NCBI RefSeq assembly: GCF_014203395.1
Contig: NZ_JACHIW010000002.1
Coordinates: forward strand, 1,364,001 to 1,428,000
Direction: 5' to 3'
DNA from: Saccharopolyspora phatthalungensis
GTDB lineage: Bacteria > Actinomycetota > Actinomycetes > Mycobacteriales > Pseudonocardiaceae
Length of the DNA stretch: 64,000 bases
The stretch's first letter is position 1, and each line of letters begins with the position of its first letter. Both the position numbers and the translations under genes were made by a program. Positions 1-64,000 of the stretch are shown one piece after another. The notes under the pieces are model-generated. The model ran no database searches and was not told the DNA's origin. It saw only the letters and a list, made by a program, of their open reading frames with translations.

Positions 1-157
1 CGCCTTCGAGTCGCGTTCCAACGTCGTCGATGTCCACATCCGCGCCCTGCGCGAGAAGATCGACCGCCGGTTCGGAGTCACGTCCCTAGAAACCGTGCGA
101 GGCACCGGATACCGGCTGCGGGCGGACGGCGGCCGTGCGAACGCGAGGCCGCGATGA
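1..157 (+). CDS. OmpR/PhoB-family response regulator, 3' end only
   Basis: The last 51 codons of a winged-helix response regulator. The residues VDVHIRALREKI and TVRGTGYRL are the recognition-helix and wing signature of the OmpR/PhoB DNA-binding domain. The gene starts outside the window, so the receiver domain and phosphoacceptor Asp cannot be seen. Its TGA overlaps the ATG of the downstream sensor kinase (ATGA), the usual coupling of a cognate regulator-kinase pair. The target genes cannot be told from the window. Confidence 0.9.
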   Translation, partial: AFESRSNVVDVHIRALREKIDRRFGVTSLETVRGTGYRLRADGGRANARPR

Positions 158-1524
158 TCAAGCGCTGGCCCATCCGCCTGCGACTCACCGCCGCGTTCGC
201 ACTCACGATGGCGCTGATCCTCACCGGCGTGGCGGTCGGCACCGTGACCAACTCCCGAGCGTCCCTGGATGAATCGATCACCGAAACGCTGCAATACCGG
301 CTGCGTGACGTGCAATCCGCTGCCGAGGCGGTGTCGCCGGTCCTGCCCGGCGGCCGAGACTCGGCCGAGCAGATCCTCGACGCCAACCAGCAGGTGGTTG
401 CCGGCTCTCGCGAAGTAGCCGGTCAAGTGCTGCTGAGCCCCTGGGAGCTCGCGGGGGCCCAACATGGCCCGATCATGGTCGAGCACCCAGGCGCCGGCAC
501 GCTGGCCGGACCCGTGCGCATCGCCGCCTCCCGCGCCGCAAGCGGCTCCCGCATCGCGGTCGCGGCGGTGAGCCTCGCCGACCGGGACGCGGCAGTGGGA
601 GACCTGGCGCGGGAGCTGGCAGTGGCGTTCCCGCTCGTCCTGGTGGCCGCGGCCGCCGGTGCCTACCTGCTCACGGCCGGGTCGCTGCGCCCGGTGGAGC
701 GCATGCGCGCCCGAGCCGCCACCATCACCGCGGAGAACCCCGAACAACGCCTGCCACTTCCGGCCAGCCGGGATGAGATTTCCCGCCTGGGCAGCACTTT
801 CAACGATCTGCTCGCCCGCCTACACAGAGCACTCAACCGCGAGCGGCAGTTCGTCACCGACGCCAGCCATGAACTGCGCACCCCGCTGAGTCTGCTCACC
901 ACCGAGCTCGAACTCGCGCTCCAGCGCACCCGCTCCCGAGACGAACTCACCTCGGCACTGCGCTCGGCGCTGGAGGAAACCGAACGGCTGTCCCGGCTGG
1001 CCCAAGACCTCCTCCTGCTAGCCCGCACCGACCGCGACCACCACCCCGCCAACGTCGAACTCCACCCACTCCTGCGGTCCCTTGTGGATCGGTACCGCAT
1101 CGCCGCCAGCGGACCGGACGTGACCCTGGACTGCCCGCCGGACCTGGCGGTACGCGTCAACCGTGACGACCTCGACCGGGCGGTGAGCAACCTGCTCGAC
1201 AATGCACTCCAGCACGCAGCCACCCCCATCACCATCCACGCACACCGAACCCGAGCGGACGACAACGGTCGCGTGGCCATCGAAGTACGCGACCACGGGC
1301 CCGGGATAGACCCCGAATTCCTCCCACACGCATTCGACCGCTTCACCCGCGCCGACACCTCCCGCACCAGCGAAGGCGCCGGGCTGGGCCTAGCCATCAC
1401 CGCAGCACTAGCCCACCGAAACGGCGGGCACGTCACCGCGACCAACGCCGATGGAGGTGGCGCCGTCCTCGCCCTCACTTTCCCCACCGCGCGAGCATCC
1501 GCGCGACCGCAGCAGGAGGTCTGA
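154..1524 (+). CDS. Two-component sensor histidine kinase
   Basis: A 456-aa membrane kinase that would autophosphorylate and pass phosphate to the overlapping response regulator. A first membrane helix lies at about residues 10-30, a sensor loop of about 120 residues follows, a second helix lies at about 153-176, then HAMP. The HisKA box DASHELRTPLS has phosphoacceptor His239. The ATPase domain shows the N box (NLLDNAL), the G1 box (DHGPGID) and the G2 box (GAGLGLAIT). Layout and length fit the classical actinobacterial HAMP-HisKA-HATPase family. The ligand is unknown; the sensor loop has no recognised domain. Confidence 0.95.
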   Translation: MIKRWPIRLRLTAAFALTMALILTGVAVGTVTNSRASLDESITETLQYRLRDVQSAAEAVSPVLPGGRDSAEQILDANQQVVAGSREVAGQVLLSPWELAGAQHGPIMVEHPGAGTLAGPVRIAASRAASGSRIAVAAVSLADRDAAVGDLARELAVAFPLVLVAAAAGAYLLTAGSLRPVERMRARAATITAENPEQRLPLPASRDEISRLGSTFNDLLARLHRALNRERQFVTDASHELRTPLSLLTTELELALQRTRSRDELTSALRSALEETERLSRLAQDLLLLARTDRDHHPANVELHPLLRSLVDRYRIAASGPDVTLDCPPDLAVRVNRDDLDRAVSNLLDNALQHAATPITIHAHRTRADDNGRVAIEVRDHGPGIDPEFLPHAFDRFTRADTSRTSEGAGLGLAITAALAHRNGGHVTATNADGGGAVLALTFPTARASARPQQEV

Positions 1525-1631
1525 CACACGCAAGGACTCGTTCTCCAACAGGTCGGACCTTTGACAACATTTCGCCCCAACGACAGCACGGCGCAAACGC
1601 GCGGCCTTACTTCCGCACTTGGCTGCTGTTG

Positions 1632-2429
1632 TCAGCTCGGACCTTTGCGTCCCACCAGATGAAAGATGCGACTGAGTTGGCGGTAGGGGTCTCGTCGGCT
1701 GGCTTCCAGTTCGACCGCGGCCGCCGCCGCCACTTGCTGTGCATCGGTTGGGTCCACCTCGGCTCCACTCAAATCGAGCCAGTCGACAAACAGCCATACC
1801 CCATACCAGCGCAGTGGCTCCACGCCGCGGCTGCGCACGAGCTCGCTGAGTTCCTCCACCGTGTCGGCCCGAGTTGGCAGTCCCAGCACCCCAACCTCGC
1901 TCCTGGCGTCAAACGACGCCAAAGCGTCGTCCCACCGCCGTTCCAAGGCCGGGCGCACCGCCGACGCCTTGGCATTGCCCGCCATGATCGAGACGATGCC
2001 ACCGGCAGCAGTACACCGGCACAGCTGATCGACCAACGGCTCGGGCTGCTCTAGGTAGCCGAGCACGCCGTGACACAACACGGCGGCGAAGCGTTGACCA
2101 TTCACCGCCTCGTCGGCGTTCTCTCCGTCGGCCTCCAAGAGCGTCACCCGCCGCTGGGTCTCACCAGGCAGCCGCTGGAGTCGCTGTTGAGCTTTGTCCA
2201 GCATCGCCGACGACGGGTCCAGCAACGTCACGTCGTAACCGGCTTGGGCCAGTGGAAACGATTGATGGCCCGCGCCGCCGCCGACGTCGAGCACGGGCGC
2301 TGGAGGAGCCGGCAGATGCTCCAGCAGCTGTTGGTGCAACACATAGGTGCGCACGCGCCCCTTCGCCGAGGCATAAGCCTCATCGGCAAAGTGGTCAGCC
2401 AAGCTGGCCCAGGTGTCATCGCCCACCAC
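1632..2429 (-). CDS. Class I SAM-dependent methyltransferase
   Basis: A 265-aa Rossmann-fold methyltransferase. Motif I is VLDVGGGAGHQSF at about residues 46-58, followed by an acidic motif II (VTLLDPS) and LLEADGE as the post-II acidic loop. The pattern resembles the SmtA/CmoM-like group, which methylates small molecules or tRNA; the substrate cannot be assigned. The start is GTG at 2429, only 44 bases from the divergent TetR gene at 2474, so that regulator probably controls both. The C-terminal 90 residues carry no motif I recognise. Confidence 0.85.
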   Translation of the reverse strand: MVGDDTWASLADHFADEAYASAKGRVRTYVLHQQLLEHLPAPPAPVLDVGGGAGHQSFPLAQAGYDVTLLDPSSAMLDKAQQRLQRLPGETQRRVTLLEADGENADEAVNGQRFAAVLCHGVLGYLEQPEPLVDQLCRCTAAGGIVSIMAGNAKASAVRPALERRWDDALASFDARSEVGVLGLPTRADTVEELSELVRSRGVEPLRWYGVWLFVDWLDLSGAEVDPTDAQQVAAAAAVELEASRRDPYRQLSRIFHLVGRKGPS

Positions 2430-2473
2430 CCCACGATATCAGTTAGTAGTTAGTAAGTAGTAATCTGATCGCC
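2430..2473. promoter_or_regulatory. Divergent promoter/operator between methyltransferase and TetR genes
   Basis: The 44-base gap is AT-rich for this genome. It holds direct copies of GTTAGTA (about 2444-2457) followed by AGTAGTAA, all flanked by inverted ATCAG/CTGAT arms. A TetR dimer site between two divergent genes is the usual arrangement. Neither start has a convincing Shine-Dalgarno sequence, so one or both messages may be leaderless. Confidence 0.45.
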
Positions 2474-3046
2474 ATGGCTGCGCGTATGAGCGGATCCCAA
2501 CGGCGATCCCAGGTGCTGGGGATCGCCGCGGGCGAGTTCGCGAATCATGGACTTCACGGTGCGTCGATCGAGGCAATCGCGCGCGAGGCCGGCATCACGC
2601 AGGCCTACGTGTTCCGGATGTTCGGGACCAAGAAGGCACTGTTCCTGGAGCTGGTCGGCGCGGCCTTCGATCGTTTCAGCGACGGCATGTCGCAAGCCGC
2701 CAAGGGGGCCCGCGGCATTAGCGCGCTGGCGCTGATGGGGGCGCAGTACTACGAGTCGCTGGCGGACCGCACCACTCTCTTGTTGCAGCTGCAAGGCTTT
2801 GCCGCCTGCGGTGATAGCGAGGTCCGTGATCTGGTGCGGGCGCGAGTCGGCCGCATGTGGGACACGGTTGCCGATACGGCAGGCCTTGACCCGGTGACGG
2901 TGAAGTCGTTTCTTGCCTTCGGCATGCTGCTCAACAACATGGCCGCCCTCGATGTCGACGAGCTGGATGAGCCGTGGGCCAACGGGGTGCGCACCCGTAT
3001 CCAGGCGGGGCTATTCGAGCACATCACCGCCGACACCAACCAATGA
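2474..3046 (+). CDS. TetR/AcrR-family transcriptional regulator
   Basis: A 190-aa regulator. The N-terminal HTH covers about residues 10-57, with the signature GASIEAIAREAGITQAYVF and then KKALFLELV, typical of AcrR-like TetR proteins. The C-terminal ligand domain is helical and not diagnostic. It is divergent from the methyltransferase at 2429 and shares its short control region, so autoregulation plus control of the methyltransferase is the simplest inference. ATG 2474 was used; ATG 2486 is an alternative. Confidence 0.9.
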   Translation: MAARMSGSQRRSQVLGIAAGEFANHGLHGASIEAIAREAGITQAYVFRMFGTKKALFLELVGAAFDRFSDGMSQAAKGARGISALALMGAQYYESLADRTTLLLQLQGFAACGDSEVRDLVRARVGRMWDTVADTAGLDPVTVKSFLAFGMLLNNMAALDVDELDEPWANGVRTRIQAGLFEHITADTNQ

Positions 3047-3080
3047 AATCGGCCACCCCAGGCCGGTTTGCCTGCGCTAG

Positions 3081-3257
3081 GACCAGCAGGTCCGGCGCGT
3101 GCGGCAGCTCGTCGAGAGCACCGGCAACTCCTTCACCTACCGCGCGTTCCCGACCATGCCGCACTCGATGCACGGCCACGACCCGGCCACGTACGTCGCT
3201 ACGGTCACCGACTGGCTGACCACGCTCAACCGAGCGCGCACTCACGAGGCGTCGTGA
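3081..3257 (+). pseudogene. Alpha/beta hydrolase, C-terminal remnant
   Basis: A 58-codon open stretch with no start codon, directly preceded by an in-frame TAG. It reads like the end of a dienelactone-hydrolase or phospholipase-type alpha/beta hydrolase: a strand FTYRAFP, the catalytic-His region MPHSMHGHD, and a closing helix YVATVTDWLTTL. The nucleophile half is absent, so this is a leftover. It may mark an old insertion or deletion boundary next to the TetR gene. Confidence 0.55.
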
Positions 3258-3412
3258 ACGCCACCGGCGGCCTCGCTAGGCCAATCGGGTTGTCCGAGTC
3301 GATTGCAGAGCGCCGGAAAAAGATCAGCCGCTACACCTGAGCGAGGCGGTACCCACCGCCGCTGGCCTCTCTGGGGTCCGGGGGAATCTTCTGATATCGG
3401 AGGACGATAAGC

Positions 3413-3757
3413 ATGTCTCGCACGCTTCGCTCATTATCGGTGGCCGGTGCCGCCGTCTTCGCGTTCAGCTCGCTCGCTGGCGGGATCGCTCAAGCCGACA
3501 CACCCACGGCGGCATCGGACGGCCCCGCGGTCGCGCCGCGGGAGACCACCGCACCCAAGTGCATGCTCGACAAAGAGAAGAAGGGCACCATCTACACCAC
3601 GGTGTGGGTTACCAACACCTGCAAGCGAAACTACCGAATCCAGCTCATCATGGCCCGCGGTGCGGACAGCCGGTGCTTCTCGATCACCCCGGGTCAGACC
3701 CGCAGCCACAAGTCTCGTGGCGCGAGCCCGTACCTGGACCGAATCATTCTGTGCTGA
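3413..3757 (+). CDS. Small secreted disulfide protein, tendamistat-like cysteine pattern
   Basis: A 114-aa precursor with a good RBS (GGAGGA) ahead of ATG 3413. Residues 1-29 form a signal peptide ending AQA, so the product is exported. The mature chain has four cysteines. The second and third are 17 residues apart, and the third sits in RCFSITPGQ, followed by 25 residues to the last Cys near the C-terminus. This resembles Streptomyces proteinaceous alpha-amylase inhibitors (tendamistat: 17 residues between the same pair, CYAVAPGQ, 27 to the last Cys). The inhibitory Trp-Arg-Tyr triad is not visible. Secretion is well supported; the family is a hypothesis. Confidence 0.8.
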   Translation: MSRTLRSLSVAGAAVFAFSSLAGGIAQADTPTAASDGPAVAPRETTAPKCMLDKEKKGTIYTTVWVTNTCKRNYRIQLIMARGADSRCFSITPGQTRSHKSRGASPYLDRIILC

Positions 3758-4051
3758 CCCACGCGAAATCGCCTACGTAGTTATTCCACTGACTTCGTGC
3801 CGCAGTGGAGCGCAGACCCGGATGTCCCGCCTCACGGGGCATCCGGGACTGGGGCGAGGTGTCCGTCGCGTCAATCGCACCGCTGATCTCCAGCCTCGTC
3901 CGCACCGCGACGACCGCGCCCGGCAACGGACGATCGGACCAATGTCCACCTCCTCGCCGCGAGCGATCAGACGTTCGCTATCCTCAAGCGCCGTATTGCG
4001 TTGACGCAACGTGTTGCTGTCGGAACTGTTCGTGCCTGGGGTGGTGGTGCC

Positions 4052-5875
4052 GTGGCCGGAAAGCGCCGCGCGTTGCTCATCGCCACCGACACCTATTCGG
4101 ACCCCACCTTTTGCCAACTGCGGGCGCCGCGCGCCGATGCCGACGTGCTGGCCGCCGTGCTCGCCGATCCGGCCATCGGCGGGTACGAGATCGACTCGCT
4201 GCACAACCCGGCCGCGCACGAAACGAATTTGGCGATCGAGGATCTCTTCGCGGCGGCGCGGCTGGACGACCTGGTCCTGCTCTACCTCTCCGGGCACGGC
4301 GTCAAGGACGACTTCGGTCAGCTGCACCTGGTGATGACCAATTCCCGCCACGACCGGCTCAACGCGACCGCGGTCAGCGCCCAGTTCGTGCGCAACCAGA
4401 TGAGCAACACCAGATCCCGCTGCATCGTGGTCGTCCTGGACTGCTGTTTCGCGGGCGCGTTCCCGCCAGGATCCGCCCACCGCGCCGGGGAAAGCGCCGA
4501 CGTGCTCGCGCAGCTGGGCGGGCGCGGAAGCGCGGTCATGACATCCTCGTCAGCCCTGGAATATTCCTTCGAGCCCGGCGAAGCGGCCAGCTCCACGGTC
4601 TTCGGCAGTGCGCGCCCGTCGGTTTTCACCGGAGCACTGGTGCAGGGACTGCGAACCGGCGCCGCCGATCGCAACGGCGACGGCCTGATCGACGTGGACG
4701 AGCTCTACGAGTTCATCTACGAGGAGGTCGAAGCCGCCGGCAAGCCACAGACTCCGGGCCTGGACAGCAGGTTTCAAGGTCGCTTGATCGTGGCCAACAG
4801 CCCGACAGCCAACGAACTCCCGGCCGAAGTCGCCCTAGCCATGCGAAGCACCCTGCCGTCGGTGCGCCGCGCGATCGTGGGCGAGCTGTCCGCACTCCTG
4901 AGGTCGGCGAAAACCACCACGGCAGAGGCCGCCCGCTCGGCACTGGGCAAGCTCGCCCAGGACGAGAACAGCGACGTTGCCGCCGCCGCGCGGGCTGTGC
5001 TGGCACCTGCTCCGGAGAAAGCCGTCATGCCCACGATCTCGCCCGGCACCGCGGTCGTTCCGGACCAAGCCGCGCAGCAGAACACCAGGCCGAGCCCGCC
5101 CCGGCCGGGAGACGCACCCCAGGTACCAACACCGGAGCCGCCCAGGATGGGGGTGCGCCGAAAGGTCTTCATCGCCACGGCGATCTCCGCAGCGGCTGCC
5201 GTCATGGCCGCTGCGATGACGTTCCTTCCCGACCTCACAAGCGCCGGTCGTGACTCCACCGCGCAGCAACAAACTCAGCAACCGACACAACCCGAGCAGA
5301 TCCCGGCCGGCTTCGTGCCCCCACCAGTGCGCCCATCCCCGCTACCCGACACGGTCTACTGCCAGTACCCCCCGGACGGCAAGACGTCGAGAATCCCGGT
5401 GAAACCCCCGGCCAGCGGCCCGGTTTCCACGAAAGGCACTGTCCGGGCGACCGTCAACACCAACGTGGGGGGCGCGATCCCGCTGCTCCTGGACCGGTCG
5501 CTGGCTCCGTGCACGGTCAACAGTTTCATCAGCCTGGCCAAGCAGGGCGCCTTCAACGGCGTTCGCTGCGCTGGTGGCCGCGTGGAATGGATTTCGTGCG
5601 GTCAACGCAGCAGCCCTGGCTACACCTTGGCCACCGAGAGCTTCCCCGGGCTGCGGTACCAACGCGGCTACCTGGTGATGGATGACCTCGCCTTCTTCGG
5701 CACGACGTTCGCCATGCACTTCGGCGACTCACAACTCGTGCCGGAATACACCGTGTTCGGAACGATCTCCGAAGAGGGGCTGAAGTTCATCGACAGCCTC
5801 ATCCCCCCGGGCTACGACGGCCAAAGCGACCAGCTGGACAGCGTCATCTTCACCAGCGTCGACATCCAGGACTGA
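4052..5875 (+). CDS. Membrane-anchored caspase-like protein with C-terminal cyclophilin-like domain
   Basis: About 607 aa from GTG 4052, preceded by GGGGTGG and beginning AGKRRALLIATD as these proteins usually do; TTG 4001 is the longest frame. Residues 4-250 are a peptidase C14 domain with catalytic His82 (YLSGHGVK) and Cys132 (VLDCCFAG). A Pro/Ala-rich linker leads to one membrane helix at about 368-390. Residues about 456-607 resemble cyclophilin-type isomerases (APCTVNSFISLAKQGAF), but the active-site Arg region is replaced by CAGGRVEW, so isomerase activity is doubtful. Predicted topology: protease inside, cyclophilin-like domain outside. Prokaryotic caspase homologues often act in signalling or cell death; its substrate is unknown. 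Confidence 0.85.
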   Translation: MAGKRRALLIATDTYSDPTFCQLRAPRADADVLAAVLADPAIGGYEIDSLHNPAAHETNLAIEDLFAAARLDDLVLLYLSGHGVKDDFGQLHLVMTNSRHDRLNATAVSAQFVRNQMSNTRSRCIVVVLDCCFAGAFPPGSAHRAGESADVLAQLGGRGSAVMTSSSALEYSFEPGEAASSTVFGSARPSVFTGALVQGLRTGAADRNGDGLIDVDELYEFIYEEVEAAGKPQTPGLDSRFQGRLIVANSPTANELPAEVALAMRSTLPSVRRAIVGELSALLRSAKTTTAEAARSALGKLAQDENSDVAAAARAVLAPAPEKAVMPTISPGTAVVPDQAAQQNTRPSPPRPGDAPQVPTPEPPRMGVRRKVFIATAISAAAAVMAAAMTFLPDLTSAGRDSTAQQQTQQPTQPEQIPAGFVPPPVRPSPLPDTVYCQYPPDGKTSRIPVKPPASGPVSTKGTVRATVNTNVGGAIPLLLDRSLAPCTVNSFISLAKQGAFNGVRCAGGRVEWISCGQRSSPGYTLATESFPGLRYQRGYLVMDDLAFFGTTFAMHFGDSQLVPEYTVFGTISEEGLKFIDSLIPPGYDGQSDQLDSVIFTSVDIQD

Positions 5876-5891
5876 CCGGACGATGTGTCCA

Positions 5892-5908
5892 TTTCCATTG
5901 AAATCGCC
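5892..5908. repeat. 17-base element shared with the inverted repeat at 31281-31326
   Basis: TTTCCATTGAAATCGCC occurs here, between the caspase gene and the DoxX start. It is identical to both arms (one in reverse) of the perfect inverted repeat at 31281-31326. This suggests a dispersed intergenic repeat of this genome. Confidence 0.6.
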
Positions 5909-5938
5909 ACAGAAGGTGATCCGTGGAAGGATGCCGTC

Positions 5939-6331
5939 ATGGCTGAGCACGCCAGTATCGGAAGAACCATCGGCAACGGCGCTCTGTGGACCCTGCAGGT
6001 ACTGCTGGCCGCCTACTTCCTCTACAGCGGATACCTGTTGTTCGGCGACGATTTCGTGCAGAAATTTGACGAGATCGGCGTCGGCCACTGGCTTCGGTAC
6101 CTCACCGCCGTACTGGAGATCGCCGGCGCGATCGGCCTGCTGATCCCGCGCCTGTGCGGGCTGGCGGCGCTCGGGTTGGCCTGCGTAATGATCGGCGCGG
6201 TCGGCACCGAGCTCTTCCTGCTGGCGCATGGGAACGCGGTGCTCCCGGCGATCCTTTTCGTGCTCGCCGCAACGGTGGGATGGCTGCGCCGAGACACCAT
6301 CACGGCCCTGCTCACCCGCCCGAACGCATAA
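5939..6331 (+). CDS. DoxX-family membrane protein
   Basis: A 130-aa, four-helix integral membrane protein of the DoxX type. Hydrophobic segments begin around WTLQVLLAAYFLYSGYLL, YLTAVLEIAGAIGLLIP, LAALGLACVMIGAVG and AILFVLAATVGWL. ATG 5939 was chosen because GGAAGGA lies about 8 bases upstream; the frame is open back to a GTG at 5885 without a good RBS. The start lies about 60 bases after the caspase gene, so co-transcription is possible. DoxX proteins are loosely tied to redox homeostasis; no specific role can be given. Confidence 0.85.
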   Translation: MAEHASIGRTIGNGALWTLQVLLAAYFLYSGYLLFGDDFVQKFDEIGVGHWLRYLTAVLEIAGAIGLLIPRLCGLAALGLACVMIGAVGTELFLLAHGNAVLPAILFVLAATVGWLRRDTITALLTRPNA

Positions 6332-6454
6332 CCTTCTAGAAGCACAAGCAGGTCGCCCCCGATCGCTGGCGCGTGCCCAACACGGTGCAGACGCTCGATC
6401 CGGTTGGCGGTTCTGCGGCGGAGCGCACCCGCGCTCCGCCGCAACCCGGAGAAG

Positions 6455-6613
6455 TCAGTCGTCCCATCGCCAGTCCAGGGCGATGCTGTCCAGGCCACGC
6501 TTGGCGGTCTCCGCATTGGGGAGTTTGATCGAGCCGAGCAGTTTCCCCTCGTTCAGGTCGATCATCAACAGGTGCTTCCGCTTGAACTCGGGAAGAAAGG
6601 CGTAGTCTCCACC
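6455..6613 (-). pseudogene. Unrecognised gene fragment
   Basis: About 52 codons of protein-like sequence ending in TGA at 6455 (DYAFLPEFKRKHLLMIDL, then KLPNAETAKRGLDSIALDW). There is no start. The protein-like reading upstream, VQAVPRPAGPAVEKARRVE, is in another frame, so a frameshift lies near 6600. I do not recognise the family. It is probably a decayed gene of the lipoprotein and type VII group to its right. Confidence 0.35.
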
Positions 6614-6702
6614 CGCCGGGCTTTCTCGACGGCCGGACCTGCCGGTCGCGGCACGGCCTGGACCAAGCTGCGCAAGCGAAGCACGGGATGCGCACCTTCT
6701 GG

Positions 6703-7344
6703 TTACCTCGGCTCGCCGAGCTTGGCTGTAACCTGCCGCGCGAGGTCACGGGTAGCCATCTCGTGCTCGGCTTGTGGAGAATAGTCGTTGCTGAAGCCGC
6801 GACTTCCCCATCCGCGGTATTCGACCGTGACGTGGGCGTTCGCACAGCGGAAGTCGACGGTGGCCACCTGGCTACCGGATGCCGGCTCCGGTCTGCCCGG
6901 TCGGAAGCCGTGCCGGGACTCATCACCGATCACATCCGGCGGCTTGTCCGGAACCTGGCCAGCGCGCCCCTTGATCCTATACCCGTCCTCCGCGGCACGG
7001 ATGTCCGGATCGCCGTCCTCGCTCACCGACACCCGGACAGTCACGCGGATCAACGCGTTCGCCGGAGGACTTCCCCATCGGGGCGGGTGGAACGACTCCC
7101 ATTCGCACGTGCTGGACCGGGTCGTGTCCGTGTCGCCTGTCTTGGCAGTGTTCGGGAACTGGACGGCCTCCGGACCGAGTTGCTCGACGATGATGTGCTC
7201 CGGCAGCAGCGAGCAGGCGCCCGGGTCTTCGCGGTATCCCTTCGCGGGCTGCGAGCACGACGCGAGGAACACGGTCATCCCGGCGAACAGCACGCCGAAC
7301 CGGATGCCGCGCCCACCGACTGCGTGCGCCCTCTGCTTACTCAT
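6703..7344 (-). CDS. Secreted lipoprotein, DUF3558-like
   Basis: A 213-aa lipoprotein: a signal peptide with lipobox FLASC near residue 27, then a domain with CSLLPEHIIVEQLG and a later STCEW, the usual start and mid-domain pattern of DUF3558-type lipoproteins. It would sit on the outer face of the membrane. ATG 7344 overlaps the TGA of the YbaB-like gene (ATGA), so the two are coupled. DUF3558 proteins are abundant in Pseudonocardiaceae and mycobacteria and have no known biochemical role. Confidence 0.8.
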   Translation of the reverse strand: MSKQRAHAVGGRGIRFGVLFAGMTVFLASCSQPAKGYREDPGACSLLPEHIIVEQLGPEAVQFPNTAKTGDTDTTRSSTCEWESFHPPRWGSPPANALIRVTVRVSVSEDGDPDIRAAEDGYRIKGRAGQVPDKPPDVIGDESRHGFRPGRPEPASGSQVATVDFRCANAHVTVEYRGWGSRGFSNDYSPQAEHEMATRDLARQVTAKLGEPR

Positions 7345-7703
7345 CGAAGCCATGTCGGGGGCCCCTCGTCCGCATCGGCCTCGTCCAGAAAGCCGCGTCG
7401 GGCAGCGCCGCGTTCGCAGTGGTCTTCCGCCTCGTCCTCGAACTCCAGGTTCTCGGCCTTCCGACGCGCCTTCCTGGTCGCCTCCTGGAACGCCTGGATC
7501 AACTGCGCCTCGTCGCCTTCCAGAACACTGCCGGGTGTGATCCGGCAGCGTTCCGTCCTCCCGAGCGAATCCACCCACACCGTGACGTTCCGCGCCGTCC
7601 CGGAAAAGCTCCCCTGCAACACGGCTTCCGGGTTGCGACGAGCTTTTTCGATGTTACTCTCCAACTGCCGCATCGCCTGGGCGACCCGATCTTCGATATC
7701 CAT
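7341..7703 (-). CDS. YbaB/EbfC-like nucleoid-associated or T7SS-accessory protein
   Basis: About 120 aa beginning MDIEDRVAQAMRQLES. A long first helix is followed by a small beta region (GSFSGTARNVTVWVDSLGRTERCRI) and a charged helical tail, the layout of YbaB/EbfC proteins. In actinobacteria, YbaB-like genes often lie among WXG100/ESX genes, as here. ATG 7703 gives a better spacing from the GGGGG stretch than ATG 7709. It starts 29 bases after the WXG-type gene and overlaps the lipoprotein gene, so the three form an operon. Confidence 0.7.
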   Translation of the reverse strand: MDIEDRVAQAMRQLESNIEKARRNPEAVLQGSFSGTARNVTVWVDSLGRTERCRITPGSVLEGDEAQLIQAFQEATRKARRKAENLEFEDEAEDHCERGAARRGFLDEADADEGPPTWLR

Positions 7704-7732
7704 AGCCATGGCCCCCGACTTAGCCAGCACCG

Positions 7733-8377
7733 TCAGTTCTTGATCGTCCGCATGACGACCGTGCACTCGTTGACGACTGCCTCAGCAGCCTTCTGGCGAT
7801 CCTCGACCGCTTTGATCTGCGCTCCGGCGTACGCCACCAAGGCCACCAGCGCACCGACGATGGCGACGATGATGCCGATCACCTTAGTCACAACCGGCTC
7901 CGGAACAGCGAGCAACGCGGTCAAGATTCCACCGATCGCAGTAAGAACCCCACCAAACCCGGCAAGCGTGGTCATCACATCGCCAACGGACTGCTCGAAC
8001 TTGTCCGCCATGTCCGTCAGCGCTTTAGTGAGCTCGGCCAACGGTTTGGAGACGTCGTCCAAGTCGTTCTTCGCCTTGTCCGCCGTCGAGTTGAAGGCGA
8101 TAAACGCTTCACCTTTCCAGCCGTTTTCGATGTAGCTCTTCGCATCGGTGACGCTGCTGCGGCTATCAGCTATGTCGGTGCGCACCCCTCCCGTGGTCTC
8201 AGACTCCCCCCACACGTTCTTCGCGACGTCCTTGATCTTTCCGGTGTCGACCTTCGCGATCAGCTCGAACTGAGATAACAGGTTCCGTACCTTGACACCG
8301 GTCTCGTCCACGATCTTGTCGAAACTCCTGACCGCTTCCCAGAATCCCGACGTGGCCATCTCCATCGGATTCGCCAT
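7733..8377 (-). CDS. WXG-type helical protein, predicted type VII secretion substrate
   Basis: A 214-aa mostly helical protein. The start is ATG 8377 with GGAGAGG upstream. A WXG tripeptide sits in a helix turn (YIENGWKGEAFIAF), as in ESX/WXG100 substrates. It is followed by a coiled region and by hydrophobic stretches (LAGFGGVLTAIGGILTALLAV and VTKVIGIIVAIVGALVALVAY) that could insert into a membrane. This resembles the N-terminal part of secreted polymorphic toxins but has no toxin domain. Neighbours support a small ESX-type effector locus; no ESX core gene is in the window. Confidence 0.75.
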   Translation of the reverse strand: MANPMEMATSGFWEAVRSFDKIVDETGVKVRNLLSQFELIAKVDTGKIKDVAKNVWGESETTGGVRTDIADSRSSVTDAKSYIENGWKGEAFIAFNSTADKAKNDLDDVSKPLAELTKALTDMADKFEQSVGDVMTTLAGFGGVLTAIGGILTALLAVPEPVVTKVIGIIVAIVGALVALVAYAGAQIKAVEDRQKAAEAVVNECTVVMRTIKN

Positions 8378-8402
8378 AGCGCCCCTCTCCACGCTGGATG
8401 AC

Positions 8403-8795
8403 TTAGCGGGGGTGATCCACGTCCTGCATCCCGGACGCAGCCTGCTCGTCCCGCATGCGGTACTCCTGAATGGAGTCGGACACGTCGCGCGAGAGTTGGT
8501 CCAACTGCCGATGAGTCTCCTTGAGGAAACCGTCGACCGCATCGACCGTCGCCTTGTAGGCAACCCGGACGGTCTGCGCGATCATCGTTTCGAGCTGGTC
8601 GATGTCCGGTCCCATGAGCCCGGGTGTCGCGACCGGAATCTTGTCACCGGAAAGAGACGGGATCGCGCTGTCCAGTGCCGCACGGTCGCGAAAATCCGAA
8701 AGGTGCGCACCTAGCGAATCCCTGGCATCACCTGCACACCCCCGCCCGCCTGTACACACTTCAGCGCCGACGAACTCCGGCAGTCGCGCGATCAC
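8403..8795 (-). CDS. EspC-like small helical T7SS-associated protein
   Basis: Up to 130 aa. The C-terminal 65 residues (IDQLETMIAQTVRVAYKATVD onward) form one long amphipathic helix followed by RDVSDSIQEYRMRDEQAA. That resembles EspC/WXG100-type proteins encoded beside secreted partners. The start is uncertain: GTG 8795 begins the longest frame, but a hairpin at 8800-8837 abuts it, and ATG 8615 (GPDIDQL) or a GTG near 8758 are possible. It is the first gene of the group running to 6703, 25 bases before the WXG-type gene. Confidence 0.6.
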   Translation of the reverse strand: MIARLPEFVGAEVCTGGRGCAGDARDSLGAHLSDFRDRAALDSAIPSLSGDKIPVATPGLMGPDIDQLETMIAQTVRVAYKATVDAVDGFLKETHRQLDQLSRDVSDSIQEYRMRDEQAASGMQDVDHPR

Positions 8796-8799
8796 GACA

Positions 8800-8837
8800 T
8801 GCCACGGGAGCGCGCAATAACCCGCGCTCCCGTGGCA
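8800..8837. terminator. Perfect 15-bp hairpin
   Basis: Arms 8800-8814 and 8823-8837 are perfect complements (TGCCACGGGAGCGCG on the left) around an 8-base loop. The hairpin lies between the LysM gene and the EspC-like gene on the minus strand. It most likely terminates the LysM transcript, which would make the T7SS-type group its own unit. No U-tract is present. Confidence 0.65.
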
Positions 8838-9009
8838 CGGACCTCAGCCGACATCCCGGGCGCACACGTCCGCGTCGTCGCCGAAGCCAACGGAATAACT
8901 CCCAGCACGCCCACGCAACCTTCGGTCCCAGTTGTGGATCGGTAACCAGGTACCAGCCACGCCCGGCGCCGACTGGCCCGAGATTGCCCGGTGCGGAACC
9001 GGGTCCGGC

Positions 9010-9504
9010 TCAGGTGCCCTGCGGCACCCTGATCACGTCCCCAGGTTGAATGAGGTTCGGATTGGTGATCGTGCCGGGGTTCGCCGCCACCAGCCGGTAG
9101 TAGAGGTTCCCGGAACCGTAGTACTTGGTGGCTATGCCCCACAGCGTCTCCCCAGACGCCACCACGTGCTCCAGGTAGGTCTGATAACCCGGGACGATCT
9201 TCGGTCCCAAGATGATGGGCACGACTACCTTGTCCAACTCGGCGCCGTCCCTGGGAGAGACGTGGAATACCTCCAGGAACAGACGGTCGAGCACGAAGCT
9301 CGCCCCGGCCACATCGACAGTGATCTGGAACTGGCTATGCCCGCCCGCGCCGTCGCCGGCCATGAAGTTGCCCGTAGCCTCGTCGTGGCCCTCATGGACT
9401 CGGTACTTGAAGTTCGCCTCGAATGCCCCACCGGCGACTCCGGCCGCCTGGATAGTGTTGCCGACCAAGTCATATGTCCTCGGCTGCTGCACGTCGATCG
9501 TCAT
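9010..9504 (-). CDS. Gmad2-like domain plus LysM protein
   Basis: A 164-aa protein with two parts. Residues about 1-100 look like a Gmad2-type immunoglobulin-like domain (VGNTIQAAGVAGGAFEANFKYRV, then a long beta-rich run). Residues about 113-164 are a LysM repeat (HVVASGETLWGIATKYYGSG, LIQPGDVIRVPQGT), which binds peptidoglycan. No signal peptide is visible, so export would need another route. ATG 9504 was chosen over the upstream frame because GGGGGAACGAG lies just before it. The next gene downstream is separated by a strong hairpin. Confidence 0.8.
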   Translation of the reverse strand: MTIDVQQPRTYDLVGNTIQAAGVAGGAFEANFKYRVHEGHDEATGNFMAGDGAGGHSQFQITVDVAGASFVLDRLFLEVFHVSPRDGAELDKVVVPIILGPKIVPGYQTYLEHVVASGETLWGIATKYYGSGNLYYRLVAANPGTITNPNLIQPGDVIRVPQGT

Positions 9505-9714
9505 GACTCGTTCCCCCAACCCCTCGCGGAATCACGTGTCTGTCCGGCAAAACCCAGAACGACGTCTGGCATCGTCAACGCCAGGTGGCGCCCGACCGGT
9601 TCGTGATGTTGGCGTCGTTCGCTCCGCCACGACTTACCCCAACCAGCCTGACGCGACCCCGAGGGCGCTTGCCACGGCAGGAAGTCCCAAACGCGGCTCC
9701 CGTACTGCCGCCGA

Positions 9715-9905
9715 GCTGCTTTCATCCGGTCGCGCAGCGGTCCCAGGTTCTCCGGCGCGCGCAGTTCGATTCCGACCAGTGCGGGCCCGGTTTCGCGGTT
9801 GTTCCGCTTCACGTACTCGAAGCACGTGATGTCGTCGTCCCGCCCCACTACGTTGTCGAGGAACCGTCGCAGCGCCCCCGGTTCCTGGGGGGCGACTACG
9901 CCGAA
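9715..9905 (-). pseudogene. Threonine ammonia-lyase (ilvA) C-terminal remnant
   Basis: A fragment on the minus strand reads PQEPGALRRFLDNV, then GRDDDITCFEYVKRNNRET and GPALVGIEL. This is the ACT-like regulatory end of biosynthetic threonine dehydratase, which begins with an EPGALRRFLD motif and continues DDIT-FEYVK-NNRETG. The PLP-binding catalytic part is absent and the sequence diverges after DRMKAA. It is a transferred or deleted leftover with no function expected. Confidence 0.7.
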
Positions 9906-10222
9906 AGCATCATCCGCCGCATCACCAGCCCACAGGCACGATCCGCGACGCTCAAACTTGTCCGCCGCCTGCCGTAGTCCACTAAGGACATCGGCTTACG
10001 AGCACGTGCTGGCCTCCGACGTCCGCTACCGTTCCGTCATCGACATCGCCAACCTGGCCTGACGGTCGCTGCGGTAGTTAGTGCCGTGTCCAGGGACGTT
10101 GGCCGGGCAATCGAGGGGCCCGGCGTTTCCCCGCCTTCGTCACAGCGTGCTGTTGTCGATCACGAACCGGAACCTGACATCACCGGCCAACCTCCTACGC
10201 CCGGGCTGGGCGGCCGACGGGC

Positions 10223-10720
10223 TCACGACACCTGCGGTTCGGGGCGGCCTTCGGTCTCCGAGCGAAGATTCTTCTCCACCTTCGCCAGCAGCCTGGCGAA
10301 CTCGTCGCGCTCGCCCCCGTCGAATCCGTCGAGGACAAGCTCTTCCAGACGCGTCCAGGCATTCGCGACCTCGGAGCGCAGCTCATAGCTCTCGGGCGTG
10401 GCCTGGACAAGCATGACCCGCCGGTCCAGCGGGTCGCGCGAGCGTGTGACATGCCCGCCTTGCTCAAGCCGCTGGAGCATCAGCGTCACGGTAGACGGGT
10501 CCAGATCGAGAATCCGGGTCAGCTCGGGCTGGCGGATCGTGCCCGCGTTCCACAGGAACATCATCAGAAACTCCTGCCCGGAACAGAGGCTGGTGGGGCG
10601 CAGCAGTCTCCCGCCCGCGACGCGGTGCAGCCGGGCGATGCGGGCGAGGGTCTGACTCACGGGGCCGCCCAGGCCGGGGTCCGCGAGCTCATCGACGTGC
10701 GTGGCGGGCTCGGAGGTCAT
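10223..10720 (-). CDS. MarR-family transcriptional regulator
   Basis: About 165 aa from ATG 10720. The winged helix contains TIRQPELTRILDLDPSTVTLMLQRLEQGGHVTRSRDPLDRR, the MarR recognition helix and the wing Asp-Arg pair. It is divergent from the flavin reductase gene at 10846 with a large palindrome between them. By the usual MarR logic it represses both genes until a small phenolic or electrophilic ligand binds. ATG 10747 is an alternative start but would put the operator inside the gene; neither has a strong RBS. Confidence 0.9.
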   Translation of the reverse strand: MTSEPATHVDELADPGLGGPVSQTLARIARLHRVAGGRLLRPTSLCSGQEFLMMFLWNAGTIRQPELTRILDLDPSTVTLMLQRLEQGGHVTRSRDPLDRRVMLVQATPESYELRSEVANAWTRLEELVLDGFDGGERDEFARLLAKVEKNLRSETEGRPEPQVS

Positions 10721-10734
10721 GAGACCAAGAATAC

Positions 10735-10762
10735 ATTGGCCGACCATCGATGGTCGACCAAT
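10735..10762. promoter_or_regulatory. MarR operator, 28-bp palindrome
   Basis: A 28-base inverted repeat centred on ATCGAT, with arms of the type ATTGG[CT]CGACC and a single mismatched pair. It lies 15 bases upstream of the MarR start and about 85 bases upstream of the reductase start, where it would cover both promoters. A second half-site, ATTGGCCGACCA, lies at 10793-10804. The form matches MarR dimer sites. Confidence 0.8.
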
Positions 10763-10845
10763 GAATGGCCTAGAGTTGCCCCCGGCTCAATCATTGGCCG
10801 ACCAAGGAACGTCGGTCATCGCCGTGAACCCGCGCAGGAGGCGCC

Positions 10846-11910
10846 ATGACGACGGCTTTCGACCCCATCAATCTCTCCGGGCTACACCTGGCCAACCGCA
10901 TCGCTATGTCCCCGATGGGACGTGCTCGCGCCTTCGGCCCTGGTAACACGCCCACCGATTCCACCGCGACGTACTACGCCCAGCGGGCAACCGCCGGCTT
11001 GATCGTCACCGAGGGATCTCAGCCCTCGGTCGTCGGCCAGGGCTTCCCCGCCACTCCCGGCCTGCACAGCGCGCAGCAGGTAGCAGCCTGGCGCCGAGTC
11101 ACCGAGGCGGTCCATGCCAAGGGCGGGAAAATCTTCGCTCAGATCTCTCATGTCGGCCGGATCGGCGACCCGGCTTTATTGCCCGACGGCCAAGTACACG
11201 TCGCCCCTTCCGCTGTCGCAGCCCCCGGCCAGGTTTTCACCCTGGACGGGATGAAAGACTTCGTCGCTCCCCGGGAGCTCACCTCCGCCGAGGTACGGCA
11301 GACCATCGCCGAGTTCGCCGCCGCCGCGCGCAACGGGATGGAGGCCGGTTTCGACGGGATCGAGTTGCACGGCGCCTATGGCTACCTGATCCACCAGTTC
11401 CTAGCTCCCAACACCAACCTGCGCACAGACGAGTGGGGCGGCTCGGCCGAAGGCCGGATCAGATTCGCCGTCGAGGTCGCCAGCGCCGTCGCCGCGGAAA
11501 TCGGTGCCCACCACACGGCGATGCGTATCTCGCCCGGCACCCCGTACAACGGCATCGAGGAACCTGAACCCGCGCCCACCTACACGGCGCTGGCCCGCCG
11601 ACTGAGCGAGCTCGGCCTCGCCTACCTGCACGTCGTCGAAACCTCACGCGAGCTGACGAACATCCTGCGCAAGGAATTCTCCGGAACCTTCATCCTCAAC
11701 CCGGCAACCGACGGCTTCACCAGCGCCGACGACCTGGCACTCATCGAGAACGGCACGGCGGACATGATCTCCTTCGGCGCGCTCTTCCTCGCCAATCCCG
11801 ACCTACCCGCCAGGCTGAAGGCAGGCGGCCCATACAACAGCCCGAACGAGACCACTTACTACGGCGGCGGCGACAAAGGCTACATCGACTACCCCGCATT
11901 GGCCGACTGA
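10846..11910 (+). CDS. Old-Yellow-Enzyme-family FMN ene-reductase
   Basis: A 354-aa NADH:flavin oxidoreductase of the N-ethylmaleimide reductase type, reducing activated C=C bonds with FMN and NAD(P)H. Diagnostic regions are the N-terminal NRIAMSPMGRARA, the QISHVGR loop, the GIELHGAYGYLIHQFL strand and NLRTDEWGGSAEGRIRF. The RBS AGGAGG lies 5 bases before ATG. Full length for the family. It is divergent from the MarR gene and almost certainly its target. Physiological substrates of such enzymes are often electrophiles or quinones. Confidence 0.93.
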   Translation: MTTAFDPINLSGLHLANRIAMSPMGRARAFGPGNTPTDSTATYYAQRATAGLIVTEGSQPSVVGQGFPATPGLHSAQQVAAWRRVTEAVHAKGGKIFAQISHVGRIGDPALLPDGQVHVAPSAVAAPGQVFTLDGMKDFVAPRELTSAEVRQTIAEFAAAARNGMEAGFDGIELHGAYGYLIHQFLAPNTNLRTDEWGGSAEGRIRFAVEVASAVAAEIGAHHTAMRISPGTPYNGIEEPEPAPTYTALARRLSELGLAYLHVVETSRELTNILRKEFSGTFILNPATDGFTSADDLALIENGTADMISFGALFLANPDLPARLKAGGPYNSPNETTYYGGGDKGYIDYPALAD

Positions 11911-12048
11911 CCGTCATCCCTGACGAGGACACCGACCATTTGGGACGGTCGGGGTTCCGGGACCCGTAGGACTCCAGAGTGATCGAGGCCGGCTCGGGTC
12001 CGCGCCGCACGCCACGGTCGAGCTCTGCATCGACCCCCGGGGGGCCAA

Positions 12049-12070
12049 GCGCGAAATCGGCGTTTCCCCA
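12049..12070. repeat. REP-like element (GCGAAATCGGCG type)
   Basis: GCGCGAAATCGGCGTTTCCC resembles the two elements at 45378-45450. It truncates the alcohol dehydrogenase fragment on its right, so the repeat sits exactly at a gene breakpoint. Confidence 0.45.
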
Positions 12071-12079
12071 GGGCGGCCC

Positions 12080-12194
12080 GGACGAAGGCGGTGTCGAACA
12101 GCACGTCGTGCGGGCCGGGATCGCGGAGCTCGATCGTGGTAGGGCGGAACGTCTCCTGCGGTCCCGCGATGGCGCGAGCCTTCACAGGAACCAT
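12080..12194 (-). pseudogene. Zinc alcohol dehydrogenase, N-terminal remnant
   Basis: From ATG 12194 (AGGAGA upstream) the minus strand reads MVPVKARAIAGPQETF and then TTIELRDPGPHDVLF, the start of an NADP-dependent zinc alcohol dehydrogenase of the YahK/AdhC type. It breaks off after about 35 codons, before the first zinc Cys, at the REP-like element. Upstream in the same frame (to about 12372) lies another protein-like stretch, AVLEDDLLDRNLLLDALHEK, which I do not recognise and which the IS element at 12377 truncates. Confidence 0.6.
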
Positions 12195-12449
12195 CTTTGT
12201 TCTCCTCATGATGCTCGAAAACACTTGCTGTTGCGTCGATTTCAATGGCTGTGCGCGGCGAAGCCGGTGAGCCACGCCGAGGAAAATCGTAATGCCGGTT
12301 TTCTCGTGCAGGGCGTCCAGCAGCAGGTTCCGGTCGAGGAGATCATCTTCAAGTACCGCACGCGCCTTGCCTTGCCCTAGGTGGCTGGTGTTTTGGGTTG
12401 CTAAGGATCGGGGTGTGTCGGTGTTCCGTCGGGGTGATCGTTTGGCAGG

Positions 12450-14069
12450 ATGTCGGGGGTGACGTTGGGACGCGCGCCGCGGCAGGGTGATCTGCTGCGA
12501 TCGACGGTGGATTACTGTGAGGGCCGGGTCGCGGCGGGTTCGATTTATGGGGTGTTGCATCGGGAGTGCTTCAGTCTGTTCCCGGATGAGATGTTCGCGG
12601 ATCTGTTCACCGATGTGGGTCGCCGGTCGGTGCCGCCGATGATCGTGGCGGTGGTGATGGTGTTGCAGCGTGTCGAGGGCCTGTCGGATCGGGAGGCGGT
12701 GGAGCGGTTCGCATTTGACACGCGCTGGAAGTACGCCGCCGGTGGCCTGGATTTCGACTATCCGGGGTTCGTGCACACCGTGCTGGTGGACATGCGGGCC
12801 CGGTTGGCCCGCTCGGCTCGGCCGGACCGGATCTTCGAGACGGTGCTGGATGTCGCGCGTCAGGCGGGTCTGGTCGGGTGCAGGAGGGTGCTGGACTCGA
12901 CCCCGTTGTATGACGCGGTCGCGACGATGGACACCATCACCCTGATCCGCTCGGCGATCCGTGGTCTGCTGGCCACCGCTGAGGCCGGACTGGCCGCCCG
13001 GTTGCGGGCGGTGCTCACCTCCGGAGATGACTACGCCGGAGCGGGCAAACCCCTGATCGACTGGGACGACCAGGCCGCCCGGGAGGCGTTGATCGACTCC
13101 CGGGCCCGGGACGGGTTCGCGATGCTGACCCTGATGGAAGGCCAGAAGTGGACCAAGTGCGTGGATGAGGCCGCGCGCCTGCTGGCCACGGTGCTGGGCC
13201 AGGACCTGACCGAAGACAGCGACGGGGTGTTCCGGATCGCCCGCCGGGTCGCCCCGGACCGGGTCATCTCCACCGTCGATCCCGAAACCCGCCATGGCCA
13301 CAAAACGCAGGCCCGCGGTTTCGACGGCTACAAAGGACATCTCGCCATCGACCCCGACAGTGAGATCGTCACCGCCACCGAAGTCACCCCCGGCAACAGC
13401 GGCGACGCCGAGACCGCCGAGACCCTCCTGTCCGACATCCTGCCCTCCGAAGCCGAAGCCGAAGCCGAAGCCGAAGCCGAAGCCGAAGCCGGGGATGAGG
13501 GTCAGGCCGCGGTATATGGGGATGCGGCCTATGGGGCGGGGGAATTGCTGGAAAGGCTGGACGAGAATGGGATCCACAATGGGCTCAAGGTGCAACCGCC
13601 GGCTGCGGTGAAAGGCCATTTTCCCAAGGACCGTTTCGATATCGACCTTGAGCAGCAGACCGTGACCTGCCCGGCCGGGCATACCGCACCCATTCGCGCC
13701 CGTGAGCGTCACGCTGGGGCGGCCAACTTCGGCGTCGTGTGCGCCACCTGCCCGCTGGCCGCACAGTGCACCACCGCCAAGACCGGCCGCACCATCACCA
13801 TCAGCCCCCACGAAGCCGCACTGGCCGCCGGTCGTGCCCGCCAGACCGACCCCGCCTGGAAGGCTGACTACCGCGCCACCAGGCCCAAAGTCGAACGCAA
13901 GATCGGCCACCTGATGCGCCACCGCCACGGCGGACGACGGGCCCGTGTCCGAGGACTGCGGAAAGTGGCCGCTGATTTCTCGCTGCTGGCCGCCGCGGTC
14001 AACCTCGCTCGACTGGGCGTGCTCGGGATAACCCGCAAGGCAGGCGGATGGGCCGTGACGACCGCCTGA
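12450..14069 (+). CDS. IS1182-family DDE transposase
   Basis: A 539-aa transposase that would cut and rejoin the element ends. The N-terminal DUF772-type region covers about residues 30-130 (EMFADLFTDVGRRSVPPMIV, LSDREAVERFAFD). Catalytic acidic residues are plausible at LDSTPLYDAV and YGDAAYGAGE. A Cys cluster (TCPAGHT, CATCPLAAQC) precedes the C-terminal RPKVERKIGHLMRHRHGGRRARVRG block typical of IS1182. A run of six GCCGAA hexamers codes a Glu-Ala stretch in the middle. Confidence 0.92.
   Translation: MSGVTLGRAPRQGDLLRSTVDYCEGRVAAGSIYGVLHRECFSLFPDEMFADLFTDVGRRSVPPMIVAVVMVLQRVEGLSDREAVERFAFDTRWKYAAGGLDFDYPGFVHTVLVDMRARLARSARPDRIFETVLDVARQAGLVGCRRVLDSTPLYDAVATMDTITLIRSAIRGLLATAEAGLAARLRAVLTSGDDYAGAGKPLIDWDDQAAREALIDSRARDGFAMLTLMEGQKWTKCVDEAARLLATVLGQDLTEDSDGVFRIARRVAPDRVISTVDPETRHGHKTQARGFDGYKGHLAIDPDSEIVTATEVTPGNSGDAETAETLLSDILPSEAEAEAEAEAEAEAGDEGQAAVYGDAAYGAGELLERLDENGIHNGLKVQPPAAVKGHFPKDRFDIDLEQQTVTCPAGHTAPIRARERHAGAANFGVVCATCPLAAQCTTAKTGRTITISPHEAALAAGRARQTDPAWKADYRATRPKVERKIGHLMRHRHGGRRARVRGLRKVAADFSLLAAAVNLARLGVLGITRKAGGWAVTTA
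13452..13487. repeat. GCCGAA hexanucleotide microsatellite
   Basis: Six perfect tandem GCCGAA units within the transposase gene, encoding alternating Ala-Glu. In-frame hexamers change length by slippage without breaking the reading frame. Confidence 0.85.
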
Positions 14070-14336
14070 CCAGACCAACGCCCAGCCCATCACCAACACC
14101 ACACGTCCTCCCCACCGATAACCGGCACACGCGACACACAAACCCACCGACCACACTCGAAAACGATCGGCAATCACACCCACCGCCCGCCACGCTAAGA
14201 CCAGAGCAAACACCTCAAAACCCCGTTCGACACCAGCCACCTAGGGCGTTTATCCGCGGCGTAGGCCGCTTGCGGACCGCTTCGGCCACTGAACGCGCGA
14301 CGCCGCGAACCTAGAGGGTCCATCGAAGTTCTGAAT

Positions 14337-14672
14337 TCACGGGGCGATCGCTTCCGCAGTCCTCAACTGGCCGGTCATGATGCCGAACTCACGGCTTGCT
14401 GGCGCGGATGGCGTCGGGGGCGGCAGCCGTTGCGCATCCTTGGGGTGGGCACGTGCGCAGTCCTGGCACTTGGTCAGCGGCCGCGCGGAGAAGGTCGCGT
14501 CGTTGGAGGGAAACGCCAGCAGGTTGCAGGCCGTCCAGAATGCGACCCGGCCCCGCACCATCATCGGCCGGGCGCCGGCGAAGATCCGGTGTTCAAGGTC
14601 GCGGAATACGCCCACACCGACCATGTTCTGCTCGGCCGGGCACAGCCCGGCCCCGGCGACAACTCCGGTCAT
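14337..14672 (-). CDS. Cassette protein C, copy 1 (Cys-rich small protein)
   Basis: A 111-aa protein, the same length as its copy at 38526-38861. It contains a conserved block FRDLEHRIFAGARP and a likely metal site: a TACN cysteine plus KCQDCARAHP. Its ATG overlaps the stop of the 27-aa peptide B (TGATG), with GGGGAGGG just upstream. The repeated order is lipoprotein, A, B, C. The family is not recognised; the Cys pattern suggests a zinc ribbon. The C-terminal third differs most between copies. Confidence 0.75.
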   Translation of the reverse strand: MTGVVAGAGLCPAEQNMVGVGVFRDLEHRIFAGARPMMVRGRVAFWTACNLLAFPSNDATFSARPLTKCQDCARAHPKDAQRLPPPTPSAPASREFGIMTGQLRTAEAIAP

Positions 14673-14755
14673 CAGACGGCCCTCCCCTGCTCGGCGGTGA
14701 ACCCAGTCAGCCAGTGCTCGGGCAGAACGAAGACCTCCAGTGGCGACGCGGTCAT
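14672..14755 (-). CDS. Cassette peptide B, copy 1 (27 aa)
   Basis: A short reading frame whose ATG overlaps the TGA of gene A (ATGA) and whose TGA overlaps the ATG of gene C (TGATG). It encodes a 27-residue peptide with the core LPEHWLTGFTAEQ. The copy at 38443-38526 has exactly the same length and both overlaps, and conserves LEV, LPEH and LTGFTAEQ. Such conservation supports translation, either as a real microprotein or as a coupler between A and C. Confidence 0.65.
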   Translation of the reverse strand: MTASPLEVFVLPEHWLTGFTAEQGRAV

Positions 14756-15102
14756 CGTGCACCACCCCAGGGCTCCTGCGGGCGCGCCGCGCGCCACATG
14801 CCGCCGAGTTCGTTGAGGCGGTCCAGCCACGGGTAGCCCGACTCCTTGACCCCGTCCGAGTCGTGGTCGCGCCGGTACAGGACCGTGAACTCCTGGCTCA
14901 CGCGGTCCCGGAAAACGTGCACGACCTCGCCCCGGGCGCGTTTGCGCTGCTTGGCGTACTCCAGCTGCGGATGCGCCTGCCGGACGAAGTCCAGGAAACC
15001 GGGCTCCTCCAGCGGCGGCAGATGCGCGGGCCGTTCCTTCAGATGCTCGCTGTCGGCCAGCAATAGCAGCGGTACGACTGCGTGTGCAGGGATCGCCGTC
15101 AT
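14752..15102 (-). CDS. Cassette protein A, copy 1
   Basis: A 116-aa protein with no recognised domain. The N-terminus MTAIPAHAVVPLLLLADSEH is mildly hydrophobic; the rest is charged, with EVVHVFRDRVSQEFTVLYRR as the best conserved part. The copy at 38096 has the same length and about 85% identity by eye. GGAGG lies 13 bases before ATG 15102, an unusually long gap conserved in the other copies. It follows the lipoprotein gene in the same direction. Confidence 0.8.
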   Translation of the reverse strand: MTAIPAHAVVPLLLLADSEHLKERPAHLPPLEEPGFLDFVRQAHPQLEYAKQRKRARGEVVHVFRDRVSQEFTVLYRRDHDSDGVKESGYPWLDRLNELGGMWRAARPQEPWGGAR

Positions 15103-15123
15103 AGGGAGATCACTTCCTCCGAT

Positions 15124-15144
15124 AGGTTGGTCGATCAGTCGTCC
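15124..15144. promoter_or_regulatory. Conserved 21-base element upstream of gene A, copy 1
   Basis: On the minus strand this reads GGACGACTGATC followed by [GA]ACCAACCT. It recurs at 30709-30729 and 38054-38074, always 20-24 bases before gene A, in an otherwise more variable gap. It may be a promoter, an operator or an RNA element. Confidence 0.5.
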
Positions 15145-15276
15145 AGTAGGGCTTGCTGGGGCTTGCACGTGTCGAGCTGCCTTGGTCCGTCGAGCACCCG
15201 GCTGAACCTCTCCGGCGGGGTCGGCGAAGTTCAGCCGGTGTTGGGCGGAGGTCGTGACCTCGGCGACGACACCTAG

Positions 15277-15867
15277 TCAGGATTGTGCGGTACTCGCCGC
15301 TATTTCGCGTGCGAGGACGTGGGCACGTTCGACGGCCTGGTCGCGCGGGATCCGGGCCATGCTTCCCGCAGCGTCCACGTCCCTTCCGGAAAACTCCATT
15401 TTCAGGTTCAGGTTGCCGACGACGATGATGTAATCGACACCTTTGGGTGTCTTGCTGCGCACCGCGTACTCCCCCACCCCCAGCACGCGCTCGAAGTTAT
15501 TTGGCGAGTCTTCGCTGAGCCGGTCCAGTTCTTCCAGCGCCCCATCGGAACCGGATCTCGTGTCGCTGCTGCGGTGCAGGCTGACGTGCAGGGACAGTCT
15601 CCGTTCCAACGGGTGGGCGCCTTCGGACCCCAGATCCCGGTACGTCCACGCACAATAACCGGTGGTTTCGACCGAGAAGGTGTCGGTCGTGTAAGACTCT
15701 CCTATCAACCGGCCCGCCGTCGTCGGTGAGACCAGATCGCAGATCCGCGGCAGCGCCTTGTACCGGTCAATGGCCGGATTCAGATTGGGGTTACCGGCGC
15801 ATCCGGCCGCGAGCAGACCCAACGACGCCAGCACCACAACCCGCCGCAGCGGGGTCAAGATCCTCAT
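15277..15867 (-). CDS. DUF3558-like lipoprotein, copy 1
   Basis: A 196-aa lipoprotein with lipobox LAAGC near residue 23, then RICDLVSPTTAGRLIG and a conserved GYCAWTYRDLGSEG segment, as in DUF3558-type proteins; located outside the membrane. It shares its backbone with the copies at 29942 and 37310, which are closer to each other than to this one. It heads the same lipoprotein-A-B-C order as the plus-strand copy, in inverted orientation. The XRE gene present at 35590 is missing next to this copy. Confidence 0.85.
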   Translation of the reverse strand: MRILTPLRRVVVLASLGLLAAGCAGNPNLNPAIDRYKALPRICDLVSPTTAGRLIGESYTTDTFSVETTGYCAWTYRDLGSEGAHPLERRLSLHVSLHRSSDTRSGSDGALEELDRLSEDSPNNFERVLGVGEYAVRSKTPKGVDYIIVVGNLNLKMEFSGRDVDAAGSMARIPRDQAVERAHVLAREIAASTAQS

Positions 15868-16119
15868 TTGTCAGCTTTCCTCAGATAGGTTGAATCTACG
15901 GGCCGCCGCCACGCCGTCGGGGGCGACGGTCACCGGATCTGGAAGGCAGGACGCGGCAAGGTCTGTCCACAGTGCAGCGTCCGAGCGCGCTAGTGCCTCG
16001 TCGGGCACGGCATGGCGTGGACAGTGGCGAGATTCCCTGGCCAAACCAACAACCGCGGGGCTACAACTTCCGTTGTTGCAACGACACGCATGGGCGCATT
16101 ACAGGTGTGACGCTTTCCC

Positions 16120-16935
16120 ACTACGCTCAGAATCCACCTGTTTTTCCCAAACCTCCCCGCGCTCACCAACCGCTACCGGCACCTCGACTCGGGCAACCTC
16201 TCACGGGTCCTCCGGTCGTGGGTGGACTCGATCCCTATTCTGGATTCGGAGGAATTGGGGCCTGACGGGACGCCGTTGCCGTTCGGCAGGACCAAGATCT
16301 TCCCCTACGCGTTCCGGCACACCTTCTGCCAGCGCTACGCGGACGCCGGAATCCCATTGCACGTCCACCAGTCTTTGATGGACCACCGGTCGGCGGATAC
16401 CACCTCCGCGTACTACTCGGTGTCGAAGAAGATGAAGCGTGAGGCGGTGGACACGTTGCAGGTCCATGCGGTGGACCGGCACGGCCATCCCGCGCCGATG
16501 GCATCGGCGGAGGCCTACGAGGTGCGGTCTGTCGCGGTGCCGTGGGGTAACTGCGTCGAGCCGTCCAACGTCAAGGCCGGTGGCAAAGCCTGCCCGATCC
16601 GGTTCCAATGCCCAGGATGCTCGTCGTATCGGCCCGATCCGTCGCATTTACCGTCCATTGAGGACCAGGTCCGGAGCCTGAAGGCCAACCTGGAGGTGGC
16701 CCGGGCAATGGGGGCGGCCGGGTACACCGTCAAGGGCCTGGAAGGAGAGATCGCCGACTATCAGACCGTGGTGACCACGATGCGGGCGAAACTGGAGTCC
16801 ATGTCCGATGAGGAGCGCCGCGAGGTCGAGGAGGCCAGCAAGATCCTGCGGCGCCTGCGCGCCGACGCCGCGATCAGTGGTCCGGTCGCTTTGCCCATGC
16901 CTGTCATTCGCTCTGCTCGCGAGGACGGCAGGTGA
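16120..16935 (+). pseudogene. Tn554-type tyrosine recombinase, 5'-truncated
   Basis: From about 16120 the plus strand reads FFPNLPALTNRYRHLDSGNLS, then the recombinase catalytic end: FRHTFCQRYADAGIPLHVHQ, LMDHRSADTTSAYYSV (Arg and His of the catalytic set, then the Tyr region), followed by the Cys-rich tail typical of Tn554 TnpB-like integrases (CPIRFQCPGCSSYRPDPSH). The N-terminal half, including the first catalytic Arg, is missing. The stop overlaps the start of a DUF6262-type gene (GTGA), as in Tn554 TnpB-TnpC pairs. Confidence 0.75.
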
Positions 16936-17330
16936 CCGCGAAGCGCCGGCCCGCCGATGTGCTCCGCGAGGCCCGCAGACGCGACAGCCTGGCCAAACGG
17001 GCCAGGGTTATCGCCACCGTGGATGAGTTGAAGGCGAGTGGGGAGCCGATCACGTTTCCTTGGGGTGGCCAAAGCCGCGGGAGTGTCGAACTGGCTCGTC
17101 TACGCCGAGGGCGTGCGCGAGCACATCGAGGCGGCTCGCGTGTCCCAGCAGGGCGTGCGCCGCCGCGAGCGGCGGTCGGGCGCCTCGGCCAGCGCGGCGA
17201 GCCTAGCGGTCGATTTGGAGCTGGCCCGCGTCGAGTTGCGGACTCTTCGCCAGGAGCGGGACCGGCTCAAGGCGAAGATCCAGCGCAGTCTGGGACATCA
17301 GGTCGAGCAAGCCGGCAACGAGGAGGCGAC
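16932..17330 (+). pseudogene. DUF6262/TnpC-like transposon protein, frameshifted and truncated
   Basis: The gene starts at GTG 16932 (AKRRPADVLREARRRDSLAKRA and on to GEPITF). The reading then shifts near 17055 to VAKAAGVSNWLVYAEGVREHI and a coiled coil (LELARVELRTLRQERDRLKAK). One extra base in TTTCC explains the shift. The 3' end is cut at about 17320 by a junction with thymidylate-kinase-like DNA on the other strand. With the truncated recombinase upstream it marks a dead Tn554-like element. Confidence 0.7.
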
Positions 17331-17636
17331 GTAGCGGTCGCACACCACGATCTTGCCCTCGCGCAGCGCGGGCAGGATCTCGGTGGCCAGCTGGTGGTGG
17401 CGGTCGGCGGCGGACAGGCACGCCAGCGCCATGCCCCGATATGTGTCGGTGCCGTGGCGGGCCAACTTCCCGAGCGGGGCGCCGGACGGCTGGGTGGTCG
17501 CGTGCACGGGCAGCCCGACTACGGCCAACGCGTCGACGACCAAGCGCGTCACGGTGGACTTGCCCACCCCGCCGGGGCCGTCCACGGTGATCAGCGTCCC
17601 GGCCGGGTGTCCGGACGCGTCGAGCGGGCCGGTCAC
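17320..17636 (-). pseudogene. Thymidylate-kinase-like protein, C-terminally truncated
   Basis: From GTG 17636, overlapping the stop of the radical SAM fragment (GTGA), the protein has a P-loop GPGGVGKST near residue 18 and the DRY motif VVCDRYVASSL near residue 92, the signature of dTMP kinases. It breaks off right after this motif at the transposon junction, losing the LID and last helix. It was translationally coupled to the SPASM protein upstream, so both came from one accessory operon. Confidence 0.75.
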
Positions 17637-18190
17637 GCGGGCATCAGCGGCAGCAACCGACGTCCTCCAGTCTGCGTGTCCGTGCTGATCGGGCACTGCT
17701 CGGTGTCGACGTCGCCGATCCAGCCGCCGGCCGCGACGACGGCGGCCGGGCAGCCCTTGCCACAGCCGGAGTTCATCGAGCACGCCGAGCAGGTGGCGTT
17801 CGCGCCGACCCGGTAGCGGTCATGGAAGCGGTAGTCGTCCAGCCGCCGGGCGATGTCGGAGTCGGTGAAGATGTTGCCGACGATGAACTCAGCGTCAGCG
17901 TGCCGCGATTGCGGGGTACGTGCGGCGAACACCAGGTACGGGCACACGGTCACCTCGCCGGGAGTGAACACATAGATGATCGTCCCAGCCTCGCACCCGG
18001 CCAGCGGCTTGCCGTGGGTGTTGGGGAAGCGGATGTGCGCGATGTCCAGCTCCGGGCCATCAAACGGCGCGGTCAGCTCGAAGATCTCCTGCATGTGCAA
18101 GGTCGTCTTGGCCAGCTTGTCCCGTGACTTGACCCCGCGACCCATGCTGCCCAGCGGGTTGAGCAACACGTAACGCGCCCCGTTGTCGCG
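17633..18190 (-). pseudogene. Radical SAM/SPASM protein, N-terminally truncated
   Basis: A fragment of about 185 residues beginning near 18190 (LRDNGARYVLLNPLGSMGRG). The C-terminal CSACSMNSGCGKGCPAA followed by EQCP is a SPASM-type auxiliary iron-sulfur cluster site. The N-terminal CxxxCxxC radical SAM motif is absent because the DNA upstream is a different gene fragment on the other strand. SPASM enzymes often modify peptides or link to nucleotide pathways; here only a remnant remains. Confidence 0.7.
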
Positions 18191-18192
18191 CA

Positions 18193-18438
18193 GTGCAAGC
18201 CCGAGAAGCAGCAGAGGCCGCCGAGGACACGTTCGGCCAAGCCGGTGCCGCCTACCAGCGGACGTGCGCTCTGCTGCGCGCCGGCCGCCTCGACGACGCC
18301 GAACAGACGGCCGTGTCAGCAGCTGACACCGTACGGGGTACCGATCCGCAGAGCATGACCTGGCGGGGCGCCTTGACATTGATCAGCGCGATCATCGCCG
18401 CTCGCCGCAGCGATTCCGCTGAGGCAGCTGATCGATGA
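18193..18438 (+). pseudogene. XRE/TPR-type regulator, internal-to-C-terminal fragment
   Basis: About 75 codons reading AAYQRTCALLRAGRLDDAEQ, TAVSAADTVRGTDPQSMTWRG and ISAIIAARRSDSAEAADR. These are TPR-like helices of the large actinobacterial XRE regulators (compare the gene at 27117-28583). No HTH and no plausible start are present, and it abuts the radical SAM fragment head-to-head. Remnant. Confidence 0.55.
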
Positions 18439-18690
18439 AGCGCGCGGTCAGGCTCATGCAGCGCAGCAGGAAAAGATACGCGAGCTTCGAGGCAGCTTGA
18501 CGGTCGCATCGACCCCGACGACCCGTCGCGACCGTCGCGGAACAACGGCTCGCGGGCGGTGAGCATGGGGTGATTGACCACGGTCATGAGGGCCGCCACC
18601 GTCAGCAGTGGTGGCGACTCCCGAAATCGCATCTCCCCCCGTCCGCCGACAGTGTGATGTTGCCAAAACCCCATCCGGTGATCGAATCTG

Positions 18691-20379
18691 TTGAGTAGCG
18701 TGATCGGTGATCTTGTATCGAGCTTGCGCGCTGCGGTGATCACGATCGCTGGCGTCCAGGCTGCAGCAGTTGGGGTACGGGTGGGTTCGTCTGACGGGTT
18801 CAAGGTCGACCATGAGGTGCTGTTTCGGTCGTCTGTGCGGTTCCTCGACTCCAAAGAGTTCGCCTACAACATCGCCTCAGGCACGGCAGGGGACTTGCAG
18901 TCCTCAGCGGGCATGGTGGGAAATGACGACACAGGGAAGGCATTCGCAGGCAAATACGAGCCCGCTGCGCGGGCCACGGTGCACGCCATGGGTGTTGCCG
19001 GTCAGGCGTTAGCGAAAGTTTCGGCGGAACTGCTCACCATCGCCTGGTGGCACCTGAAGATGGACGACACCCTGGCCGCCGCATTCAACGGCGGGCAGAT
19101 CGACACCGCATCGGCCATGGCCCCACCACAGACCTCCGACTGCGACCCCAGCAACGCCGCAGAAACCCTTCCACACATCACGGGCACCGGGCAGGAAAGC
19201 GACATCCCAGTGATCGGCAAGTTCTGGCCACAAGCCGATCCCGACAAGCTGCGAGCCGCAGCCCACGTGTGGAACACCGCCGCCGACTTGATGGACCAGG
19301 CGCAGCGCAACGCCGCCGGCCATGCCCAGCCGGTGCTGGCCTCGGCCGAAGGCGCGACCGCCGACGCGTTCAAGGCGTACTGCGCCTCAGTCTTCACCGG
19401 CAATCCCAGCGGAGGCGACCACGCCGAGGAAAAAGCGCCACTGATCGACAACGTCAGCGCGTCGTGTCGCAGCCTGGCCAAGATGTGTTCGGCCTTCGCG
19501 GATCAGGTTGACAGCGTGCGTGACACGATCATCGGCATCGGCGTAGGTGTCGGTATCGCAACGGTGGCCGGGGTGGCACTGACCGTCTTCACGCTCGGCG
19601 CGTCGGATGAGGCTGCGGGCGCGAACGATGCCGGGCTCGTTGCCGAGGCATCAGCGGCGGCAACCGAATTGGCTGCGGCAGCGGGTACCAGCTCTGAGGC
19701 CGCCGTCGTTGCCGAGGCCGAACAGATCATCGCGCAGGCGGCTTCCCGGATACCCGTGGAAGTCTCGGCGCCAGGGGAGGTACCGACCATCCCGGCGGTC
19801 ACCATCGGTACGAGTGGCGCGGCAGCACCAACACACCCGGCATCGACCACTCCCTCGCGCATCGAAACCGCACTGAACCCTGAATCAGGCGCAGTCGGCC
19901 CGATCCCACCACCCGAGCCATCGCCCTTCCCGCTCTACAGCCCACACCAGCAGACCGCCGCCCAAACCTGGGTTCAAGGACTTGAGTCGCGACCACCCAA
20001 CTACGGCACGCCAGCCGACCGTGCCTACCAACTCCGCGTAGCCGGCGAACCCGAACGCAAGATGAGCGCGGAAAACGGTAGGACGGTGTGGGCTGATGGC
20101 TTCCGACCGGCTGATGGTGCCATCATTGACGCGAAGAATGTCCGCAAGCAGGGTTGCAGTCCACGGAGCCTCCAAGGAGTACACGACAACTCGTTTGAAA
20201 CTCAGCTGTTGCAGACGGGAGATGAAAGAGAGCTGAGCAAATACCAAGGCGCGATTGAGAACCCGAGCAATCACGCTCAGTACCTTGAACTCGACACTAA
20301 CGACCGCGAGACCGTCGGCTACTGGCAATTCCTCTGTGCCGAGAACCATGTCAAGAGCAACGTGCGGTACGCCCCGTAA
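18691..20379 (+). CDS. WXG-type polymorphic toxin with REase-fold C-terminal domain
   Basis: A 562-aa toxin. The N-terminal about 275 residues are helical and WXG100/LXG-like, suited to type VII export. A glycine-rich hydrophobic stretch follows (IIGIGVGVGIATVAGVAL), then an Ala/Pro-rich linker. The last about 130 residues match the Tox-REase-2 pattern: AYQLRVAGEPERK, WADGFRPADGAIIDAKNV with the Asp-x-Lys of a PD-(D/E)xK nuclease, then KYQGAIENPSNHAQYLELDTND. Predicted to be a DNase delivered to competitors. TTG 18691 is the longest start; GTG a few codons in is possible. The immunity gene follows 17 bases later. Confidence 0.85.
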   Translation: MSSVIGDLVSSLRAAVITIAGVQAAAVGVRVGSSDGFKVDHEVLFRSSVRFLDSKEFAYNIASGTAGDLQSSAGMVGNDDTGKAFAGKYEPAARATVHAMGVAGQALAKVSAELLTIAWWHLKMDDTLAAAFNGGQIDTASAMAPPQTSDCDPSNAAETLPHITGTGQESDIPVIGKFWPQADPDKLRAAAHVWNTAADLMDQAQRNAAGHAQPVLASAEGATADAFKAYCASVFTGNPSGGDHAEEKAPLIDNVSASCRSLAKMCSAFADQVDSVRDTIIGIGVGVGIATVAGVALTVFTLGASDEAAGANDAGLVAEASAAATELAAAAGTSSEAAVVAEAEQIIAQAASRIPVEVSAPGEVPTIPAVTIGTSGAAAPTHPASTTPSRIETALNPESGAVGPIPPPEPSPFPLYSPHQQTAAQTWVQGLESRPPNYGTPADRAYQLRVAGEPERKMSAENGRTVWADGFRPADGAIIDAKNVRKQGCSPRSLQGVHDNSFETQLLQTGDERELSKYQGAIENPSNHAQYLELDTNDRETVGYWQFLCAENHVKSNVRYAP

Positions 20380-20396
20380 GCGCTAAGGAGTCCGCA

Positions 20397-20789
20397 ATGC
20401 AAGACGGCATCTTCATTGCCGCGCCACAAGGGCATCCCTGGGAGGTCAGCCTCGATCAAGTTGAGGGGTGGCTTCGCGAGCGATTCCCGCAAGCCCTGAT
20501 CTTTCGGGAACGCACCCGATCATCCCGAGTCGAGTACCTCGACTTCGAGTGTGCGATTGAGGGAGAGACGCGACACGGAGCGTTCTTCGAACGTAGCCAT
20601 CTGTTGCTCAACGATGGCTCCCCCTCGTTTTGGGCCGACTTTATCGTGTGGTTTCTCGGTCGGCTGCCGACTGGAAGCCAAGCTGTCGGCATGTTGGAGG
20701 CCGTACCTGAACCTCGCCCCTTGCCTACCGACGCAACCCCCGACCAGGTCATTGCATTTTTCGATGACCTCGCAGCGTCCGACAATTGA
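20397..20789 (+). CDS. Immunity protein for the REase-fold toxin
   Basis: A 130-aa acidic protein (AAPQGHPWEVSLDQVEGWLRER, RVEYLDFECAIEGETRHGAFF, FWADFIVWFLGRLPT) with RBS AAGGAG 8 bases before ATG. It lies directly downstream of the toxin in the same direction. The family is not one I can name, but small acidic proteins in this position normally bind and block the toxin domain. Confidence 0.75.
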   Translation: MQDGIFIAAPQGHPWEVSLDQVEGWLRERFPQALIFRERTRSSRVEYLDFECAIEGETRHGAFFERSHLLLNDGSPSFWADFIVWFLGRLPTGSQAVGMLEAVPEPRPLPTDATPDQVIAFFDDLAASDN

Positions 20790-20801
20790 GCCGTGCGTTT
20801 G

Positions 20802-20912
20802 ATGGTACAGGACGGTATTATTGTCGCCGCGCCGCTCCCAGTGAACGGGCCTCCCGAGCCCGGCGCCACGCGCCATGAGATCGCCTCCGTCACTGGCCAG
20901 CTTGGTTCTTAG
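20802..20912 (+). pseudogene. Orphan immunity-gene start (36 codons)
   Basis: ATG 20802 begins MVQDGIIVAAPLPVNGPPEP, echoing the immunity protein start MQDGIFIAAPQGHPW, then loses similarity and stops. The shared MxQDGI-x-xAAP start 13 bases after the immunity gene suggests a decayed duplicate, as often found in immunity arrays. Confidence 0.4.
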
Positions 20913-20948
20913 TTCGGCGTTCAAGGTCATCATGCGTGGTGTCGAGCG

Positions 20949-21090
20949 TCACCTGTTGTTGAAGCTCTTTTTTTGCAAGAGAAAGTGTTCGATGGACCGC
21001 TGACGTCTCGCCGCAAGTAGCGACGCGAATCCTCCGCCAACTCCGCCGACAATTGCCGCCGCGGTGCGTACAGCGTCGAGTTGTTGCCTG
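20949..21090 (-). pseudogene. Pentapeptide-repeat-protein-like N-terminal fragment
   Basis: On the minus strand, RQQLDAVRTAAAIVGGVGGG, then FASLLAARRQRSIEHFLLQ, ending in TGA at 20949. A LDAVRTA helix, a glycine-rich membrane helix and a following RRQR motif are typical of the start of actinobacterial pentapeptide-repeat membrane proteins. No pentapeptides follow. The rest of 21091-21428 shows nothing I can support. Confidence 0.35.
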
Positions 21091-21428
21091 TCGACCGGAG
21101 GAACGATCCCGCCCGCCCACCAGGCCGCAACGGTGGATCTGCTGCGTAGCCTCGCCGTACGTCCTGGTGTTGTGTGTCGAGTATCCAGCTGTCAACGACG
21201 GCCGAACGAATTCTGGCTCTGGGCGCGGTTTCCGTGACGCCCCGGGCGCTGCCCGCCCTCCGCGGAATCCGGTGCGCCTGCGCGTGGGACTTTGGTTTCG
21301 CATCCGTAGCGCCATGATCAGGGATGTTGTTCCGTTGTATCGGCAACTCGGTGGGCAACTCATGGGTTTCCGACGAATTGCCGGCACGAGTTGTCCACCG
21401 AGTTGCTGTTGCCTTGTTCCGCTTGCTG

Positions 21429-23192
21429 TTACATGCGTTCTGGCGCGCTGATGCCGAGCAGGTCGAGGCCGTGTTGCAGCGTGCGCGCTGTGAGTTGGCA
21501 GAGGGCGAGGCGGTTGCTGCGGATGGGTTCTTCGGCGTTGAGGACGTGGCAGGCTTCGTAGAAGTTGGTGAAGTCGCGGGCGAGGTCGTAGAGGTAGCCG
21601 CAGAGCTTGTGCGGCTCCAGGGTCTCACTGACGTCGGTGAGGGCCGTGCCGTAGGCGTCGAGTTCCAGGGCCAATGCGCGTTCGGCGGGCTGGAGTTCGA
21701 TGGTCGGGTCGATCGCGACTTCAGGGTTTCCGGCCTTGCGCAAGATTGAGCGGATGCGGGTGTGGGCGTACTGGAGGTAGACGCCGGTGTTGCCGTTGAA
21801 GGACACCATGCGGTCCACGTCGAAGGCGTAGTCCTTGATCCGCGAGCTCGACAGATCGGCGTACTTGACCGCGCCGATGCCCGCCTGCTCGGCGATCCGG
21901 TCCAGTTCCTCGGCTGGTAGGTCGGGATCCTTTTCGTGGACCACGGCGCGGGCGCGGGCCACGGCTTCGTCGAGGAGATCCATCAGGCGCACCGTGCCGC
22001 CGGAGCGGGTCTTGAACGGGCGTCCGTCGGGGCCGAGAACGGTGCCGTATGGCACGTGGGCGGCCTCGATGCAGTCGGTGAGCCACCCTGCGCGACGAGC
22101 GCCCTCGAAGATCAATTGGAAGTGCAGGGCTTGGCGGGAGTCGGTGACGTACAGCAGGCGGTTGGCCTTGAGGTCGTGGATGCGGTAGCGGATGGTGGCG
22201 AGGTCGGTGGTGTCGTAGCCGTAGCCGCCGTCACGCTTGCGCACCATCAAGGGGGCGGGATTGCCGTCCGGGCCGTTGACTTCCTCGGAGAAGATCACCA
22301 GCGCGTCGTCGCTTTCGACGGCGATTCCGGCCTCGGTCAGTTCGGTGACCACATGGGCGAGCAGGTGGTTGTAGAACGATTCGCCTACCGAGTCTTCGGG
22401 GATGAGCAGCACGCCGAGCCGGTCGTAGATGTCGCGGAAGGCTTTTTCGGACTCGGTGACGATCTCTTTCCAGCGCGCGATGGTGTCGGGGTCGCCGGAT
22501 TGCAGGGCGACTACGCGTTGACGTGAGCGGTCGGCGAAGTCGGGGTCGGCGTTGAACAGGGCGCGGGCGGCGCGGTATAGCTCGTCGAGTGCCGAGACGG
22601 CCGAGGTGCCCGGTTCCAGCTCGTCGTGGTGCCAGGTGGTTTCCGGGTGCTCGTTGAGGTATTGGATGAGCATCCCGAATTGGGTGCCCCAGTCGCCGAG
22701 GTGGTTTTGGCGGATGACGTCCACGCCGAGGAACCCGAGCACCCGCGCCAGGCTGTCCCCGATGATCGTGGTGCGCAGGTGCCCGACGTGCATTTCCTTG
22801 GCGATGTTGGGCGCCGAGTAGTCGATGACGGTCCGCTGGCCCTCGTTGGGCGTCCCGACGCCGAGGCGGGGACTGGCCAAGCGGGCGGCGAGTTGGTTCC
22901 AGATGAGCTGATCGGGCACGGTGATGTTGAGGAATCCTGGTCCGGACACCTCGACGCGCGTGATCGGCCCGCGGTCGCCGGACACGGCCGCAGTGAGCGC
23001 TTCGGCGAGTTCGGCAGGCTTGGTGCGGGCGCGCTTGGCCAGGCCGAGGGCTGCGTTCGACTGAAAGTCGGCGTGCTCGGATCGGCGGACGAGCGGATCG
23101 GCTCCGGCCAGTTCCGGGCGGGCATGGGCGATCGCCTGGGATACGCTGTCGGCCACCTGGCCGAGCAGCGGCAGCACCTCGTGGTTCGTCAC
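21429..23192 (-). CDS. argS: Arginyl-tRNA synthetase
   Basis: A 587-aa class I synthetase charging tRNA-Arg. It has the N-terminal Add-1 domain, the HIGH motif within APNIAKEMHVGHLR, the catalytic core (HLGDWGTQFGMLI; DTTDLATIRYRI), the FKTRSGG segment in place of KMSKS, and the alpha-helical anticodon-binding end (HTRIRSILRKAG, CGYLYDLARDFTNFYEACHVL). GTG 23192 has GAAGGAGG 8 bases upstream, but the frame is open further upstream through a helical domain belonging to the preceding methyltransferase region. It is last in an operon with a PLP decarboxylase and a methyltransferase, unusual company for the housekeeping gene, so it may be a second copy. Confidence 0.93.
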   Translation of the reverse strand: MTNHEVLPLLGQVADSVSQAIAHARPELAGADPLVRRSEHADFQSNAALGLAKRARTKPAELAEALTAAVSGDRGPITRVEVSGPGFLNITVPDQLIWNQLAARLASPRLGVGTPNEGQRTVIDYSAPNIAKEMHVGHLRTTIIGDSLARVLGFLGVDVIRQNHLGDWGTQFGMLIQYLNEHPETTWHHDELEPGTSAVSALDELYRAARALFNADPDFADRSRQRVVALQSGDPDTIARWKEIVTESEKAFRDIYDRLGVLLIPEDSVGESFYNHLLAHVVTELTEAGIAVESDDALVIFSEEVNGPDGNPAPLMVRKRDGGYGYDTTDLATIRYRIHDLKANRLLYVTDSRQALHFQLIFEGARRAGWLTDCIEAAHVPYGTVLGPDGRPFKTRSGGTVRLMDLLDEAVARARAVVHEKDPDLPAEELDRIAEQAGIGAVKYADLSSSRIKDYAFDVDRMVSFNGNTGVYLQYAHTRIRSILRKAGNPEVAIDPTIELQPAERALALELDAYGTALTDVSETLEPHKLCGYLYDLARDFTNFYEACHVLNAEEPIRSNRLALCQLTARTLQHGLDLLGISAPERM

Positions 23193-23488
23193 TGAGTAAT
23201 CCTCCTTCTCAGCGGGCATTGTCCCAGGCGCAGCATCTGGCCCACGCGCAGCCCGAAGTTGCCTGATCACGGCCTGGCACGCGCGGCGATCAGACTCGAA
23301 CCGTCGGCCGTCAACCTGACGGAGGATCCCGTCTCGCGCGAGCCGAGCGAGCCCGCGACCGAGCGTGTTGCGTAGGTGCCCGTCGGAGGTGTAGCCGAGG
23401 AAGTCTTCACCGGTGGCCTGCTGGGGGCCGATGGTGATGGCCGTGATCGCCTCGTCCAGCGTGAGGCTCGTCGAGCCGCCAAGAAGAG

Positions 23489-24286
23489 TCACCGCGAGCA
23501 GGGCAACGGCGTATTCGGCGCGCTCGCGGTGTCGGGTATAGGTGGCGGCGTCGCCGCCGAGGAAGACATGTGGTCGGCGTTCGGTGCCCATGCGGTGCCG
23601 CCACGGCGCGTGTGTGTCAGTGCACCCTCTCCGGCGGCCTCGGCGTCCCGAAGTGCGCTCAGTAGGAGATTTCGGGTGTAGCTGCGGCCTTCCTCGGGAA
23701 ATGGCGCGATCTGCTCCCACAGACGGGTCACCAGCCGCTGTTCGAGGGTGTCAGAGTCGAAGAACAGCGCCAGCAGGTGCCCGCCGGGAGCGAGCAGGCG
23801 CGTCATGTCGCGGACGAACGCGCTGGCCTCGACGCGGGCAGCGGCGACGTCGGCGACCGGTTGAATGCCCGCGGCGTTCATCGATTCGAAGAACTCACCG
23901 AGCGGATAGCTCAGCGACCAGAACGCGCCGACGAGATCGAACGAGCCCGCGCGTCCTTCGCCGAACAGTTCGGCGACCGCATCGCGGGTATCGGCGCGGA
24001 GGGTACCGGCCTGCGGGTATCGCTCGCGTACAGCGTCGATCATGGTTGGGCTGTAGTCAGCGACAACCAGGTGTCGTGCGTAAGGCGCGAGCCTGGCGGT
24101 GACGCGCCCGGTGCCACACCCGAATTCGACGACGGCGAGATTACGTGCGTGCTGACCATAGTGGACGGTCAGAAGTTCACTGATCAGGTCGAGGTCTTCG
24201 CGGCCGTCGTAGTAGTGGGGCAAGAGGCTGCGGTCGTACACGCCGCCGGTTTCATAGACCGAGCGGAAGTGCTCGACATCGGTCAC
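23489..24286 (-). CDS. SAM-dependent methyltransferase, probably frameshifted at its 3' end
   Basis: From GTG 24286, overlapping the decarboxylase stop (GTGA). Motif I is VVEFGCGTGRVTARLAPYAR, followed by LVVADYSPTMIDAV and DLVGAFWSLSYPLGEFF. After about residue 250 (TAWAPNADH) this frame becomes proline-rich and weak, while another frame continues as a sensible helical domain (VFLGGDAATYTRHRERAEYA, then LTLDEAITAITIGPQQATGE and LARLARDGILRQVDG). That domain is open straight into argS. Either a frameshift split a longer methyltransferase, or the second domain is separate. The substrate is unknown. Confidence 0.75.
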   Translation of the reverse strand: MTDVEHFRSVYETGGVYDRSLLPHYYDGREDLDLISELLTVHYGQHARNLAVVEFGCGTGRVTARLAPYARHLVVADYSPTMIDAVRERYPQAGTLRADTRDAVAELFGEGRAGSFDLVGAFWSLSYPLGEFFESMNAAGIQPVADVAAARVEASAFVRDMTRLLAPGGHLLALFFDSDTLEQRLVTRLWEQIAPFPEEGRSYTRNLLLSALRDAEAAGEGALTHTRRGGTAWAPNADHMSSSAATPPPIPDTASAPNTPLPCSR

Positions 24287-25818
24287 CGGATGTCCCCTTC
24301 GAGCTCGCCACCGAGTTTGGTCACGTAGTCGATCACTTGCGCCATGTGCGCTTCGGTGGTGCGTGGGTTGTTGGCCATGAACCGCAAGGGATAGAGCGTT
24401 GCTCCGGCGCGGAGTCGTCCGTGATCGTCCGGCAGGCTGAACTGGTGGAGGTACCACGTTCCTTCGGCGAGCATCCGTTCGTGGATGCCCTGGTTTACCT
24501 CGTTGATCCGCGCGATGTGCTGCTCAGGCAGTGGGGGCTCGGGCCGGATGTCGCTGGGCACGTAGACAAAGGCGACGGCCGCGAGGTCGGGCTCGTGCAG
24601 GCGCAGCAGGCGCGGATGCTCATCAAGTAGGGCGGCGAACCGGCGGGCTTTGTTCACGCGGTGCTCGGCGAGGGCGGCCAATCCGGCACGGCCGCGGGAG
24701 AGCATCATCATCCATAACTTCAACGACAACCACCCCTTGGTGCCGATGAACGGAGTGACCTGCCCGAAGGCGTAGTCCTCCTGCATGATCAGGTCCGAAT
24801 AGCTCGACACCGCGCGCAGACTGGAGGGCTCCCTGACTAGCAGAGCGCTCAAGCTGTAGGGCACGGCCATCACCTTGTGCGGATCGACGGTCACGCTGTC
24901 GAACTCGCTGATCCCGTCAATGAGGTGGCGGAGCTGGTCGCTGAACGCCGCCACGAGCCCCCAGCAAGCGTCGACGTGCAGCCAAATCCGGGGATCGATC
25001 GCGCGGACCACATCGTGAACGCGGCGTAGGTGCTCAACGGTCTGAGTGCGGCTGTCCCCGGCATAGGCGATCACGGCCATGATCTGCCCGCGATGCCGGC
25101 GCACCGCCCGTTCCAACTCGACGAGGTCGTAGCGGAAGGTACGGGTGTCGACCTCGATGGCCTGGTCACCGACTCCGATCCAGGTCAACGAGCTCTTGAC
25201 GCTGTAGTGCCCAATCCCGCGCGGCACGATCACGCCAAACTGGCCTGGGTTTCGGACACCGCCGTGCATGGTCTCGGGTTCCTTGTGCTCGCGAGCGAGC
25301 ATCATCGCCGCCGCGTTGCTGGTCGTCCCGCCATGCGTGATCACGCCGCCCACATCCCACACCGTGCGGATGTCGGCGACCGGTGGATTGTCGTAGCCCA
25401 GCAGGTCGCGTAGCCAGCGCAACACCGCGATCTCGACGAACGTCGCGCTCGGTGAATCGAAGCTCTGATTGATCAAATTCTGCTGCGTGAACAGGGCCAG
25501 CAGGCCACCCGCAAGCGCGGCCGGATCGTCCCCGGTGTCTCCGAAGCCGAGAAAGCGAGGACTGGCCTCGTTCTTGCAAGGCGGCAGGGCGGTCCGTTCA
25601 AAGGACTCCAGAACGGCATCGAGAGTGCTGGACTCTCGGGGAAGCTCGAAGACCAGCAGGTCTCGAATCCGCTCTGGTGGTAGCCGCTTGCCAAAGATGT
25701 CCTGCTGGAGCTTGAAACGCATCCCGACGTCGACCACTCGGTGAAGCATCTCGGACGTCGCCTCGGCATCGGCTGGTGCTATGGCAGTCGATTCGCGATC
25801 CACCGGCCGGACGCTCAC
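24283..25818 (-). CDS. PLP-dependent group II amino acid decarboxylase-like enzyme
   Basis: A 511-aa PLP enzyme of the aromatic/glutamate/diaminobutyrate decarboxylase family. Signatures are GVITHGGTTSNAAAMMLARE, the cofactor Asp region WLHVDACWG, and the Schiff-base lysine in SVTVDPHKVMAVPYS. The C-terminal small domain ends RFMANNPRTTEAHM. GTG 25818 has AAGGAG upstream. The substrate cannot be told. It is first in a tightly overlapping operon with a methyltransferase and ArgRS, suggesting a route that makes and modifies an amine, perhaps using arginyl-tRNA. Confidence 0.88.
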   Translation of the reverse strand: MSVRPVDRESTAIAPADAEATSEMLHRVVDVGMRFKLQQDIFGKRLPPERIRDLLVFELPRESSTLDAVLESFERTALPPCKNEASPRFLGFGDTGDDPAALAGGLLALFTQQNLINQSFDSPSATFVEIAVLRWLRDLLGYDNPPVADIRTVWDVGGVITHGGTTSNAAAMMLAREHKEPETMHGGVRNPGQFGVIVPRGIGHYSVKSSLTWIGVGDQAIEVDTRTFRYDLVELERAVRRHRGQIMAVIAYAGDSRTQTVEHLRRVHDVVRAIDPRIWLHVDACWGLVAAFSDQLRHLIDGISEFDSVTVDPHKVMAVPYSLSALLVREPSSLRAVSSYSDLIMQEDYAFGQVTPFIGTKGWLSLKLWMMMLSRGRAGLAALAEHRVNKARRFAALLDEHPRLLRLHEPDLAAVAFVYVPSDIRPEPPLPEQHIARINEVNQGIHERMLAEGTWYLHQFSLPDDHGRLRAGATLYPLRFMANNPRTTEAHMAQVIDYVTKLGGELEGDIR

Positions 25819-26039
25819 TCGAAACTCCTTGTCACACGGGAAAAGCGGACACAAAAGATCAAGTCTAGCCACCAAGCCATCGCAGTGGCCCCGCCAAAAG
25901 GGTGCGTCCGGAGCCTCATGTCACGACCGGCAATCAGGGATAAGGCCGACCGTGCAGAGGACGCCAACAGCCCATTACGAGACAGGTGGATGCAGCACGG
26001 AACCAGCGGATCAACCCCGCGTCGGACGTCCTCGGCGAC

Positions 26040-26215
26040 TCGCGAAGTGGGACGAGCACGGCAATGCGATCAGCTCAATCTCTGCGCCTCAGATTCAGGC
26101 TTTTATGTTGGAGCAGACCGACATTCGGCCGGGCATACGGGTTCTGGAGATCGGGTTTGGGCGGCGGATGGGACCGGTGTTCTCCAAAGGTGTCGGACGC
26201 CCGGCTGCCGTTTAG
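26040..26215 (+). pseudogene. PCMT/FxLD-type methyltransferase, short remnant
   Basis: The plus strand reads HGNAISSISAPQIQAFMLEQ and DIRPGIRVLEIGFG, the entry to motif I of protein-L-isoaspartate-type methyltransferases, including the FxLD-system kind found with lanthipeptide-like clusters. No proper start precedes it, the glycine motif is degraded (GFGRR), and it stops after about 60 codons. The remainder of 25876-26040 shows no gene. Confidence 0.55.
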
Positions 26216-27120
26216 GGGATAGCGTGCCAGCGGGCTGACCTGTCGCCGGCGCGTAGGGACCGGATGCGGTGGTGCAGTTCGGTGGCGGCGGCGGGTTTGC
26301 TGGGGGCGAGGCGGATGTAGGAGCCGAGGGAGTGCAGTTCGGTGATGTCGCGCAGCAGGGTCCAGCCAGGCTGGTCGAGGATGTTGTAGCCGTAAGCAGC
26401 GAGGAACGAGGTCTGGTCGGCCTCAGGCTCGTGGAAGTGGTTGGGGACGGCGGTGAGCAGGTCCAGTTCGCGGGGGCCGATGCAGGTGTTGTCCCAGTCG
26501 ATCAGCAGCCATTCGCCGTCGTCGTGAACCATGTTCTCGTTGTGTGCGTCGCCGTGGACGAACCCTTCCCCTAATGGAAATCGGGTGGCGGTGAACGTGT
26601 CGAGCAGTGTCGTGGCCCGGTCGAGCAGCCAAGTATGGTCAGCCGCCGCCAGCGCCGGTTGCTGACGGTCTTGGTCGATCGTCAGCGACTCGTGGAGCCG
26701 TTGCAGCGGTTGATAGCGGGGCACGGGGAATGGTGGGTCAGGCAGCGCGTGTAGCCGCCGCATGAGCACTGCCAGGTCGGTCAGCGAGGGCGGTGAGGTT
26801 GTGGCGCGGTGGGGCCAGAAGGTGGCGACCGCGCCGTTGGTGATCACTGGCTGCTGGCCGGGCATCGGTGGCAGCGCGACGGGTGCGGGCTGGGTCGCCA
26901 GCCAGCGGGTGACCGTGATGGTGGTCTGTGCGCGGCGGCGACGGACCGGGGTGTCGGGGGCCAGCCTGGCGACGATCTGCTCGTGTGGAAGGAGGTAGAC
27001 CGCGTTGGAGCGTCGCTGCAACGGGCGGACGTCGGTGGGGTCGACTCCGAAGATCCGGCAGGTGGCGTAGAGCGCGTCCAAGCCGGGCAGGCGGGTATCT
27101 GGTGTTGTTGGCAGGCTCAT
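26212..27120 (-). CDS. Aminoglycoside-phosphotransferase-fold kinase
   Basis: A 302-aa APH/choline-kinase-fold protein. It carries the Brenner motif FVHGDAHNENM (catalytic Asp, metal Asn) and the metal-binding LLIDWDNTCIGP. The N-lobe has no clear P-loop. Such proteins phosphorylate small molecules, not necessarily antibiotics. ATG 27120 overlaps the stop of the XRE gene (ATGA), so regulator and kinase are co-translated. The C-terminus RLAPSKPAAATELHHRIRSL is typical of kinases found beside XRE/TPR regulators in actinomycetes. Confidence 0.85.
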   Translation of the reverse strand: MSLPTTPDTRLPGLDALYATCRIFGVDPTDVRPLQRRSNAVYLLPHEQIVARLAPDTPVRRRRAQTTITVTRWLATQPAPVALPPMPGQQPVITNGAVATFWPHRATTSPPSLTDLAVLMRRLHALPDPPFPVPRYQPLQRLHESLTIDQDRQQPALAAADHTWLLDRATTLLDTFTATRFPLGEGFVHGDAHNENMVHDDGEWLLIDWDNTCIGPRELDLLTAVPNHFHEPEADQTSFLAAYGYNILDQPGWTLLRDITELHSLGSYIRLAPSKPAAATELHHRIRSLRAGDRSARWHAIP

Positions 27121-28583
27121 GCCGTTGTGGTGAGCGCGGTGCGGATATGTTCACGGAGGTCGGCGACCTCAGATTTGCCGCTGTGCGGTGCGGCCACGGT
27201 GTCCAGGACGCGCAGTCGAGCGTAGCCACGGGTGGAGGACAGTCCGCTGATCGCGTTCACCGCGTCGTAGCCGGTGGCCACCGCGGCGTCGATATCACCG
27301 GCCTGGAACTGCGCCGAGGCCAGCGGGGGCAGGGTCACGGCGCGGGTGCGCTCGTATTCCGCGCCGTATCTGGTAGTTGAGCTGGTCAGTTTCTCGATGG
27401 CCTCGGGTGCGAACTCCGGGCGGGACAGCGACAGCAGGTACAGGGAGTAGCCCTGTTGGCCGGTGATCTCGGCGTCGGTGACGAACTTTGTCCACGGCGG
27501 TGTGGTGGCCGGATCGGCGGCGGCGTAGGTCTCTTGGGCTTGCCCGATGGCACGGCGGGTGGGCTCTGGCTCGCCGAGCGCTGCGCGGCACCAACCGAGG
27601 ACCGCGGAAGTGTAGCCCTGGGTGATCGCGCCGACCGGGTGTTTGCGGTTGGCGGCGGTCGCCGAGGCGAGCTGCACTAGGCGCAGTGCCTCACTTGCGC
27701 GTTCGAGGTGGAGTGCTTGGTGTGCCATGTCCAGGAGCACGCGGACTGCCAGGTCGGTGGCGCGGGGATGATCGTCGGCGGCGCGGTGGGCGGTGTCCAG
27801 GGCGTAGGTCCACAGACGGCGGGCGGCGTCGTGATCGTCGACGTCGTAGGCCGCCCACCCTGCGATGCGGGCATGGTTGGCGATGGCCACCAGCAGGCGG
27901 GTGCGGATCTCCGGCGAGCAGAGGGCGTCCTCCAAGCGGCGTGCCTGGTGCAGTTGCGTAGTGGCCGCCGCGCGGCACAGCCCACCGCCATGAGCCACGG
28001 ATGACCGGCGGAACCCTTCGGTGATCGCCTCGATGGCGTCGACGTCGGCCGCGCCGATTCGGGGCCGGGTTACCGGCTCGGCCTGGCCGGGCAGCAGTGA
28101 GCCCAGCCGGGCGAGTTCGGGATTTAGACTGGATCCCAATGTGGCGGCCGTGACCAGGGAGAGAAAGTCCCTGCGTTCCAACCAACTCACCTCCTTGTCA
28201 GTTTCATTACCCGTTACGGTATGGCCGGTGGGAAATCCGAGCAAGGGGGCCGGGATGCGCAGGACTGTGGCCATCCGAGCGGCAGTCCTGACGTGGGTCA
28301 GCCTTCGCTCGCCCCGCTCGACAGCGGAAACCCGGGATTGGGACAAGCCGAGCAGGTCGGCGAGCTGAAGTTGCGAGAGCCCGGTTTGCTGCCGCACGGC
28401 GGTGAAAACCGCGCCGAAGTCATAGGTTTCCAGCGCAGTGCGCAGGTCCGTGTCCTCGTAAAAGCCCTCTGGGATCGGCTCACGGAACCCGGCGGCGCGG
28501 GCGCAAGGTCCGCACAACGCGTCATTCACGCCGACACGCAGCACAGTGCCGCAGCACTGGCAGCGTTGTCGCGGACCATTCAT
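27117..28583 (-). CDS. XRE-family regulator with N-terminal zinc finger and TPR-like region
   Basis: A 488-aa regulator. A CxxC-CxxC ribbon opens it (QRCQCCGTVLRV, ALCGPCARAAG). The HTH lies around residues 60-110 (GLSQLQLADLLGLSQSRVSA, VERGERRLTHVRTAARMA), followed by a long alpha-helical repeat region to the C-terminus. The layout resembles the large Streptomyces XRE/TPR family. It is coupled to the phosphotransferase downstream. ATG 28583 was taken because the Cys finger begins there; the frame is open further upstream without protein-like sequence. Confidence 0.85.
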   Translation of the reverse strand: MNGPRQRCQCCGTVLRVGVNDALCGPCARAAGFREPIPEGFYEDTDLRTALETYDFGAVFTAVRQQTGLSQLQLADLLGLSQSRVSAVERGERRLTHVRTAARMATVLRIPAPLLGFPTGHTVTGNETDKEVSWLERRDFLSLVTAATLGSSLNPELARLGSLLPGQAEPVTRPRIGAADVDAIEAITEGFRRSSVAHGGGLCRAAATTQLHQARRLEDALCSPEIRTRLLVAIANHARIAGWAAYDVDDHDAARRLWTYALDTAHRAADDHPRATDLAVRVLLDMAHQALHLERASEALRLVQLASATAANRKHPVGAITQGYTSAVLGWCRAALGEPEPTRRAIGQAQETYAAADPATTPPWTKFVTDAEITGQQGYSLYLLSLSRPEFAPEAIEKLTSSTTRYGAEYERTRAVTLPPLASAQFQAGDIDAAVATGYDAVNAISGLSSTRGYARLRVLDTVAAPHSGKSEVADLREHIRTALTTTA

Positions 28584-28918
28584 GGCTCGCCTTCCATTAA
28601 CGGACAAGTGCTCGTCCCGGGGCCACGGCGTTACGCCCTTCGGTCGAGGTGTGCCGTGCACCACTACAGCGGTCGATCATAGTCAGTCGTATCGGCCATC
28701 GCGCTGTAAAGCCCCATTGGGGCTAGCACCGTTGGGGATTGGAGACCTCGGCGCGGATGGCGACGATCAACGGCATGGCACAGCCAACGTCGCCCGCGCT
28801 GCGAAGGACCGAGCACGACGCTCTCCGGCCGATCCCCACTGGTTCATTCGCCCTGCCAGCAATGGGACGCCGTTGCCGGCCGGGCGGTGGACGTAACGGG
28901 TGGACAAGGACTTCAGCG

Positions 28919-29689
28919 GTGGATGAAACGTTGGCCCGAGCTGGCATATTCCAGGGTGTTGAGCCGACACTAGCACTCCCCCAGTCGCTGGAACCGGTGG
29001 AGTTCCCGCGAGGAAACATGATTTTCGCCGAGGGCGAGCCGGGCGACCGGCGCTACATCGTTCAGTCGGGCAAGGTGAAGCTGGGGCGCAAAACCCGGGA
29101 TGGCGGGACGAACCTGCTGGCGGTCTTGGGGCCGTCGAACATGTTCGGCGCACTGTCCCTTTTAGACTCGGGTCCGCGGGCCTCGACGGCGACCACGGTA
29201 ACCGAGGTTCGTGCGTTGAGCATGGACCGCGCGGTGCTGCGGCGGTGGATCTCCGTCCGCCCGGAGAACGCCGAACAGTTGCTTTGCATGGAGGCACGCC
29301 GAGTACGCCGCACTACGGAAATGGTGTACGACCAGGCATTCACTCGGGCGTCCGGCCGCGTTGCCAAGGCGCTGCTGCAGTTCGCGCAGCGCTTCGGTCA
29401 CCGGGAGGCGGGGGTAATCCGTGTCGATCACGGCTTGAAGCAGAAAGAGATCGCCCAGTACATCGGCGCCGCACGGGAAACCGTCAACACGACGCTGGCC
29501 GACCTCGCACACCGCGGCTGGCTGCGGCTTGAGGCGGACAAGACCGTTGTCCTCCTCGACCCCGAGCCACTGGCCCGCTACGCAGGCACACCACGCTCGC
29601 CACACGCGAAGAAACAACACTTAGCTCGGACCACGTCACCGAAGCTATCGGACCTCAGCGCAGGGCGCCGGCCCCGACACACAGCCTAA
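28919..29689 (+). CDS. Crp/Fnr-family transcriptional regulator (GlxR-like paralogue)
   Basis: About 256 aa from GTG 28919 with AAGGA upstream. The cyclic-nucleotide-binding fold is clear (PRGNMIFAEGEPGDRRYIVQ, SGKVKLGRKTRDGG, GPSNMFGALSLLDSGPRAST), followed by a Crp HTH (LKQKEIAQYIGAARETVNTT). Compared with actinobacterial GlxR/Crp proteins the hinge helix is altered (MEARRVRRTTEMVYDQAF) and there is an added basic C-terminal tail. The effector is unclear; this looks like an accessory paralogue. The segment 28584-28918 between it and the XRE gene holds both promoters but no gene I can support. Confidence 0.88.
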   Translation: MDETLARAGIFQGVEPTLALPQSLEPVEFPRGNMIFAEGEPGDRRYIVQSGKVKLGRKTRDGGTNLLAVLGPSNMFGALSLLDSGPRASTATTVTEVRALSMDRAVLRRWISVRPENAEQLLCMEARRVRRTTEMVYDQAFTRASGRVAKALLQFAQRFGHREAGVIRVDHGLKQKEIAQYIGAARETVNTTLADLAHRGWLRLEADKTVVLLDPEPLARYAGTPRSPHAKKQHLARTTSPKLSDLSAGRRPRHTA

Positions 29690-29717
29690 AGCGGGTGATG
29701 GGTGCGGTGAGTCCGTC

Positions 29718-29942
29718 ATGATCTGGCGTCTGCGAGCAGTGCTGGGCCGCTGGTGGGAGCACTGCGATGCGCGCTGGCGGCGGGCGCTGCGGGAGCACTG
29801 GCCTTCTTTGAGCTCGCCGCAGCCTATGGACTCGGCCTGGACTGGCGTCGTCGCCGGGAATCAGGACGTGACCGGGCCGCCGCCCCAACGGCGTGGCAGC
29901 GGCCCACCAGTTCAACTGTGTCCCAAGGAGGTTGACACCTGA
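29718..29942 (+). CDS. Repeated leader ORF F, copy upstream of lipoprotein 2
   Basis: A 74-aa frame starting MIWRLRAVLGRWWEHCDARW, whose TGA overlaps the lipoprotein ATG (TGATG). The DNA from about 20 bases before the start through the first 30 codons recurs at 31547 and 34399, each time ahead of different sequence, and a partial copy lies at 37141. The residues RW-x-CDA-W-RALxEHWP are conserved. The C-terminal end (QRRG...VQLCPKE) recurs before the lipoprotein at 37310. Coding is likely; function unknown. Confidence 0.5.
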   Translation: MIWRLRAVLGRWWEHCDARWRRALREHWPSLSSPQPMDSAWTGVVAGNQDVTGPPPQRRGSGPPVQLCPKEVDT

Positions 29943-30532
29943 TGAGGAGCTTGACTCCGCTGTGGCCGGTTGTGGTGCTGGCGTCGGTGGGTCTGCTCGT
30001 GGCCGGATGTGTCGGAAACTCCAATCTGGATCCGGCCCGCGACCGGTACCAGGCGTTGCCGCGGATCTGCGATCTGGTCTCGCCGGCGACGGCGAGTCGG
30101 GTGATCGGAGCGTCGTTGCAGACCGACGCCCTGTCGGTCGAAACCACGGGTTACTGCGCGTGGACGTACCGGGATCTGGGGTCTGAAGGCGCGCACCCGC
30201 TGGAACGGAGGTTGTCCCTGCACGTGAGCCTGCATCGCAGCAGTGACACGAGATCCGGTTCCGATGGGGCTCTGGAAGAACTGGACCGGCTCAGCGAAGA
30301 CTCGCCGAATGACTTCGAGCGCGTGCTGGGCTTCGGGGAGTACGCGGTGCGCAGCACCACACCGGACGGTGTCGATTACATTATCGTTGTCGGCAACCTG
30401 AACCTGAAGATGGGGTATTCCGGGCGGGATGTGGACGCCGCGGGTCAAATGGCCCCGATGCCACGCGACCAAGCCACCGAACGGGCCGAGGTCCTCGCCC
30501 GCGAAATAGCGGCGAACACCGCAAGAACCTGA
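29942..30532 (+). CDS. DUF3558-like lipoprotein, copy 2
   Basis: A 196-aa lipoprotein with lipobox LVAGC, RICDLVSPATASRVIGASLQ, GYCAWTYRDLGSEG and DYIIVVGNLNLKM. It is nearly identical to the copy at 37310 and has the same length as the inverted copy at 15277. Translation is coupled to ORF F. Its A-B-C genes downstream are damaged, so this copy may be an orphan. The function of the DUF3558 family is not established. Confidence 0.85.
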   Translation: MRSLTPLWPVVVLASVGLLVAGCVGNSNLDPARDRYQALPRICDLVSPATASRVIGASLQTDALSVETTGYCAWTYRDLGSEGAHPLERRLSLHVSLHRSSDTRSGSDGALEELDRLSEDSPNDFERVLGFGEYAVRSTTPDGVDYIIVVGNLNLKMGYSGRDVDAAGQMAPMPRDQATERAEVLAREIAANTART

Positions 30533-30708
30533 CCACACGGTGCCGTCGCCAACGTCCCGGCCAGCGTGCCGAAACCGGTGACACCCCGAGCTTCTGCCTC
30601 GTTTCCTTACCCCAACACTAGCTGAACTCGGGAGTCGGCCGCAGGTGTTTCAGCGGAGCCCGACGACCCAAAGCAGATCGACACGTACAAGCCCCAGCAA
30701 TCCCTAGT

Positions 30709-30729
30709 GGACGACTGATCAACCAACCT
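30709..30729. promoter_or_regulatory. Conserved 21-base element upstream of gene A, copy 2
   Basis: GGACGACTGATC plus AACCAACCT, the same element as at 15124-15144 and 38054-38074. It is kept here although the gene behind it is broken. Confidence 0.45.
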
Positions 30730-30749
30730 AGTCGAGGACGTGATCCCCT

Positions 30750-31055
30750 ATGATGGCGAGTCCTGCACACGCAGTCGTGCAGCTGCTAATGCTGGCCGAG
30801 CACGACATCGTCGGTGTGGGCGTTTTCCGCGACCTTGAGCACCGAATCTTCGCCGGTGCCCGACCAATTGCCGTCCGTGGCCGGGTCGCTTACTGGTCAG
30901 CGTGCAACTCGCCAGCGTTTCCGTCCAACGGCGATAGCTTCTCCGCACGGACTCTGACCAAGTGCCAGACTGCGCACGTGCCCACCCTGCGGATGCGCAA
31001 CGGCTGCTGCCCCCAGCACCCTCCGCTGTGGCACACGGTGGGTTCGGTACCGTGA
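30750..31055 (+). pseudogene. A/C fusion remnant of the cassette, copy 2
   Basis: The frame begins like protein A (ASPAHAVVQLLMLAE) and switches after 17 codons to protein C (HDIVGVGVFRDLEHRIFAGA). Peptide B and most of A are gone. Both parents contain GGCCGA at the join, so a deletion of about 430 bases ran between two 6-base repeats. One G is also missing after CCA in the C part, so KCQDCARAHP becomes KCQTAHVP and the rest is out of frame. Not functional. Confidence 0.8.
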
Positions 31056-31280
31056 CCGGCCAGTTGAGTGCCGTGGAAGGGATCGCCTCGTGAGTTCCGA
31101 ACTTCCGGAGCCGGTCGGTGCTGGTTGCGTACGCCGCCTGCATTCGAGGAAACCATTATTTCTCAACAGAATTCGATGTCTCCCGTACTACAAGGCCAAG
31201 ACTCTTGTCTACAAGCATTTAACCCCTCAGCCCGCCTACCCGGAGACGGTGCGCTGGATGGAAGGACTGAAAATGACCTT

Positions 31281-31326
31281 GGCGATTTCAATGGAAATCG
31301 GCGCGTTGGTTTCCATTGAAATCGCC
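31281..31326. repeat. Perfect 17-bp inverted repeat
   Basis: Arms 31281-31297 and 31310-31326 are exact reverse complements (GGCGATTTCAATGGAAA) around a 12-base spacer. The right arm also occurs at 5892-5908, and part of the left arm (GATTTCAATGG) near 12239. It looks like a dispersed palindromic repeat or the ends of a tiny non-coding element, and lies between cassette genes where no intact gene is present. Confidence 0.75.
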
Positions 31327-31760
31327 CTCGAAATCCGCAACAACCACAGTTGTGGGACCCCGGTTGTTGGTTTCGTTGGCGAACCTCGGCACCGTGCACG
31401 TCATGCCCTCGCCGAGTCAGACGACCTCCGAGCTGATCGACCACGCCTCGCCCCAAGGAATCATCTCCCGACACCACACTGTGGACAGATCGCCGATGGG
31501 CTGCTCGCTACCGCCGCATCCTGCTTTCCAGACCCGGTAACGGGTGCGGTGAGTCCGTCGTGATTCCGCGCCTGCGAACGGTGCTGCGCCGTTGGGGCGA
31601 GAGCTGCGATGCCAACTGGCGGCGAGCGCTGCATGAGCACTGGCCTGCCGTGCGTCCGGACATCTGCCCGCGTCGCGGACCCCCAGGCCATCCCCCGCAG
31701 GTGCCCACCGTGGGCTCAGAAGCCACCGGGGGACCGCCCGCGCATCCAAGAAAAGAAGGC

Positions 31761-31777
31761 GCTGCCCGTGGGGCAGC
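31761..31777. promoter_or_regulatory. Hairpin upstream of gene D, copy 2
   Basis: GCTGCCC-GTG-GGGCAGC is a perfect 7-bp stem with a 3-base loop, 20 bases before ATG 31797. The same hairpin, identically placed, lies at 39245-39261. It may control translation or RNA stability. Confidence 0.45.
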
Positions 31778-31796
31778 ACGACCAGAAAGCATCGCC

Positions 31797-32078
31797 ATGA
31801 ACGAGTACACCTGGCGGCAGTCCGGGCTGGACGCCCTCAACCACGCCTTTGCGTCCGAGGGCGGATTCATCCACACCGTCGAATCCGATTCGCAGACTCC
31901 TGCCGAGGTAGCGGAGTACCACGTAAGCGCCTGCCGCGAGATGCTTCCGCTGGCATTCGTGATGTACCAAGGCGGCGGCGCGCCCTGTGAGGTGTGCCGA
32001 AGCGCAACCACCTATGAAAAGTCGCTGGAACTCCGCACCGGCAGCGTCGTCGATCTGAACCGACAGCCCGTCCGCTGA
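31797..32078 (+). CDS. Cassette protein D, copy 2
   Basis: A 93-aa protein (NEYTWRQSGLDALNHAFASE, EYHVSACREMLPLAFVMYQG, GGAPCEVCRSATTYEKS) with one CxxC pair and an earlier Cys. About 90% identical to the copy at 39281. No known domain. An upstream GTG at 31560 is in frame through the repeated F leader, so a longer product of about 172 aa is possible; ATG 31797 is the conserved common start. A strong hairpin follows the stop in both copies. Confidence 0.7.
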   Translation: MNEYTWRQSGLDALNHAFASEGGFIHTVESDSQTPAEVAEYHVSACREMLPLAFVMYQGGGAPCEVCRSATTYEKSLELRTGSVVDLNRQPVR

Positions 32079-32086
32079 TTCAAGCT

Positions 32087-32135
32087 CCGGCCCGCCACCG
32101 TTGCACTCCCCCTCCCCGCACCGGCGGCGGGCCGG
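32087..32135. terminator. GC-rich hairpin after gene D, copy 2
   Basis: CCGGCCCGCC (32087-32096) pairs perfectly with GGCGGGCCGG (32126-32135), starting 9 bases after the D stop. The equivalent at 39571-39618 has a 14-bp perfect stem. No U-tract, but position and conservation suit a terminator, possibly bidirectional because gene ends converge here. Confidence 0.65.
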
Positions 32136-32194
32136 TCCCGCGTGCGCGCACTCGCCCGCGGGACAGCAGAGCCCCCAAAGCTTGCCGTCTCTCG

Positions 32195-32370
32195 TCACTC
32201 GTTGCCGTGCGTGAGAACGGTCTTCGGCGTCTGACCGATTGCCCGCATTTGGGTGATCTCGCCGAGGCCCGCGTAGTTGGGTCCCGCTATCCGGGCGATC
32301 GGCCGCATCGCCACCGTGTTGATCCACGACATCAACTGGGCACAACCCTCGATGCGGCACAGGACGATGG
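32195..32370 (-). pseudogene. Unrecognised converging gene end, copy 2
   Basis: The minus strand reads LMSWINTVAMRPIARIAGPN, then YAGLGEITQMRAIGQTPKTV and LTHGNE before TGA at 32195. The last 18 residues (MRAIGQxPKTVLxHGNE) recur after the second D gene at 39674. The family is not recognised. No start is present. Confidence 0.35.
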
Positions 32371-32389
32371 GGTGCTGGAGTAGCTGGGG

Positions 32390-32475
32390 GACTTAGCCAA
32401 GACTCGCCGAACGACTTCGCACGCGTGCTAGGTGTCGGGATGTATGCGGTGCGCAGCTGCACACCGGCAAGCTGG
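32390..32475 (+). pseudogene. DUF3558 lipoprotein fragment, copy 4
   Basis: About 85 bases match the middle of the lipoprotein genes (the stretch coding SEDSPNDFERVLGFGEYAVRS) with several changes and an early stop. A tiny fourth copy, showing that a further cassette once lay just upstream of the XRE gene at 32586. Confidence 0.55.
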
Positions 32476-32585
32476 CTACTGCATCCCCAATCTGAACCTG
32501 GTTTCTGATGTGACGGAAACGCGACGAGATCGGGTATCGTGGCGTGTTGAGAGCGGCCTCGCCGATTCGGGAGGGGTGTACCCCG

Positions 32586-33803
32586 ATGGACCATGAGGAT
32601 AAGGCCCTGGGCCGTCGCCTTCGTGAGGTGCGTGCCTGGCGTCAGCTCTCCCTGAAGGAAACCGCGGATCTCGCGGGGATCTCGTTCGGCTACCTCGGCC
32701 GGATCGAGCGGGGAGAGCAGCCGGTCACCTCGCGCGCCACGCTGGAGGCGCTGGCCAACGCGCTCCGGATCGACCCTGGTGAGTTGACCGGAACGCCTTA
32801 CGCGCCCTGCGATCCCGTGGGAAGCGACGCACACGCGGCCTTGCGGGAAGTGGAAAAGGCGCTCTCGTCGCTGGACCTGGGCGTGGATCCCGGTGTCCAG
32901 GCCAGGCCGTGGGCGGCGCTGGCGGCCGAGGTCGATCACCTCAACAATACGTTGAGAGCCGCTGCGGACTATGCGGCCCAGGGTGCGGTAGTGCCAGGGC
33001 TGCTGACCGAATTGCACGCCGCTTACGTGCAACAACCGAATGAGCGTCAGAACGTCTTGGTAGGTCTGCTCCACACCTTTGATTCCGCCGCAGTGTTGAC
33101 GAAGAACCTCGGCGTTCGAGGATGGCCGGTGATGGCCGCCCGTCTCGCCGAGAACTGTGCGCAAGAGCTGGACCGGCCTGAATGGCTCGGCTTTACGACC
33201 TGGTTGCGGGGACACACCGCTGGCTCTCATAGCCGCACGCACCAGTACGGGGTGAGCGTAGGCGGAATAGACGCCTTGGCATCGCACCTGGACTGCTCGA
33301 ATGCTCTCCAGGCCGCCGGAATGCTGCACCTCAATGCCGCTCTAGCAGCTGCGGCACAGTCGGACGCGGACACCACCCGCGATCACTTGCGTGAGGCCAC
33401 AGAGCTGGCCTCGCGGCTTCCCGAACGGCACGACAACTTTGGATATCTTCACTTCAGTCCGGACAACGTGGGGATCTGGCGGGTGAGTTTGGGAACCGAG
33501 CTTGGGGAGGGGGCGAAGGTCGCCGAGATCGCCCGTCACGTGCGCCCTGAGGCCGTGCCGGCAAAGGCCCGTCGCGCTATGTTCTACGCGGACCTGGGCC
33601 GAGCACTGGCCAGCGAGAAACGAACGCGGGAGCAGGGAATCCGGGCGTTGATCAAGGCCGAGTCGATTGCTCCGCAGCGTATCCGTAACAACATCTTCGT
33701 GCGTGAGACCGTGGCGGACTTGCTTCGGCAGGCCCGGCGTGATGCCGGCGGCCGTGATTTGCGTGGGCTCGCCTGGCGGATGGGAGTTGTCCCTACCGGG
33801 TGA
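32586..33803 (+). CDS. XRE-family regulator with TPR-like C-terminus, copy a
   Basis: A 405-aa regulator. The HTH is at about residues 7-65 (LGRRLREVRAWRQLSLKETA, DLAGISFGYLGRIERGEQPV), then a long helical region (GMLHLNAALAAAAQSDADTT) like the TPR sensor part of large actinobacterial XRE proteins. GGAGGGG precedes ATG by 10 bases and overlaps a GGGGT/ACCCC inverted repeat that could be an operator. About 30 residues differ from copy b at 35590, mostly around residues 195-240, plus a two-residue indel. Confidence 0.9.
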   Translation: MDHEDKALGRRLREVRAWRQLSLKETADLAGISFGYLGRIERGEQPVTSRATLEALANALRIDPGELTGTPYAPCDPVGSDAHAALREVEKALSSLDLGVDPGVQARPWAALAAEVDHLNNTLRAAADYAAQGAVVPGLLTELHAAYVQQPNERQNVLVGLLHTFDSAAVLTKNLGVRGWPVMAARLAENCAQELDRPEWLGFTTWLRGHTAGSHSRTHQYGVSVGGIDALASHLDCSNALQAAGMLHLNAALAAAAQSDADTTRDHLREATELASRLPERHDNFGYLHFSPDNVGIWRVSLGTELGEGAKVAEIARHVRPEAVPAKARRAMFYADLGRALASEKRTREQGIRALIKAESIAPQRIRNNIFVRETVADLLRQARRDAGGRDLRGLAWRMGVVPTG

Positions 33804-34140
33804 TCTTGAGGTCAGTTGTCCTCACAGGACAAACCCTCATCACGCCAGCTCGTAGCGTGCCCTCCATGTCGGAAGGAACGCGCTCCGCTAGCTCGTGGAC
33901 TGATGCCGACGGGGGCTGCGGTGGAAATGGAAGCGCTGTTGGACATCCCCTGCGGTGGCCTCCGTATTTGCCCGGAAGTTTCCCGGAAGCTACGCCGTCT
34001 GCTACCGGCCGTACGCGGCCGACGTGGAACATTTCGCCGGGCTCCACGTATTTCTCGCTTCCGGATGAGACCGTCGGCGTTCTCGATGAGCTGTTTACCC
34101 ACTGCGGTAACGGTGTTCGAGCTGGGGAAGTAGCGCTGGT
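33804..34140. repeat. Conserved post-XRE segment, copy a
   Basis: About 335 bases after the XRE stop are nearly identical to 36814-37145. More than one frame is open (for example MSEGTRSASSWTDADGGCGG from 33868, or the CPPCRKE-containing frame from 33816), and the few differences do not clearly favour a codon phase. It may hold a small gene, a remnant or an RNA; I cannot decide. Confidence 0.5.
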
Positions 34141-34182
34141 GGCTTCGTCGGGACAGCAGAGATCGTGCTCCTCCCGCGCACT

Positions 34183-34219
34183 GATGCACCAGTGTCGATG
34201 CACCACTGTTCGATGCACT
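34183..34219. repeat. Three direct GATGCAC repeats
   Basis: GATGCACC at 34183 and 34197 and GATGCACT at 34212, spaced 14-15 bases. Absent from the matching place in the other duplicated block. Confidence 0.6.
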
Positions 34220-34398
34220 CTCTTTGCCTGACAGGAAAAACTACCTGTTTCTCGCTCGTGGCTGGGTTATGACTGCCGGCGCTATATCGCAATTGGCGTA
34301 GTCATTCTCATGACGGCGTGTGAATCACGATCACGGGACAGGAATGGGAATTGACCGTTCACGGGGCTGCGTCACTGCGGAAGCGTGGTGCCCCACGG

Positions 34399-34510
34399 GT
34401 GCGGTGAGTCCGTCATGAGCCAGCGCCTGCGAGCAGTGGTGGGCCGCTGGTGGAAGCACTGCGATGCCCGCTGGGGGCGAGCGCTGCGGGAGCACTGGCC
34501 TTCCTCCCAG
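34399..34510 (+). repeat. F-leader repeat, isolated copy
   Basis: GGTGCGGTGAGTCCGTCATGA and the following 90 bases match the leaders at 29697 and 31547. The frame from ATG 34415 begins MSQRLRAVVGRWWKHCDARW and continues into unrelated sequence, ending at 34603. A truncated duplicate at a recombination boundary. Confidence 0.6.
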
Positions 34511-34599
34511 TGTCTTTCCGTCCGCGCTGCGCGCCGACTTCTCGCTGTGGCGCAATATTCAGCGGGAATACGCCGAAGAACTCCTGGGGCAAGTCGAGT

Positions 34600-35185
34600 A
34601 TGACGGCAGCGGAAGACGATACGCTACGTCCAGCAGGAGCCCTTCGCGAGCATGGATGCGGCTCAGGTCGACGGCAGGATCCAGGTGTGGTGTCTTGGCC
34701 TCACGCTGGATGCGTTGACCTTGTGTGGCGACATCCTGACCGTCGCGGTGATCGAACCGGAGTTCTACGACACACTCTTCGGCGCGGCTGCCGTTCGAAA
34801 CAATGCCGAGGGGCGCGTTCCCACACAGGTTCTTCCCTTCGAGGGGAACACCATCCGGCGGTTGCCCCTCTGTCCTCAGGGAACTGTCCCACACGCCACA
34901 TGCTCGGATGCTTGAGGACCGCGTGCGGGTGCTCACGTCGGCGAGGTCGGAGTCGAAACTCTCGGGCTGCCCGGCATCGGCTCGGCGCTGGCGCTCCTGG
35001 CCTAGGTCAAAGCCCGGCTGGAAGTATTGAAAGGCCTGTCGATAGTCCTGACCGCGGGCAATGGCCGCACCGAACACCGCAGAGAATGTATGACGCGGGA
35101 CCCCCAACCAGTCGGCCCAGGTGCCGTACTCTCTGGTCTCGTCTACCAACGTCTCACCAACGTCGAAAATGACCGCACAAATCAC
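34600..35185 (-). pseudogene. HAD-family hydrolase, decayed
   Basis: From GTG 35185 (CGGGAGG upstream) the minus strand reads CAVIFDVGETLVDETREYGT, with the HAD nucleophile motif FDVGET, then a cap-like stretch GVPRHTFSAVFGAAIARGQD to RADAGQPESFDSDL. After about 100 residues similarity fades; a later piece (LGIVSNGSRAEECVVEL) recalls HAD motif II. The last motifs (Lys and GDxxxND) are not found. A broken phosphatase-like gene squeezed between cassette copies. Confidence 0.6.
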
Positions 35186-35589
35186 GGGTACCTCCCGGCA
35201 GTTTGTGATGTTGCTGCAGAGCCTAGTCGGCCTTGCCATGCCGCTGTCCGCTGCCCCGCACAACGCAATGTCACTTTCTGGACCTCGCTCGGGCGGTAAG
35301 CAATGGCCCGCCAGTGGCCAATACTGGAAAGAGCACTTTTCTGCTGTACTCGGCTGACAAGAACTGCCCGTTGGCCTTCGTTGAGCCTGCGGTGAGGAGA
35401 AGGTCGCGATGTCATGGGTGGTAAGCGAACGGGAAAAGAGCTGCCATGCGCTACGTACAGCACGGGTGACGGGTGCTGCCGTGATCACTATCTGAACTGG
35501 TTTTTCTGACGTGACGAACACTAGACGAGATCGGGTACCGTGGTGTGTTGAGATCGGCTCCAGCCGCTCGTCGAGAGGGGTGTACCCCG

Positions 35590-36813
35590 ATGGACCATGA
35601 GGATAAGGCCCTGGGCCGTCGCCTTCGTGAGGTGCGTGCCTGGCGTCAGCTCTCCCTGAAGGAAACCGCGGATCTCGCGGGGATCTCGTTCGGCTACCTC
35701 GGCCGGATCGAGCGGGGAGAGCAGCCAGTCACCTCGCGCGCCACGCTGGAGGCGCTGGCCAACGCGCTCCGGATCGACCCTGGTGAGTTGACCGGAACGC
35801 CTTACGCGCCCAGCGATCCCGTGGGAAGCGACGCACACGCGGCCTTGCGGGAAGTGGAAACGGCGCTGTCGTCGCTGGACCTGGGGGTGGACCCCGGTGT
35901 CCAGGCCAGGCCGTGGGCGGCGCTGGCGGCCGAGGTCGATCACCTCAACAATACGTTGCGAGCCAACGCAGACTACGCCGCCCTGGGTGCGGTAGTGCCG
36001 GGGCTGCTGACCGAGTTGCACGCCGCCTACGTGCAACAACCGAATGAGCGTCAGAACGTCTTGGTAGGTCTGCTCCACACGTTTTATTCCGCCGCAGTGC
36101 TGACGAAGAACCTCGGCGTTCGAGGATGGCCGGTGGTGGCCGCCCGTCTCGCGGAGGACTGTGCGCAAGAGCTGGACCGGCCTGAATGGCTGGGCTTCGG
36201 CATCTGGTTGCGGGGGAACGTCGCCGGGGCTCAGGGCCGCACGCACCAGTACGGGATGAGCGTTCGCGGAATAGACGCCTTGACTCCTCACCTGGACTGC
36301 TCCAATGCTCTCCAGGCCGCCGGAATGCTGCACCTCAATGCCGCTCTAGCGGCTGCGGCACAGTCGGACGCAGACACCACCCGCGATCACTTGCGCGAGG
36401 CCACAGAGCTGGCCTCGCGGCTTCCCGAACGGCACGACAACTTCGGATATCTCTACTTCGGTCCGGACAACGTGGGGATCTGGCGGGTGAGTTTGGGAAC
36501 CGAACTCGGGCAGGGAGCGAAGGTCGCCGAGATCGCCCGTCACGTGCGCCCAGACGCCCTGCCCCTGCCGGCCAAAGCTCGTCGCGCGGTGTTCTACGCG
36601 GACCTGGGCCGGGCGCTGGCCAGCGAGAAACGAACGCGGGAGCAGGGAATACGGTCACTGATCAAGGCCGAGTCGATTGCTCCGCAGAAGATCCGTAACA
36701 ACATCTTCGTGCGTGAGACCGTGGCGGACTTGCTTCGGCAGGCCCGGCGTGATGCCGGCGGCCGCGATCTGCGCGGACTCGCCTGGCGGATGGGAGTTTC
36801 CCCTACCGGGTGA
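35590..36813 (+). CDS. XRE-family regulator with TPR-like C-terminus, copy b
   Basis: A 407-aa paralogue of the protein at 32586 with an essentially identical HTH (REVRAWRQLSLKETADLAGI), so both should recognise the same DNA. Differences cluster in the presumed sensor part (GIWLRGNVAGAQGRTHQYGM versus TTWLRGHTAGSHSRTHQYGV). The upstream 60 bases, including GATCGGGTA and the GGGGT/ACCCC repeat over the RBS, are shared. It precedes the intact lipoprotein-A-B-C-D set and is its likely regulator. Confidence 0.9.
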   Translation: MDHEDKALGRRLREVRAWRQLSLKETADLAGISFGYLGRIERGEQPVTSRATLEALANALRIDPGELTGTPYAPSDPVGSDAHAALREVETALSSLDLGVDPGVQARPWAALAAEVDHLNNTLRANADYAALGAVVPGLLTELHAAYVQQPNERQNVLVGLLHTFYSAAVLTKNLGVRGWPVVAARLAEDCAQELDRPEWLGFGIWLRGNVAGAQGRTHQYGMSVRGIDALTPHLDCSNALQAAGMLHLNAALAAAAQSDADTTRDHLREATELASRLPERHDNFGYLYFGPDNVGIWRVSLGTELGQGAKVAEIARHVRPDALPLPAKARRAVFYADLGRALASEKRTREQGIRSLIKAESIAPQKIRNNIFVRETVADLLRQARRDAGGRDLRGLAWRMGVSPTG

Positions 36814-37145
36814 TCTTGAGGTCAGTTGTCCTCACAGGACAAAACCTCATCACACCACCTCATAGCGTGCCCTCCATGTCGGAAGGAACGCGCTCCGCTA
36901 GCCCGTGGACTGATGCCGACGGAGGCTGCGGTGGAAATGGAAGCGCTGTTGGACATCCCCTGCGGTGGCCTCCGTATTTGCCCAAACTTTTCGCGAAAGC
37001 TACGCCGTCCGCTACCGGCCGTACGCGGCCGACGTGGAACATTTCGCCGGGCTCCACCCATTTCTCGCTGCCGGATGAGACCGTCGGCGTTCTCGTTGAG
37101 CTGTTTACCCACTGCGGTAAAGGTGTTCGAGCTGGGGAAGTAGCG
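36814..37145. repeat. Conserved post-XRE segment, copy b, joined to the end of ORF F
   Basis: Nearly identical to 33804-34140. At about 37141 it joins the tail of the F module (LAGAAGALAFLDLAAGYGLG to VQLCPKETDT), which ends TAATG over the lipoprotein ATG at 37310. The frame from 36810 to 37310 is therefore a chimera created by a deletion, though it may still couple translation to the lipoprotein. Confidence 0.5.
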
Positions 37146-37309
37146 CTGGCGGGCGCTGCGGGAGCACTGGCCTTCCTCGATCTCGCCGCAGGCTATGGAC
37201 TCGGCCTGGACTGGCGTCGTCGCCGGAGTCAGGCCGTGACCGGGCCGCCGTCCCAACGGCGTGGCGGCGGCCCAGCGGTTCAACTGTGTCCCAAGGAGAC
37301 TGACACCTA

Positions 37310-37900
37310 ATGAGGAGCTTGACTCCGCTGTGGCCGGTTGTGGTGCTGGCATCGTTGGGTCTGCTGGCGGCCGGATGCGGCGAAAACTCCAATTTGGATC
37401 CGGTCCATGACCGGTACAAGGCGTTGCCGTGGATCTGCGACTTGGTCTCGCCGGCGACGGCGAGTCGGGTGATCGGAGCGTCGTTGCAGACCGATGCCCT
37501 GTCGGTGGAAACCACGGGTTATTGCGCGTGGACGTACCGGGATCTGGGGTCAGAAGGCGCGCACCCGCTGGAACGGAGACTGTCCTTGCACGTCAGCCTG
37601 CACCGCAGCAGTGATACGAGATCCGGCTCCGATGGGGCGTTGGAAGAGCTGGACCGGCTCAGCGAAGACTCGCCGAATGACTTCGAGCGCGTGCTGGGCT
37701 TCGGGGAGTACACGGTGCGCAGCACCACGACGGACGGTGTCGATTACATCATCGTTGTCGGCAACCTGAACCTGAAGATGGGTTATTCCGGGCGGGATGT
37801 GGACGCGGCGGGTCGCATGGCCCCGATGCCACGTGACCAAGCCACCCAACAGGCCGAGGTCCTGGCCCGCGAAGTAGCGGCGAACACCGCACAAGCCTGA
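37310..37900 (+). CDS. DUF3558-like lipoprotein, copy 3
   Basis: A 196-aa lipoprotein with lipobox LAAGC and the same body as copy 2 (CDLVSPATASRVIGASLQTD, GYCAWTYRDLGSEG). Surface-anchored. It is followed 195 bases later by intact A, B and C genes and is the only plus-strand copy in a complete cassette. DUF3558 proteins are suspected of envelope roles; none is proven. Confidence 0.87.
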   Translation: MRSLTPLWPVVVLASLGLLAAGCGENSNLDPVHDRYKALPWICDLVSPATASRVIGASLQTDALSVETTGYCAWTYRDLGSEGAHPLERRLSLHVSLHRSSDTRSGSDGALEELDRLSEDSPNDFERVLGFGEYTVRSTTTDGVDYIIVVGNLNLKMGYSGRDVDAAGRMAPMPRDQATQQAEVLAREVAANTAQA

Positions 37901-38053
37901 CCGCGCGGTGCCGTCGCCGAAGTCACGATCAGCGTGCCGATGCTGGGGACACCCCGAGCATCAGCTGAATTCGGCAGAGGCCGCAGATGTTTCGGCGGGT
38001 GCTCGACACGCTCCAAAGCAGCTCGGCACGTGCAAGCCCCAGCAGGTTTTAGT

Positions 38054-38074
38054 GGACGACTGATCAACCAACCT
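38054..38074. promoter_or_regulatory. Conserved 21-base element upstream of gene A, copy 3
   Basis: GGACGACTGATC plus AACCAACCT, 21 bases before ATG 38096, as in the other two cassettes. Confidence 0.5.
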
Positions 38075-38095
38075 TGTCGAGGACGTGATCCCCCT

Positions 38096-38446
38096 ATGAC
38101 GGTGAGTCCTGCACACGCAGTCGTGCCGCTGCTATTGCTGGCCGACAGCGACGATGTGAAGGAACGTCCTGCTCATCTGCCTCCGCTGGAGGAGCCGGGT
38201 TTCCTGGACTTGGTTCGGGAGGTGCATCCGCAGTTGGAGTACGCGATGCAGCGCAAGCGTGCCCGTGGCGAGGTCGTGCATGTTTTCCGGGACCGTGTCA
38301 GCCAGGAGTTCACGATTTTGTACCGGCGCGAGCACGGTTCGGATGGGGTCAAGGAGTCGGGCTCTCCGTGGCTGGATCGCCTCAACGAACTCGGCGGCAT
38401 GTGGCGCGCGGCGCGCCCGCAAAAGTCCCGGAGTGGTGCGCGATGA
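38096..38446 (+). CDS. Cassette protein A, copy 3
   Basis: A 116-aa protein of unknown family (SPAHAVVPLLLLADSDDVKE, EVVHVFRDRVSQEFTILYRR, WLDRLNELGGMWRAARP), the same length as copy 1 and intact. A GAGG lies 13 bases before ATG, the same long gap as in copy 1. The TGA overlaps the ATG of peptide B. The lack of signal peptide or membrane helix suggests a cytoplasmic protein. Confidence 0.82.
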   Translation: MTVSPAHAVVPLLLLADSDDVKERPAHLPPLEEPGFLDLVREVHPQLEYAMQRKRARGEVVHVFRDRVSQEFTILYRREHGSDGVKESGSPWLDRLNELGGMWRAARPQKSRSGAR

Positions 38447-38526
38447 TCCTGTCCCTACTGGAGGTCGCCCTTCTGCCCGAGCACAAGCTGACTGGGTTCA
38501 CCGCCGAGCAGAGGAGGGCCGTCTGA
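38443..38526 (+). CDS. Cassette peptide B, copy 3 (27 aa)
   Basis: ATG 38443 overlaps the stop of A (ATGA) and TGA 38524 overlaps the start of C (TGATG). The peptide (LEVALLPEHKLTGFTAEQRR in its core) aligns without gaps to the 27-residue peptide at 14672-14755, with about 20 identical positions. GAGGAGG inside its last codons serves as RBS for C. Confidence 0.68.
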   Translation: MILSLLEVALLPEHKLTGFTAEQRRAV

Positions 38527-38861
38527 TGACCGGTGTTGGCGCCGAGACCGGGCTGCCCCCGGCCGAGCACGACATGGTCGGTGTGGGCGTTTTCCGGGAC
38601 CTTGAGCACCGGATCTTCGCCGGTGCCCGGCCGATTGACGTTTGTGGCCGGGTCGGTTACTGGTCAGCGTGCAACTCGCCAGCGTTTCCGTTCAACGGCG
38701 AGAGCTTCTCCGCACGGACTCTGACCAAGTGCCAGGACTGTGCACGTGCCCACCCTACGGATGCGCAACGGCTGCTGCCCCCAGCGCCCTCCACTGTGGC
38801 AAACCGTGGGTTCGGCACCGTGACCGGCCAGTTGAGCACTGTGGAAGGGATCGCCTCGTGA
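38526..38861 (+). CDS. Cassette protein C, copy 3
   Basis: A 111-aa protein (VGVGVFRDLEHRIFAGARPI, WSACNSPAFPFNGESFSART, LTKCQDCARAHPTDAQRL) with a probable metal site from SAC and KCxxCxxxH. GAGGAGG lies 7 bases before ATG. The stop overlaps a GTG at 38858 (GTGA) opening a frame SSELPEPVGG that runs in phase into gene D, so a fourth coupled product E, or an E-D fusion, is possible. Confidence 0.78.
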   Translation: MTGVGAETGLPPAEHDMVGVGVFRDLEHRIFAGARPIDVCGRVGYWSACNSPAFPFNGESFSARTLTKCQDCARAHPTDAQRLLPPAPSTVANRGFGTVTGQLSTVEGIAS

Positions 38862-39244
38862 GTTCCGAACTTCCCGAGCCGGTCGGTGGTGGTTGCAACG
38901 CTGAGACCCGTCAGCTACCGCAGCGCTTCGTGTCGTCGCGGACGTCCCCCAGCGGGTGCCGATACCTCTGGAGAGGGCCGGCGTATGTGCCCGCGACCAC
39001 GGCCCCATACGCCGCATCACTTCGAGGAAACCTTTATTTCTCAACAGACTCTGCCGGGTTGTTCTTGCTGACTTTCTCGGCATGCGTCCTGACGCTGATC
39101 GAGATCTGCGATGAGAAGAAGGACAATCGGTGCACGGCAGATGCCGTCCGGACACGCCCGCGTCGCGGACCCCCAGGCGATCCCGCGCTGGTGCCCAGCG
39201 TGGGCGCAGACGCTACCGGGGACCGCTCGCCCATCCAAGAAGAC

Positions 39245-39261
39245 GCTGCCCGTGGGGCAGC
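39245..39261. promoter_or_regulatory. Hairpin upstream of gene D, copy 3
   Basis: GCTGCCC-GTG-GGGCAGC, identical in sequence and distance (20 bases to the ATG) to 31761-31777, although the flanks differ more. Confidence 0.45.
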
Positions 39262-39280
39262 ACGACCAGAAAGCATCGCC

Positions 39281-39562
39281 ATGAACGAATACACCTGGCG
39301 GCAGTCCGGGCTGGACGCCCTCAGCCACGCCTTTGCCTCCGAAGGCGGATTCATCCAAACCATCGAATCCGAATCCCAGACCCCTGCCGAGGTTACGGAG
39401 TACCACGTAAGCGCCTGCCGCGAAATGCTCCCGCTAGCGTTCGTGATGTACCAAGGCGGCGGCGCGCCCTGTGAGGTATGCCAAAACGCCACCACATATG
39501 AAAAGTCGCCGGAACTCCGCACCGGAAGTGTCATCGATCTGAACCGACAACCCATCCGCTGA
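39281..39562 (+). CDS. Cassette protein D, copy 3
   Basis: A 93-aa protein like that at 31797 (EYTWRQSGLDALSHAFASEG, GGGAPCEVCQNATTYEKSPE). One CxxC motif plus a Cys in SACREML may bind metal. In frame with GTG 38858, so it may also be made as the end of a 234-aa protein. It closes the cassette, being followed by a strong hairpin. No known family. Confidence 0.72.
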   Translation: MNEYTWRQSGLDALSHAFASEGGFIQTIESESQTPAEVTEYHVSACREMLPLAFVMYQGGGAPCEVCQNATTYEKSPELRTGSVIDLNRQPIR

Positions 39563-39570
39563 TACAAGCT

Positions 39571-39618
39571 CCGGCCCGCCGCCGCTGCACCTCCCCTCCC
39601 ACACCGGCGGCGGGCCGG
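39571..39618. terminator. 14-bp perfect hairpin after gene D, copy 3
   Basis: CCGGCCCGCCGCCG (39571-39584) pairs exactly with 39605-39618 across a 20-base loop, starting 8 bases after the D stop. The same element, with a 10-bp stem, follows copy 2. Confidence 0.7.
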
Positions 39619-39673
39619 TCCCGCATGCGCGCACTCGCCGCCGGGACAGAAGAACCCTAAAAACTTGCCGTCG

Positions 39674-39882
39674 TCACTCGTTGCCGTGCGCGAGAACAGT
39701 CTTCGGCGCCTGACCGATTGCCCGCATTGCTCGGCAAAGTCGTCGGAGAACTGGTCCGGGTCGCTGCCGCGGCCACCGCCGTGAATCGCGCCGGTGAACA
39801 GCAGGCCGCCGAGCCGGCATGCCGCGGGGACGGGATTCTCGTGCGAAAAACTTTCCAGCTGGATGCTCTTCCGCCGCGGCAT
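39674..39882 (-). pseudogene. RidA/YjgF-like N-terminus joined to an out-of-frame tail
   Basis: From ATG 39882 the minus strand reads RKSIQLESFSHENPVPAACR, LGGLLFTGAIHGG and DDFAEQC, the start of a RidA-family protein (FSHxNPxPxAxRxGxLLxxGxI pattern). It then joins, in another frame, the MRAIGQAPKTVLAHGNE end also seen at 32195. The catalytic Arg region of RidA is missing. A chimeric remnant at the edge of the duplicated block. The stretch 39883-40133 shows no gene. Confidence 0.55.
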
Positions 39883-40133
39883 CGTGGATTCCTTCGTCCC
39901 AGGTCAAGTGAGGTGCGTCACCGACGCTAGGGAGTGCGGGCCGCGTACTCAAATCACATCCGAAGCGGATTGATGCATCATGCGCATGAGTCGCTTTGAT
40001 CTTTCCGATCGGCGCCAGCATCCGCCGCCACGACGACGCGCCGTCGTCCGTCGTCTGGTCCATTCAGGACGTTGGACTAAAAATTCCCTGCCCGGGAACC
40101 GCGATCATGTGATGTGGAGGCAGGGCTTGGCAC

Positions 40134-41561
40134 TCAGCGATTGAACACCGGCAGCTCGGCGGGAGGTTGCGGGATGAATCCGCCGTGCTGGGCCATCTGG
40201 TCGTAGAGGTAGTCGTGCGATTCCGCGAGCGTCGCAAGCGCGCCGTCGACGTCGACGTGCACCAGTCGGCCGTCACGTTTGACCACCCGCCCGTCGACCA
40301 GCACCGTGTGCACGTTGCCCGAGTTGGCCTGCGCGATGATCGCGCCGCAGGGGTCGGAGCGGTTCCAGCCGGCCTGGCTGACACCCGACATGTCCAGCAA
40401 AACGATGTCGGCGTGCTTGCCCGGAGCCAGGGTGCCCGCCACGTCGTCGACGCCAGCGGCGCGGGCCCCGTTGACGGTGAGCCACCTCAGGGCGTCGCGC
40501 GTTTTCCACCGCATGACCGTCGGAGTCGTCGATCGCACGTAGTATTCCTGATCGTCTCGCCACCGGGTCGCCTGCAGGACGAGCCGCGCGTGCGAAATCA
40601 GGTCGCCGCCCGTACTGCTCGTGCAGTCGATGCCCAGGCTCGGTCCGGGAGTGTTATCGGTGGCCTCACGGATAACCGGGAATCCCATGCCCATTTGCAT
40701 CTCGGTCTCGGCGCAGACCGAGACCGTGGTGCCCGTGCCCCGCAGCAGGCGCCATTCGCTCTCGGTGCTGAATGTCGCGTGTACCAGGAGCAGATCGCTG
40801 CCGAGCATGTCGTGGGCGTGCAGCACCTCGATGTCCTTGAACAGGTTGGGCACGAGGACCTGGTTGGAGTGGAACGTGATGCGTGCGCCGAGCTCGCGGG
40901 CCAGCTCGAATTCGCGCTTGACGTCCCCGAAGGGAGCGATGGCCAGTTCCTGCGGGGCGATGCCGAAACGCAGCAGCTGAGCCTCGCTCGGGAAGTACTG
41001 ATCGCGGATTTCCCGCGCCAGACGTGCGCGCCGGGCGAAGTTCCCCTCTTCCGCCGACTCCTCCAGCCCGCCTTGGGTCTCCGACCACGTGTTCGACGTG
41101 ATGGGCAGGAGGCCATGTCCGTACAGCGCGCGCACTCCCGAGTCGCGCAGTCCGGCGACAGCAGCGTGTGCGTGGTCGTCGGTGACGATGTTGTGGCAGT
41201 AGTCGACCAATGTGGTCACGCCGGAGTTGAGGCAGTCGAGGCCACCGAGGTAGTTGCCCGCATACATGTCCTGCGGGCGGTACATCGTGGCCATCTGCAG
41301 CCGGAATCCCCTCAGGTAGTCGAGGATGTTCCCGTCGGCCAGAATGCCGCGCAGCGCCGTTTGCCAGGTATGCCGATGGGTGTCGACCATGCCCGGCATG
41401 GCGATCATCGACGAGGCGTCGATTCGCTCGGCATCGCCGACGCCGAGGTCCGTTCCGATCTCGGCGATGACACCGTCCTCGACGAGGATGTCGGCTCGTT
41501 CGAAGTCGCCGAGAACGTCGTCCATCGTGACGACCGCAGCGTTCTCGATCAGAGTTCGCAT
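40134..41561 (-). CDS. Amidohydrolase, ATZ/TRZ-like deaminase family
   Basis: A 475-aa metal-dependent hydrolase of the cytosine-deaminase/chlorohydrolase group. Metal ligands are visible as PGMVDTHRHTWQTAL (HxH), ITFHSNQVLVPN and LLVHATFSTE (His), and LGIDCTSSTGGDL (Asp). The C-terminal small domain has GKHADIVLLDM. Such enzymes deaminate or dechlorinate N-heterocycles; the exact substrate is not readable. ATG 41561 has GAGAGGAG upstream. It lies downstream of the LuxR regulator on the same strand, separated by 135 bases. Confidence 0.9.
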   Translation of the reverse strand: MRTLIENAAVVTMDDVLGDFERADILVEDGVIAEIGTDLGVGDAERIDASSMIAMPGMVDTHRHTWQTALRGILADGNILDYLRGFRLQMATMYRPQDMYAGNYLGGLDCLNSGVTTLVDYCHNIVTDDHAHAAVAGLRDSGVRALYGHGLLPITSNTWSETQGGLEESAEEGNFARRARLAREIRDQYFPSEAQLLRFGIAPQELAIAPFGDVKREFELARELGARITFHSNQVLVPNLFKDIEVLHAHDMLGSDLLLVHATFSTESEWRLLRGTGTTVSVCAETEMQMGMGFPVIREATDNTPGPSLGIDCTSSTGGDLISHARLVLQATRWRDDQEYYVRSTTPTVMRWKTRDALRWLTVNGARAAGVDDVAGTLAPGKHADIVLLDMSGVSQAGWNRSDPCGAIIAQANSGNVHTVLVDGRVVKRDGRLVHVDVDGALATLAESHDYLYDQMAQHGGFIPQPPAELPVFNR

Positions 41562-41696
41562 GGCCTCGTGCTCCTCTCCGTGTGGCGCGCGATCGGATAC
41601 CTTCCGCACGTGCCGCCGTTCGGGTTGATCGGCCTCGGCGACGGTGCGGTCTGGGCCCATGCATCGGTACCTCGGCCGGAGAGTCCGTCGGCGGTG

Positions 41697-44045
41697 TCAG
41701 TCGGATTCCGGTGCGGTCTCCCGTTGAGTGACCCAGGCGGCGATCTGGGTTCGTGTGGTGAAGCCGAGCTTGGTCAGTATGTGGTCGATGTGGGAATCAG
41801 CGGTGCGGCGGGCGATCACCATGTCGGCGGCGATTTCTTTGTTGGTCTTGCCCTGCGCGACCAGCGCCGCCACTTCTTGCTCGCGCGGAGTAAGCATGGA
41901 GGCGTGCGATTCTTCGGTCGCGCGGCCTTTTATCTCCCCGGATTTGTTCGGGTCTTGGGTTATCCATGCGATGCCCTCGTCGAAGCCGAGCTGCGCGGCC
42001 CGGCGGAAGACTTTCTGGAACATCTTGTCGCCGAGCGACCTTCGTGCTCTTGCCTCGTAGCGGTCGTGGAGGCGCGCGATATGTTTATGGCCGGACAGCG
42101 ACGCGTCGACGTTCTGTTTGATCGTCTGGCACATGCCGAACAAGGTCGCAGCCCGCACCGCGTCACCGTCTGCGCTGGCTATGCAGGCCAGGATCTCAAC
42201 GCACAACCCGATCTGGAACTGTTCGTGGAAGTCGAGCCGCAGGACGAGACTTTCCAGTTGCGCCACGGCGGCTTGCTGATAATTGCCCGCAAGCAGGTCG
42301 GCTATTCCCTGCGCCCACAGGGCAAGCGATCTCATCCACTGTTCGCCGTAGGTTTCCTCGATGGCTGGGCACTCACGGAACAGCGCGGCGGCGCGCTCGT
42401 GATCGCCAAGGAACGCGACGGACAACGCGAGCTCGATCTGATCGTAGGCAGCGGCAGCATGATCGCCAATCAGCCGATGCCCGGCAAGGGCCTCCTCGAA
42501 GAGCGTGCGCGCCCGCGCAGGATCTTCATTGAACAGGGCGGTGAGCCCCGCGATCTGCGCGACGTAGGCCGCCCCTGGTTGATCTCCCAGCTCCATGGCC
42601 AGCGCTCTGGCCTCCTCCAGCAGTGCGGTCGCGGATGGCGCGTTGTTGAGCGTGGTATTCAAGTACCCGTTGACGTAGAGCGCTTTGACACGCACCGAAT
42701 CGCGTTCCGCGGTCAACGCCAAGAGGCGATCAAGCCAACGACGTCCCTCGTAGACATAGCCGCTGCTGAGCCAGAAAAACCGAAGAGCGGCGGCGATCAC
42801 CGATCCGGCCTGCGCTTCGCCGGGTTGGGAAGCCGAGAATTCCATCGCCTCACGCAGGTTGGCGTGCTCGGCTCGTAGCCGGGCGAAGACCGTGGTGTGT
42901 CCGGCGCCTAACCATTCCGCCTCGGCTTTCACGGCGACGTGCCGGTAGTAGTGGAGATGCTTGCGACCGACGACGGTGGTCTCACCGAGCTCGGCAAGCC
43001 GGTCCCGGCCGTAATCCCGGAGTGTCTCCAGCAGCCGATAACGGATCTTGCCCGGATGCCGCTCCGCGGTCACAATCGACTTGTCGATCAAACCTCTGAT
43101 CAGATCGAGCACATCGGCGGTCTGGATGTCATCGCCGGAACCGATCGCTTCGGCCGCCTCCAGGTCGAACCCGGGACCAAATACGGACAGCCGTGCCCAC
43201 AGCACCTGTTCGGCAGGAGAGCACAGCCCGTAGCTCCAGTCGACCATGTCTTGCAGGGTCTGCTGTCGGGTCGGTGTCGCCCGGGTTCCGCCGGTCAGCA
43301 ATTCAAAGCGATGATCGAGCCGCATCACGATCTCCTCGGCCGACAGGAACCGAAGAGCGACCGCGGCCAGTTCAATCGCCAGTGGAATGCCGTCCAGCCG
43401 ACGGCACAATCGCATGACGACCGGCGCGTTGTCCGCGCTGACCGTGAAAGCTGGGTTTGTGGCTTGAGCTCGCTCCTCCAGCAGCGCGACTGCCGCGTAT
43501 CGAAGGGGCTTCGTCCGTCCCGGAAATCCTGCGATCTCCAGGGGAACCGAGAAGGGAGCCAACTCCAGGACGGTCTCGCCGCCGATGCCCAAGGGTTGGC
43601 GGCTTGTGGTCAGGATCCGCATCAGCGGGCACTGTTCGAGCAGCGAGTGCGCGAGCTGCGCGCACGCATCGAGGACGTGCTCGCAGTTGTCCAGCACGAG
43701 CAGGAGCGGGCGGGTACGAAAGCGCTCGGGCAGGTTCGCCAACTGCGTCGTGCCGGGCTGGTGTCGCAGGCCGAACGTGGCGGCCACCGTGTCGGAGACG
43801 AGTCGAGGGTCGTTCAGGCTCGCCAGCTCAATGATCCAGACACCGCCCGGAAACGACCGCCTCAGCAACGAGGCTGCCCGCAGTGCCAACCTGGTTTTGC
43901 CCACGCCGCCGACACCGGTGATGGTCACTAACCGCGAAGAGCTCAGGAGTTTCTTCACGTCGGCCAACTCGCGCCGACGTCCCACAAAGCTCGTGAGTTC
44001 CACCGGGGGTTGAGCTGCGCGCCAGGTGGGTGCATCCACGAACAT
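41697..44045 (-). CDS. NB-ARC ATPase/TPR/LuxR regulator
   Basis: A 782-aa transcription factor. It starts SFVGRRRELADVKKLL, with Walker A ITGVGGVGKTRLALRAA at about residues 43-55 and Walker B LLLVLDNCEHVL, then a long TPR-like region (450-700), and a C-terminal LuxR HTH (LTPREQEVAALVAQGKTNKE, IAADMVIARRTADSHI). Full length for the family, which senses unknown ligands and activates nearby genes. Likely to control the amidohydrolase downstream. The 330 bases between it and 44375 contain nothing I can support. Confidence 0.92.
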   Translation of the reverse strand: MFVDAPTWRAAQPPVELTSFVGRRRELADVKKLLSSSRLVTITGVGGVGKTRLALRAASLLRRSFPGGVWIIELASLNDPRLVSDTVAATFGLRHQPGTTQLANLPERFRTRPLLLVLDNCEHVLDACAQLAHSLLEQCPLMRILTTSRQPLGIGGETVLELAPFSVPLEIAGFPGRTKPLRYAAVALLEERAQATNPAFTVSADNAPVVMRLCRRLDGIPLAIELAAVALRFLSAEEIVMRLDHRFELLTGGTRATPTRQQTLQDMVDWSYGLCSPAEQVLWARLSVFGPGFDLEAAEAIGSGDDIQTADVLDLIRGLIDKSIVTAERHPGKIRYRLLETLRDYGRDRLAELGETTVVGRKHLHYYRHVAVKAEAEWLGAGHTTVFARLRAEHANLREAMEFSASQPGEAQAGSVIAAALRFFWLSSGYVYEGRRWLDRLLALTAERDSVRVKALYVNGYLNTTLNNAPSATALLEEARALAMELGDQPGAAYVAQIAGLTALFNEDPARARTLFEEALAGHRLIGDHAAAAYDQIELALSVAFLGDHERAAALFRECPAIEETYGEQWMRSLALWAQGIADLLAGNYQQAAVAQLESLVLRLDFHEQFQIGLCVEILACIASADGDAVRAATLFGMCQTIKQNVDASLSGHKHIARLHDRYEARARRSLGDKMFQKVFRRAAQLGFDEGIAWITQDPNKSGEIKGRATEESHASMLTPREQEVAALVAQGKTNKEIAADMVIARRTADSHIDHILTKLGFTTRTQIAAWVTQRETAPESD

Positions 44046-44374
44046 GACCGATTCAGCTTATTCGTCGATAACGAACAGGTCAAGCAACCATTCGAAAGAT
44101 CGCCCCACGGCTCGCCTCCACCGGCGCGAGTCATTGGAGTGGAGCCCGCCTTCCCCTCGATGTCCCGCCCTGGAACCCGTTGGCGTCAGGCTGCGCAGCG
44201 ATCGCGGGTTGCCTCCGGTGCCGCCTTCCAGCCGGCGGGGTCCGCACCGCGCTCACGCACAGTGACGTCTCGCCAGGGTGGCCGCCGTGGACGTGGGCTC
44301 GGCGTGCCGGACCAGATGCACCGTTGAGCGGACAGGCCCGAGCCGCAGGCTCTGGGTTGGGCGGATCTGTTGCG

Positions 44375-45115
44375 CTAGTTGAGGAAGCCGAGGAGTAGTT
44401 GACTGAACGATTCTGGTTGTTCGAGGGGTGCGAGGTGGCCGGCGCCCGGGATGATGTTGAGTTCTCCGGCGTCCAGCGCTGCGGCGAGTTTCGCACCGCC
44501 TTCGTAGAAGTCGGGCATGTCGTGTTCCCCGACCGCGATCAGGGCGGGGTGGGAAAGTTCATCGAGGGCTGCCGGGTCGGACACCTCGGGCGGGGTGTCG
44601 CCGCCGATGTACTGCCGTCTCAGGTTGTTGCGCAGCATGTCGGTGGCGTGTGCTTTTACTTGCGGTGCAGCGCTTTCGGCGGTCCAAGCTTGCACTCCGG
44701 CCTGGACCGCGGCGTCGAGATCGTCGGCTTGCAACGCGGCCTGTTCACGCTCCCATGCCTTGGTCAGCCGTGGGGAGGCTGGCTGGTCGTGTGGCCGGTA
44801 GCCGACCAGCACCAGCCCGGTGACGCGTTCGGGGGCGTGGATTGTGGTGTGCAGGGCGATCAACGCGCCGAGCGAGTTGCCCGCGAGCGCGAACCGGTCG
44901 ACGCCGAGGGCATCGACCGTATCGAGCACGGCGGTCCAGGGTGCGATTTCCGACGCCGGTGCCTGGCCATAGCCGGGCAGATCGACCGCGATCGCGTGCG
45001 CCCCGCCGTCGGCGAGCAGTGGCAGGTGCCGGCGCCACATCGTGCGGTCGGCCGGCCTGGCATGAAGCAACACGACCGTTGATCCGTCCCCGGCTTCGTC
45101 GACCGGAAGCCGCAT
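44375..45115 (-). CDS. Alpha/beta hydrolase
   Basis: A 246-aa alpha/beta hydrolase. Nucleophile Ser in FALAGNSLGALIAL, oxyanion region VVLLHARPADRTMW, candidate Asp in VGEHDMPDF, catalytic His in GAGHLAPLEQP. ATG 45115 has AAGGAG 7 bases upstream. Resembles 3-oxoadipate enol-lactonase-like and esterase-type proteins; the substrate is open. Three tandem GAGGTT units lie just upstream and may be regulatory. Confidence 0.88.
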   Translation of the reverse strand: MRLPVDEAGDGSTVVLLHARPADRTMWRRHLPLLADGGAHAIAVDLPGYGQAPASEIAPWTAVLDTVDALGVDRFALAGNSLGALIALHTTIHAPERVTGLVLVGYRPHDQPASPRLTKAWEREQAALQADDLDAAVQAGVQAWTAESAAPQVKAHATDMLRNNLRRQYIGGDTPPEVSDPAALDELSHPALIAVGEHDMPDFYEGGAKLAAALDAGELNIIPGAGHLAPLEQPESFSQLLLGFLN

Positions 45116-45131
45116 CCACAGGCTCCTTACT

Positions 45132-45155
45132 GAGGTTGGTGAGGTTGGTGAGGTT
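45132..45155. repeat. 9-base tandem repeat upstream of the hydrolase
   Basis: GAGGTTGGT twice, then GAGGTT, 17-40 bases before the hydrolase ATG (on its coding strand ACCAACCTC). It overlaps the likely core promoter/leader, so it may be an activator site with direct-repeat symmetry. Confidence 0.5.
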
Positions 45156-45237
45156 GAACGTGGCGAAGATGGTGGGCTCGTCGATCTACCCGGTCGCACA
45201 CCATCCGCGACAGCCACGCTAAACCCCCGCCACACCG

Positions 45238-45266
45238 CTGGGGAGGGTGCAGCGCACCCCCTCCAG
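45238..45266. terminator. Imperfect GC-rich hairpin
   Basis: CTGGGGAGGGTGC and GCACCCCCTCCAG pair with two mismatches across a 3-base loop. It lies between the end of the FSGRPNP gene at 45487 and the hydrolase, both on the minus strand. Confidence 0.4.
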
Positions 45267-45377
45267 CGCAGGGCCAGTTACCCAAACCTTCGGTAGCGAC
45301 ACGCATACCGGAAACCAACCAGACACGAGTGATCGGCGTCATGGCTGTCCATCCCGCCCTGACCGCATGGCGGGGTT

Positions 45378-45450
45378 GGCGATTTCGCGCGAAAACGGCG
45401 TTCCTCGTGCGGAGCTGGCGGCGATTTCGCGCGAAAACGCCGCTTCCCCA
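45378..45450. repeat. Two REP-like palindromic elements
   Basis: GGCGATTTCGCGCGAAAAC occurs at 45378 and again at 45420, each followed by a variant of GGCGTT or GCCGCTT. The inner TTTCGCGCGAAA is a perfect palindrome. A related copy is at 12049-12070. It looks like a dispersed intergenic repeat family. Confidence 0.65.
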
Positions 45451-45486
45451 ACGTAGCCTCGGCCTGAGTGAACGGACACGCGGCCG

Positions 45487-45828
45487 CTAGGCGCATCCCA
45501 GCTCCCGGATGAGAAGTTCGTACAACTCGGGTGAAATGTGGCTTCGCGCGATCGCGGCGAGCGTGCTTTCGAACGACCGGCCGGGGTCGGCCCATCCCGT
45601 CCACCCCGACGCCGCACGGACCTCAACGACCGGACCCTGCACCCTGATCGTTCGCCCGTGGGGTTCGTCGGTGACGACGAACCCGCGGTAACCAAGGCGA
45701 TCGCTGAGCTCCGTGCCGGAGCGGTCGGTCAGCAGCGCGACCTGGGCGCGGATCGCGGCTTCTTCCTCCGGCGTCGCCTCCCATGCCGGGTTCGGCCGAC
45801 CGCTGAAGATGTCGAGCTCCACGCGCAT
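45487..45828 (-). CDS. Small FSGRPNP-motif protein
   Basis: A 113-aa protein beginning MRVELDIFSGRPNPAWEATP, a motif shared with the start of the 300-aa protein just upstream. The rest (LGYRGFVVTDEPHGRTIRVQ) matches that protein's FDGLGFRGVIVES segment in order. No known function. It starts 5 bases after the upstream stop, so the pair is an operon. No signal peptide or membrane segment. Confidence 0.75.
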   Translation of the reverse strand: MRVELDIFSGRPNPAWEATPEEEAAIRAQVALLTDRSGTELSDRLGYRGFVVTDEPHGRTIRVQGPVVEVRAASGWTGWADPGRSFESTLAAIARSHISPELYELLIRELGCA

Positions 45829-45833
45829 GGGCG

Positions 45834-46736
45834 TTATTTGATCCGGTTCCGCTGCGACAGGCAGGTGTAGAAGTATCCGCAGAACTGCGTGTACATCCCC
45901 CGGTCGCAAGTCTCCGGATTCGTGATGAGGCGATTGCTGTTGTCCACGTTGCGTGCTGCGGTGCCGCCCGGCTTATGCCCCCAGAAACCCTCTTCGTGGG
46001 TATGGATCCGATACCAGTGGTAGTCGATGTCCGGCGCCATGACCAACGCGACCAGCCGTCGCGGCTTCTCTGAGTCCGGGAAGCAGTCGAACTGCCGGTG
46101 GCAGCCATCCGCGAGCGCGGCTCTGGTGACGTCCTGACAGGACAGCGACTGCCACACTTCACCCGCTCCCAGCCCGGGTTGAGCGAAGGTGTCAGTGCGC
46201 CAGTCGGACGCGTAGTTGTAACAGTTGTTCTTGGTGATGACGTCCGCGGCATTCCAGAAGTCGGGGTCGAATTTGTCGCTTTCGATCCCGCAGGTGTCGT
46301 CGCGAGGGGATGGCTCCGACTCGCCCGGTCCCCGAGCGTCCCTCCCGGTGGCCGCGCCAGGGGGCTCACGCAGGAGGTCCACTAGATACTGCATCAGGCT
46401 CGCGCCGACCGGCGTCGAGTCCGGCGCCGGCTCGTGATCGGCCAGCCCGCGGACGAGGCGTTCGGCGATGTCCAGTCCGTTCGCTTCGTCGGCCGCGGCC
46501 CCTCCGCCGACCTTGAATTTCGCCGGCAGGTCGCCTCCGAACTCATCGGCCAGCGCGTCGGTGAGCGACTCCACGATGACGCCCCGGAAGCCGAGGCCGT
46601 CGAAGCCTTCGGCGACGCCGGTGATGGTGTCCCGCCGACGGGCGACGTCCTGGAGCAGGTCGCGCGCTTCGGCGTCGGTGAGCTCGTAGGAGGGGTTGGG
46701 CCGACCCGAGAACACGTCGATGGTGATGCGCAACAT
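45834..46736 (-). CDS. FSGRPNP-motif protein with NlpC/CHAP-like Cys-His domain
   Basis: A 300-aa protein. Residues 1-110 share the TIDVFSGRPNPSYEL start with the downstream gene. The C-terminal about 160 residues contain NNCYNYASDWRTDTFAQPG, SCQDVTRAALADGCH, then DYHWYRIHTHEEGFWGHKPG and QFCGYFYTC. A Cys in an NCYxYA motif followed by His residues recalls papain-like amidases (NlpC/P60, CHAP) and related phage or exported proteins. ATG 46736 has GGAAGGA 9 bases upstream. No export signal is seen. The catalytic assignment is inferred. Confidence 0.75.
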   Translation of the reverse strand: MLRITIDVFSGRPNPSYELTDAEARDLLQDVARRRDTITGVAEGFDGLGFRGVIVESLTDALADEFGGDLPAKFKVGGGAAADEANGLDIAERLVRGLADHEPAPDSTPVGASLMQYLVDLLREPPGAATGRDARGPGESEPSPRDDTCGIESDKFDPDFWNAADVITKNNCYNYASDWRTDTFAQPGLGAGEVWQSLSCQDVTRAALADGCHRQFDCFPDSEKPRRLVALVMAPDIDYHWYRIHTHEEGFWGHKPGGTAARNVDNSNRLITNPETCDRGMYTQFCGYFYTCLSQRNRIK

Positions 46737-46755
46737 GGATATCATTCCTTCCGGT

Positions 46756-46789
46756 TATTCCATAGGTGCCGGTATTCCATAGGTGCCGG
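46756..46789. repeat. 17-base tandem duplication in the FSGRPNP promoter region
   Basis: TATTCCATAGGTGCCGG occurs twice in direct succession, 20 bases upstream of the gene start. It could place two protein sites on the promoter. The rest of 46790-47066 shows no gene. Confidence 0.7.
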
Positions 46790-47066
46790 ACGGGGCGGTC
46801 CGATGCTGGGTCGGGCGCGCGTTCTGCTCAGTCCGGGGTGGGCTGTGACGCCAACAGCGTGCCGTCCGCCGGAGTGAATGTGCACTGTGGACGGAGCGGG
46901 CATGCTTGACAGGCTGTGACCGGGAAGCGCACACGATCGATTCCCGTCCGCGTTCGGTTCGACGGCGAGGGTGGCGCTCAGCCGCCGGTGACGGCCCAGC
47001 GCTGCTCGCGGACGCGGGTTTCGAAGCAGGGCTCAGGGATCCGTCGTGGTAGCCACCCGAAGAAGA

Positions 47067-48419
47067 TCATTTCGTTTGGTGGGTGACGAGGTTGTCCAGC
47101 TGGTTGTAGATGGCGTCCTCGCTCGGGCACAGCATCCGCACCCTGATGGTGAGGGGAGTGTCGGGGTCGATGGTGTGCTTCTCATCGACGTTGGACAGCA
47201 CCACCCTGCCGTCGGATCCGTCCTTGTCGACCTTGGCCCAGAATTCCTTGACCCAGGCCGGATCCAGGACGGCCCCACGCCGGGCGTCGAAGGAGACGGT
47301 CCATTCGTAGACGCGGTCCTTCTCGGCGTGGATGGTCAAATCGTAGGAGTAGATGTACTTGCCATTCTGTTGCCAGTGGTTGTTCAGCTTCTGGTCGGTC
47401 TTGAGGTTGTGATCGGCGACAGTGAAGTGGACCGCCGTAGGCAAAGACTGCTCAGTGGCCTTGTGAGCGACGGCGCTGACCTCGTGTTTGCCGAACGCCC
47501 AAGTGCTTTTGGGCTTCAGCGTCCAGTCTGTCCCTTTCAGCTCAGCGGCACCGAGGTCGGTGGCACCGTCGGTGAGGGTGACTTTGTCGGCGTCGGGCAC
47601 GGTGCCCTTGATCACCTGGTCGGCGGGGACCTGGTCGTTTTCCTTCGGTGTGGTGATCGTTGGCGGCCGCACCGGCGACAAGACGTTGCTGACCCGGAGC
47701 AGCTTCCCTTGACTCTGCCTGGTGACGTAGGCGTTCTTGCCGTCGGAGCCCATGCCGTGGCAGCCCTGGAAACCCGTGGTGACCTGTTCCTTCTCACCGC
47801 TGGTGAGGTTGACTCTCCACAGGATGCCCGTGTCGTAGTCGGGGACGTAGAGCGACTCGTGCCCGTCCAAGGCCAGGTCGTAGAGCGTTGAGAAACCATC
47901 CGCGAGAGAAGTGTTTTTTCCAGTGCCTAGGTCGACCCGCAGGATTGCCTGGAAGTCGCGCACGACGTAAGCATTGGCGTGGTCGATCGCCACGCTGTGG
48001 TAGTCGCCACTAGGCAGGTCGAACTTCTTGACCAGCTTTCCCGTGGTGTCGAGCTGGAAGAGCGGCCCACTCGAGCGGTGCAGAACATAGACGCTGTCCT
48101 TGGCCGGAGCCATCGCGATCCCGAAGGCATAACTGGCCTCCTCAGGACCGAACGTTTCGCTCTTTCCGGTGGACAGGTCGACCTTTCCGGTTCTCCCGCC
48201 GATGTCGGGAGTGTAGGCGTGTCCCTGGCCATCGAGTACGACCGTGTGCGGGTCGCCCAGCCCGGTGGCGACCGTCGCGGTGGCGCCGTTGGTGAGCGTG
48301 ACCTTGGTCAGAGAACCTGATGTGCACACGTAGGCGATGCCGGCGGAAGCATCGACGGCAAGCCCTGTGGGACGACTCAGTTTGTCGGTCACGAGTGTGG
48401 TCTCGACGGTGTTCGGCAT
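47067..48419 (-). CDS. Beta-propeller (NHL/SMP-30-like) protein with C-terminal Ig-like domains
   Basis: A 450-aa protein. About residues 10-260 form repeated propeller blades (LSRPTGLAVDASAGIAYVCT, YDLALDGHESLYVPDYDTGI, CHGMGSDGKNAYVTRQSQGK), each with an L-A-V/D-x-x-G-x-x-Y pattern. Then VRPPTITTPKENDQV starts an Ig-like segment, and a beta-rich end (YEWTVSFDARRGAVLDP) follows. There is no signal peptide, so it is cytosolic or exported by another route. GGAGC precedes the ATG. Propellers of this kind bind ligands or act as lyases/lactonases; no catalytic residues can be assigned. Confidence 0.8.
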   Translation of the reverse strand: MPNTVETTLVTDKLSRPTGLAVDASAGIAYVCTSGSLTKVTLTNGATATVATGLGDPHTVVLDGQGHAYTPDIGGRTGKVDLSTGKSETFGPEEASYAFGIAMAPAKDSVYVLHRSSGPLFQLDTTGKLVKKFDLPSGDYHSVAIDHANAYVVRDFQAILRVDLGTGKNTSLADGFSTLYDLALDGHESLYVPDYDTGILWRVNLTSGEKEQVTTGFQGCHGMGSDGKNAYVTRQSQGKLLRVSNVLSPVRPPTITTPKENDQVPADQVIKGTVPDADKVTLTDGATDLGAAELKGTDWTLKPKSTWAFGKHEVSAVAHKATEQSLPTAVHFTVADHNLKTDQKLNNHWQQNGKYIYSYDLTIHAEKDRVYEWTVSFDARRGAVLDPAWVKEFWAKVDKDGSDGRVVLSNVDEKHTIDPDTPLTIRVRMLCPSEDAIYNQLDNLVTHQTK

Positions 48420-48431
48420 AAGTAGCTCCGT

Positions 48432-48746
48432 TCACAAATTTTCTCGCAGTAATTGACTGACTACCCAGTACGTTGGTACGGCGATGCCCGTAATGCCGTA
48501 ACCACTACCTTGGACACGGGCACGCCCGTCCGCGATCTCGCCGAAAATGAAACTGCAATAATGTTCGCCGGTGAACCACACCGCATCATTGTCACGTTTG
48601 CGTTTTGTCCGGCTCACACAAGTCTCCGCTGTGGCTTGTAACTCCGTCCCCATAAACCTTCGCGGGTCGTCGTTCTCGACATACACCCGCGTGCCACGCA
48701 TCGTTATAGAAAACCAGCGAAACGGGACAAATCTGAATTTGTGCAC
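48432..48746 (-). CDS. Small hypothetical protein
   Basis: Up to 104 aa (GTG 48746; ATG 48701 is possible). It contains GTRVYVENDDPRRFMGTELQ and VWFTGEHYCSFIFGEIADGR. The composition looks coding, with lower GC than its neighbours, and it ends 12 bases before the propeller gene. No family recognised and no strong RBS. Confidence 0.45.
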   Translation of the reverse strand: MHKFRFVPFRWFSITMRGTRVYVENDDPRRFMGTELQATAETCVSRTKRKRDNDAVWFTGEHYCSFIFGEIADGRARVQGSGYGITGIAVPTYWVVSQLLRENL

Positions 48747-49403
48747 GGGTACGTCGCCGAAGTGCTTGCCCCGGGAGCTCCCGCCGTACGCCGTGAACCA
48801 CAGTCAGGAGGACCTGCCACCTCCTCTGCGCGCACTTATCGTTGTTCAACGGCAAGACCGACCACGGCACCCGGTATGTAGTCCTTCAAGCGCCGATCGA
48901 CATCGCTGCCATTGCCGTTGAAACTAGCCCAAAACAGCGATCATATCCAAGTGATGTTGTTCCTCCCCTGACGGATTAGCCAACACAAGAAGCATCGCCC
49001 ACTCGGGCCCGATGCGAAAGTCGACCTCGGGCGCGAGGGAACATGCGAGGATCATTTTTACACCGATTCTACATTTCATGATCCAGCGCTACCGGAATAG
49101 TAGTTTTCGGTATATTCCATGAGCCCGATGCGCCTCATTACTTCAACCAAATGCTTGCTGGCCGCATGCTGCTGCAAGAACTCTCGAACTTTCGCATCCA
49201 GCATGGCGTCCTTTGGTCAAAGGACGGGGCGCACCGCCGACTCGACGACGCACGTACCAATAACTCCACGCCGCACGAAAACGAGGACCGCTGATCAGCG
49301 ATCGGGTCTTCAGCGCTGGGTTGGCGTTCCCCAGGACCACCCGTGCGGTGGGTTGTGTGCCCGAGGTGATCTATACCCCGACCGAAATTCCTGGACGATG
49401 CGC
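48747..49403. other. Low-GC intergenic region downstream of the PKS genes
   Basis: About 650 bases, noticeably less GC-rich than the surroundings. The only protein-like stretch is 49091-49294 on the plus strand (HEPDAPHYFNQMLAGRMLLQ, then ELSNFRIQHGVLWSKDG), without a standard start; it may be a remnant. No terminator for the PKS operon was evident. Confidence 0.35.
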
Positions 49404-52400
49404 CTAGCTGGCCGGTGACGGTAAGTAGCCGGATTCGACGAAGAAGCGCACGTACCTCATGAGGGTTTCCCGAGTGACCACCGGGTCCTCAAGACCGGTC
49501 GTCGCCAACGCTTTCGCGGTTTCGCTGTTGTCCACCAGTGGGTAGCCGGCGCCGGATGTGTGGATTGCGACGAAGTCGTCCAGCAGCGGGGTCAGCGCGT
49601 TGCCGGCGTCCGACTTGACCCGCTTCAGCCAGTCCTCCCAGTCCAATTCGGACAGTTGGTAACCGGACTCGCGCAAGCAGTCCACCAGTTGGTCGAAGGC
49701 GATCGCGGTCTCGTTCGCAATGTTGAATGTGCGGCCGTTGTGGCTGGGGTCGGCCGAGAGTTCGAGCACGGCGGCGCTGACGTAGTCGACGGGCACCAAG
49801 TACAGCCGTCCCGCGAGGCCGCGGGGCACGGCGCCGGCCTCGACCATGCCCTTGACAGTGAGCCAGACGAAGTCGCGGGTTTGACAGGCGCCGGTGTCCC
49901 GAGCGCCGGAGATCGTGTCGACCCGGTACACCGAGACAGGCAGTCCGCGATCCCGCCCGATATCAATGATCTGTTCGGCTACCCATTTGCTCTGGCGGTA
50001 GCCGGTGGTCAACGCCTCGCCGGGGCCGGTGGGATCCTGCACCCGGAATGGCGTTCCGGGATCCGCGGGCGTGGGATAGACGCCGGTGGAGGAAATGTGG
50101 TGCACGGGCACGCTTCGGATAGCAGCGAGGCGCAATACCTCGGTTGTGCCGCCGACGTTTGCGGCACGTAGCTCTGGATACGGGAACAGCCAGTTGGGCA
50201 TCGCTCCCGCGTGGTAGATCACGTCGGCCTCGTCGGCCAGCTTCTCGAAGTTGGTGGGCTCCAGACCGAGCAGTGGCTTGGTCAGGTCTCCGGGCAGCAC
50301 GGTGATCCGCTGGCCGTAGTCGTCCGCCCAAAGCCCGTACCAGCGCAGATTTTGCCGGATCCGGTCGAGGCCGTCCTTCTCGTTGTCCGCCCGGACGAGA
50401 CAGTGCACGTGCATAGGCGTCTTCCGGAGCAGGTCGCGCAGCAGGAAAGCCCCGAGGAAACCCGTGGCGCCCGTGAGAAACGCCGAGACGGCGACATGCC
50501 GGGGTGCGCCCGTGCCGGGGACGATGGCATCGTGCAGGTGGATTTCCGAGGCGAAGTCCACCGCTGGTCGCGGTGAGGTCTCCCCGTGGCTCTCGCCATC
50601 GCCCAACTGGTTCATCAGGTGCTTGACCAACGCACTGGGCGTGGGGTGGTCGAAAATGAGAGTGGCGGCCAACCGGAGCCCGGTTGCGGCGTCGAGTCCG
50701 TTACGCAGCTCGACCGCGGACAAGGAGTCGAATCCGATTTCCAGGAACGGCCTGTCGTCCGCGATGGCATCGGCATCGCGGTGGCCGAGCACGGTAGCGG
50801 TCTTGCGGAGCACGAGTTTCCGAACAGCGGACCGAAGTTCGTCCCCGGACAGCTCGGCCAGCTGTTCAGCGCTGGTCGATGGACCGTCGGCCTGCTCCGG
50901 TGTGCCGATGGTGAGGGTGCGCAGCAGTCCGGGGGCTGTCGCGGACGTCTCGATCAGCGTTCGGTCGATCGGGCTCGCGACGACGGTGGGTGCTTCGCTG
51001 CCCATCGCGGCGTCGAACAGCGCGAGGCCGGCGGAGGGCGTGATGGGCTTGATGCCTTGGCGCGTGACTCGGTGAATGTCGTTCGTGGTCAGGCGTGCGG
51101 CCATGCCGGTCTGGGATGTGTCCCACAGGCCCCAGGCGATCGAGGTGGCGGGCAGTCCTTGGCCGTGGCGGTGGTGGGCGAGTGCGTCGAGGAAGGTATT
51201 AGCGGCCGCGTAGTTGCCTTGTCCGGGGGCGCCGAAGGTGCCGGCGATGGAGGAGAAGAGGACGAACGCGTCCAGGTCGAGGTGTCGAGTGAGCTCGTGC
51301 AGATGCCATGCCGCGTCGACCTTGGGGGCGAGCACGTTGTCGATCTGGGTGGGAGTCAGCGAATTGATCGTGCCGTCGTCGTTGATGCCTGCGCTGTGGA
51401 TGACGGCGGTCAGGTCGATCCCGTCGAGGAGGTCGGCCAGGGCAGCGCGGTCGGAGACATCGACGGCGGTGATGTCGGCGTGGGCGCCCAGGGCGGTGAG
51501 TTCGTCGCGTAGTGCGGTGGCGCCGGGGGTATGGATGCCGCGGCGGCTGGTGAGCACCAGTTTGCGGACCCCATGCCGGGTCACGAGGTGGCGGGCGAGA
51601 AGGCTGCCCAGGGCGCCCATCCCACCGGTGATCAGCACGGTGCCGTCGGGAGACCACCGGACGGGTGTGGTGGAGGTGGGCGGCGGGGCGAGCGCGGGGG
51701 TGAAGGTGCGTCCACGGCGCAGCGCAAGAACGGGCTCGTCGGTGTGGATCGCCTCCGGCAAGGCGGTGCGGCTGTCGGGGTGGGTGTCGTGGTCGATCAA
51801 GGTGATGCGGCCGGGGTTTTCCGACTCGGCCGACCGCAGCAATCCCCACACCGCGGCGATGGCCGGGTCGACCGGGTCGGTGCCGCCGGTACTGAGGGCG
51901 CCGGTCGCCGTCACCACCAACCGGGTCGCGCGAAGTCGTTCGGTGCCCAGCCAATCGCGCAGCAGTGCCGCAGTCCGTTGGACACGCTCGTGGGTTTCGG
52001 TGATCACGTCGCGGGACGAGGCGGCCAGTGGGAGCTGGATCGTGTCGGTGTCGTCGTCGACGGCACCCAGATCGGGGTGTTCGCCGTCCAGCCGGACCAC
52101 CCGGGCCGCTCGGGTGACGCTCCGGGAATGATCGTTCCAGCCAACGGTGAACAACCCGTCCACTGGTGACACCGCGGCCATGGTCGGCACGCTGCTCCAG
52201 AAGCGTTCTCGCTGGAAGGCGTAGGTGGGCAGGTCCACGACCCGTGCGCCGGGATAAACAGCCCGCCAGTCGACGCTGCGACCAGCCGCGTGCACCTGCC
52301 CGAGTGTGCTCAGGACGGTGTCGACCTGCGGCTTGTTGCGACGTTGTGTCGCGACCGCGGTATGTCCGGTGTCCTGCAGCAGCGCGGTCAGCGTCGCATC

Positions 52401-54887
52401 CGGGCCCAGTTCGACCACAGTGGACTGTTCGATCGCGGACATCGCGTCATGGAACCGCACCGTGCCTCGCACGTGCCGCACCCAGTAGTCGGGATCGGTC
52501 AGCTCCGCCTCGGTGGCCGGCCGTCCGGTCAACGTGGACACCACCGGAATCACCGGTGCGTGGTAGTCGACGGTGCCCGCGATCCGCCGGAATTCCGCCA
52601 GCATCGGCTCCATCAACGGCGAATGGAACGCATGGGACACCGTCAACCGCCTGGTCTTACGGCCGCGCTCGGCGAGCACCGTCGCCACCGCTTCCACCGC
52701 CTGCTCCGTCCCGGCGATCACGACCGAATCCGTGGCGTTGACCGCCGCCAGGTCCACCGACGATCGATCCCCCAGCAACGGCACTACCTCGTCCGCACCG
52801 GCTTGCACCGCGGTCATCGCCCCACCCGCCGGCAACGCCTGCATCAACCGGCCACGCGCCGCGACCAGGGCCGCCGCGTCGGCCAACGACCACACCCCGG
52901 CCACATGCGCCGCCGCGAACTCGCCCACCGAGTGCCCCACCACCTGGTCCGGGACGATCCCCCAAGACTCCAGCAACCGGAACAACCCCACCTGCAGCGC
53001 GAACAACCCGGCCTGCGTGAACACCGTCCGGTCCAGCTCGGTCTCGCCACCGGCCGTGCCGAACACCACGTCGGCCACCGCGAACCCGACATGCCCGGCC
53101 AGCTGCCGGTCCAGCTCGCCGGCCGCCGCGTGAAACGCTTCCGCGAACACCGGGAACCGGCCGGCCAACTCCCGCCCCATTCCCCGGTATTGGCCGCCCT
53201 GACCGGAGAACGCGAACAGCGTCGCCGACGGACCCGCCCGCAACACCGAAACGTCCCGCAACTCCCCCGCAAAACCCGCAATAGTGCTCGCGGTAACCAC
53301 CGCGCGGTGCTCGAACCAGGTGCGGGTGGTCGCCAGCGAGAAGCCGATGTCGACCGGGTCGGAACCCGGGTGAGCGCGCAGGAACGCGGCCAATCGCTCG
53401 GCCTGCGCGGTCAGGGCACGCGGTGTGTGAGCGGATAGGATCCACGGCACCACCCCCGCCTCGGAACGCTCACCAACCCCGGCACCGGCTTGGTCGGTGT
53501 CCTCGGGCGCCTGTTCCAGGATGACGTGCGCGTTGGTTCCGCTGACCCCGAACGACGAGACCCCGGCCCGGCGCGGCACGCCGGTCTCGGGCCAGCGCTG
53601 CGCCTCGGTGAGCAGCCGCACCCCACCGGACGCCCAGTCCACATGCGGCGACGGCTCATCCACGTGCAACGTGCGCGGCAGGACCCCGTGCCGCATCGCC
53701 TGGACCATCTTGATCACACCGCCCACCCCGGCGGCCGACTGGCTGTGACCGATGTTCGACTTCAACGACCCCAACCACAACGGCCGCTCCGGATCGCGTT
53801 CGCGCCCATAGACCGCCAGCAACGCGTCGGCCTCGATCGGATCGCCCAACGTGGTCCCGGTGCCGTGCGCCTCCACCGCGTCCACCTCACCGGGCGACAA
53901 GCGCGCCGACCGCAACGCCGCACGGATCACCCGCTGCTGCGACAGCGCGTTCGGCGCGGTCAGCCCGTTGCTCGCCCCGTCGGAATTGACCGCCGACCCC
54001 CGCAAGACCGCCCACACCCGACGACCGTTTCGCCGCGCGTCAGAAAGCTTCTCCAACACCAGCACACCCACGCCCTCGGCCCACCCGGTGCCATCCGCAG
54101 CCGCGGCGAACGCCTTGCACCGCCCGTCCGCGGACAACCCCCGCTGCCGGGAGAACTCCACGAACACCCCCGGCGACGCCATCACCGTCACCCCGCCGGC
54201 CAACGCGAGGTCGCACTCACCCGACCGCAACGACTGCGCCGCCAGATGCATCGCCATCAGCGAGGACGAACACGCCGTGTCCACCGTGAGCGACGGCCCC
54301 TCCAACCCCAGCACATACGACACGCGACCCGAGATCACGCTGCTGTGCTTGCCGGTGAGGAGATGACCTGCGGAACCGGTGTCGGATTCGTGCAGGCGAG
54401 GACCGTAATCCTGCGCGCTGCCACCGAGAAACACGCCGGTCGGGGTGCCGGCGAGGTCGCTCGGCGCGATCCCGGTCCGCTCGACCGCCTCCCACGCAGT
54501 CTCCAGCACCACCCGCTGCTGCGGATCCATCGCCGCCGCCTCGCGCGGTGAGATTCGGAACAATGCCGCGTCGAACAACGGTGCGTCGTGCAGGAATCCG
54601 CCGTAGCGGGTGTGAGTACGCCTAGGCGCGTCCGGGTCCGGGGAGTAGAGCGCGTCGAGATCCCAACCCCGGTCAGTAGGAAAATCGCCGACTACGTCCT
54701 TTCCGCCGTCCACGACCTGCCACAACGCCTCCGGTGAATCCACCCCGCCCGGATAGCGGCAAGCCATGCCGACGATCGCGATCGGCTCGCGAAGCCGTGC
54801 TTCGGTCTCCGTCAACCGGTTGCGGACCTCGAACAACTCCGCCGTGACGCGACGCAGGTACTTGCCGAGCTTCTCGTTCTCGTTCAT
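49404..54887 (-). CDS. Type I modular PKS, KS-AT-KR-ACP-thioester reductase
   Basis: An 1827-aa terminal module. An N-terminal coiled-coil docking helix (1-33) precedes the KS, with catalytic Cys ([11 protein letters not shown]), EAHGTGT and SNIGHSQ. The AT has GHSVG and HAFH motifs, predicting malonyl-CoA. The KR is intact ([28 protein letters not shown]) and has NDD in place of the LDD of B-type KRs. No DH or [15 protein letters not shown]. The C-terminal about 380 residues are a reductive release domain ([29 protein letters not shown] with Tyr-Lys). It receives a diketide from the upstream synthase and releases an aldehyde or alcohol. GAAAG precedes ATG. Confidence 0.95.
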
Positions 54888-54926
54888 AAGACACTTTCGA
54901 TGGTTCTGGCGCTTGGCCGGTGACGC

Positions 54927-57900
54927 TCACGCGCCGAGGGTTTCGTCGATGAGCCGGAACAGTTCCTCGTTCGTCGCCGCATAAATCCGGCTGACGACAA
55001 AGCTGGATCGTTGATCGGTGGACGTGTCCGTGGTGCTCGTATCGGCACCGGGCTCGGGTTCGGTCGGCACCAGCCTCGTGCGGAGGTAACCGGCCAGCGC
55101 GTCAGGCGTCGGGTGGTTGTACACGATCGTCGCCGGCAACCGCAGTCCGGTCGCCGCGGCGAGGCGGTTCCTCAGTTCCATGCCGGCCAGCGAATCGCAG
55201 CCAAGGCTCAGGAACGTGGCATCGGGCTTGATCGGATCCGGGTTGGAATGGCCCAGCACGAGGGCGACATGAGTACGGACCAGACCGAGGAGTTCACGCT
55301 GTTGCCCCGCGTGACTTAGCCCCGGCAGCCGCTGGGCGAGGGAGTCAGTCTCCGCACCGTCCACGGAGCCCCGTGCCGTCGGCGCGCTCGGATCCGCCTC
55401 GGTGGCGAGGTGGCTGAGCAAAGGCGGGATCGTGCCGTCAAGGGCAACCGTACGCAGAGCCTGCTGGCTGAACCGGACGGGAACCAGGGTGTCGGCGCGA
55501 GCGCGCAACGCGGTGTCGAAGGCCGCGAGTGCTTGTTCGGTGGGCAGTTCCGTCATGCCTGTGCCGCGGTGCATGCGTGCGACGTCGGCCGTGGTGAGGT
55601 GGCCGGTCATCCCGCTCGACTCGGCCCAGTGGCCCCAGGCCAGCGAGATGGCCGGCAGCCCCTCGGCCTGGCGGCGCGCGGCCAGGGCGTCCAGGACGGT
55701 GTTGGCGGCCGCATAGCCTGCTTGTCCCGAATTGCCCAGAACACCCGCGATCGACGAATAGAGGACGAAGGCCTCCAGAGCGCAGTGCCGGGTGAGACGG
55801 TGCAGGTTCCAAGCGGCGTCCACCTTGGGACGCAGCACCGTATCGAGCCGCTCCGGGGTGATATTGCCGATCACGGCGTCGTCGAGAACTCCCGCGGCGT
55901 GCACGACCGCGATCAACGGATGGTCTTCGGGGATTGCGTCCAGTACCGCCGCCAGGGCGACCGGGTCCGCCACGTCGCAGGCGACGACGGAGGCGTTGCA
56001 GCCCAGTTCGGCAAGTTCGGCCGTCAGCTCCGCCGCACCCGGCGCGGCGGCTCCGCTGCGGCTGGTCAGCACGAGGTGACCTACGCCGTGGTGGGTCACC
56101 AAGCGTCGTGCCGTAAGCGCGCCGAGAGTGCCGGTTCCTCCGGTGACCAGGACGGTGCCGTGTGCGGGGAACGTGAGAGGCGGCGCGTCGCCCACGTTGA
56201 CCGCACGCCGCAGCCGGGGCACGTGGGCGATGCCATCGCGGATGGCGATCTGGGGATCGTCGGACCGGCAGGCGCCGCGCAGCGCCGATTGACTCGCGGG
56301 GGTGCCGTCCAGATCGATCAGCTGTATCCGGCCAGGGTGTTCCGACTGGGCCGAACGCACCAGACCCCACACCGCTGCGGCCTCTAACACGGGAGCCGGA
56401 TCCTCGCTGCCGGTCGTGACGGCATGGCCGGTGACCAATGACAGCCGCACGTCGGCGAGCCGGTCGTCGGACAGAAAGCCCTGGACCAGCGCCAAAACCT
56501 GATGCGCAGCGGCGTGCACGAGCGACGCGACGTCCTCGACTTCCGGACGTGCGACGCTGGGAACGGCCATCATCACCACATCCGGTGCCGGAACACCCGC
56601 GCCGAGTACACCGGCTAGGACCGCCAGGTCCGGATAACCCGGCGCATCGCCGATGCTGGAGGCGGCCAGGTTCGCTCCGATGACCGCCACATCGGCGTGG
56701 CCGCTCTCCGCGAGAACTCCGGGTTCCCAGCCGACCTCATGGAGAACGTCGTCCGTGAACAGGCCGAGATCTTTCGCCGCGGGGGCCGGGCGGCCGCTCT
56801 CCAGCCAGTACCGCGTCCGCCGGAAGGCATAGGTCGGCAGCTCGATCCGCCTGCCACACAGAATTCCCTCCCAGGTAACGGAAACGCCGGACACATGAGC
56901 CTCGGCGAGCGCCGCGATGAACCGGTCGAGCCCGCCTTCGCCGCGTCGCAGCGATCCCAGCGCGGTAGCGTCCAGTACGGGCGCCAGCACGGGGTGTGGG
57001 CTGCACTCGATGAACACGTGCCGGTCGAAGGCACGAATCGCCTCGTCGAACCGGACCGTCTGCCGGAGGTTTTCGTACCAGTACTCGGCGTTCAGCGCGC
57101 TGCCGTCGACGAATTCGCCGGTCACCGTCGAGAAGAACGGAATATCCGCCGCACGTGGCGTGATCGGCGCGAGCACGTCCAGCAACCCGTCGCGGAGGAT
57201 GTCAACCTGCGCCGAGTGTGACGCGTAGTCCACGGAAATCCGCTTCGCCCGGTCCCAGGTCGTCAGCACCTCCTCCAGCGCGGCCGGTTCACCGGACACC
57301 ACCGTCGACTGTGGACCGTTGATCGCGGCGATCGAGACCCGGCCTTCCCGGCCGGCAAGCCCCGCGCGTACCTCGGCGACCGGCAGCGGAACCGAAACCA
57401 TTCCCCCGCGACCCGCCAGCGAGTCCCGGATCATCTTGCTGCGGGACACGACGATGCGAGCCGCATCGCGCAGGCTCAACGCCCCGGCGACGCAAGCGGC
57501 CGCGATCTCGCCCTGCGAGTGACCGATCACCGCGGCGGGTTCGACGCCATGTGATCGCCAAAGCGCGGCCAGCGAGACCATGACGGCGAACAATGCGGGC
57601 TGAACGACGTCAACCCGCTGCAAGGCGTCGGCGGCGCCCAGGACCTCGAACAGATCCCAGTCGGTGAACTCGGCCAATGCCTGAGCACACTCGGTCATCC
57701 GCGTAGCGAACACCGGCGAGGAGGCCACCAACTCCTGCGCCATCCCCGTCCACTGCGCGCCTTGGCCGGGAAACACGAAGACGACCCCGCTGCGCTCGGC
57801 AACGCCCTGAACGACATCCCCGGACGGGGTGCCATCGGCCAGTGCGGTCAACCCGGCGAGCGTGTGGTCGAGGTCGTGGCCGAGTACCACCGCCCGATGC

Positions 57901-60900
57901 TCCATCGACGACCGATGAGTCGCCGCCGAATAGGTCACGTCCGCCAGCGCTGGCCGGGACTCCAGGAACTCCGCCATCCGCGCTGCCTGCCTGCGCAAGG
58001 CGTCCTGGTCGCGAGCCGACAGCAACAGAGGCAGTACGCCGGAGGCGGGTTCGACAACGTCATCCTCCGGCTCCGCGGCCTGTTCCAGCACGACGTGCGC
58101 GTTCGTCCCGCTCACGCCGAACGAGGACACGCCGGCTCGGCGCGGCCGACCCGTGTCGGGCCAGGGCGTCGGCTCGGTCAGCAGTTCGATCGAGCCCGCC
58201 GACCAGTCCACATGGGACGTCGGCGCGGTCACGTGCAGTGTCTTCGGGAGCAGACCGTGCCGCATGGCCTGGACCATCTTGATGAGACCGGCGAGACCCG
58301 CGGCCGCCTGCGGGTGCCCGATGTTCGACTTCACCGAGCCCAGCAGCAGCGGCCGTTCGCGATCCTGGCCGTATGTCGCGAGCAACGCCCCGGCCTCGAT
58401 CGGGTCCCCCAGCCTGGTACCCGTGCCGTGTGCCTCCACGACGTCCACATCGGAGGGACGGAGTCCCGCGTCGGCCAAGGCAGCACGGATCACCCGCTGC
58501 TGAGCACGGCCGCTCGGTGCGGTCATCCCATTGGACGCGCCGTCCTGGTTGGTCGCCGAGCCTTTCACCACGGCCAGGACCCGGTGACCTTCCCGGCGGG
58601 CGTCCGACATCCGTTCCACCAGCACCACGCCGACGCCCTCGGCCAAGCCGAACCCGTCCGCACTCGCCGAGAACGCCTTACACCGGCCGTCCGGCGCGAG
58701 CCCGCCTTGCCGGGAGAACTCCACGAACATGCCCGCGCCGGACATGACCGTGACCCCGGCCACGACCGCGAGGCCGCACTCGCCACGGCGTACCGCCTGC
58801 ACGGCCAGGTGCAATGCCGCCAATGACGACGAACACGCCGTGTCCACCGTGAGCGCCGGGCCCTCGAAACCGTACAGATAGGAGATCCGGCCGGACATGA
58901 CACTGCCGGTCCTGCCGGTGAAAACGTACCCCTCCGCCTCGGTTCCCTGGTCCATGCGGGGGCCGTAATCCATGGTCATCGCGCCGACGAACACACCGGT
59001 CCGGGTGCCGCGCAGCGAAGCGGGCACGATACCGGCCTGCTCGAACGCCTCCCACGAGGTCTCCAGCAGCAGCCGCTGCTGCGGGTCCATCGCGGCGGCC
59101 TCGCGCGGACTGATCCCGAAGAATCCCGCGTCGAACAGGTCAACTCCGCTCAACAATCCGGCGTCGCGCTGGTAGAAGGTGCCAGCCGGGCGGGACTCGC
59201 CGTCATAGGAGCTCGCGAAGTCGTCTTCGCGGTCAGCGGGAAAGGACGACACGGCATCCACACCGTCACACACCAGCCGCCACAGATCGTCCGGGTTGCC
59301 GACACCACCGGGATAACGGCACCCCATGCCGACGATCACCACCGGATCGTCCTCGGCCCGCACCGTGAATTCGTCGACCGTCGGTGCAGCATCCGTCAGC
59401 GTGACCCTGATCAGCTCGGCCACCTCGGCCGGGGTCGGATAATCGTAGACCGTGGTCGCGGGCAGGCTCATTCCGGCAACCGCGGCGATCCGGGTACGGA
59501 TTCCCAGCGCGGTCACCGAGTCGAAACCCATGTCGCGGAACGGCCGATCCGGACGCACCGCGTCGGCCGAGCCGAGTAACGCCTCGACCTCCTGGCAGAC
59601 GACGTTGACCAGCAACGCCTTCTGGTCCTTTTCGGACATCCCGGTCAGGCGTTCGCGAAGCGGTGGTTCGGGATCCGCCTCGACCTCCGGCATGGCCTCG
59701 GGAAGGTCGACGATCTGACGGTCGTGGTCTCGGTAGACCGCTTTCCAGTCGATATCGACGCCGTCGACGAACAACTCACCGAGCGTCCGCACGACCTTGT
59801 CCATTCCCGCCTGACGACGACGCACCGAGGCGCGGACGGCGGCGCGCACACCGGCCGACTCGACGGTCTCCTGAATGGCCGCGGTGAGCACCGGATGCGG
59901 GCTGACCTCAAGAAATACCGCGTTTCCGGCGGTGAGCGCGGCGCGGACGGCCCGTTCGAACTGGATCGGGCTACGCAGGTTGCGGCACCAGTAGTCGGCG
60001 TCCAGCGCCACGTCCTCGGGCAATTCTTCGGCGATGACCGACGAATAGAAACGCGTCTTGGGCGGGCGAGGGCGCAGCGGGGCCAAAGCCTCGCGCAGTC
60101 GCGGTGTTATCCGGTCGATGTGCGCGGAGTGCGCGGCCAGGTCCACGCCGATCGTCCTGGCCTTGATTCCCTGCCCGGCGAACTCGTCGCGCAGCCTTCG
60201 AGCGGCCTCGGCATCGCCGGAGACGATCACCGACCGTGGGCCGTTGACCGCCGCGATCTCAAGTCCCGCAATCAATCGTGGCCGCACGACGTCGACATGT
60301 GCCGGAACGGAGATCATCGCGCCGTGGCCGGACAGCGTGGCTTGCAACTGGCTCCACCGCGCCACGATCCGGGCGCCGTCGCCCAGCGACAACGCTCCGG
60401 CCACGACCGCGGCGGCAATCTCGCCCAAACTGTGCCCAAGCACCGCAGACGGCTCGATTCCGTACGAACGCCACAATGCCGCCAACGAGAGCATCACGGA
60501 AAACAACACAGGCTGCACGACGTCGGTGCGTTCCAGCGAAGGAGCGCCCGGGATCTCGTTGACGACATCGAGCAATGACCAATCGATGAACGGCGTGAAC
60601 GCCTCCGCGCATTCCGCCATCCGCTCCCGGAAAACCACCGAGGACGCCATCAGGTCGAGCGCCATACCCTGCCACTGCGACCCCTGCCCGGGGAACACGA
60701 ACACCACGCCACCATCGACCGGGCTTCCGTCCGCCAGCCCGGCGGCACTGCGCCCTTGCGCAAGGGCCGTAAGCGCCTCCAGAAAGCCATCCCGGCTGTC
60801 GGCGGCGAGCGCCGCGCGCCAACCTTCCGCTGGGCACTGAGCGAGCGACCAACCCACGTCCGCCGGCCGCCAGTCCGACTGCGCGCGTAGCCGGTCGAGC

Positions 60901-60980
60901 AACAAACCTGCCTGCGCCCGCAACGAGCCCGCGCTTACCGCGGACAGTCCCCACAACAGCGAGTCAGAATCGCGTTGCAC
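54927..60980 (-). CDS. Type I modular PKS, loading AT-ACP plus KS-AT-KR-ACP
   Basis: A 2017-aa synthase. The loading AT has GHSLG, then VARWSQ where extender ATs keep an Arg, and DLAAHSAH in place of YASH/HAFH, so it should load a non-carboxylated starter such as propionyl- or a branched acyl-CoA. Loading ACP: GFDSVTAL. Module 1: KS ([21 protein letters not shown]), AT with GHSQG and YASH (methylmalonyl-CoA), intact KR with LDD (B-type; YSSIAG, GYAAAN), ACP (GCDSLAGMEL). No DH. The C-terminal helix is a docking element for the next protein, which starts 39 bases downstream. GTG 60980 has AAGGAG 10 bases upstream. Confidence 0.95.
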   Translation of the reverse strand: MQRDSDSLLWGLSAVSAGSLRAQAGLLLDRLRAQSDWRPADVGWSLAQCPAEGWRAALAADSRDGFLEALTALAQGRSAAGLADGSPVDGGVVFVFPGQGSQWQGMALDLMASSVVFRERMAECAEAFTPFIDWSLLDVVNEIPGAPSLERTDVVQPVLFSVMLSLAALWRSYGIEPSAVLGHSLGEIAAAVVAGALSLGDGARIVARWSQLQATLSGHGAMISVPAHVDVVRPRLIAGLEIAAVNGPRSVIVSGDAEAARRLRDEFAGQGIKARTIGVDLAAHSAHIDRITPRLREALAPLRPRPPKTRFYSSVIAEELPEDVALDADYWCRNLRSPIQFERAVRAALTAGNAVFLEVSPHPVLTAAIQETVESAGVRAAVRASVRRRQAGMDKVVRTLGELFVDGVDIDWKAVYRDHDRQIVDLPEAMPEVEADPEPPLRERLTGMSEKDQKALLVNVVCQEVEALLGSADAVRPDRPFRDMGFDSVTALGIRTRIAAVAGMSLPATTVYDYPTPAEVAELIRVTLTDAAPTVDEFTVRAEDDPVVIVGMGCRYPGGVGNPDDLWRLVCDGVDAVSSFPADREDDFASSYDGESRPAGTFYQRDAGLLSGVDLFDAGFFGISPREAAAMDPQQRLLLETSWEAFEQAGIVPASLRGTRTGVFVGAMTMDYGPRMDQGTEAEGYVFTGRTGSVMSGRISYLYGFEGPALTVDTACSSSLAALHLAVQAVRRGECGLAVVAGVTVMSGAGMFVEFSRQGGLAPDGRCKAFSASADGFGLAEGVGVVLVERMSDARREGHRVLAVVKGSATNQDGASNGMTAPSGRAQQRVIRAALADAGLRPSDVDVVEAHGTGTRLGDPIEAGALLATYGQDRERPLLLGSVKSNIGHPQAAAGLAGLIKMVQAMRHGLLPKTLHVTAPTSHVDWSAGSIELLTEPTPWPDTGRPRRAGVSSFGVSGTNAHVVLEQAAEPEDDVVEPASGVLPLLLSARDQDALRRQAARMAEFLESRPALADVTYSAATHRSSMEHRAVVLGHDLDHTLAGLTALADGTPSGDVVQGVAERSGVVFVFPGQGAQWTGMAQELVASSPVFATRMTECAQALAEFTDWDLFEVLGAADALQRVDVVQPALFAVMVSLAALWRSHGVEPAAVIGHSQGEIAAACVAGALSLRDAARIVVSRSKMIRDSLAGRGGMVSVPLPVAEVRAGLAGREGRVSIAAINGPQSTVVSGEPAALEEVLTTWDRAKRISVDYASHSAQVDILRDGLLDVLAPITPRAADIPFFSTVTGEFVDGSALNAEYWYENLRQTVRFDEAIRAFDRHVFIECSPHPVLAPVLDATALGSLRRGEGGLDRFIAALAEAHVSGVSVTWEGILCGRRIELPTYAFRRTRYWLESGRPAPAAKDLGLFTDDVLHEVGWEPGVLAESGHADVAVIGANLAASSIGDAPGYPDLAVLAGVLGAGVPAPDVVMMAVPSVARPEVEDVASLVHAAAHQVLALVQGFLSDDRLADVRLSLVTGHAVTTGSEDPAPVLEAAAVWGLVRSAQSEHPGRIQLIDLDGTPASQSALRGACRSDDPQIAIRDGIAHVPRLRRAVNVGDAPPLTFPAHGTVLVTGGTGTLGALTARRLVTHHGVGHLVLTSRSGAAAPGAAELTAELAELGCNASVVACDVADPVALAAVLDAIPEDHPLIAVVHAAGVLDDAVIGNITPERLDTVLRPKVDAAWNLHRLTRHCALEAFVLYSSIAGVLGNSGQAGYAAANTVLDALAARRQAEGLPAISLAWGHWAESSGMTGHLTTADVARMHRGTGMTELPTEQALAAFDTALRARADTLVPVRFSQQALRTVALDGTIPPLLSHLATEADPSAPTARGSVDGAETDSLAQRLPGLSHAGQQRELLGLVRTHVALVLGHSNPDPIKPDATFLSLGCDSLAGMELRNRLAAATGLRLPATIVYNHPTPDALAGYLRTRLVPTEPEPGADTSTTDTSTDQRSSFVVSRIYAATNEELFRLIDETLGA

Positions 60981-61172
60981 CGTGCCATCGCTCCTTGATC
61001 ATTTCCGAACCGACAAGTCCTTCCGGTTCGGCGGTAAGAACTCCCTGGCATGCTGGGGAAACGCCGCGGTCCACACGAGACTCACGATGTCTCACCGGCG
61101 CTTCTTCCGAACATCATGACCGGAAAGAGGGGGCTACCACGGCGAGGAGCGCGCCACCAAACGCCGACCCGG

Positions 61173-61403
61173 TCAAATACCCGTTAAACCTGCCAACGTG
61201 ACGCGTGACAGCAACTTTAGTCCGGTGCGCCGCGACAAATCCAAACACGACTGCCAGAAAAGGGATATCTTGGCAAGACATTCAGGTCCAATCGAACCAA
61301 CGTGGACGATCTTGGTGCTCTCATTTGCGTTGCCGCAAACGTAACAGATGTGGCATAGCCGCATGCCATTAAATGTGCCCTTTGGACCCCAACCCTTGCA
61401 CAT
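61173..61403 (-). CDS. Possible small zinc-ribbon protein
   Basis: About 76 aa from ATG 61403. It contains LCHICYVCGNANES, then IVHVGSIGPECLAKI: two CxxC pairs and an IGPEC motif as in DUF6011-type ribbons. It lies in AT-richer DNA between the PKS and GntR genes, with no good RBS. Coding status is uncertain. Confidence 0.3.
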   Translation of the reverse strand: MCKGWGPKGTFNGMRLCHICYVCGNANESTKIVHVGSIGPECLAKISLFWQSCLDLSRRTGLKLLSRVTLAGLTGI

Positions 61404-61658
61404 TCGCGCCAGCGAAGGTGCTGCGGTCTGTACCGGTTGAGGTACACCCGCCCCGCTGTCACATACCGGCGAAACCATACGAATCCGGATGACCGACTCT
61501 GTCTGCCACAGAAACCGGATACTCCCGGCCTGCCGCGAACCGAGGAACCGGCGCCCGGAGCCGCCCAGCGGTGACACCGAGCCACCGGCTGTGCACGCCA
61601 AGGCTCAGAGCTTTGGGTGCATGCGGAGTAGAATAGCATTCAATCAGCTGGTGGGACG

Positions 61659-62393
61659 GTGATCGGCAAGTCCATGGGCGAGAACGAGACGAACGTGGTC
61701 GACACATCACTGAGTGATCGTCTGGTCGACGAACTGCAGCGCCGCATCTTCAGCGGGGACATCCCGGTCGGCAGCTGGCTGCGCCACGCGGCGCTCGCGG
61801 ACGAGTTCGGCGTCAGCAGGACCCCGGTCCGCGAGGCCCTGCGGGTGCTGGGCGCGCAGGGGATCGTCACGATCGTCCAGAACCGGGGCGCTCGCGTGAA
61901 CGGGCATTCCGGCCGGGACATCCGGGAGCTGGGCGCCGTGCGCGCGGAGCTTGAGGGCCTGGCGGCGGAGCTGGCCGCCGAGCGCATCGATGACCGGCAG
62001 CTGGAGCGACTGCGGTCGGTGTGGCCGCAGTACGAAGCTCGCCAGCGGTCGGCCAACCCGAGCGGCGCAGCGGATTCGCCGGAGGACCCGAGGCAGCTCT
62101 GGGCCGAGGCGAACGAGGCGTTCCACTCCGTCATCCTGGAGGCCTCCGGCAATCGCCAGCTGGGGATCGCCATCGCCGACATCGGCCGCCGCTTGCCCCG
62201 GAACTCGGCCTACTCGGCTTACGCCGGTAACTCCCGGCTGCTTCGGCAGAACCACGAGCAGCACAAGGCCATCGTCGAGGCCATCGCGAACGGCGACGTC
62301 CGGCGCGCGGGGACGGCGATGAGACGGCACATCCGGTCCTCGGCGGAGGCGATGGCGCGCTGGATCGAGGACCGGCAGGACACCTCGGCTTGA
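61659..62393 (+). CDS. GntR/FadR-family transcriptional regulator
   Basis: A 244-aa regulator. The winged helix is at about residues 15-85 (VDELQRRIFSGDIPVGSWLR, LADEFGVSRTPVREALRVL), followed by an FCD ligand domain with metal-type residues (ELGAVRAELEGLAAELAAER, EANEAFHSVILEASGN, NHEQHKAIVEAI). GTG 61659 was used; ATG 61674 is an alternative. It is divergent from the PKS operon across 680 bases and is its nearest regulator, but may equally control the transporter-like and GGT genes downstream. Confidence 0.9.
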   Translation: MIGKSMGENETNVVDTSLSDRLVDELQRRIFSGDIPVGSWLRHAALADEFGVSRTPVREALRVLGAQGIVTIVQNRGARVNGHSGRDIRELGAVRAELEGLAAELAAERIDDRQLERLRSVWPQYEARQRSANPSGAADSPEDPRQLWAEANEAFHSVILEASGNRQLGIAIADIGRRLPRNSAYSAYAGNSRLLRQNHEQHKAIVEAIANGDVRRAGTAMRRHIRSSAEAMARWIEDRQDTSA

Positions 62394-62430
62394 GCGAGGC
62401 TGCCCCGACGGCAGCAAGCCGCTGACCGGT

Positions 62431-63192
62431 TCACTCCGAGGATTGCCCGCGATGTTTCCTAGCCGGTCTCGCACTGGTTTTGCCGGACCGGTGGGTCACG
62501 CTCCGGATCCAGGGGGTGACGGCCACCAGCAGCGTCAGGATCGCGGGGAGTGCCACGCCTGCCCATACCGCGAAGTGGACGAGCACCGCGCCGAGCGAGG
62601 CGCCCGCTCCAATGAGGACGATCGCGCTCGCCCGGCGGAACCAGGGCTGCCGGGCGCGCCGCGCGATCCAGGAATCCGCGGCCAGACCGGTTATCGTCGA
62701 CGTCACCACGACGGTCGTGACGTCCTTGACGCCGATGTGCCGGGCGACCGAGGCTTGGAGGCCCATCCCGGCCGCGAGGAGCGCCGTCAGGACGAATGCC
62801 GGAGCGGTGTGCGGCGTCACGGGAGACACCGCGAGCCCGGTGGCGGCGGCGAAGGCCAGTCCCACAACGGTGAGCAGCCACGCGCTTCGCGGTGTCCACC
62901 CGGCACTGACGCCGCGCATCGACCGGCCACCCACCGTCGCGCCGGCCATGAAGGCGGCCAGTGCGAGGACTGGGCCGGCCACCGGAAGGCGTGCGGCGCC
63001 GGCGATGCCCATGCCAAGGATCACCACGTTCCCTGTCATGTTGCCGGTGAAGACCTTGTCGAGGGCGAGGTAGCCGACCGCGTCAGCGACTCCCGTCGAG
63101 AAGGTGAGGACCAGTGTCGCGGCCACGGGGAACCGGTGTCCGGGCCTCGAACGTGGCCGGGTGGCTCGCGAGCTCGGGGGGAGAGCGTTCAT
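62431..63192 (-). CDS. DUF1275/YoaK-family membrane protein
   Basis: A 253-aa integral membrane protein with six or seven hydrophobic segments. It carries family signatures FSTGVADAVGYLALDKVFTG, NMTGNVVILG, ASVARHIGVKDVTTVVVTST and ITGLAADSW. The family may be a transporter; its substrate is unknown. ATG 63192 overlaps the stop of the gamma-glutamyltransferase gene (ATGA), so they are co-translated. The C-terminus is basic (RKHRGQ). Confidence 0.9.
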   Translation of the reverse strand: MNALPPSSRATRPRSRPGHRFPVAATLVLTFSTGVADAVGYLALDKVFTGNMTGNVVILGMGIAGAARLPVAGPVLALAAFMAGATVGGRSMRGVSAGWTPRSAWLLTVVGLAFAAATGLAVSPVTPHTAPAFVLTALLAAGMGLQASVARHIGVKDVTTVVVTSTITGLAADSWIARRARQPWFRRASAIVLIGAGASLGAVLVHFAVWAGVALPAILTLLVAVTPWIRSVTHRSGKTSARPARKHRGQSSE

Positions 63193-64000
63193 CGGCCCGC
63201 CGCATAGCCCTGGGCCCCGCGGGCGTTGGCCGCTGCGGAGAGAAATCCCGTCGCCGGGTCGCGTGTCACCGTGGAGAGACGCCCCAGGCTCCAGTCCGAT
63301 GAGACGGTGACCCGGTGCCCTCGGCGGAGGAGTTCTTCGATGACCTCGCTACCCAGACGCCGCTCGACAACCGCTCCGCCGGGAGTCCATACGCGCGGCC
63401 AGAAGCTGCTGATCGCCGAGACGGTGTGGAAGGCCGGCGCGTCGATGGCCTGCTGGGGCGTGTACCTGCCGACGAGCGTCCTGAGCAGGTAGAGCAGTTG
63501 CCACTGGTCTTGTTGATCTCCGCCGGGGGTTCCCAGTGCGGCTAACGCTTGCCCGTCCCGCAGCAGCAGGGTGGGGCTGAGAGTGGTGCGCGGGCGCCGC
63601 CCGGGACGCAATCCCGATGGGCTCTCGGGGTCCAGCCAGGTCATCTGAAGCCGGGTGCCCAGGCAGAAGCCGAGTGCCGGCACGGTCGGTGAGGACTGCA
63701 GCCAGCCTCCCGACGGGGTGGCCGAGACCATGTTGCCCCAGCGGTCGACCACGTCGAGATGGGAGGTGTCGCCGCGGGTGTCGCCGGTCGGGAACACGGT
63801 GGGCTCGCCCACGCCGGCCTGCTGCCCGGGGGACTCCGCGACGAGCAGCGGCGGCACCCGTGGCTCAAGGCCCGGTGCCCGGCCCGGCCGGTAGTCGTGC
63901 GACGCGGTCTCTCCGATGGCGGCCGCACGCTCCCGCGCATAGTCAGGGGACAGCAGCGAGGTCAGGCTCCGCGGTTCGCGCCCGGCCTCGCCGTAGTAGC
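63189..64000 (-). CDS. Gamma-glutamyltransferase family protein, 3' part
   Basis: The visible 269 codons begin outside the window. The nucleophile region of the small subunit is present (GDTRGDTSHLDVVDRWGNMV), where Thr starts the autoprocessed chain. Then come the substrate loop (TRLQMTWLD), GRRPRTTLSPTLLLRDG with the conserved P-TLSPT block, and the GTPGGDQQ motif. These enzymes hydrolyse or transfer gamma-glutamyl or acylated amides, usually outside the cell. RGDTSH in place of the GTTH common in glutathione-type enzymes hints at a divergent substrate. Coupled to the DUF1275 gene. Confidence 0.92.
   Translation of the reverse strand, partial: YYGEAGREPRSLTSLLSPDYARERAAAIGETASHDYRPGRAPGLEPRVPPLLVAESPGQQAGVGEPTVFPTGDTRGDTSHLDVVDRWGNMVSATPSGGWLQSSPTVPALGFCLGTRLQMTWLDPESPSGLRPGRRPRTTLSPTLLLRDGQALAALGTPGGDQQDQWQLLYLLRTLVGRYTPQQAIDAPAFHTVSAISSFWPRVWTPGGAVVERRLGSEVIEELLRRGHRVTVSSDWSLGRLSTVTRDPATGFLSAAANARGAQGYAAGR

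Follow-up and report, generated by a model that had tools for sequence, protein, structure and literature searches.

A repeated gene cassette beside an XRE-TPR regulator and its likely relation to WhiJ/BldB-type islands

The RRNPP-type regulators ComR, Rgg, PlcR, PrgX and NprR carry an N-terminal XRE HTH together with a TPR-like superhelix. In Streptomyces, a different kind of locus, the WhiJ-BldB-AbaA/IosA type, joins an XRE regulator to a DUF397 protein and a small neighboring protein. The outputs named in the BldB paper are the abaA paralogues and iosA, and overexpressed adjacent genes such as AbaA and IosA disturb development in Streptomyces venezuelae (PMC10294661).

The window, by which we mean the whole 64,000-nucleotide stretch of Saccharopolyspora phatthalungensis DNA that was analysed, holds a cassette in which the gene for an XRE-TPR regulator is followed by genes for a lipoprotein (LPP) and for the small proteins A, B, C and D2. 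We think it probable, with moderate confidence, that this cassette is a chimeric, recombining output operon of actinobacterial XRE-regulator (WhiJ/BldB-type) islands. In such an arrangement, the XRE-TPR protein would sense a ligand through its TPR domain, bind upstream DNA, and switch an LPP-A-B-C-D2 transcript, from which A, B and C, whose frames overlap, would be translated in a coupled manner. Protein A and the cysteine proteins C and D2 would then act in the cytosol, after the manner of AbaA and IosA in S. venezuelae, an analogy drawn from locus position.

Cassette copies and regulators in the window

The complete cassette lies on the plus strand. Its regulator gene (35590..36813, 407 aa) is followed by the LPP ORF (37310-37900, 196 aa), A (38096-38446), which encodes a 116 aa alpha/beta protein without a signal peptide, B (38443-38526, 27 aa), C (38526-38861), which encodes a C...CxxC protein of 111 aa, a spacer (38862..39280) that holds an open frame, D1, and D2 (39281..39562), which encodes a C...CxxC protein of 93 aa. 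A second intact LPP-A-B-C copy, without D2, lies on the minus strand (14337..15867), with LPP at 15277-15867, A at 14752-15102, B at 14672-14755 and C at 14337-14672. The first-pass annotation had described this duplication, and coordinates and alignment agree with it: the encoded proteins are again 196, 116, 27 and 111 aa long, and both copies share the same overlaps, ATGA between A and B and one base (TGATG) between B and C. These copies, inverted relative to each other, are 83% identical over 1.64 kb, far above chance. A broken third copy is likewise present (29942..31090, plus strand); it has an intact LPP (29942-30532), a deletion that fuses early A into C, and a frameshifted C. In the alignment, two further copies have a B that is shorter by 9 codons. 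A second D2 (31797..32078, 93 aa) and a second XRE-TPR regulator gene (32586..33803), both on the plus strand, bear out the earlier call of two D2 genes and two near-identical regulators, the latter being 93% identical as proteins.

Substitution patterns support treating these as real genes. LPP (dN/dS 0.19-0.44, 6 pairs), A (0.20-0.33, 6 pairs), D2 (0.08-0.48, 10 pairs) and the regulator (0.23, window regulator against the second copy) are all well below 1 and under purifying selection, and C is so more weakly (0.28-0.68, 10 pairs). A value near 1 between copies, which the first-pass annotation had said would count against A, B and C, is seen for neither A nor C.

The window regulator was rightly called an XRE protein, having an HTH_31 match (Pfam, E 2.4e-14) and an AlphaFold model (pLDDT 88.7, pTM 0.82) with an HTH and a TPR-like superhelix, so that on predicted structure it has the domains of an RRNPP regulator. 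ComR, Rgg2 and PlcR are its best Foldseek matches, with E below 0.001 for only 1 match, low TM-scores, and a TPR likeness that is common to many unrelated proteins. It differs from RRNPP regulators in that no cognate peptide gene is assigned here, the 27 aa B sitting in the output operon. Like WhiJ/BldB-type loci, the cassette has small output genes adjoining an XRE gene, with LPP-A-B-C-D2 following it, but its XRE-TPR regulator is upstream and co-directional, matches HTH families without a DUF5753 match, and stands without a DUF397 partner, a profile search of the 64-kb window finding no DUF397 match.

Gene neighborhoods in other genomes

Proteins A, C and D2 represent families with relatives near XRE regulators in other genomes. 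Matches to A occur in 11 of 390 genomes and matches to C in 28 of 386, the own genome included in each, and relatives of A and D2 are found in other Pseudonocardiaceae. Outside the own genome, A has 11 places in 10 genomes, 10 of which entered the XRE/DUF397 test, and the D2 query has 8, of which 6 were used after the two weakest (G066, G432) were dropped. Many of these loci are close relatives (the Actinopolyspora loci L087, L088 and L091 are alike, as are L080-L083), so the counts are not independent: in 16 of 16 loci the neighboring XRE protein matches HTH_31 and DUF5753, 15 of the 16 (A 10 loci, D2 6 loci) have a DUF397 partner, and in 16 of 16 the A or D2 gene runs divergently from the XRE-DUF397 pair, at 1.0-3.3 kb. 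Genome counts predict DUF397 within 3 kb at only about 0.003-0.074 of random places. The eleventh A place, a weak match (L085), was examined separately; by profile it has no XRE or DUF397, and the TPR matches of its divergent neighbor are sub-threshold only.

For C, there are 47 places, 12 in the own genome and 35 in others. The context test drew 20 places from the other genomes, one from each, and 4 from the own genome, where it passed over the cassettes and one of the two C places of L046. An XRE-HTH lies within 2.5 kb at 19 of these 24 loci. In a control ring of the same length, 5-7.5 kb away, the count is 2 of 24; this ring is slightly smaller because the windows of L161 and L167 are short on one side. 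The five loci without XRE are L041, L155, L156, L157 (one genus, no gene called there) and L158. For the C loci and for the window and locus searches, XRE and DUF397 were sought with profiles built from loci of this analysis.

The likeness to WhiJ-BldB loci is twofold: A and D2 relatives stand opposite an XRE-DUF5753/DUF397 pair, in the position that small output genes take, and DUF397 is present in many copies per genome, with 64 matches in the own genome. Because relatives of the small proteins adjoin this well-known regulator class, the cassette looks like a reshuffled output module and not a wholly new system. The earlier description of the gene set as undescribed therefore holds for the proteins, A, B, C and D2 having no naming Pfam or NCBIfam family, and is too strong for the setting, since A, C and D2 relatives occur in known XRE neighborhoods (XRE-DUF397 for A and D2). 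A, C and D2 are three unnamed families whose genomic context links them with XRE regulators outside Streptomyces and makes them candidates for direct test.

The small proteins and possible toxicity

We consider it unlikely that the cassette is a toxin-antitoxin or anti-phage module, with A, C or D2 as a growth inhibitor silenced by the XRE protein. An uneven multicopy spread with an XRE partner would fit such a module, as would the plasmid-borne A locus of Prauserella marina (A is found in 1 of 72,556 plasmid records) and the naming of one A relative as a YafQ-type endonuclease by one source (P0007), and XRE-DUF397 pairs have been proposed to be toxin-antitoxin systems (PMC2701414). However, PADLOC gives no match for A, C or D2 and matches the regulators in the HTH region only, and 14 DUF397 proteins overexpressed in S. 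coelicolor were not clearly toxic (PMC10364602), a result that does not bear on A, C or D2.

The predicted structure of A (pLDDT 81) finds no convincing fold match in two fold lists, an RnlA NRD / CENP-N fold having been considered. A RelE/YafQ-like assignment seems less likely, with no such chain among the 50 matches listed in either. A ribosome hibernation factor was set aside: A scores 17.2 bits (E 0.0042) against PF16321, the C-terminal domain of these factors, for which the cut-off is 25 bits, and 10 of 27 aligned A members reach this family at E up to 0.1, with 0.0042 the best. A pattern scan and tblastn with one A relative found A in none of the viral contigs or phage records. In C, the cysteine residues C49, C69 and C72 are invariant.

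Possible recombination among copies and the probable origin of the lipoprotein

Outside the window, the same genome carries five sizeable partial copies, namely A-(B)-C-D2 at G000:C1:445 kb and again at C1:3833 kb, B-C-D2 at C2:1638 kb, an LPP at C1:4233 kb and half of an LPP at C1:3816 kb. Five more places (C2:1207, 1470, 1493, 1499 and 1635 kb) hold shorter pieces of LPP, A or D2. The own-genome units have differing XRE regulators upstream, or none. The window copy, L032 and L033 each have an XRE gene upstream and co-directional. A profile search finds XRE neither around the 14 kb copy nor in L035, in which D2 is followed at a distance of about 0.5 kb by a DUF397-like frame. A gene in L035 was considered as a decayed XRE and rejected, being without an XRE or Pfam match. 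When copies are compared, the closest one switches along the length of the unit, which suggests sequence exchange between copies; if exchange does underlie the mosaic copies, swapping of regulators and outputs is possible. The idea that the unit's right border has exact transposon ends was rejected, the copies diverging within some tens of bases of one another and not at one base.

Upstream of two copies lies a 3.7 kb stretch, 99.5% identical, that contains recombinase-like genes. Together with the several fragments and frameshifts it would suit decaying repeat debris, in which recombination around mobile elements has left copies that now do little. We regard this as improbable, given that LPP, A, D2 and XRE all have dN/dS below 0.5.

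LPP, judged by eye, has a signal peptide and a lipobox-like LLAAGC. Its description as DUF3558-like did not stand, since no Pfam family is reached by the window LPP even with an E limit of 1, and DUF3558 (PF12079) is reached by 1 of 12 aligned relatives, at E 0.026. At L034, in the own genome, LPP overlaps a WXG100-like gene and comes after two YbaB-like genes. Among 7 LPP loci of other genomes (L135-L137, L139-L141 and L144, of 18 listed; the best scoring, save that L136 and L113 lie together, with weaker ones left out), YbaB/WXG100-like sets are present in 3 (G020, G007 and G004 (shortened)) and absent at 4, the WXG100 matches around LPP being under the Pfam cut-off. The L034 LPP and those of G020, G007 and G004 share this gene set, which may represent an ESX-type operon, and unlike the L034 LPP the window copies stand outside it. 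We infer that LPP was brought into the cassette by recombination from a YbaB/WXG100-like operon, the setting of its closest relatives outside the cassette; its copies are under selection and thus are not simply dead passengers.

The first-pass annotation had suggested a stress, conflict or signalling module made of an envelope lipoprotein and coupled cytosolic proteins. Taken as one conserved envelope-to-cytosol module that needs LPP, coupled to A, B and C, as its sensor or effector, this has in its favor two intact LPP-A-B-C copies, with LPP and A under selection. Genomic context makes it quite improbable: LPP is missing from 3 of 6 own-genome units (L032, L033, L035) and, in other genomes, from each of the 11 A loci and the 6 D2 loci, and the relatives nearest to it are found elsewhere, some of them in the YbaB/WXG100-like operon. 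The LPP-A-B-C set is never syntenic at the loci examined in other genomes, where A, C and D2 are never together at one locus, an outcome that the first-pass annotation had named as counting against its reading.

An output operon of WhiJ/BldB-type islands also admits a bolder extension, to which we give little credence: RRNPP-like XRE-TPR sensors and interchangeable small cytosolic sets (A, A', C and D2) would recombine between such islands, the genome would keep diversifying its regulator-output repertoire as an analogue of shuffled recognition or conflict systems, and B would be a coupling or signal peptide.

The open frame D1 between C and D2 shows no protein constraint (dN/dS 1.1-2.0 in 3 pairs, with few changes, 4 to 18 per pair) and was rejected as a gene; its spacer differs between copies by indels of 2 and 5 nt. 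It was also rejected as a remnant of the cysteine protein of 150-190 aa that precedes D2 in relatives, the best profile E being 0.4. Likeness to that protein is limited to the few residues that lead into the D2 overlap.

A Sigma-70 promoter scan found zero promoters. Directly 3' of D2, a strong plus-strand hairpin (39571..39618), present in 5 aligned copies, is probably the transcript end. It is not listed by a terminator scan that requires a T run, and the segment 39563-39625 folds with an MFE of -35.8 kcal/mol (z -4.85).

Cassette copies and coding constraint

The genes of the cassette at 35590..39618 (an XRE-TPR regulator, the lipoprotein LPP, A, the 27-aa B, C, a spacer and D2) are real, and most of them are constrained. 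Re-examination of the sequence bore out the gene coordinates, equal gene lengths and overlaps described in the first-pass annotation, and the LPP-A-B-C sets of the inverted (14337-15867) and direct (37310-38861) copies share 83% identity across 1.64 kb. Searching the genome with 37310-38861 gave 15 matches, the query stretch among them, and located A-C-D2 units at 445 kb (L033) and 3833 kb (L032) of contig C1, which also bears a lone LPP at 4233 kb (L034), and a B-C-D2 unit at 1638 kb of contig C2 (L035). In L032 and L033, B lacks nine codons without a change of frame, and a hairpin 3' of D2 (-35.8 kcal/mol, z -4.85) is present in all five aligned copies.

Comparing copies by the Nei-Gojobori method gave dN/dS of 0.19-0.44 (LPP), 0.20-0.33 (A), 0.08-0.48 (D2) and 0.23 (the two XRE genes), which argues that these are constrained proteins; C, at 0.28-0.68, appears to be under protein constraint less clearly. 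For the open frame that separates C from D2 the ratio is 1.1-2.0, based on few changes, and the stretch looks like a spacer. Compared in 150-base steps, the window unit has its nearest copy in L032 at A, L033 at B and much of C, L035 at the end of C and the spacer, L032 at D2, and L035 again at the unit's end. This switching pattern, drawn from small differences between copies, suggests that the copies exchange sequence.

Relatives beside XRE-DUF397 regulators

A, C and D2 are protein families without a name, and genomic context ties the cassette genes to an already described class of regulator, here in an atypical, reshuffled arrangement. Counting the source genome, A has matches in 11 of 390 family genomes (6 of 46 genera), and C in 28 of 386 (13 of 46); the D query matches 9 of 390 (4 of 46), and its two weakest matches are probably not D2. 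Outside this genome, 10 of 11 places with A have a DUF397 gene and a divergent XRE gene next to the A operon; at the eleventh (L085, E 3.9e-7), profiles found neither. By eye, seven of these ten places have small Cys proteins upstream of A, and five a second A-like domain adjacent or fused to it. All six D2 loci carry the divergent XRE and DUF397 pair, five with a longer Cys protein (~150-190 aa) directly upstream of or overlapping D2. Two neighbour proteins were tested per locus at these 16 loci (10 A and 6 D2); of the 32, 16 matched DUF5753 and HTH_31 and 15 matched DUF397. An XRE-HTH lies within 2.5 kb of C in 19 of 24 loci, whereas the control ring gave 2 of 24. Scanning the fetched loci with profiles of A, C and D2 found no two together outside this genome except at L090, where a marginal C match beside D2 (E 0.0084) belongs to the longer Cys protein.

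In open-licence papers on XRE-DUF397 systems, bldB loss is reported to raise abaA paralogues and iosA, with iosA activated by WhiJ9 via repeats in the shared intergenic region, and iosA and abaA6 co-overexpression to mimic the bldB phenotype (PMC10294661). Such pairs have been examined as regulators of antibiotic production, with overexpression of 14 DUF397 proteins described as giving no clear toxicity (PMC10364602), and a toxin-antitoxin role has been proposed (PMC2701414, PMC7159879). What the cassette itself does we can only infer.

P0007, a relative of A, is named a YafQ-type endonuclease in its source, a naming this analysis does not support. The Prauserella marina plasmid NZ_CP016354.1 (L175) has an A-type operon with XRE and DUF397 near a lasso peptide gene cluster, and a DUF397-like frame lies shortly after the B-C-D2 unit in L035 (9296-9580).

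The lipoprotein and its other setting

Among the six units of this genome, LPP occurs in the three window copies only (the third is broken, 29942-31055), and a tblastn search of the 17 loci holding A or D2 in other genomes did not find it. LPP would have arrived in the cassette through recombination and then been retained by selection. In L034 the LPP gene and a WXG100-like one (E 1.3e-4, below cut-off) overlap, and two YbaB genes above cut-off precede them. Genomes G020 and G007 share this gene order, each with YbaB above and WXG100 below cut-off, and G004 has a shortened version with a weak YbaB match only. An ESX association of LPP is thus tentative, since the WXG100 matches fall below cut-off and the set is missing at the remaining four LPP places fetched from other genomes. 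A further lipoprotein/YbaB-like/WXG100 gene set with overlapping frames lies at 6703-8377 (-) (WXG100 E 5.1e-9, YbaB-like below cut-off).

Other repeats and genes nearby

Stretches of 18189-19713, including part of an XRE-TPR-like gene, are 99% identical to C1:3819-3821 kb (L031), a recent duplication. An XRE gene and the region upstream of a Crp-like regulator (27121-29274) recur whole or in part at loci L036 and L045 (~88% identity). Upstream of two cassette copies, L033 195-3874 and L035 1203-4880 are 99.5% identical and hold recombinase-like genes. A 107-bp repeat at 29700-29806, 31542-31648 and 34397-34503 has the frame of a Trp/Arg-rich small-protein start. The gene at 34559-35185 (-), HAD-like by eye, has no Pfam match at E up to 1; its relatives in L031 and L035 adjoin cassette copies or regulator genes. 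At 49404-60980 (-) lie two very large genes, of 1827 and 2017 aa, that by eye resemble polyketide synthases.
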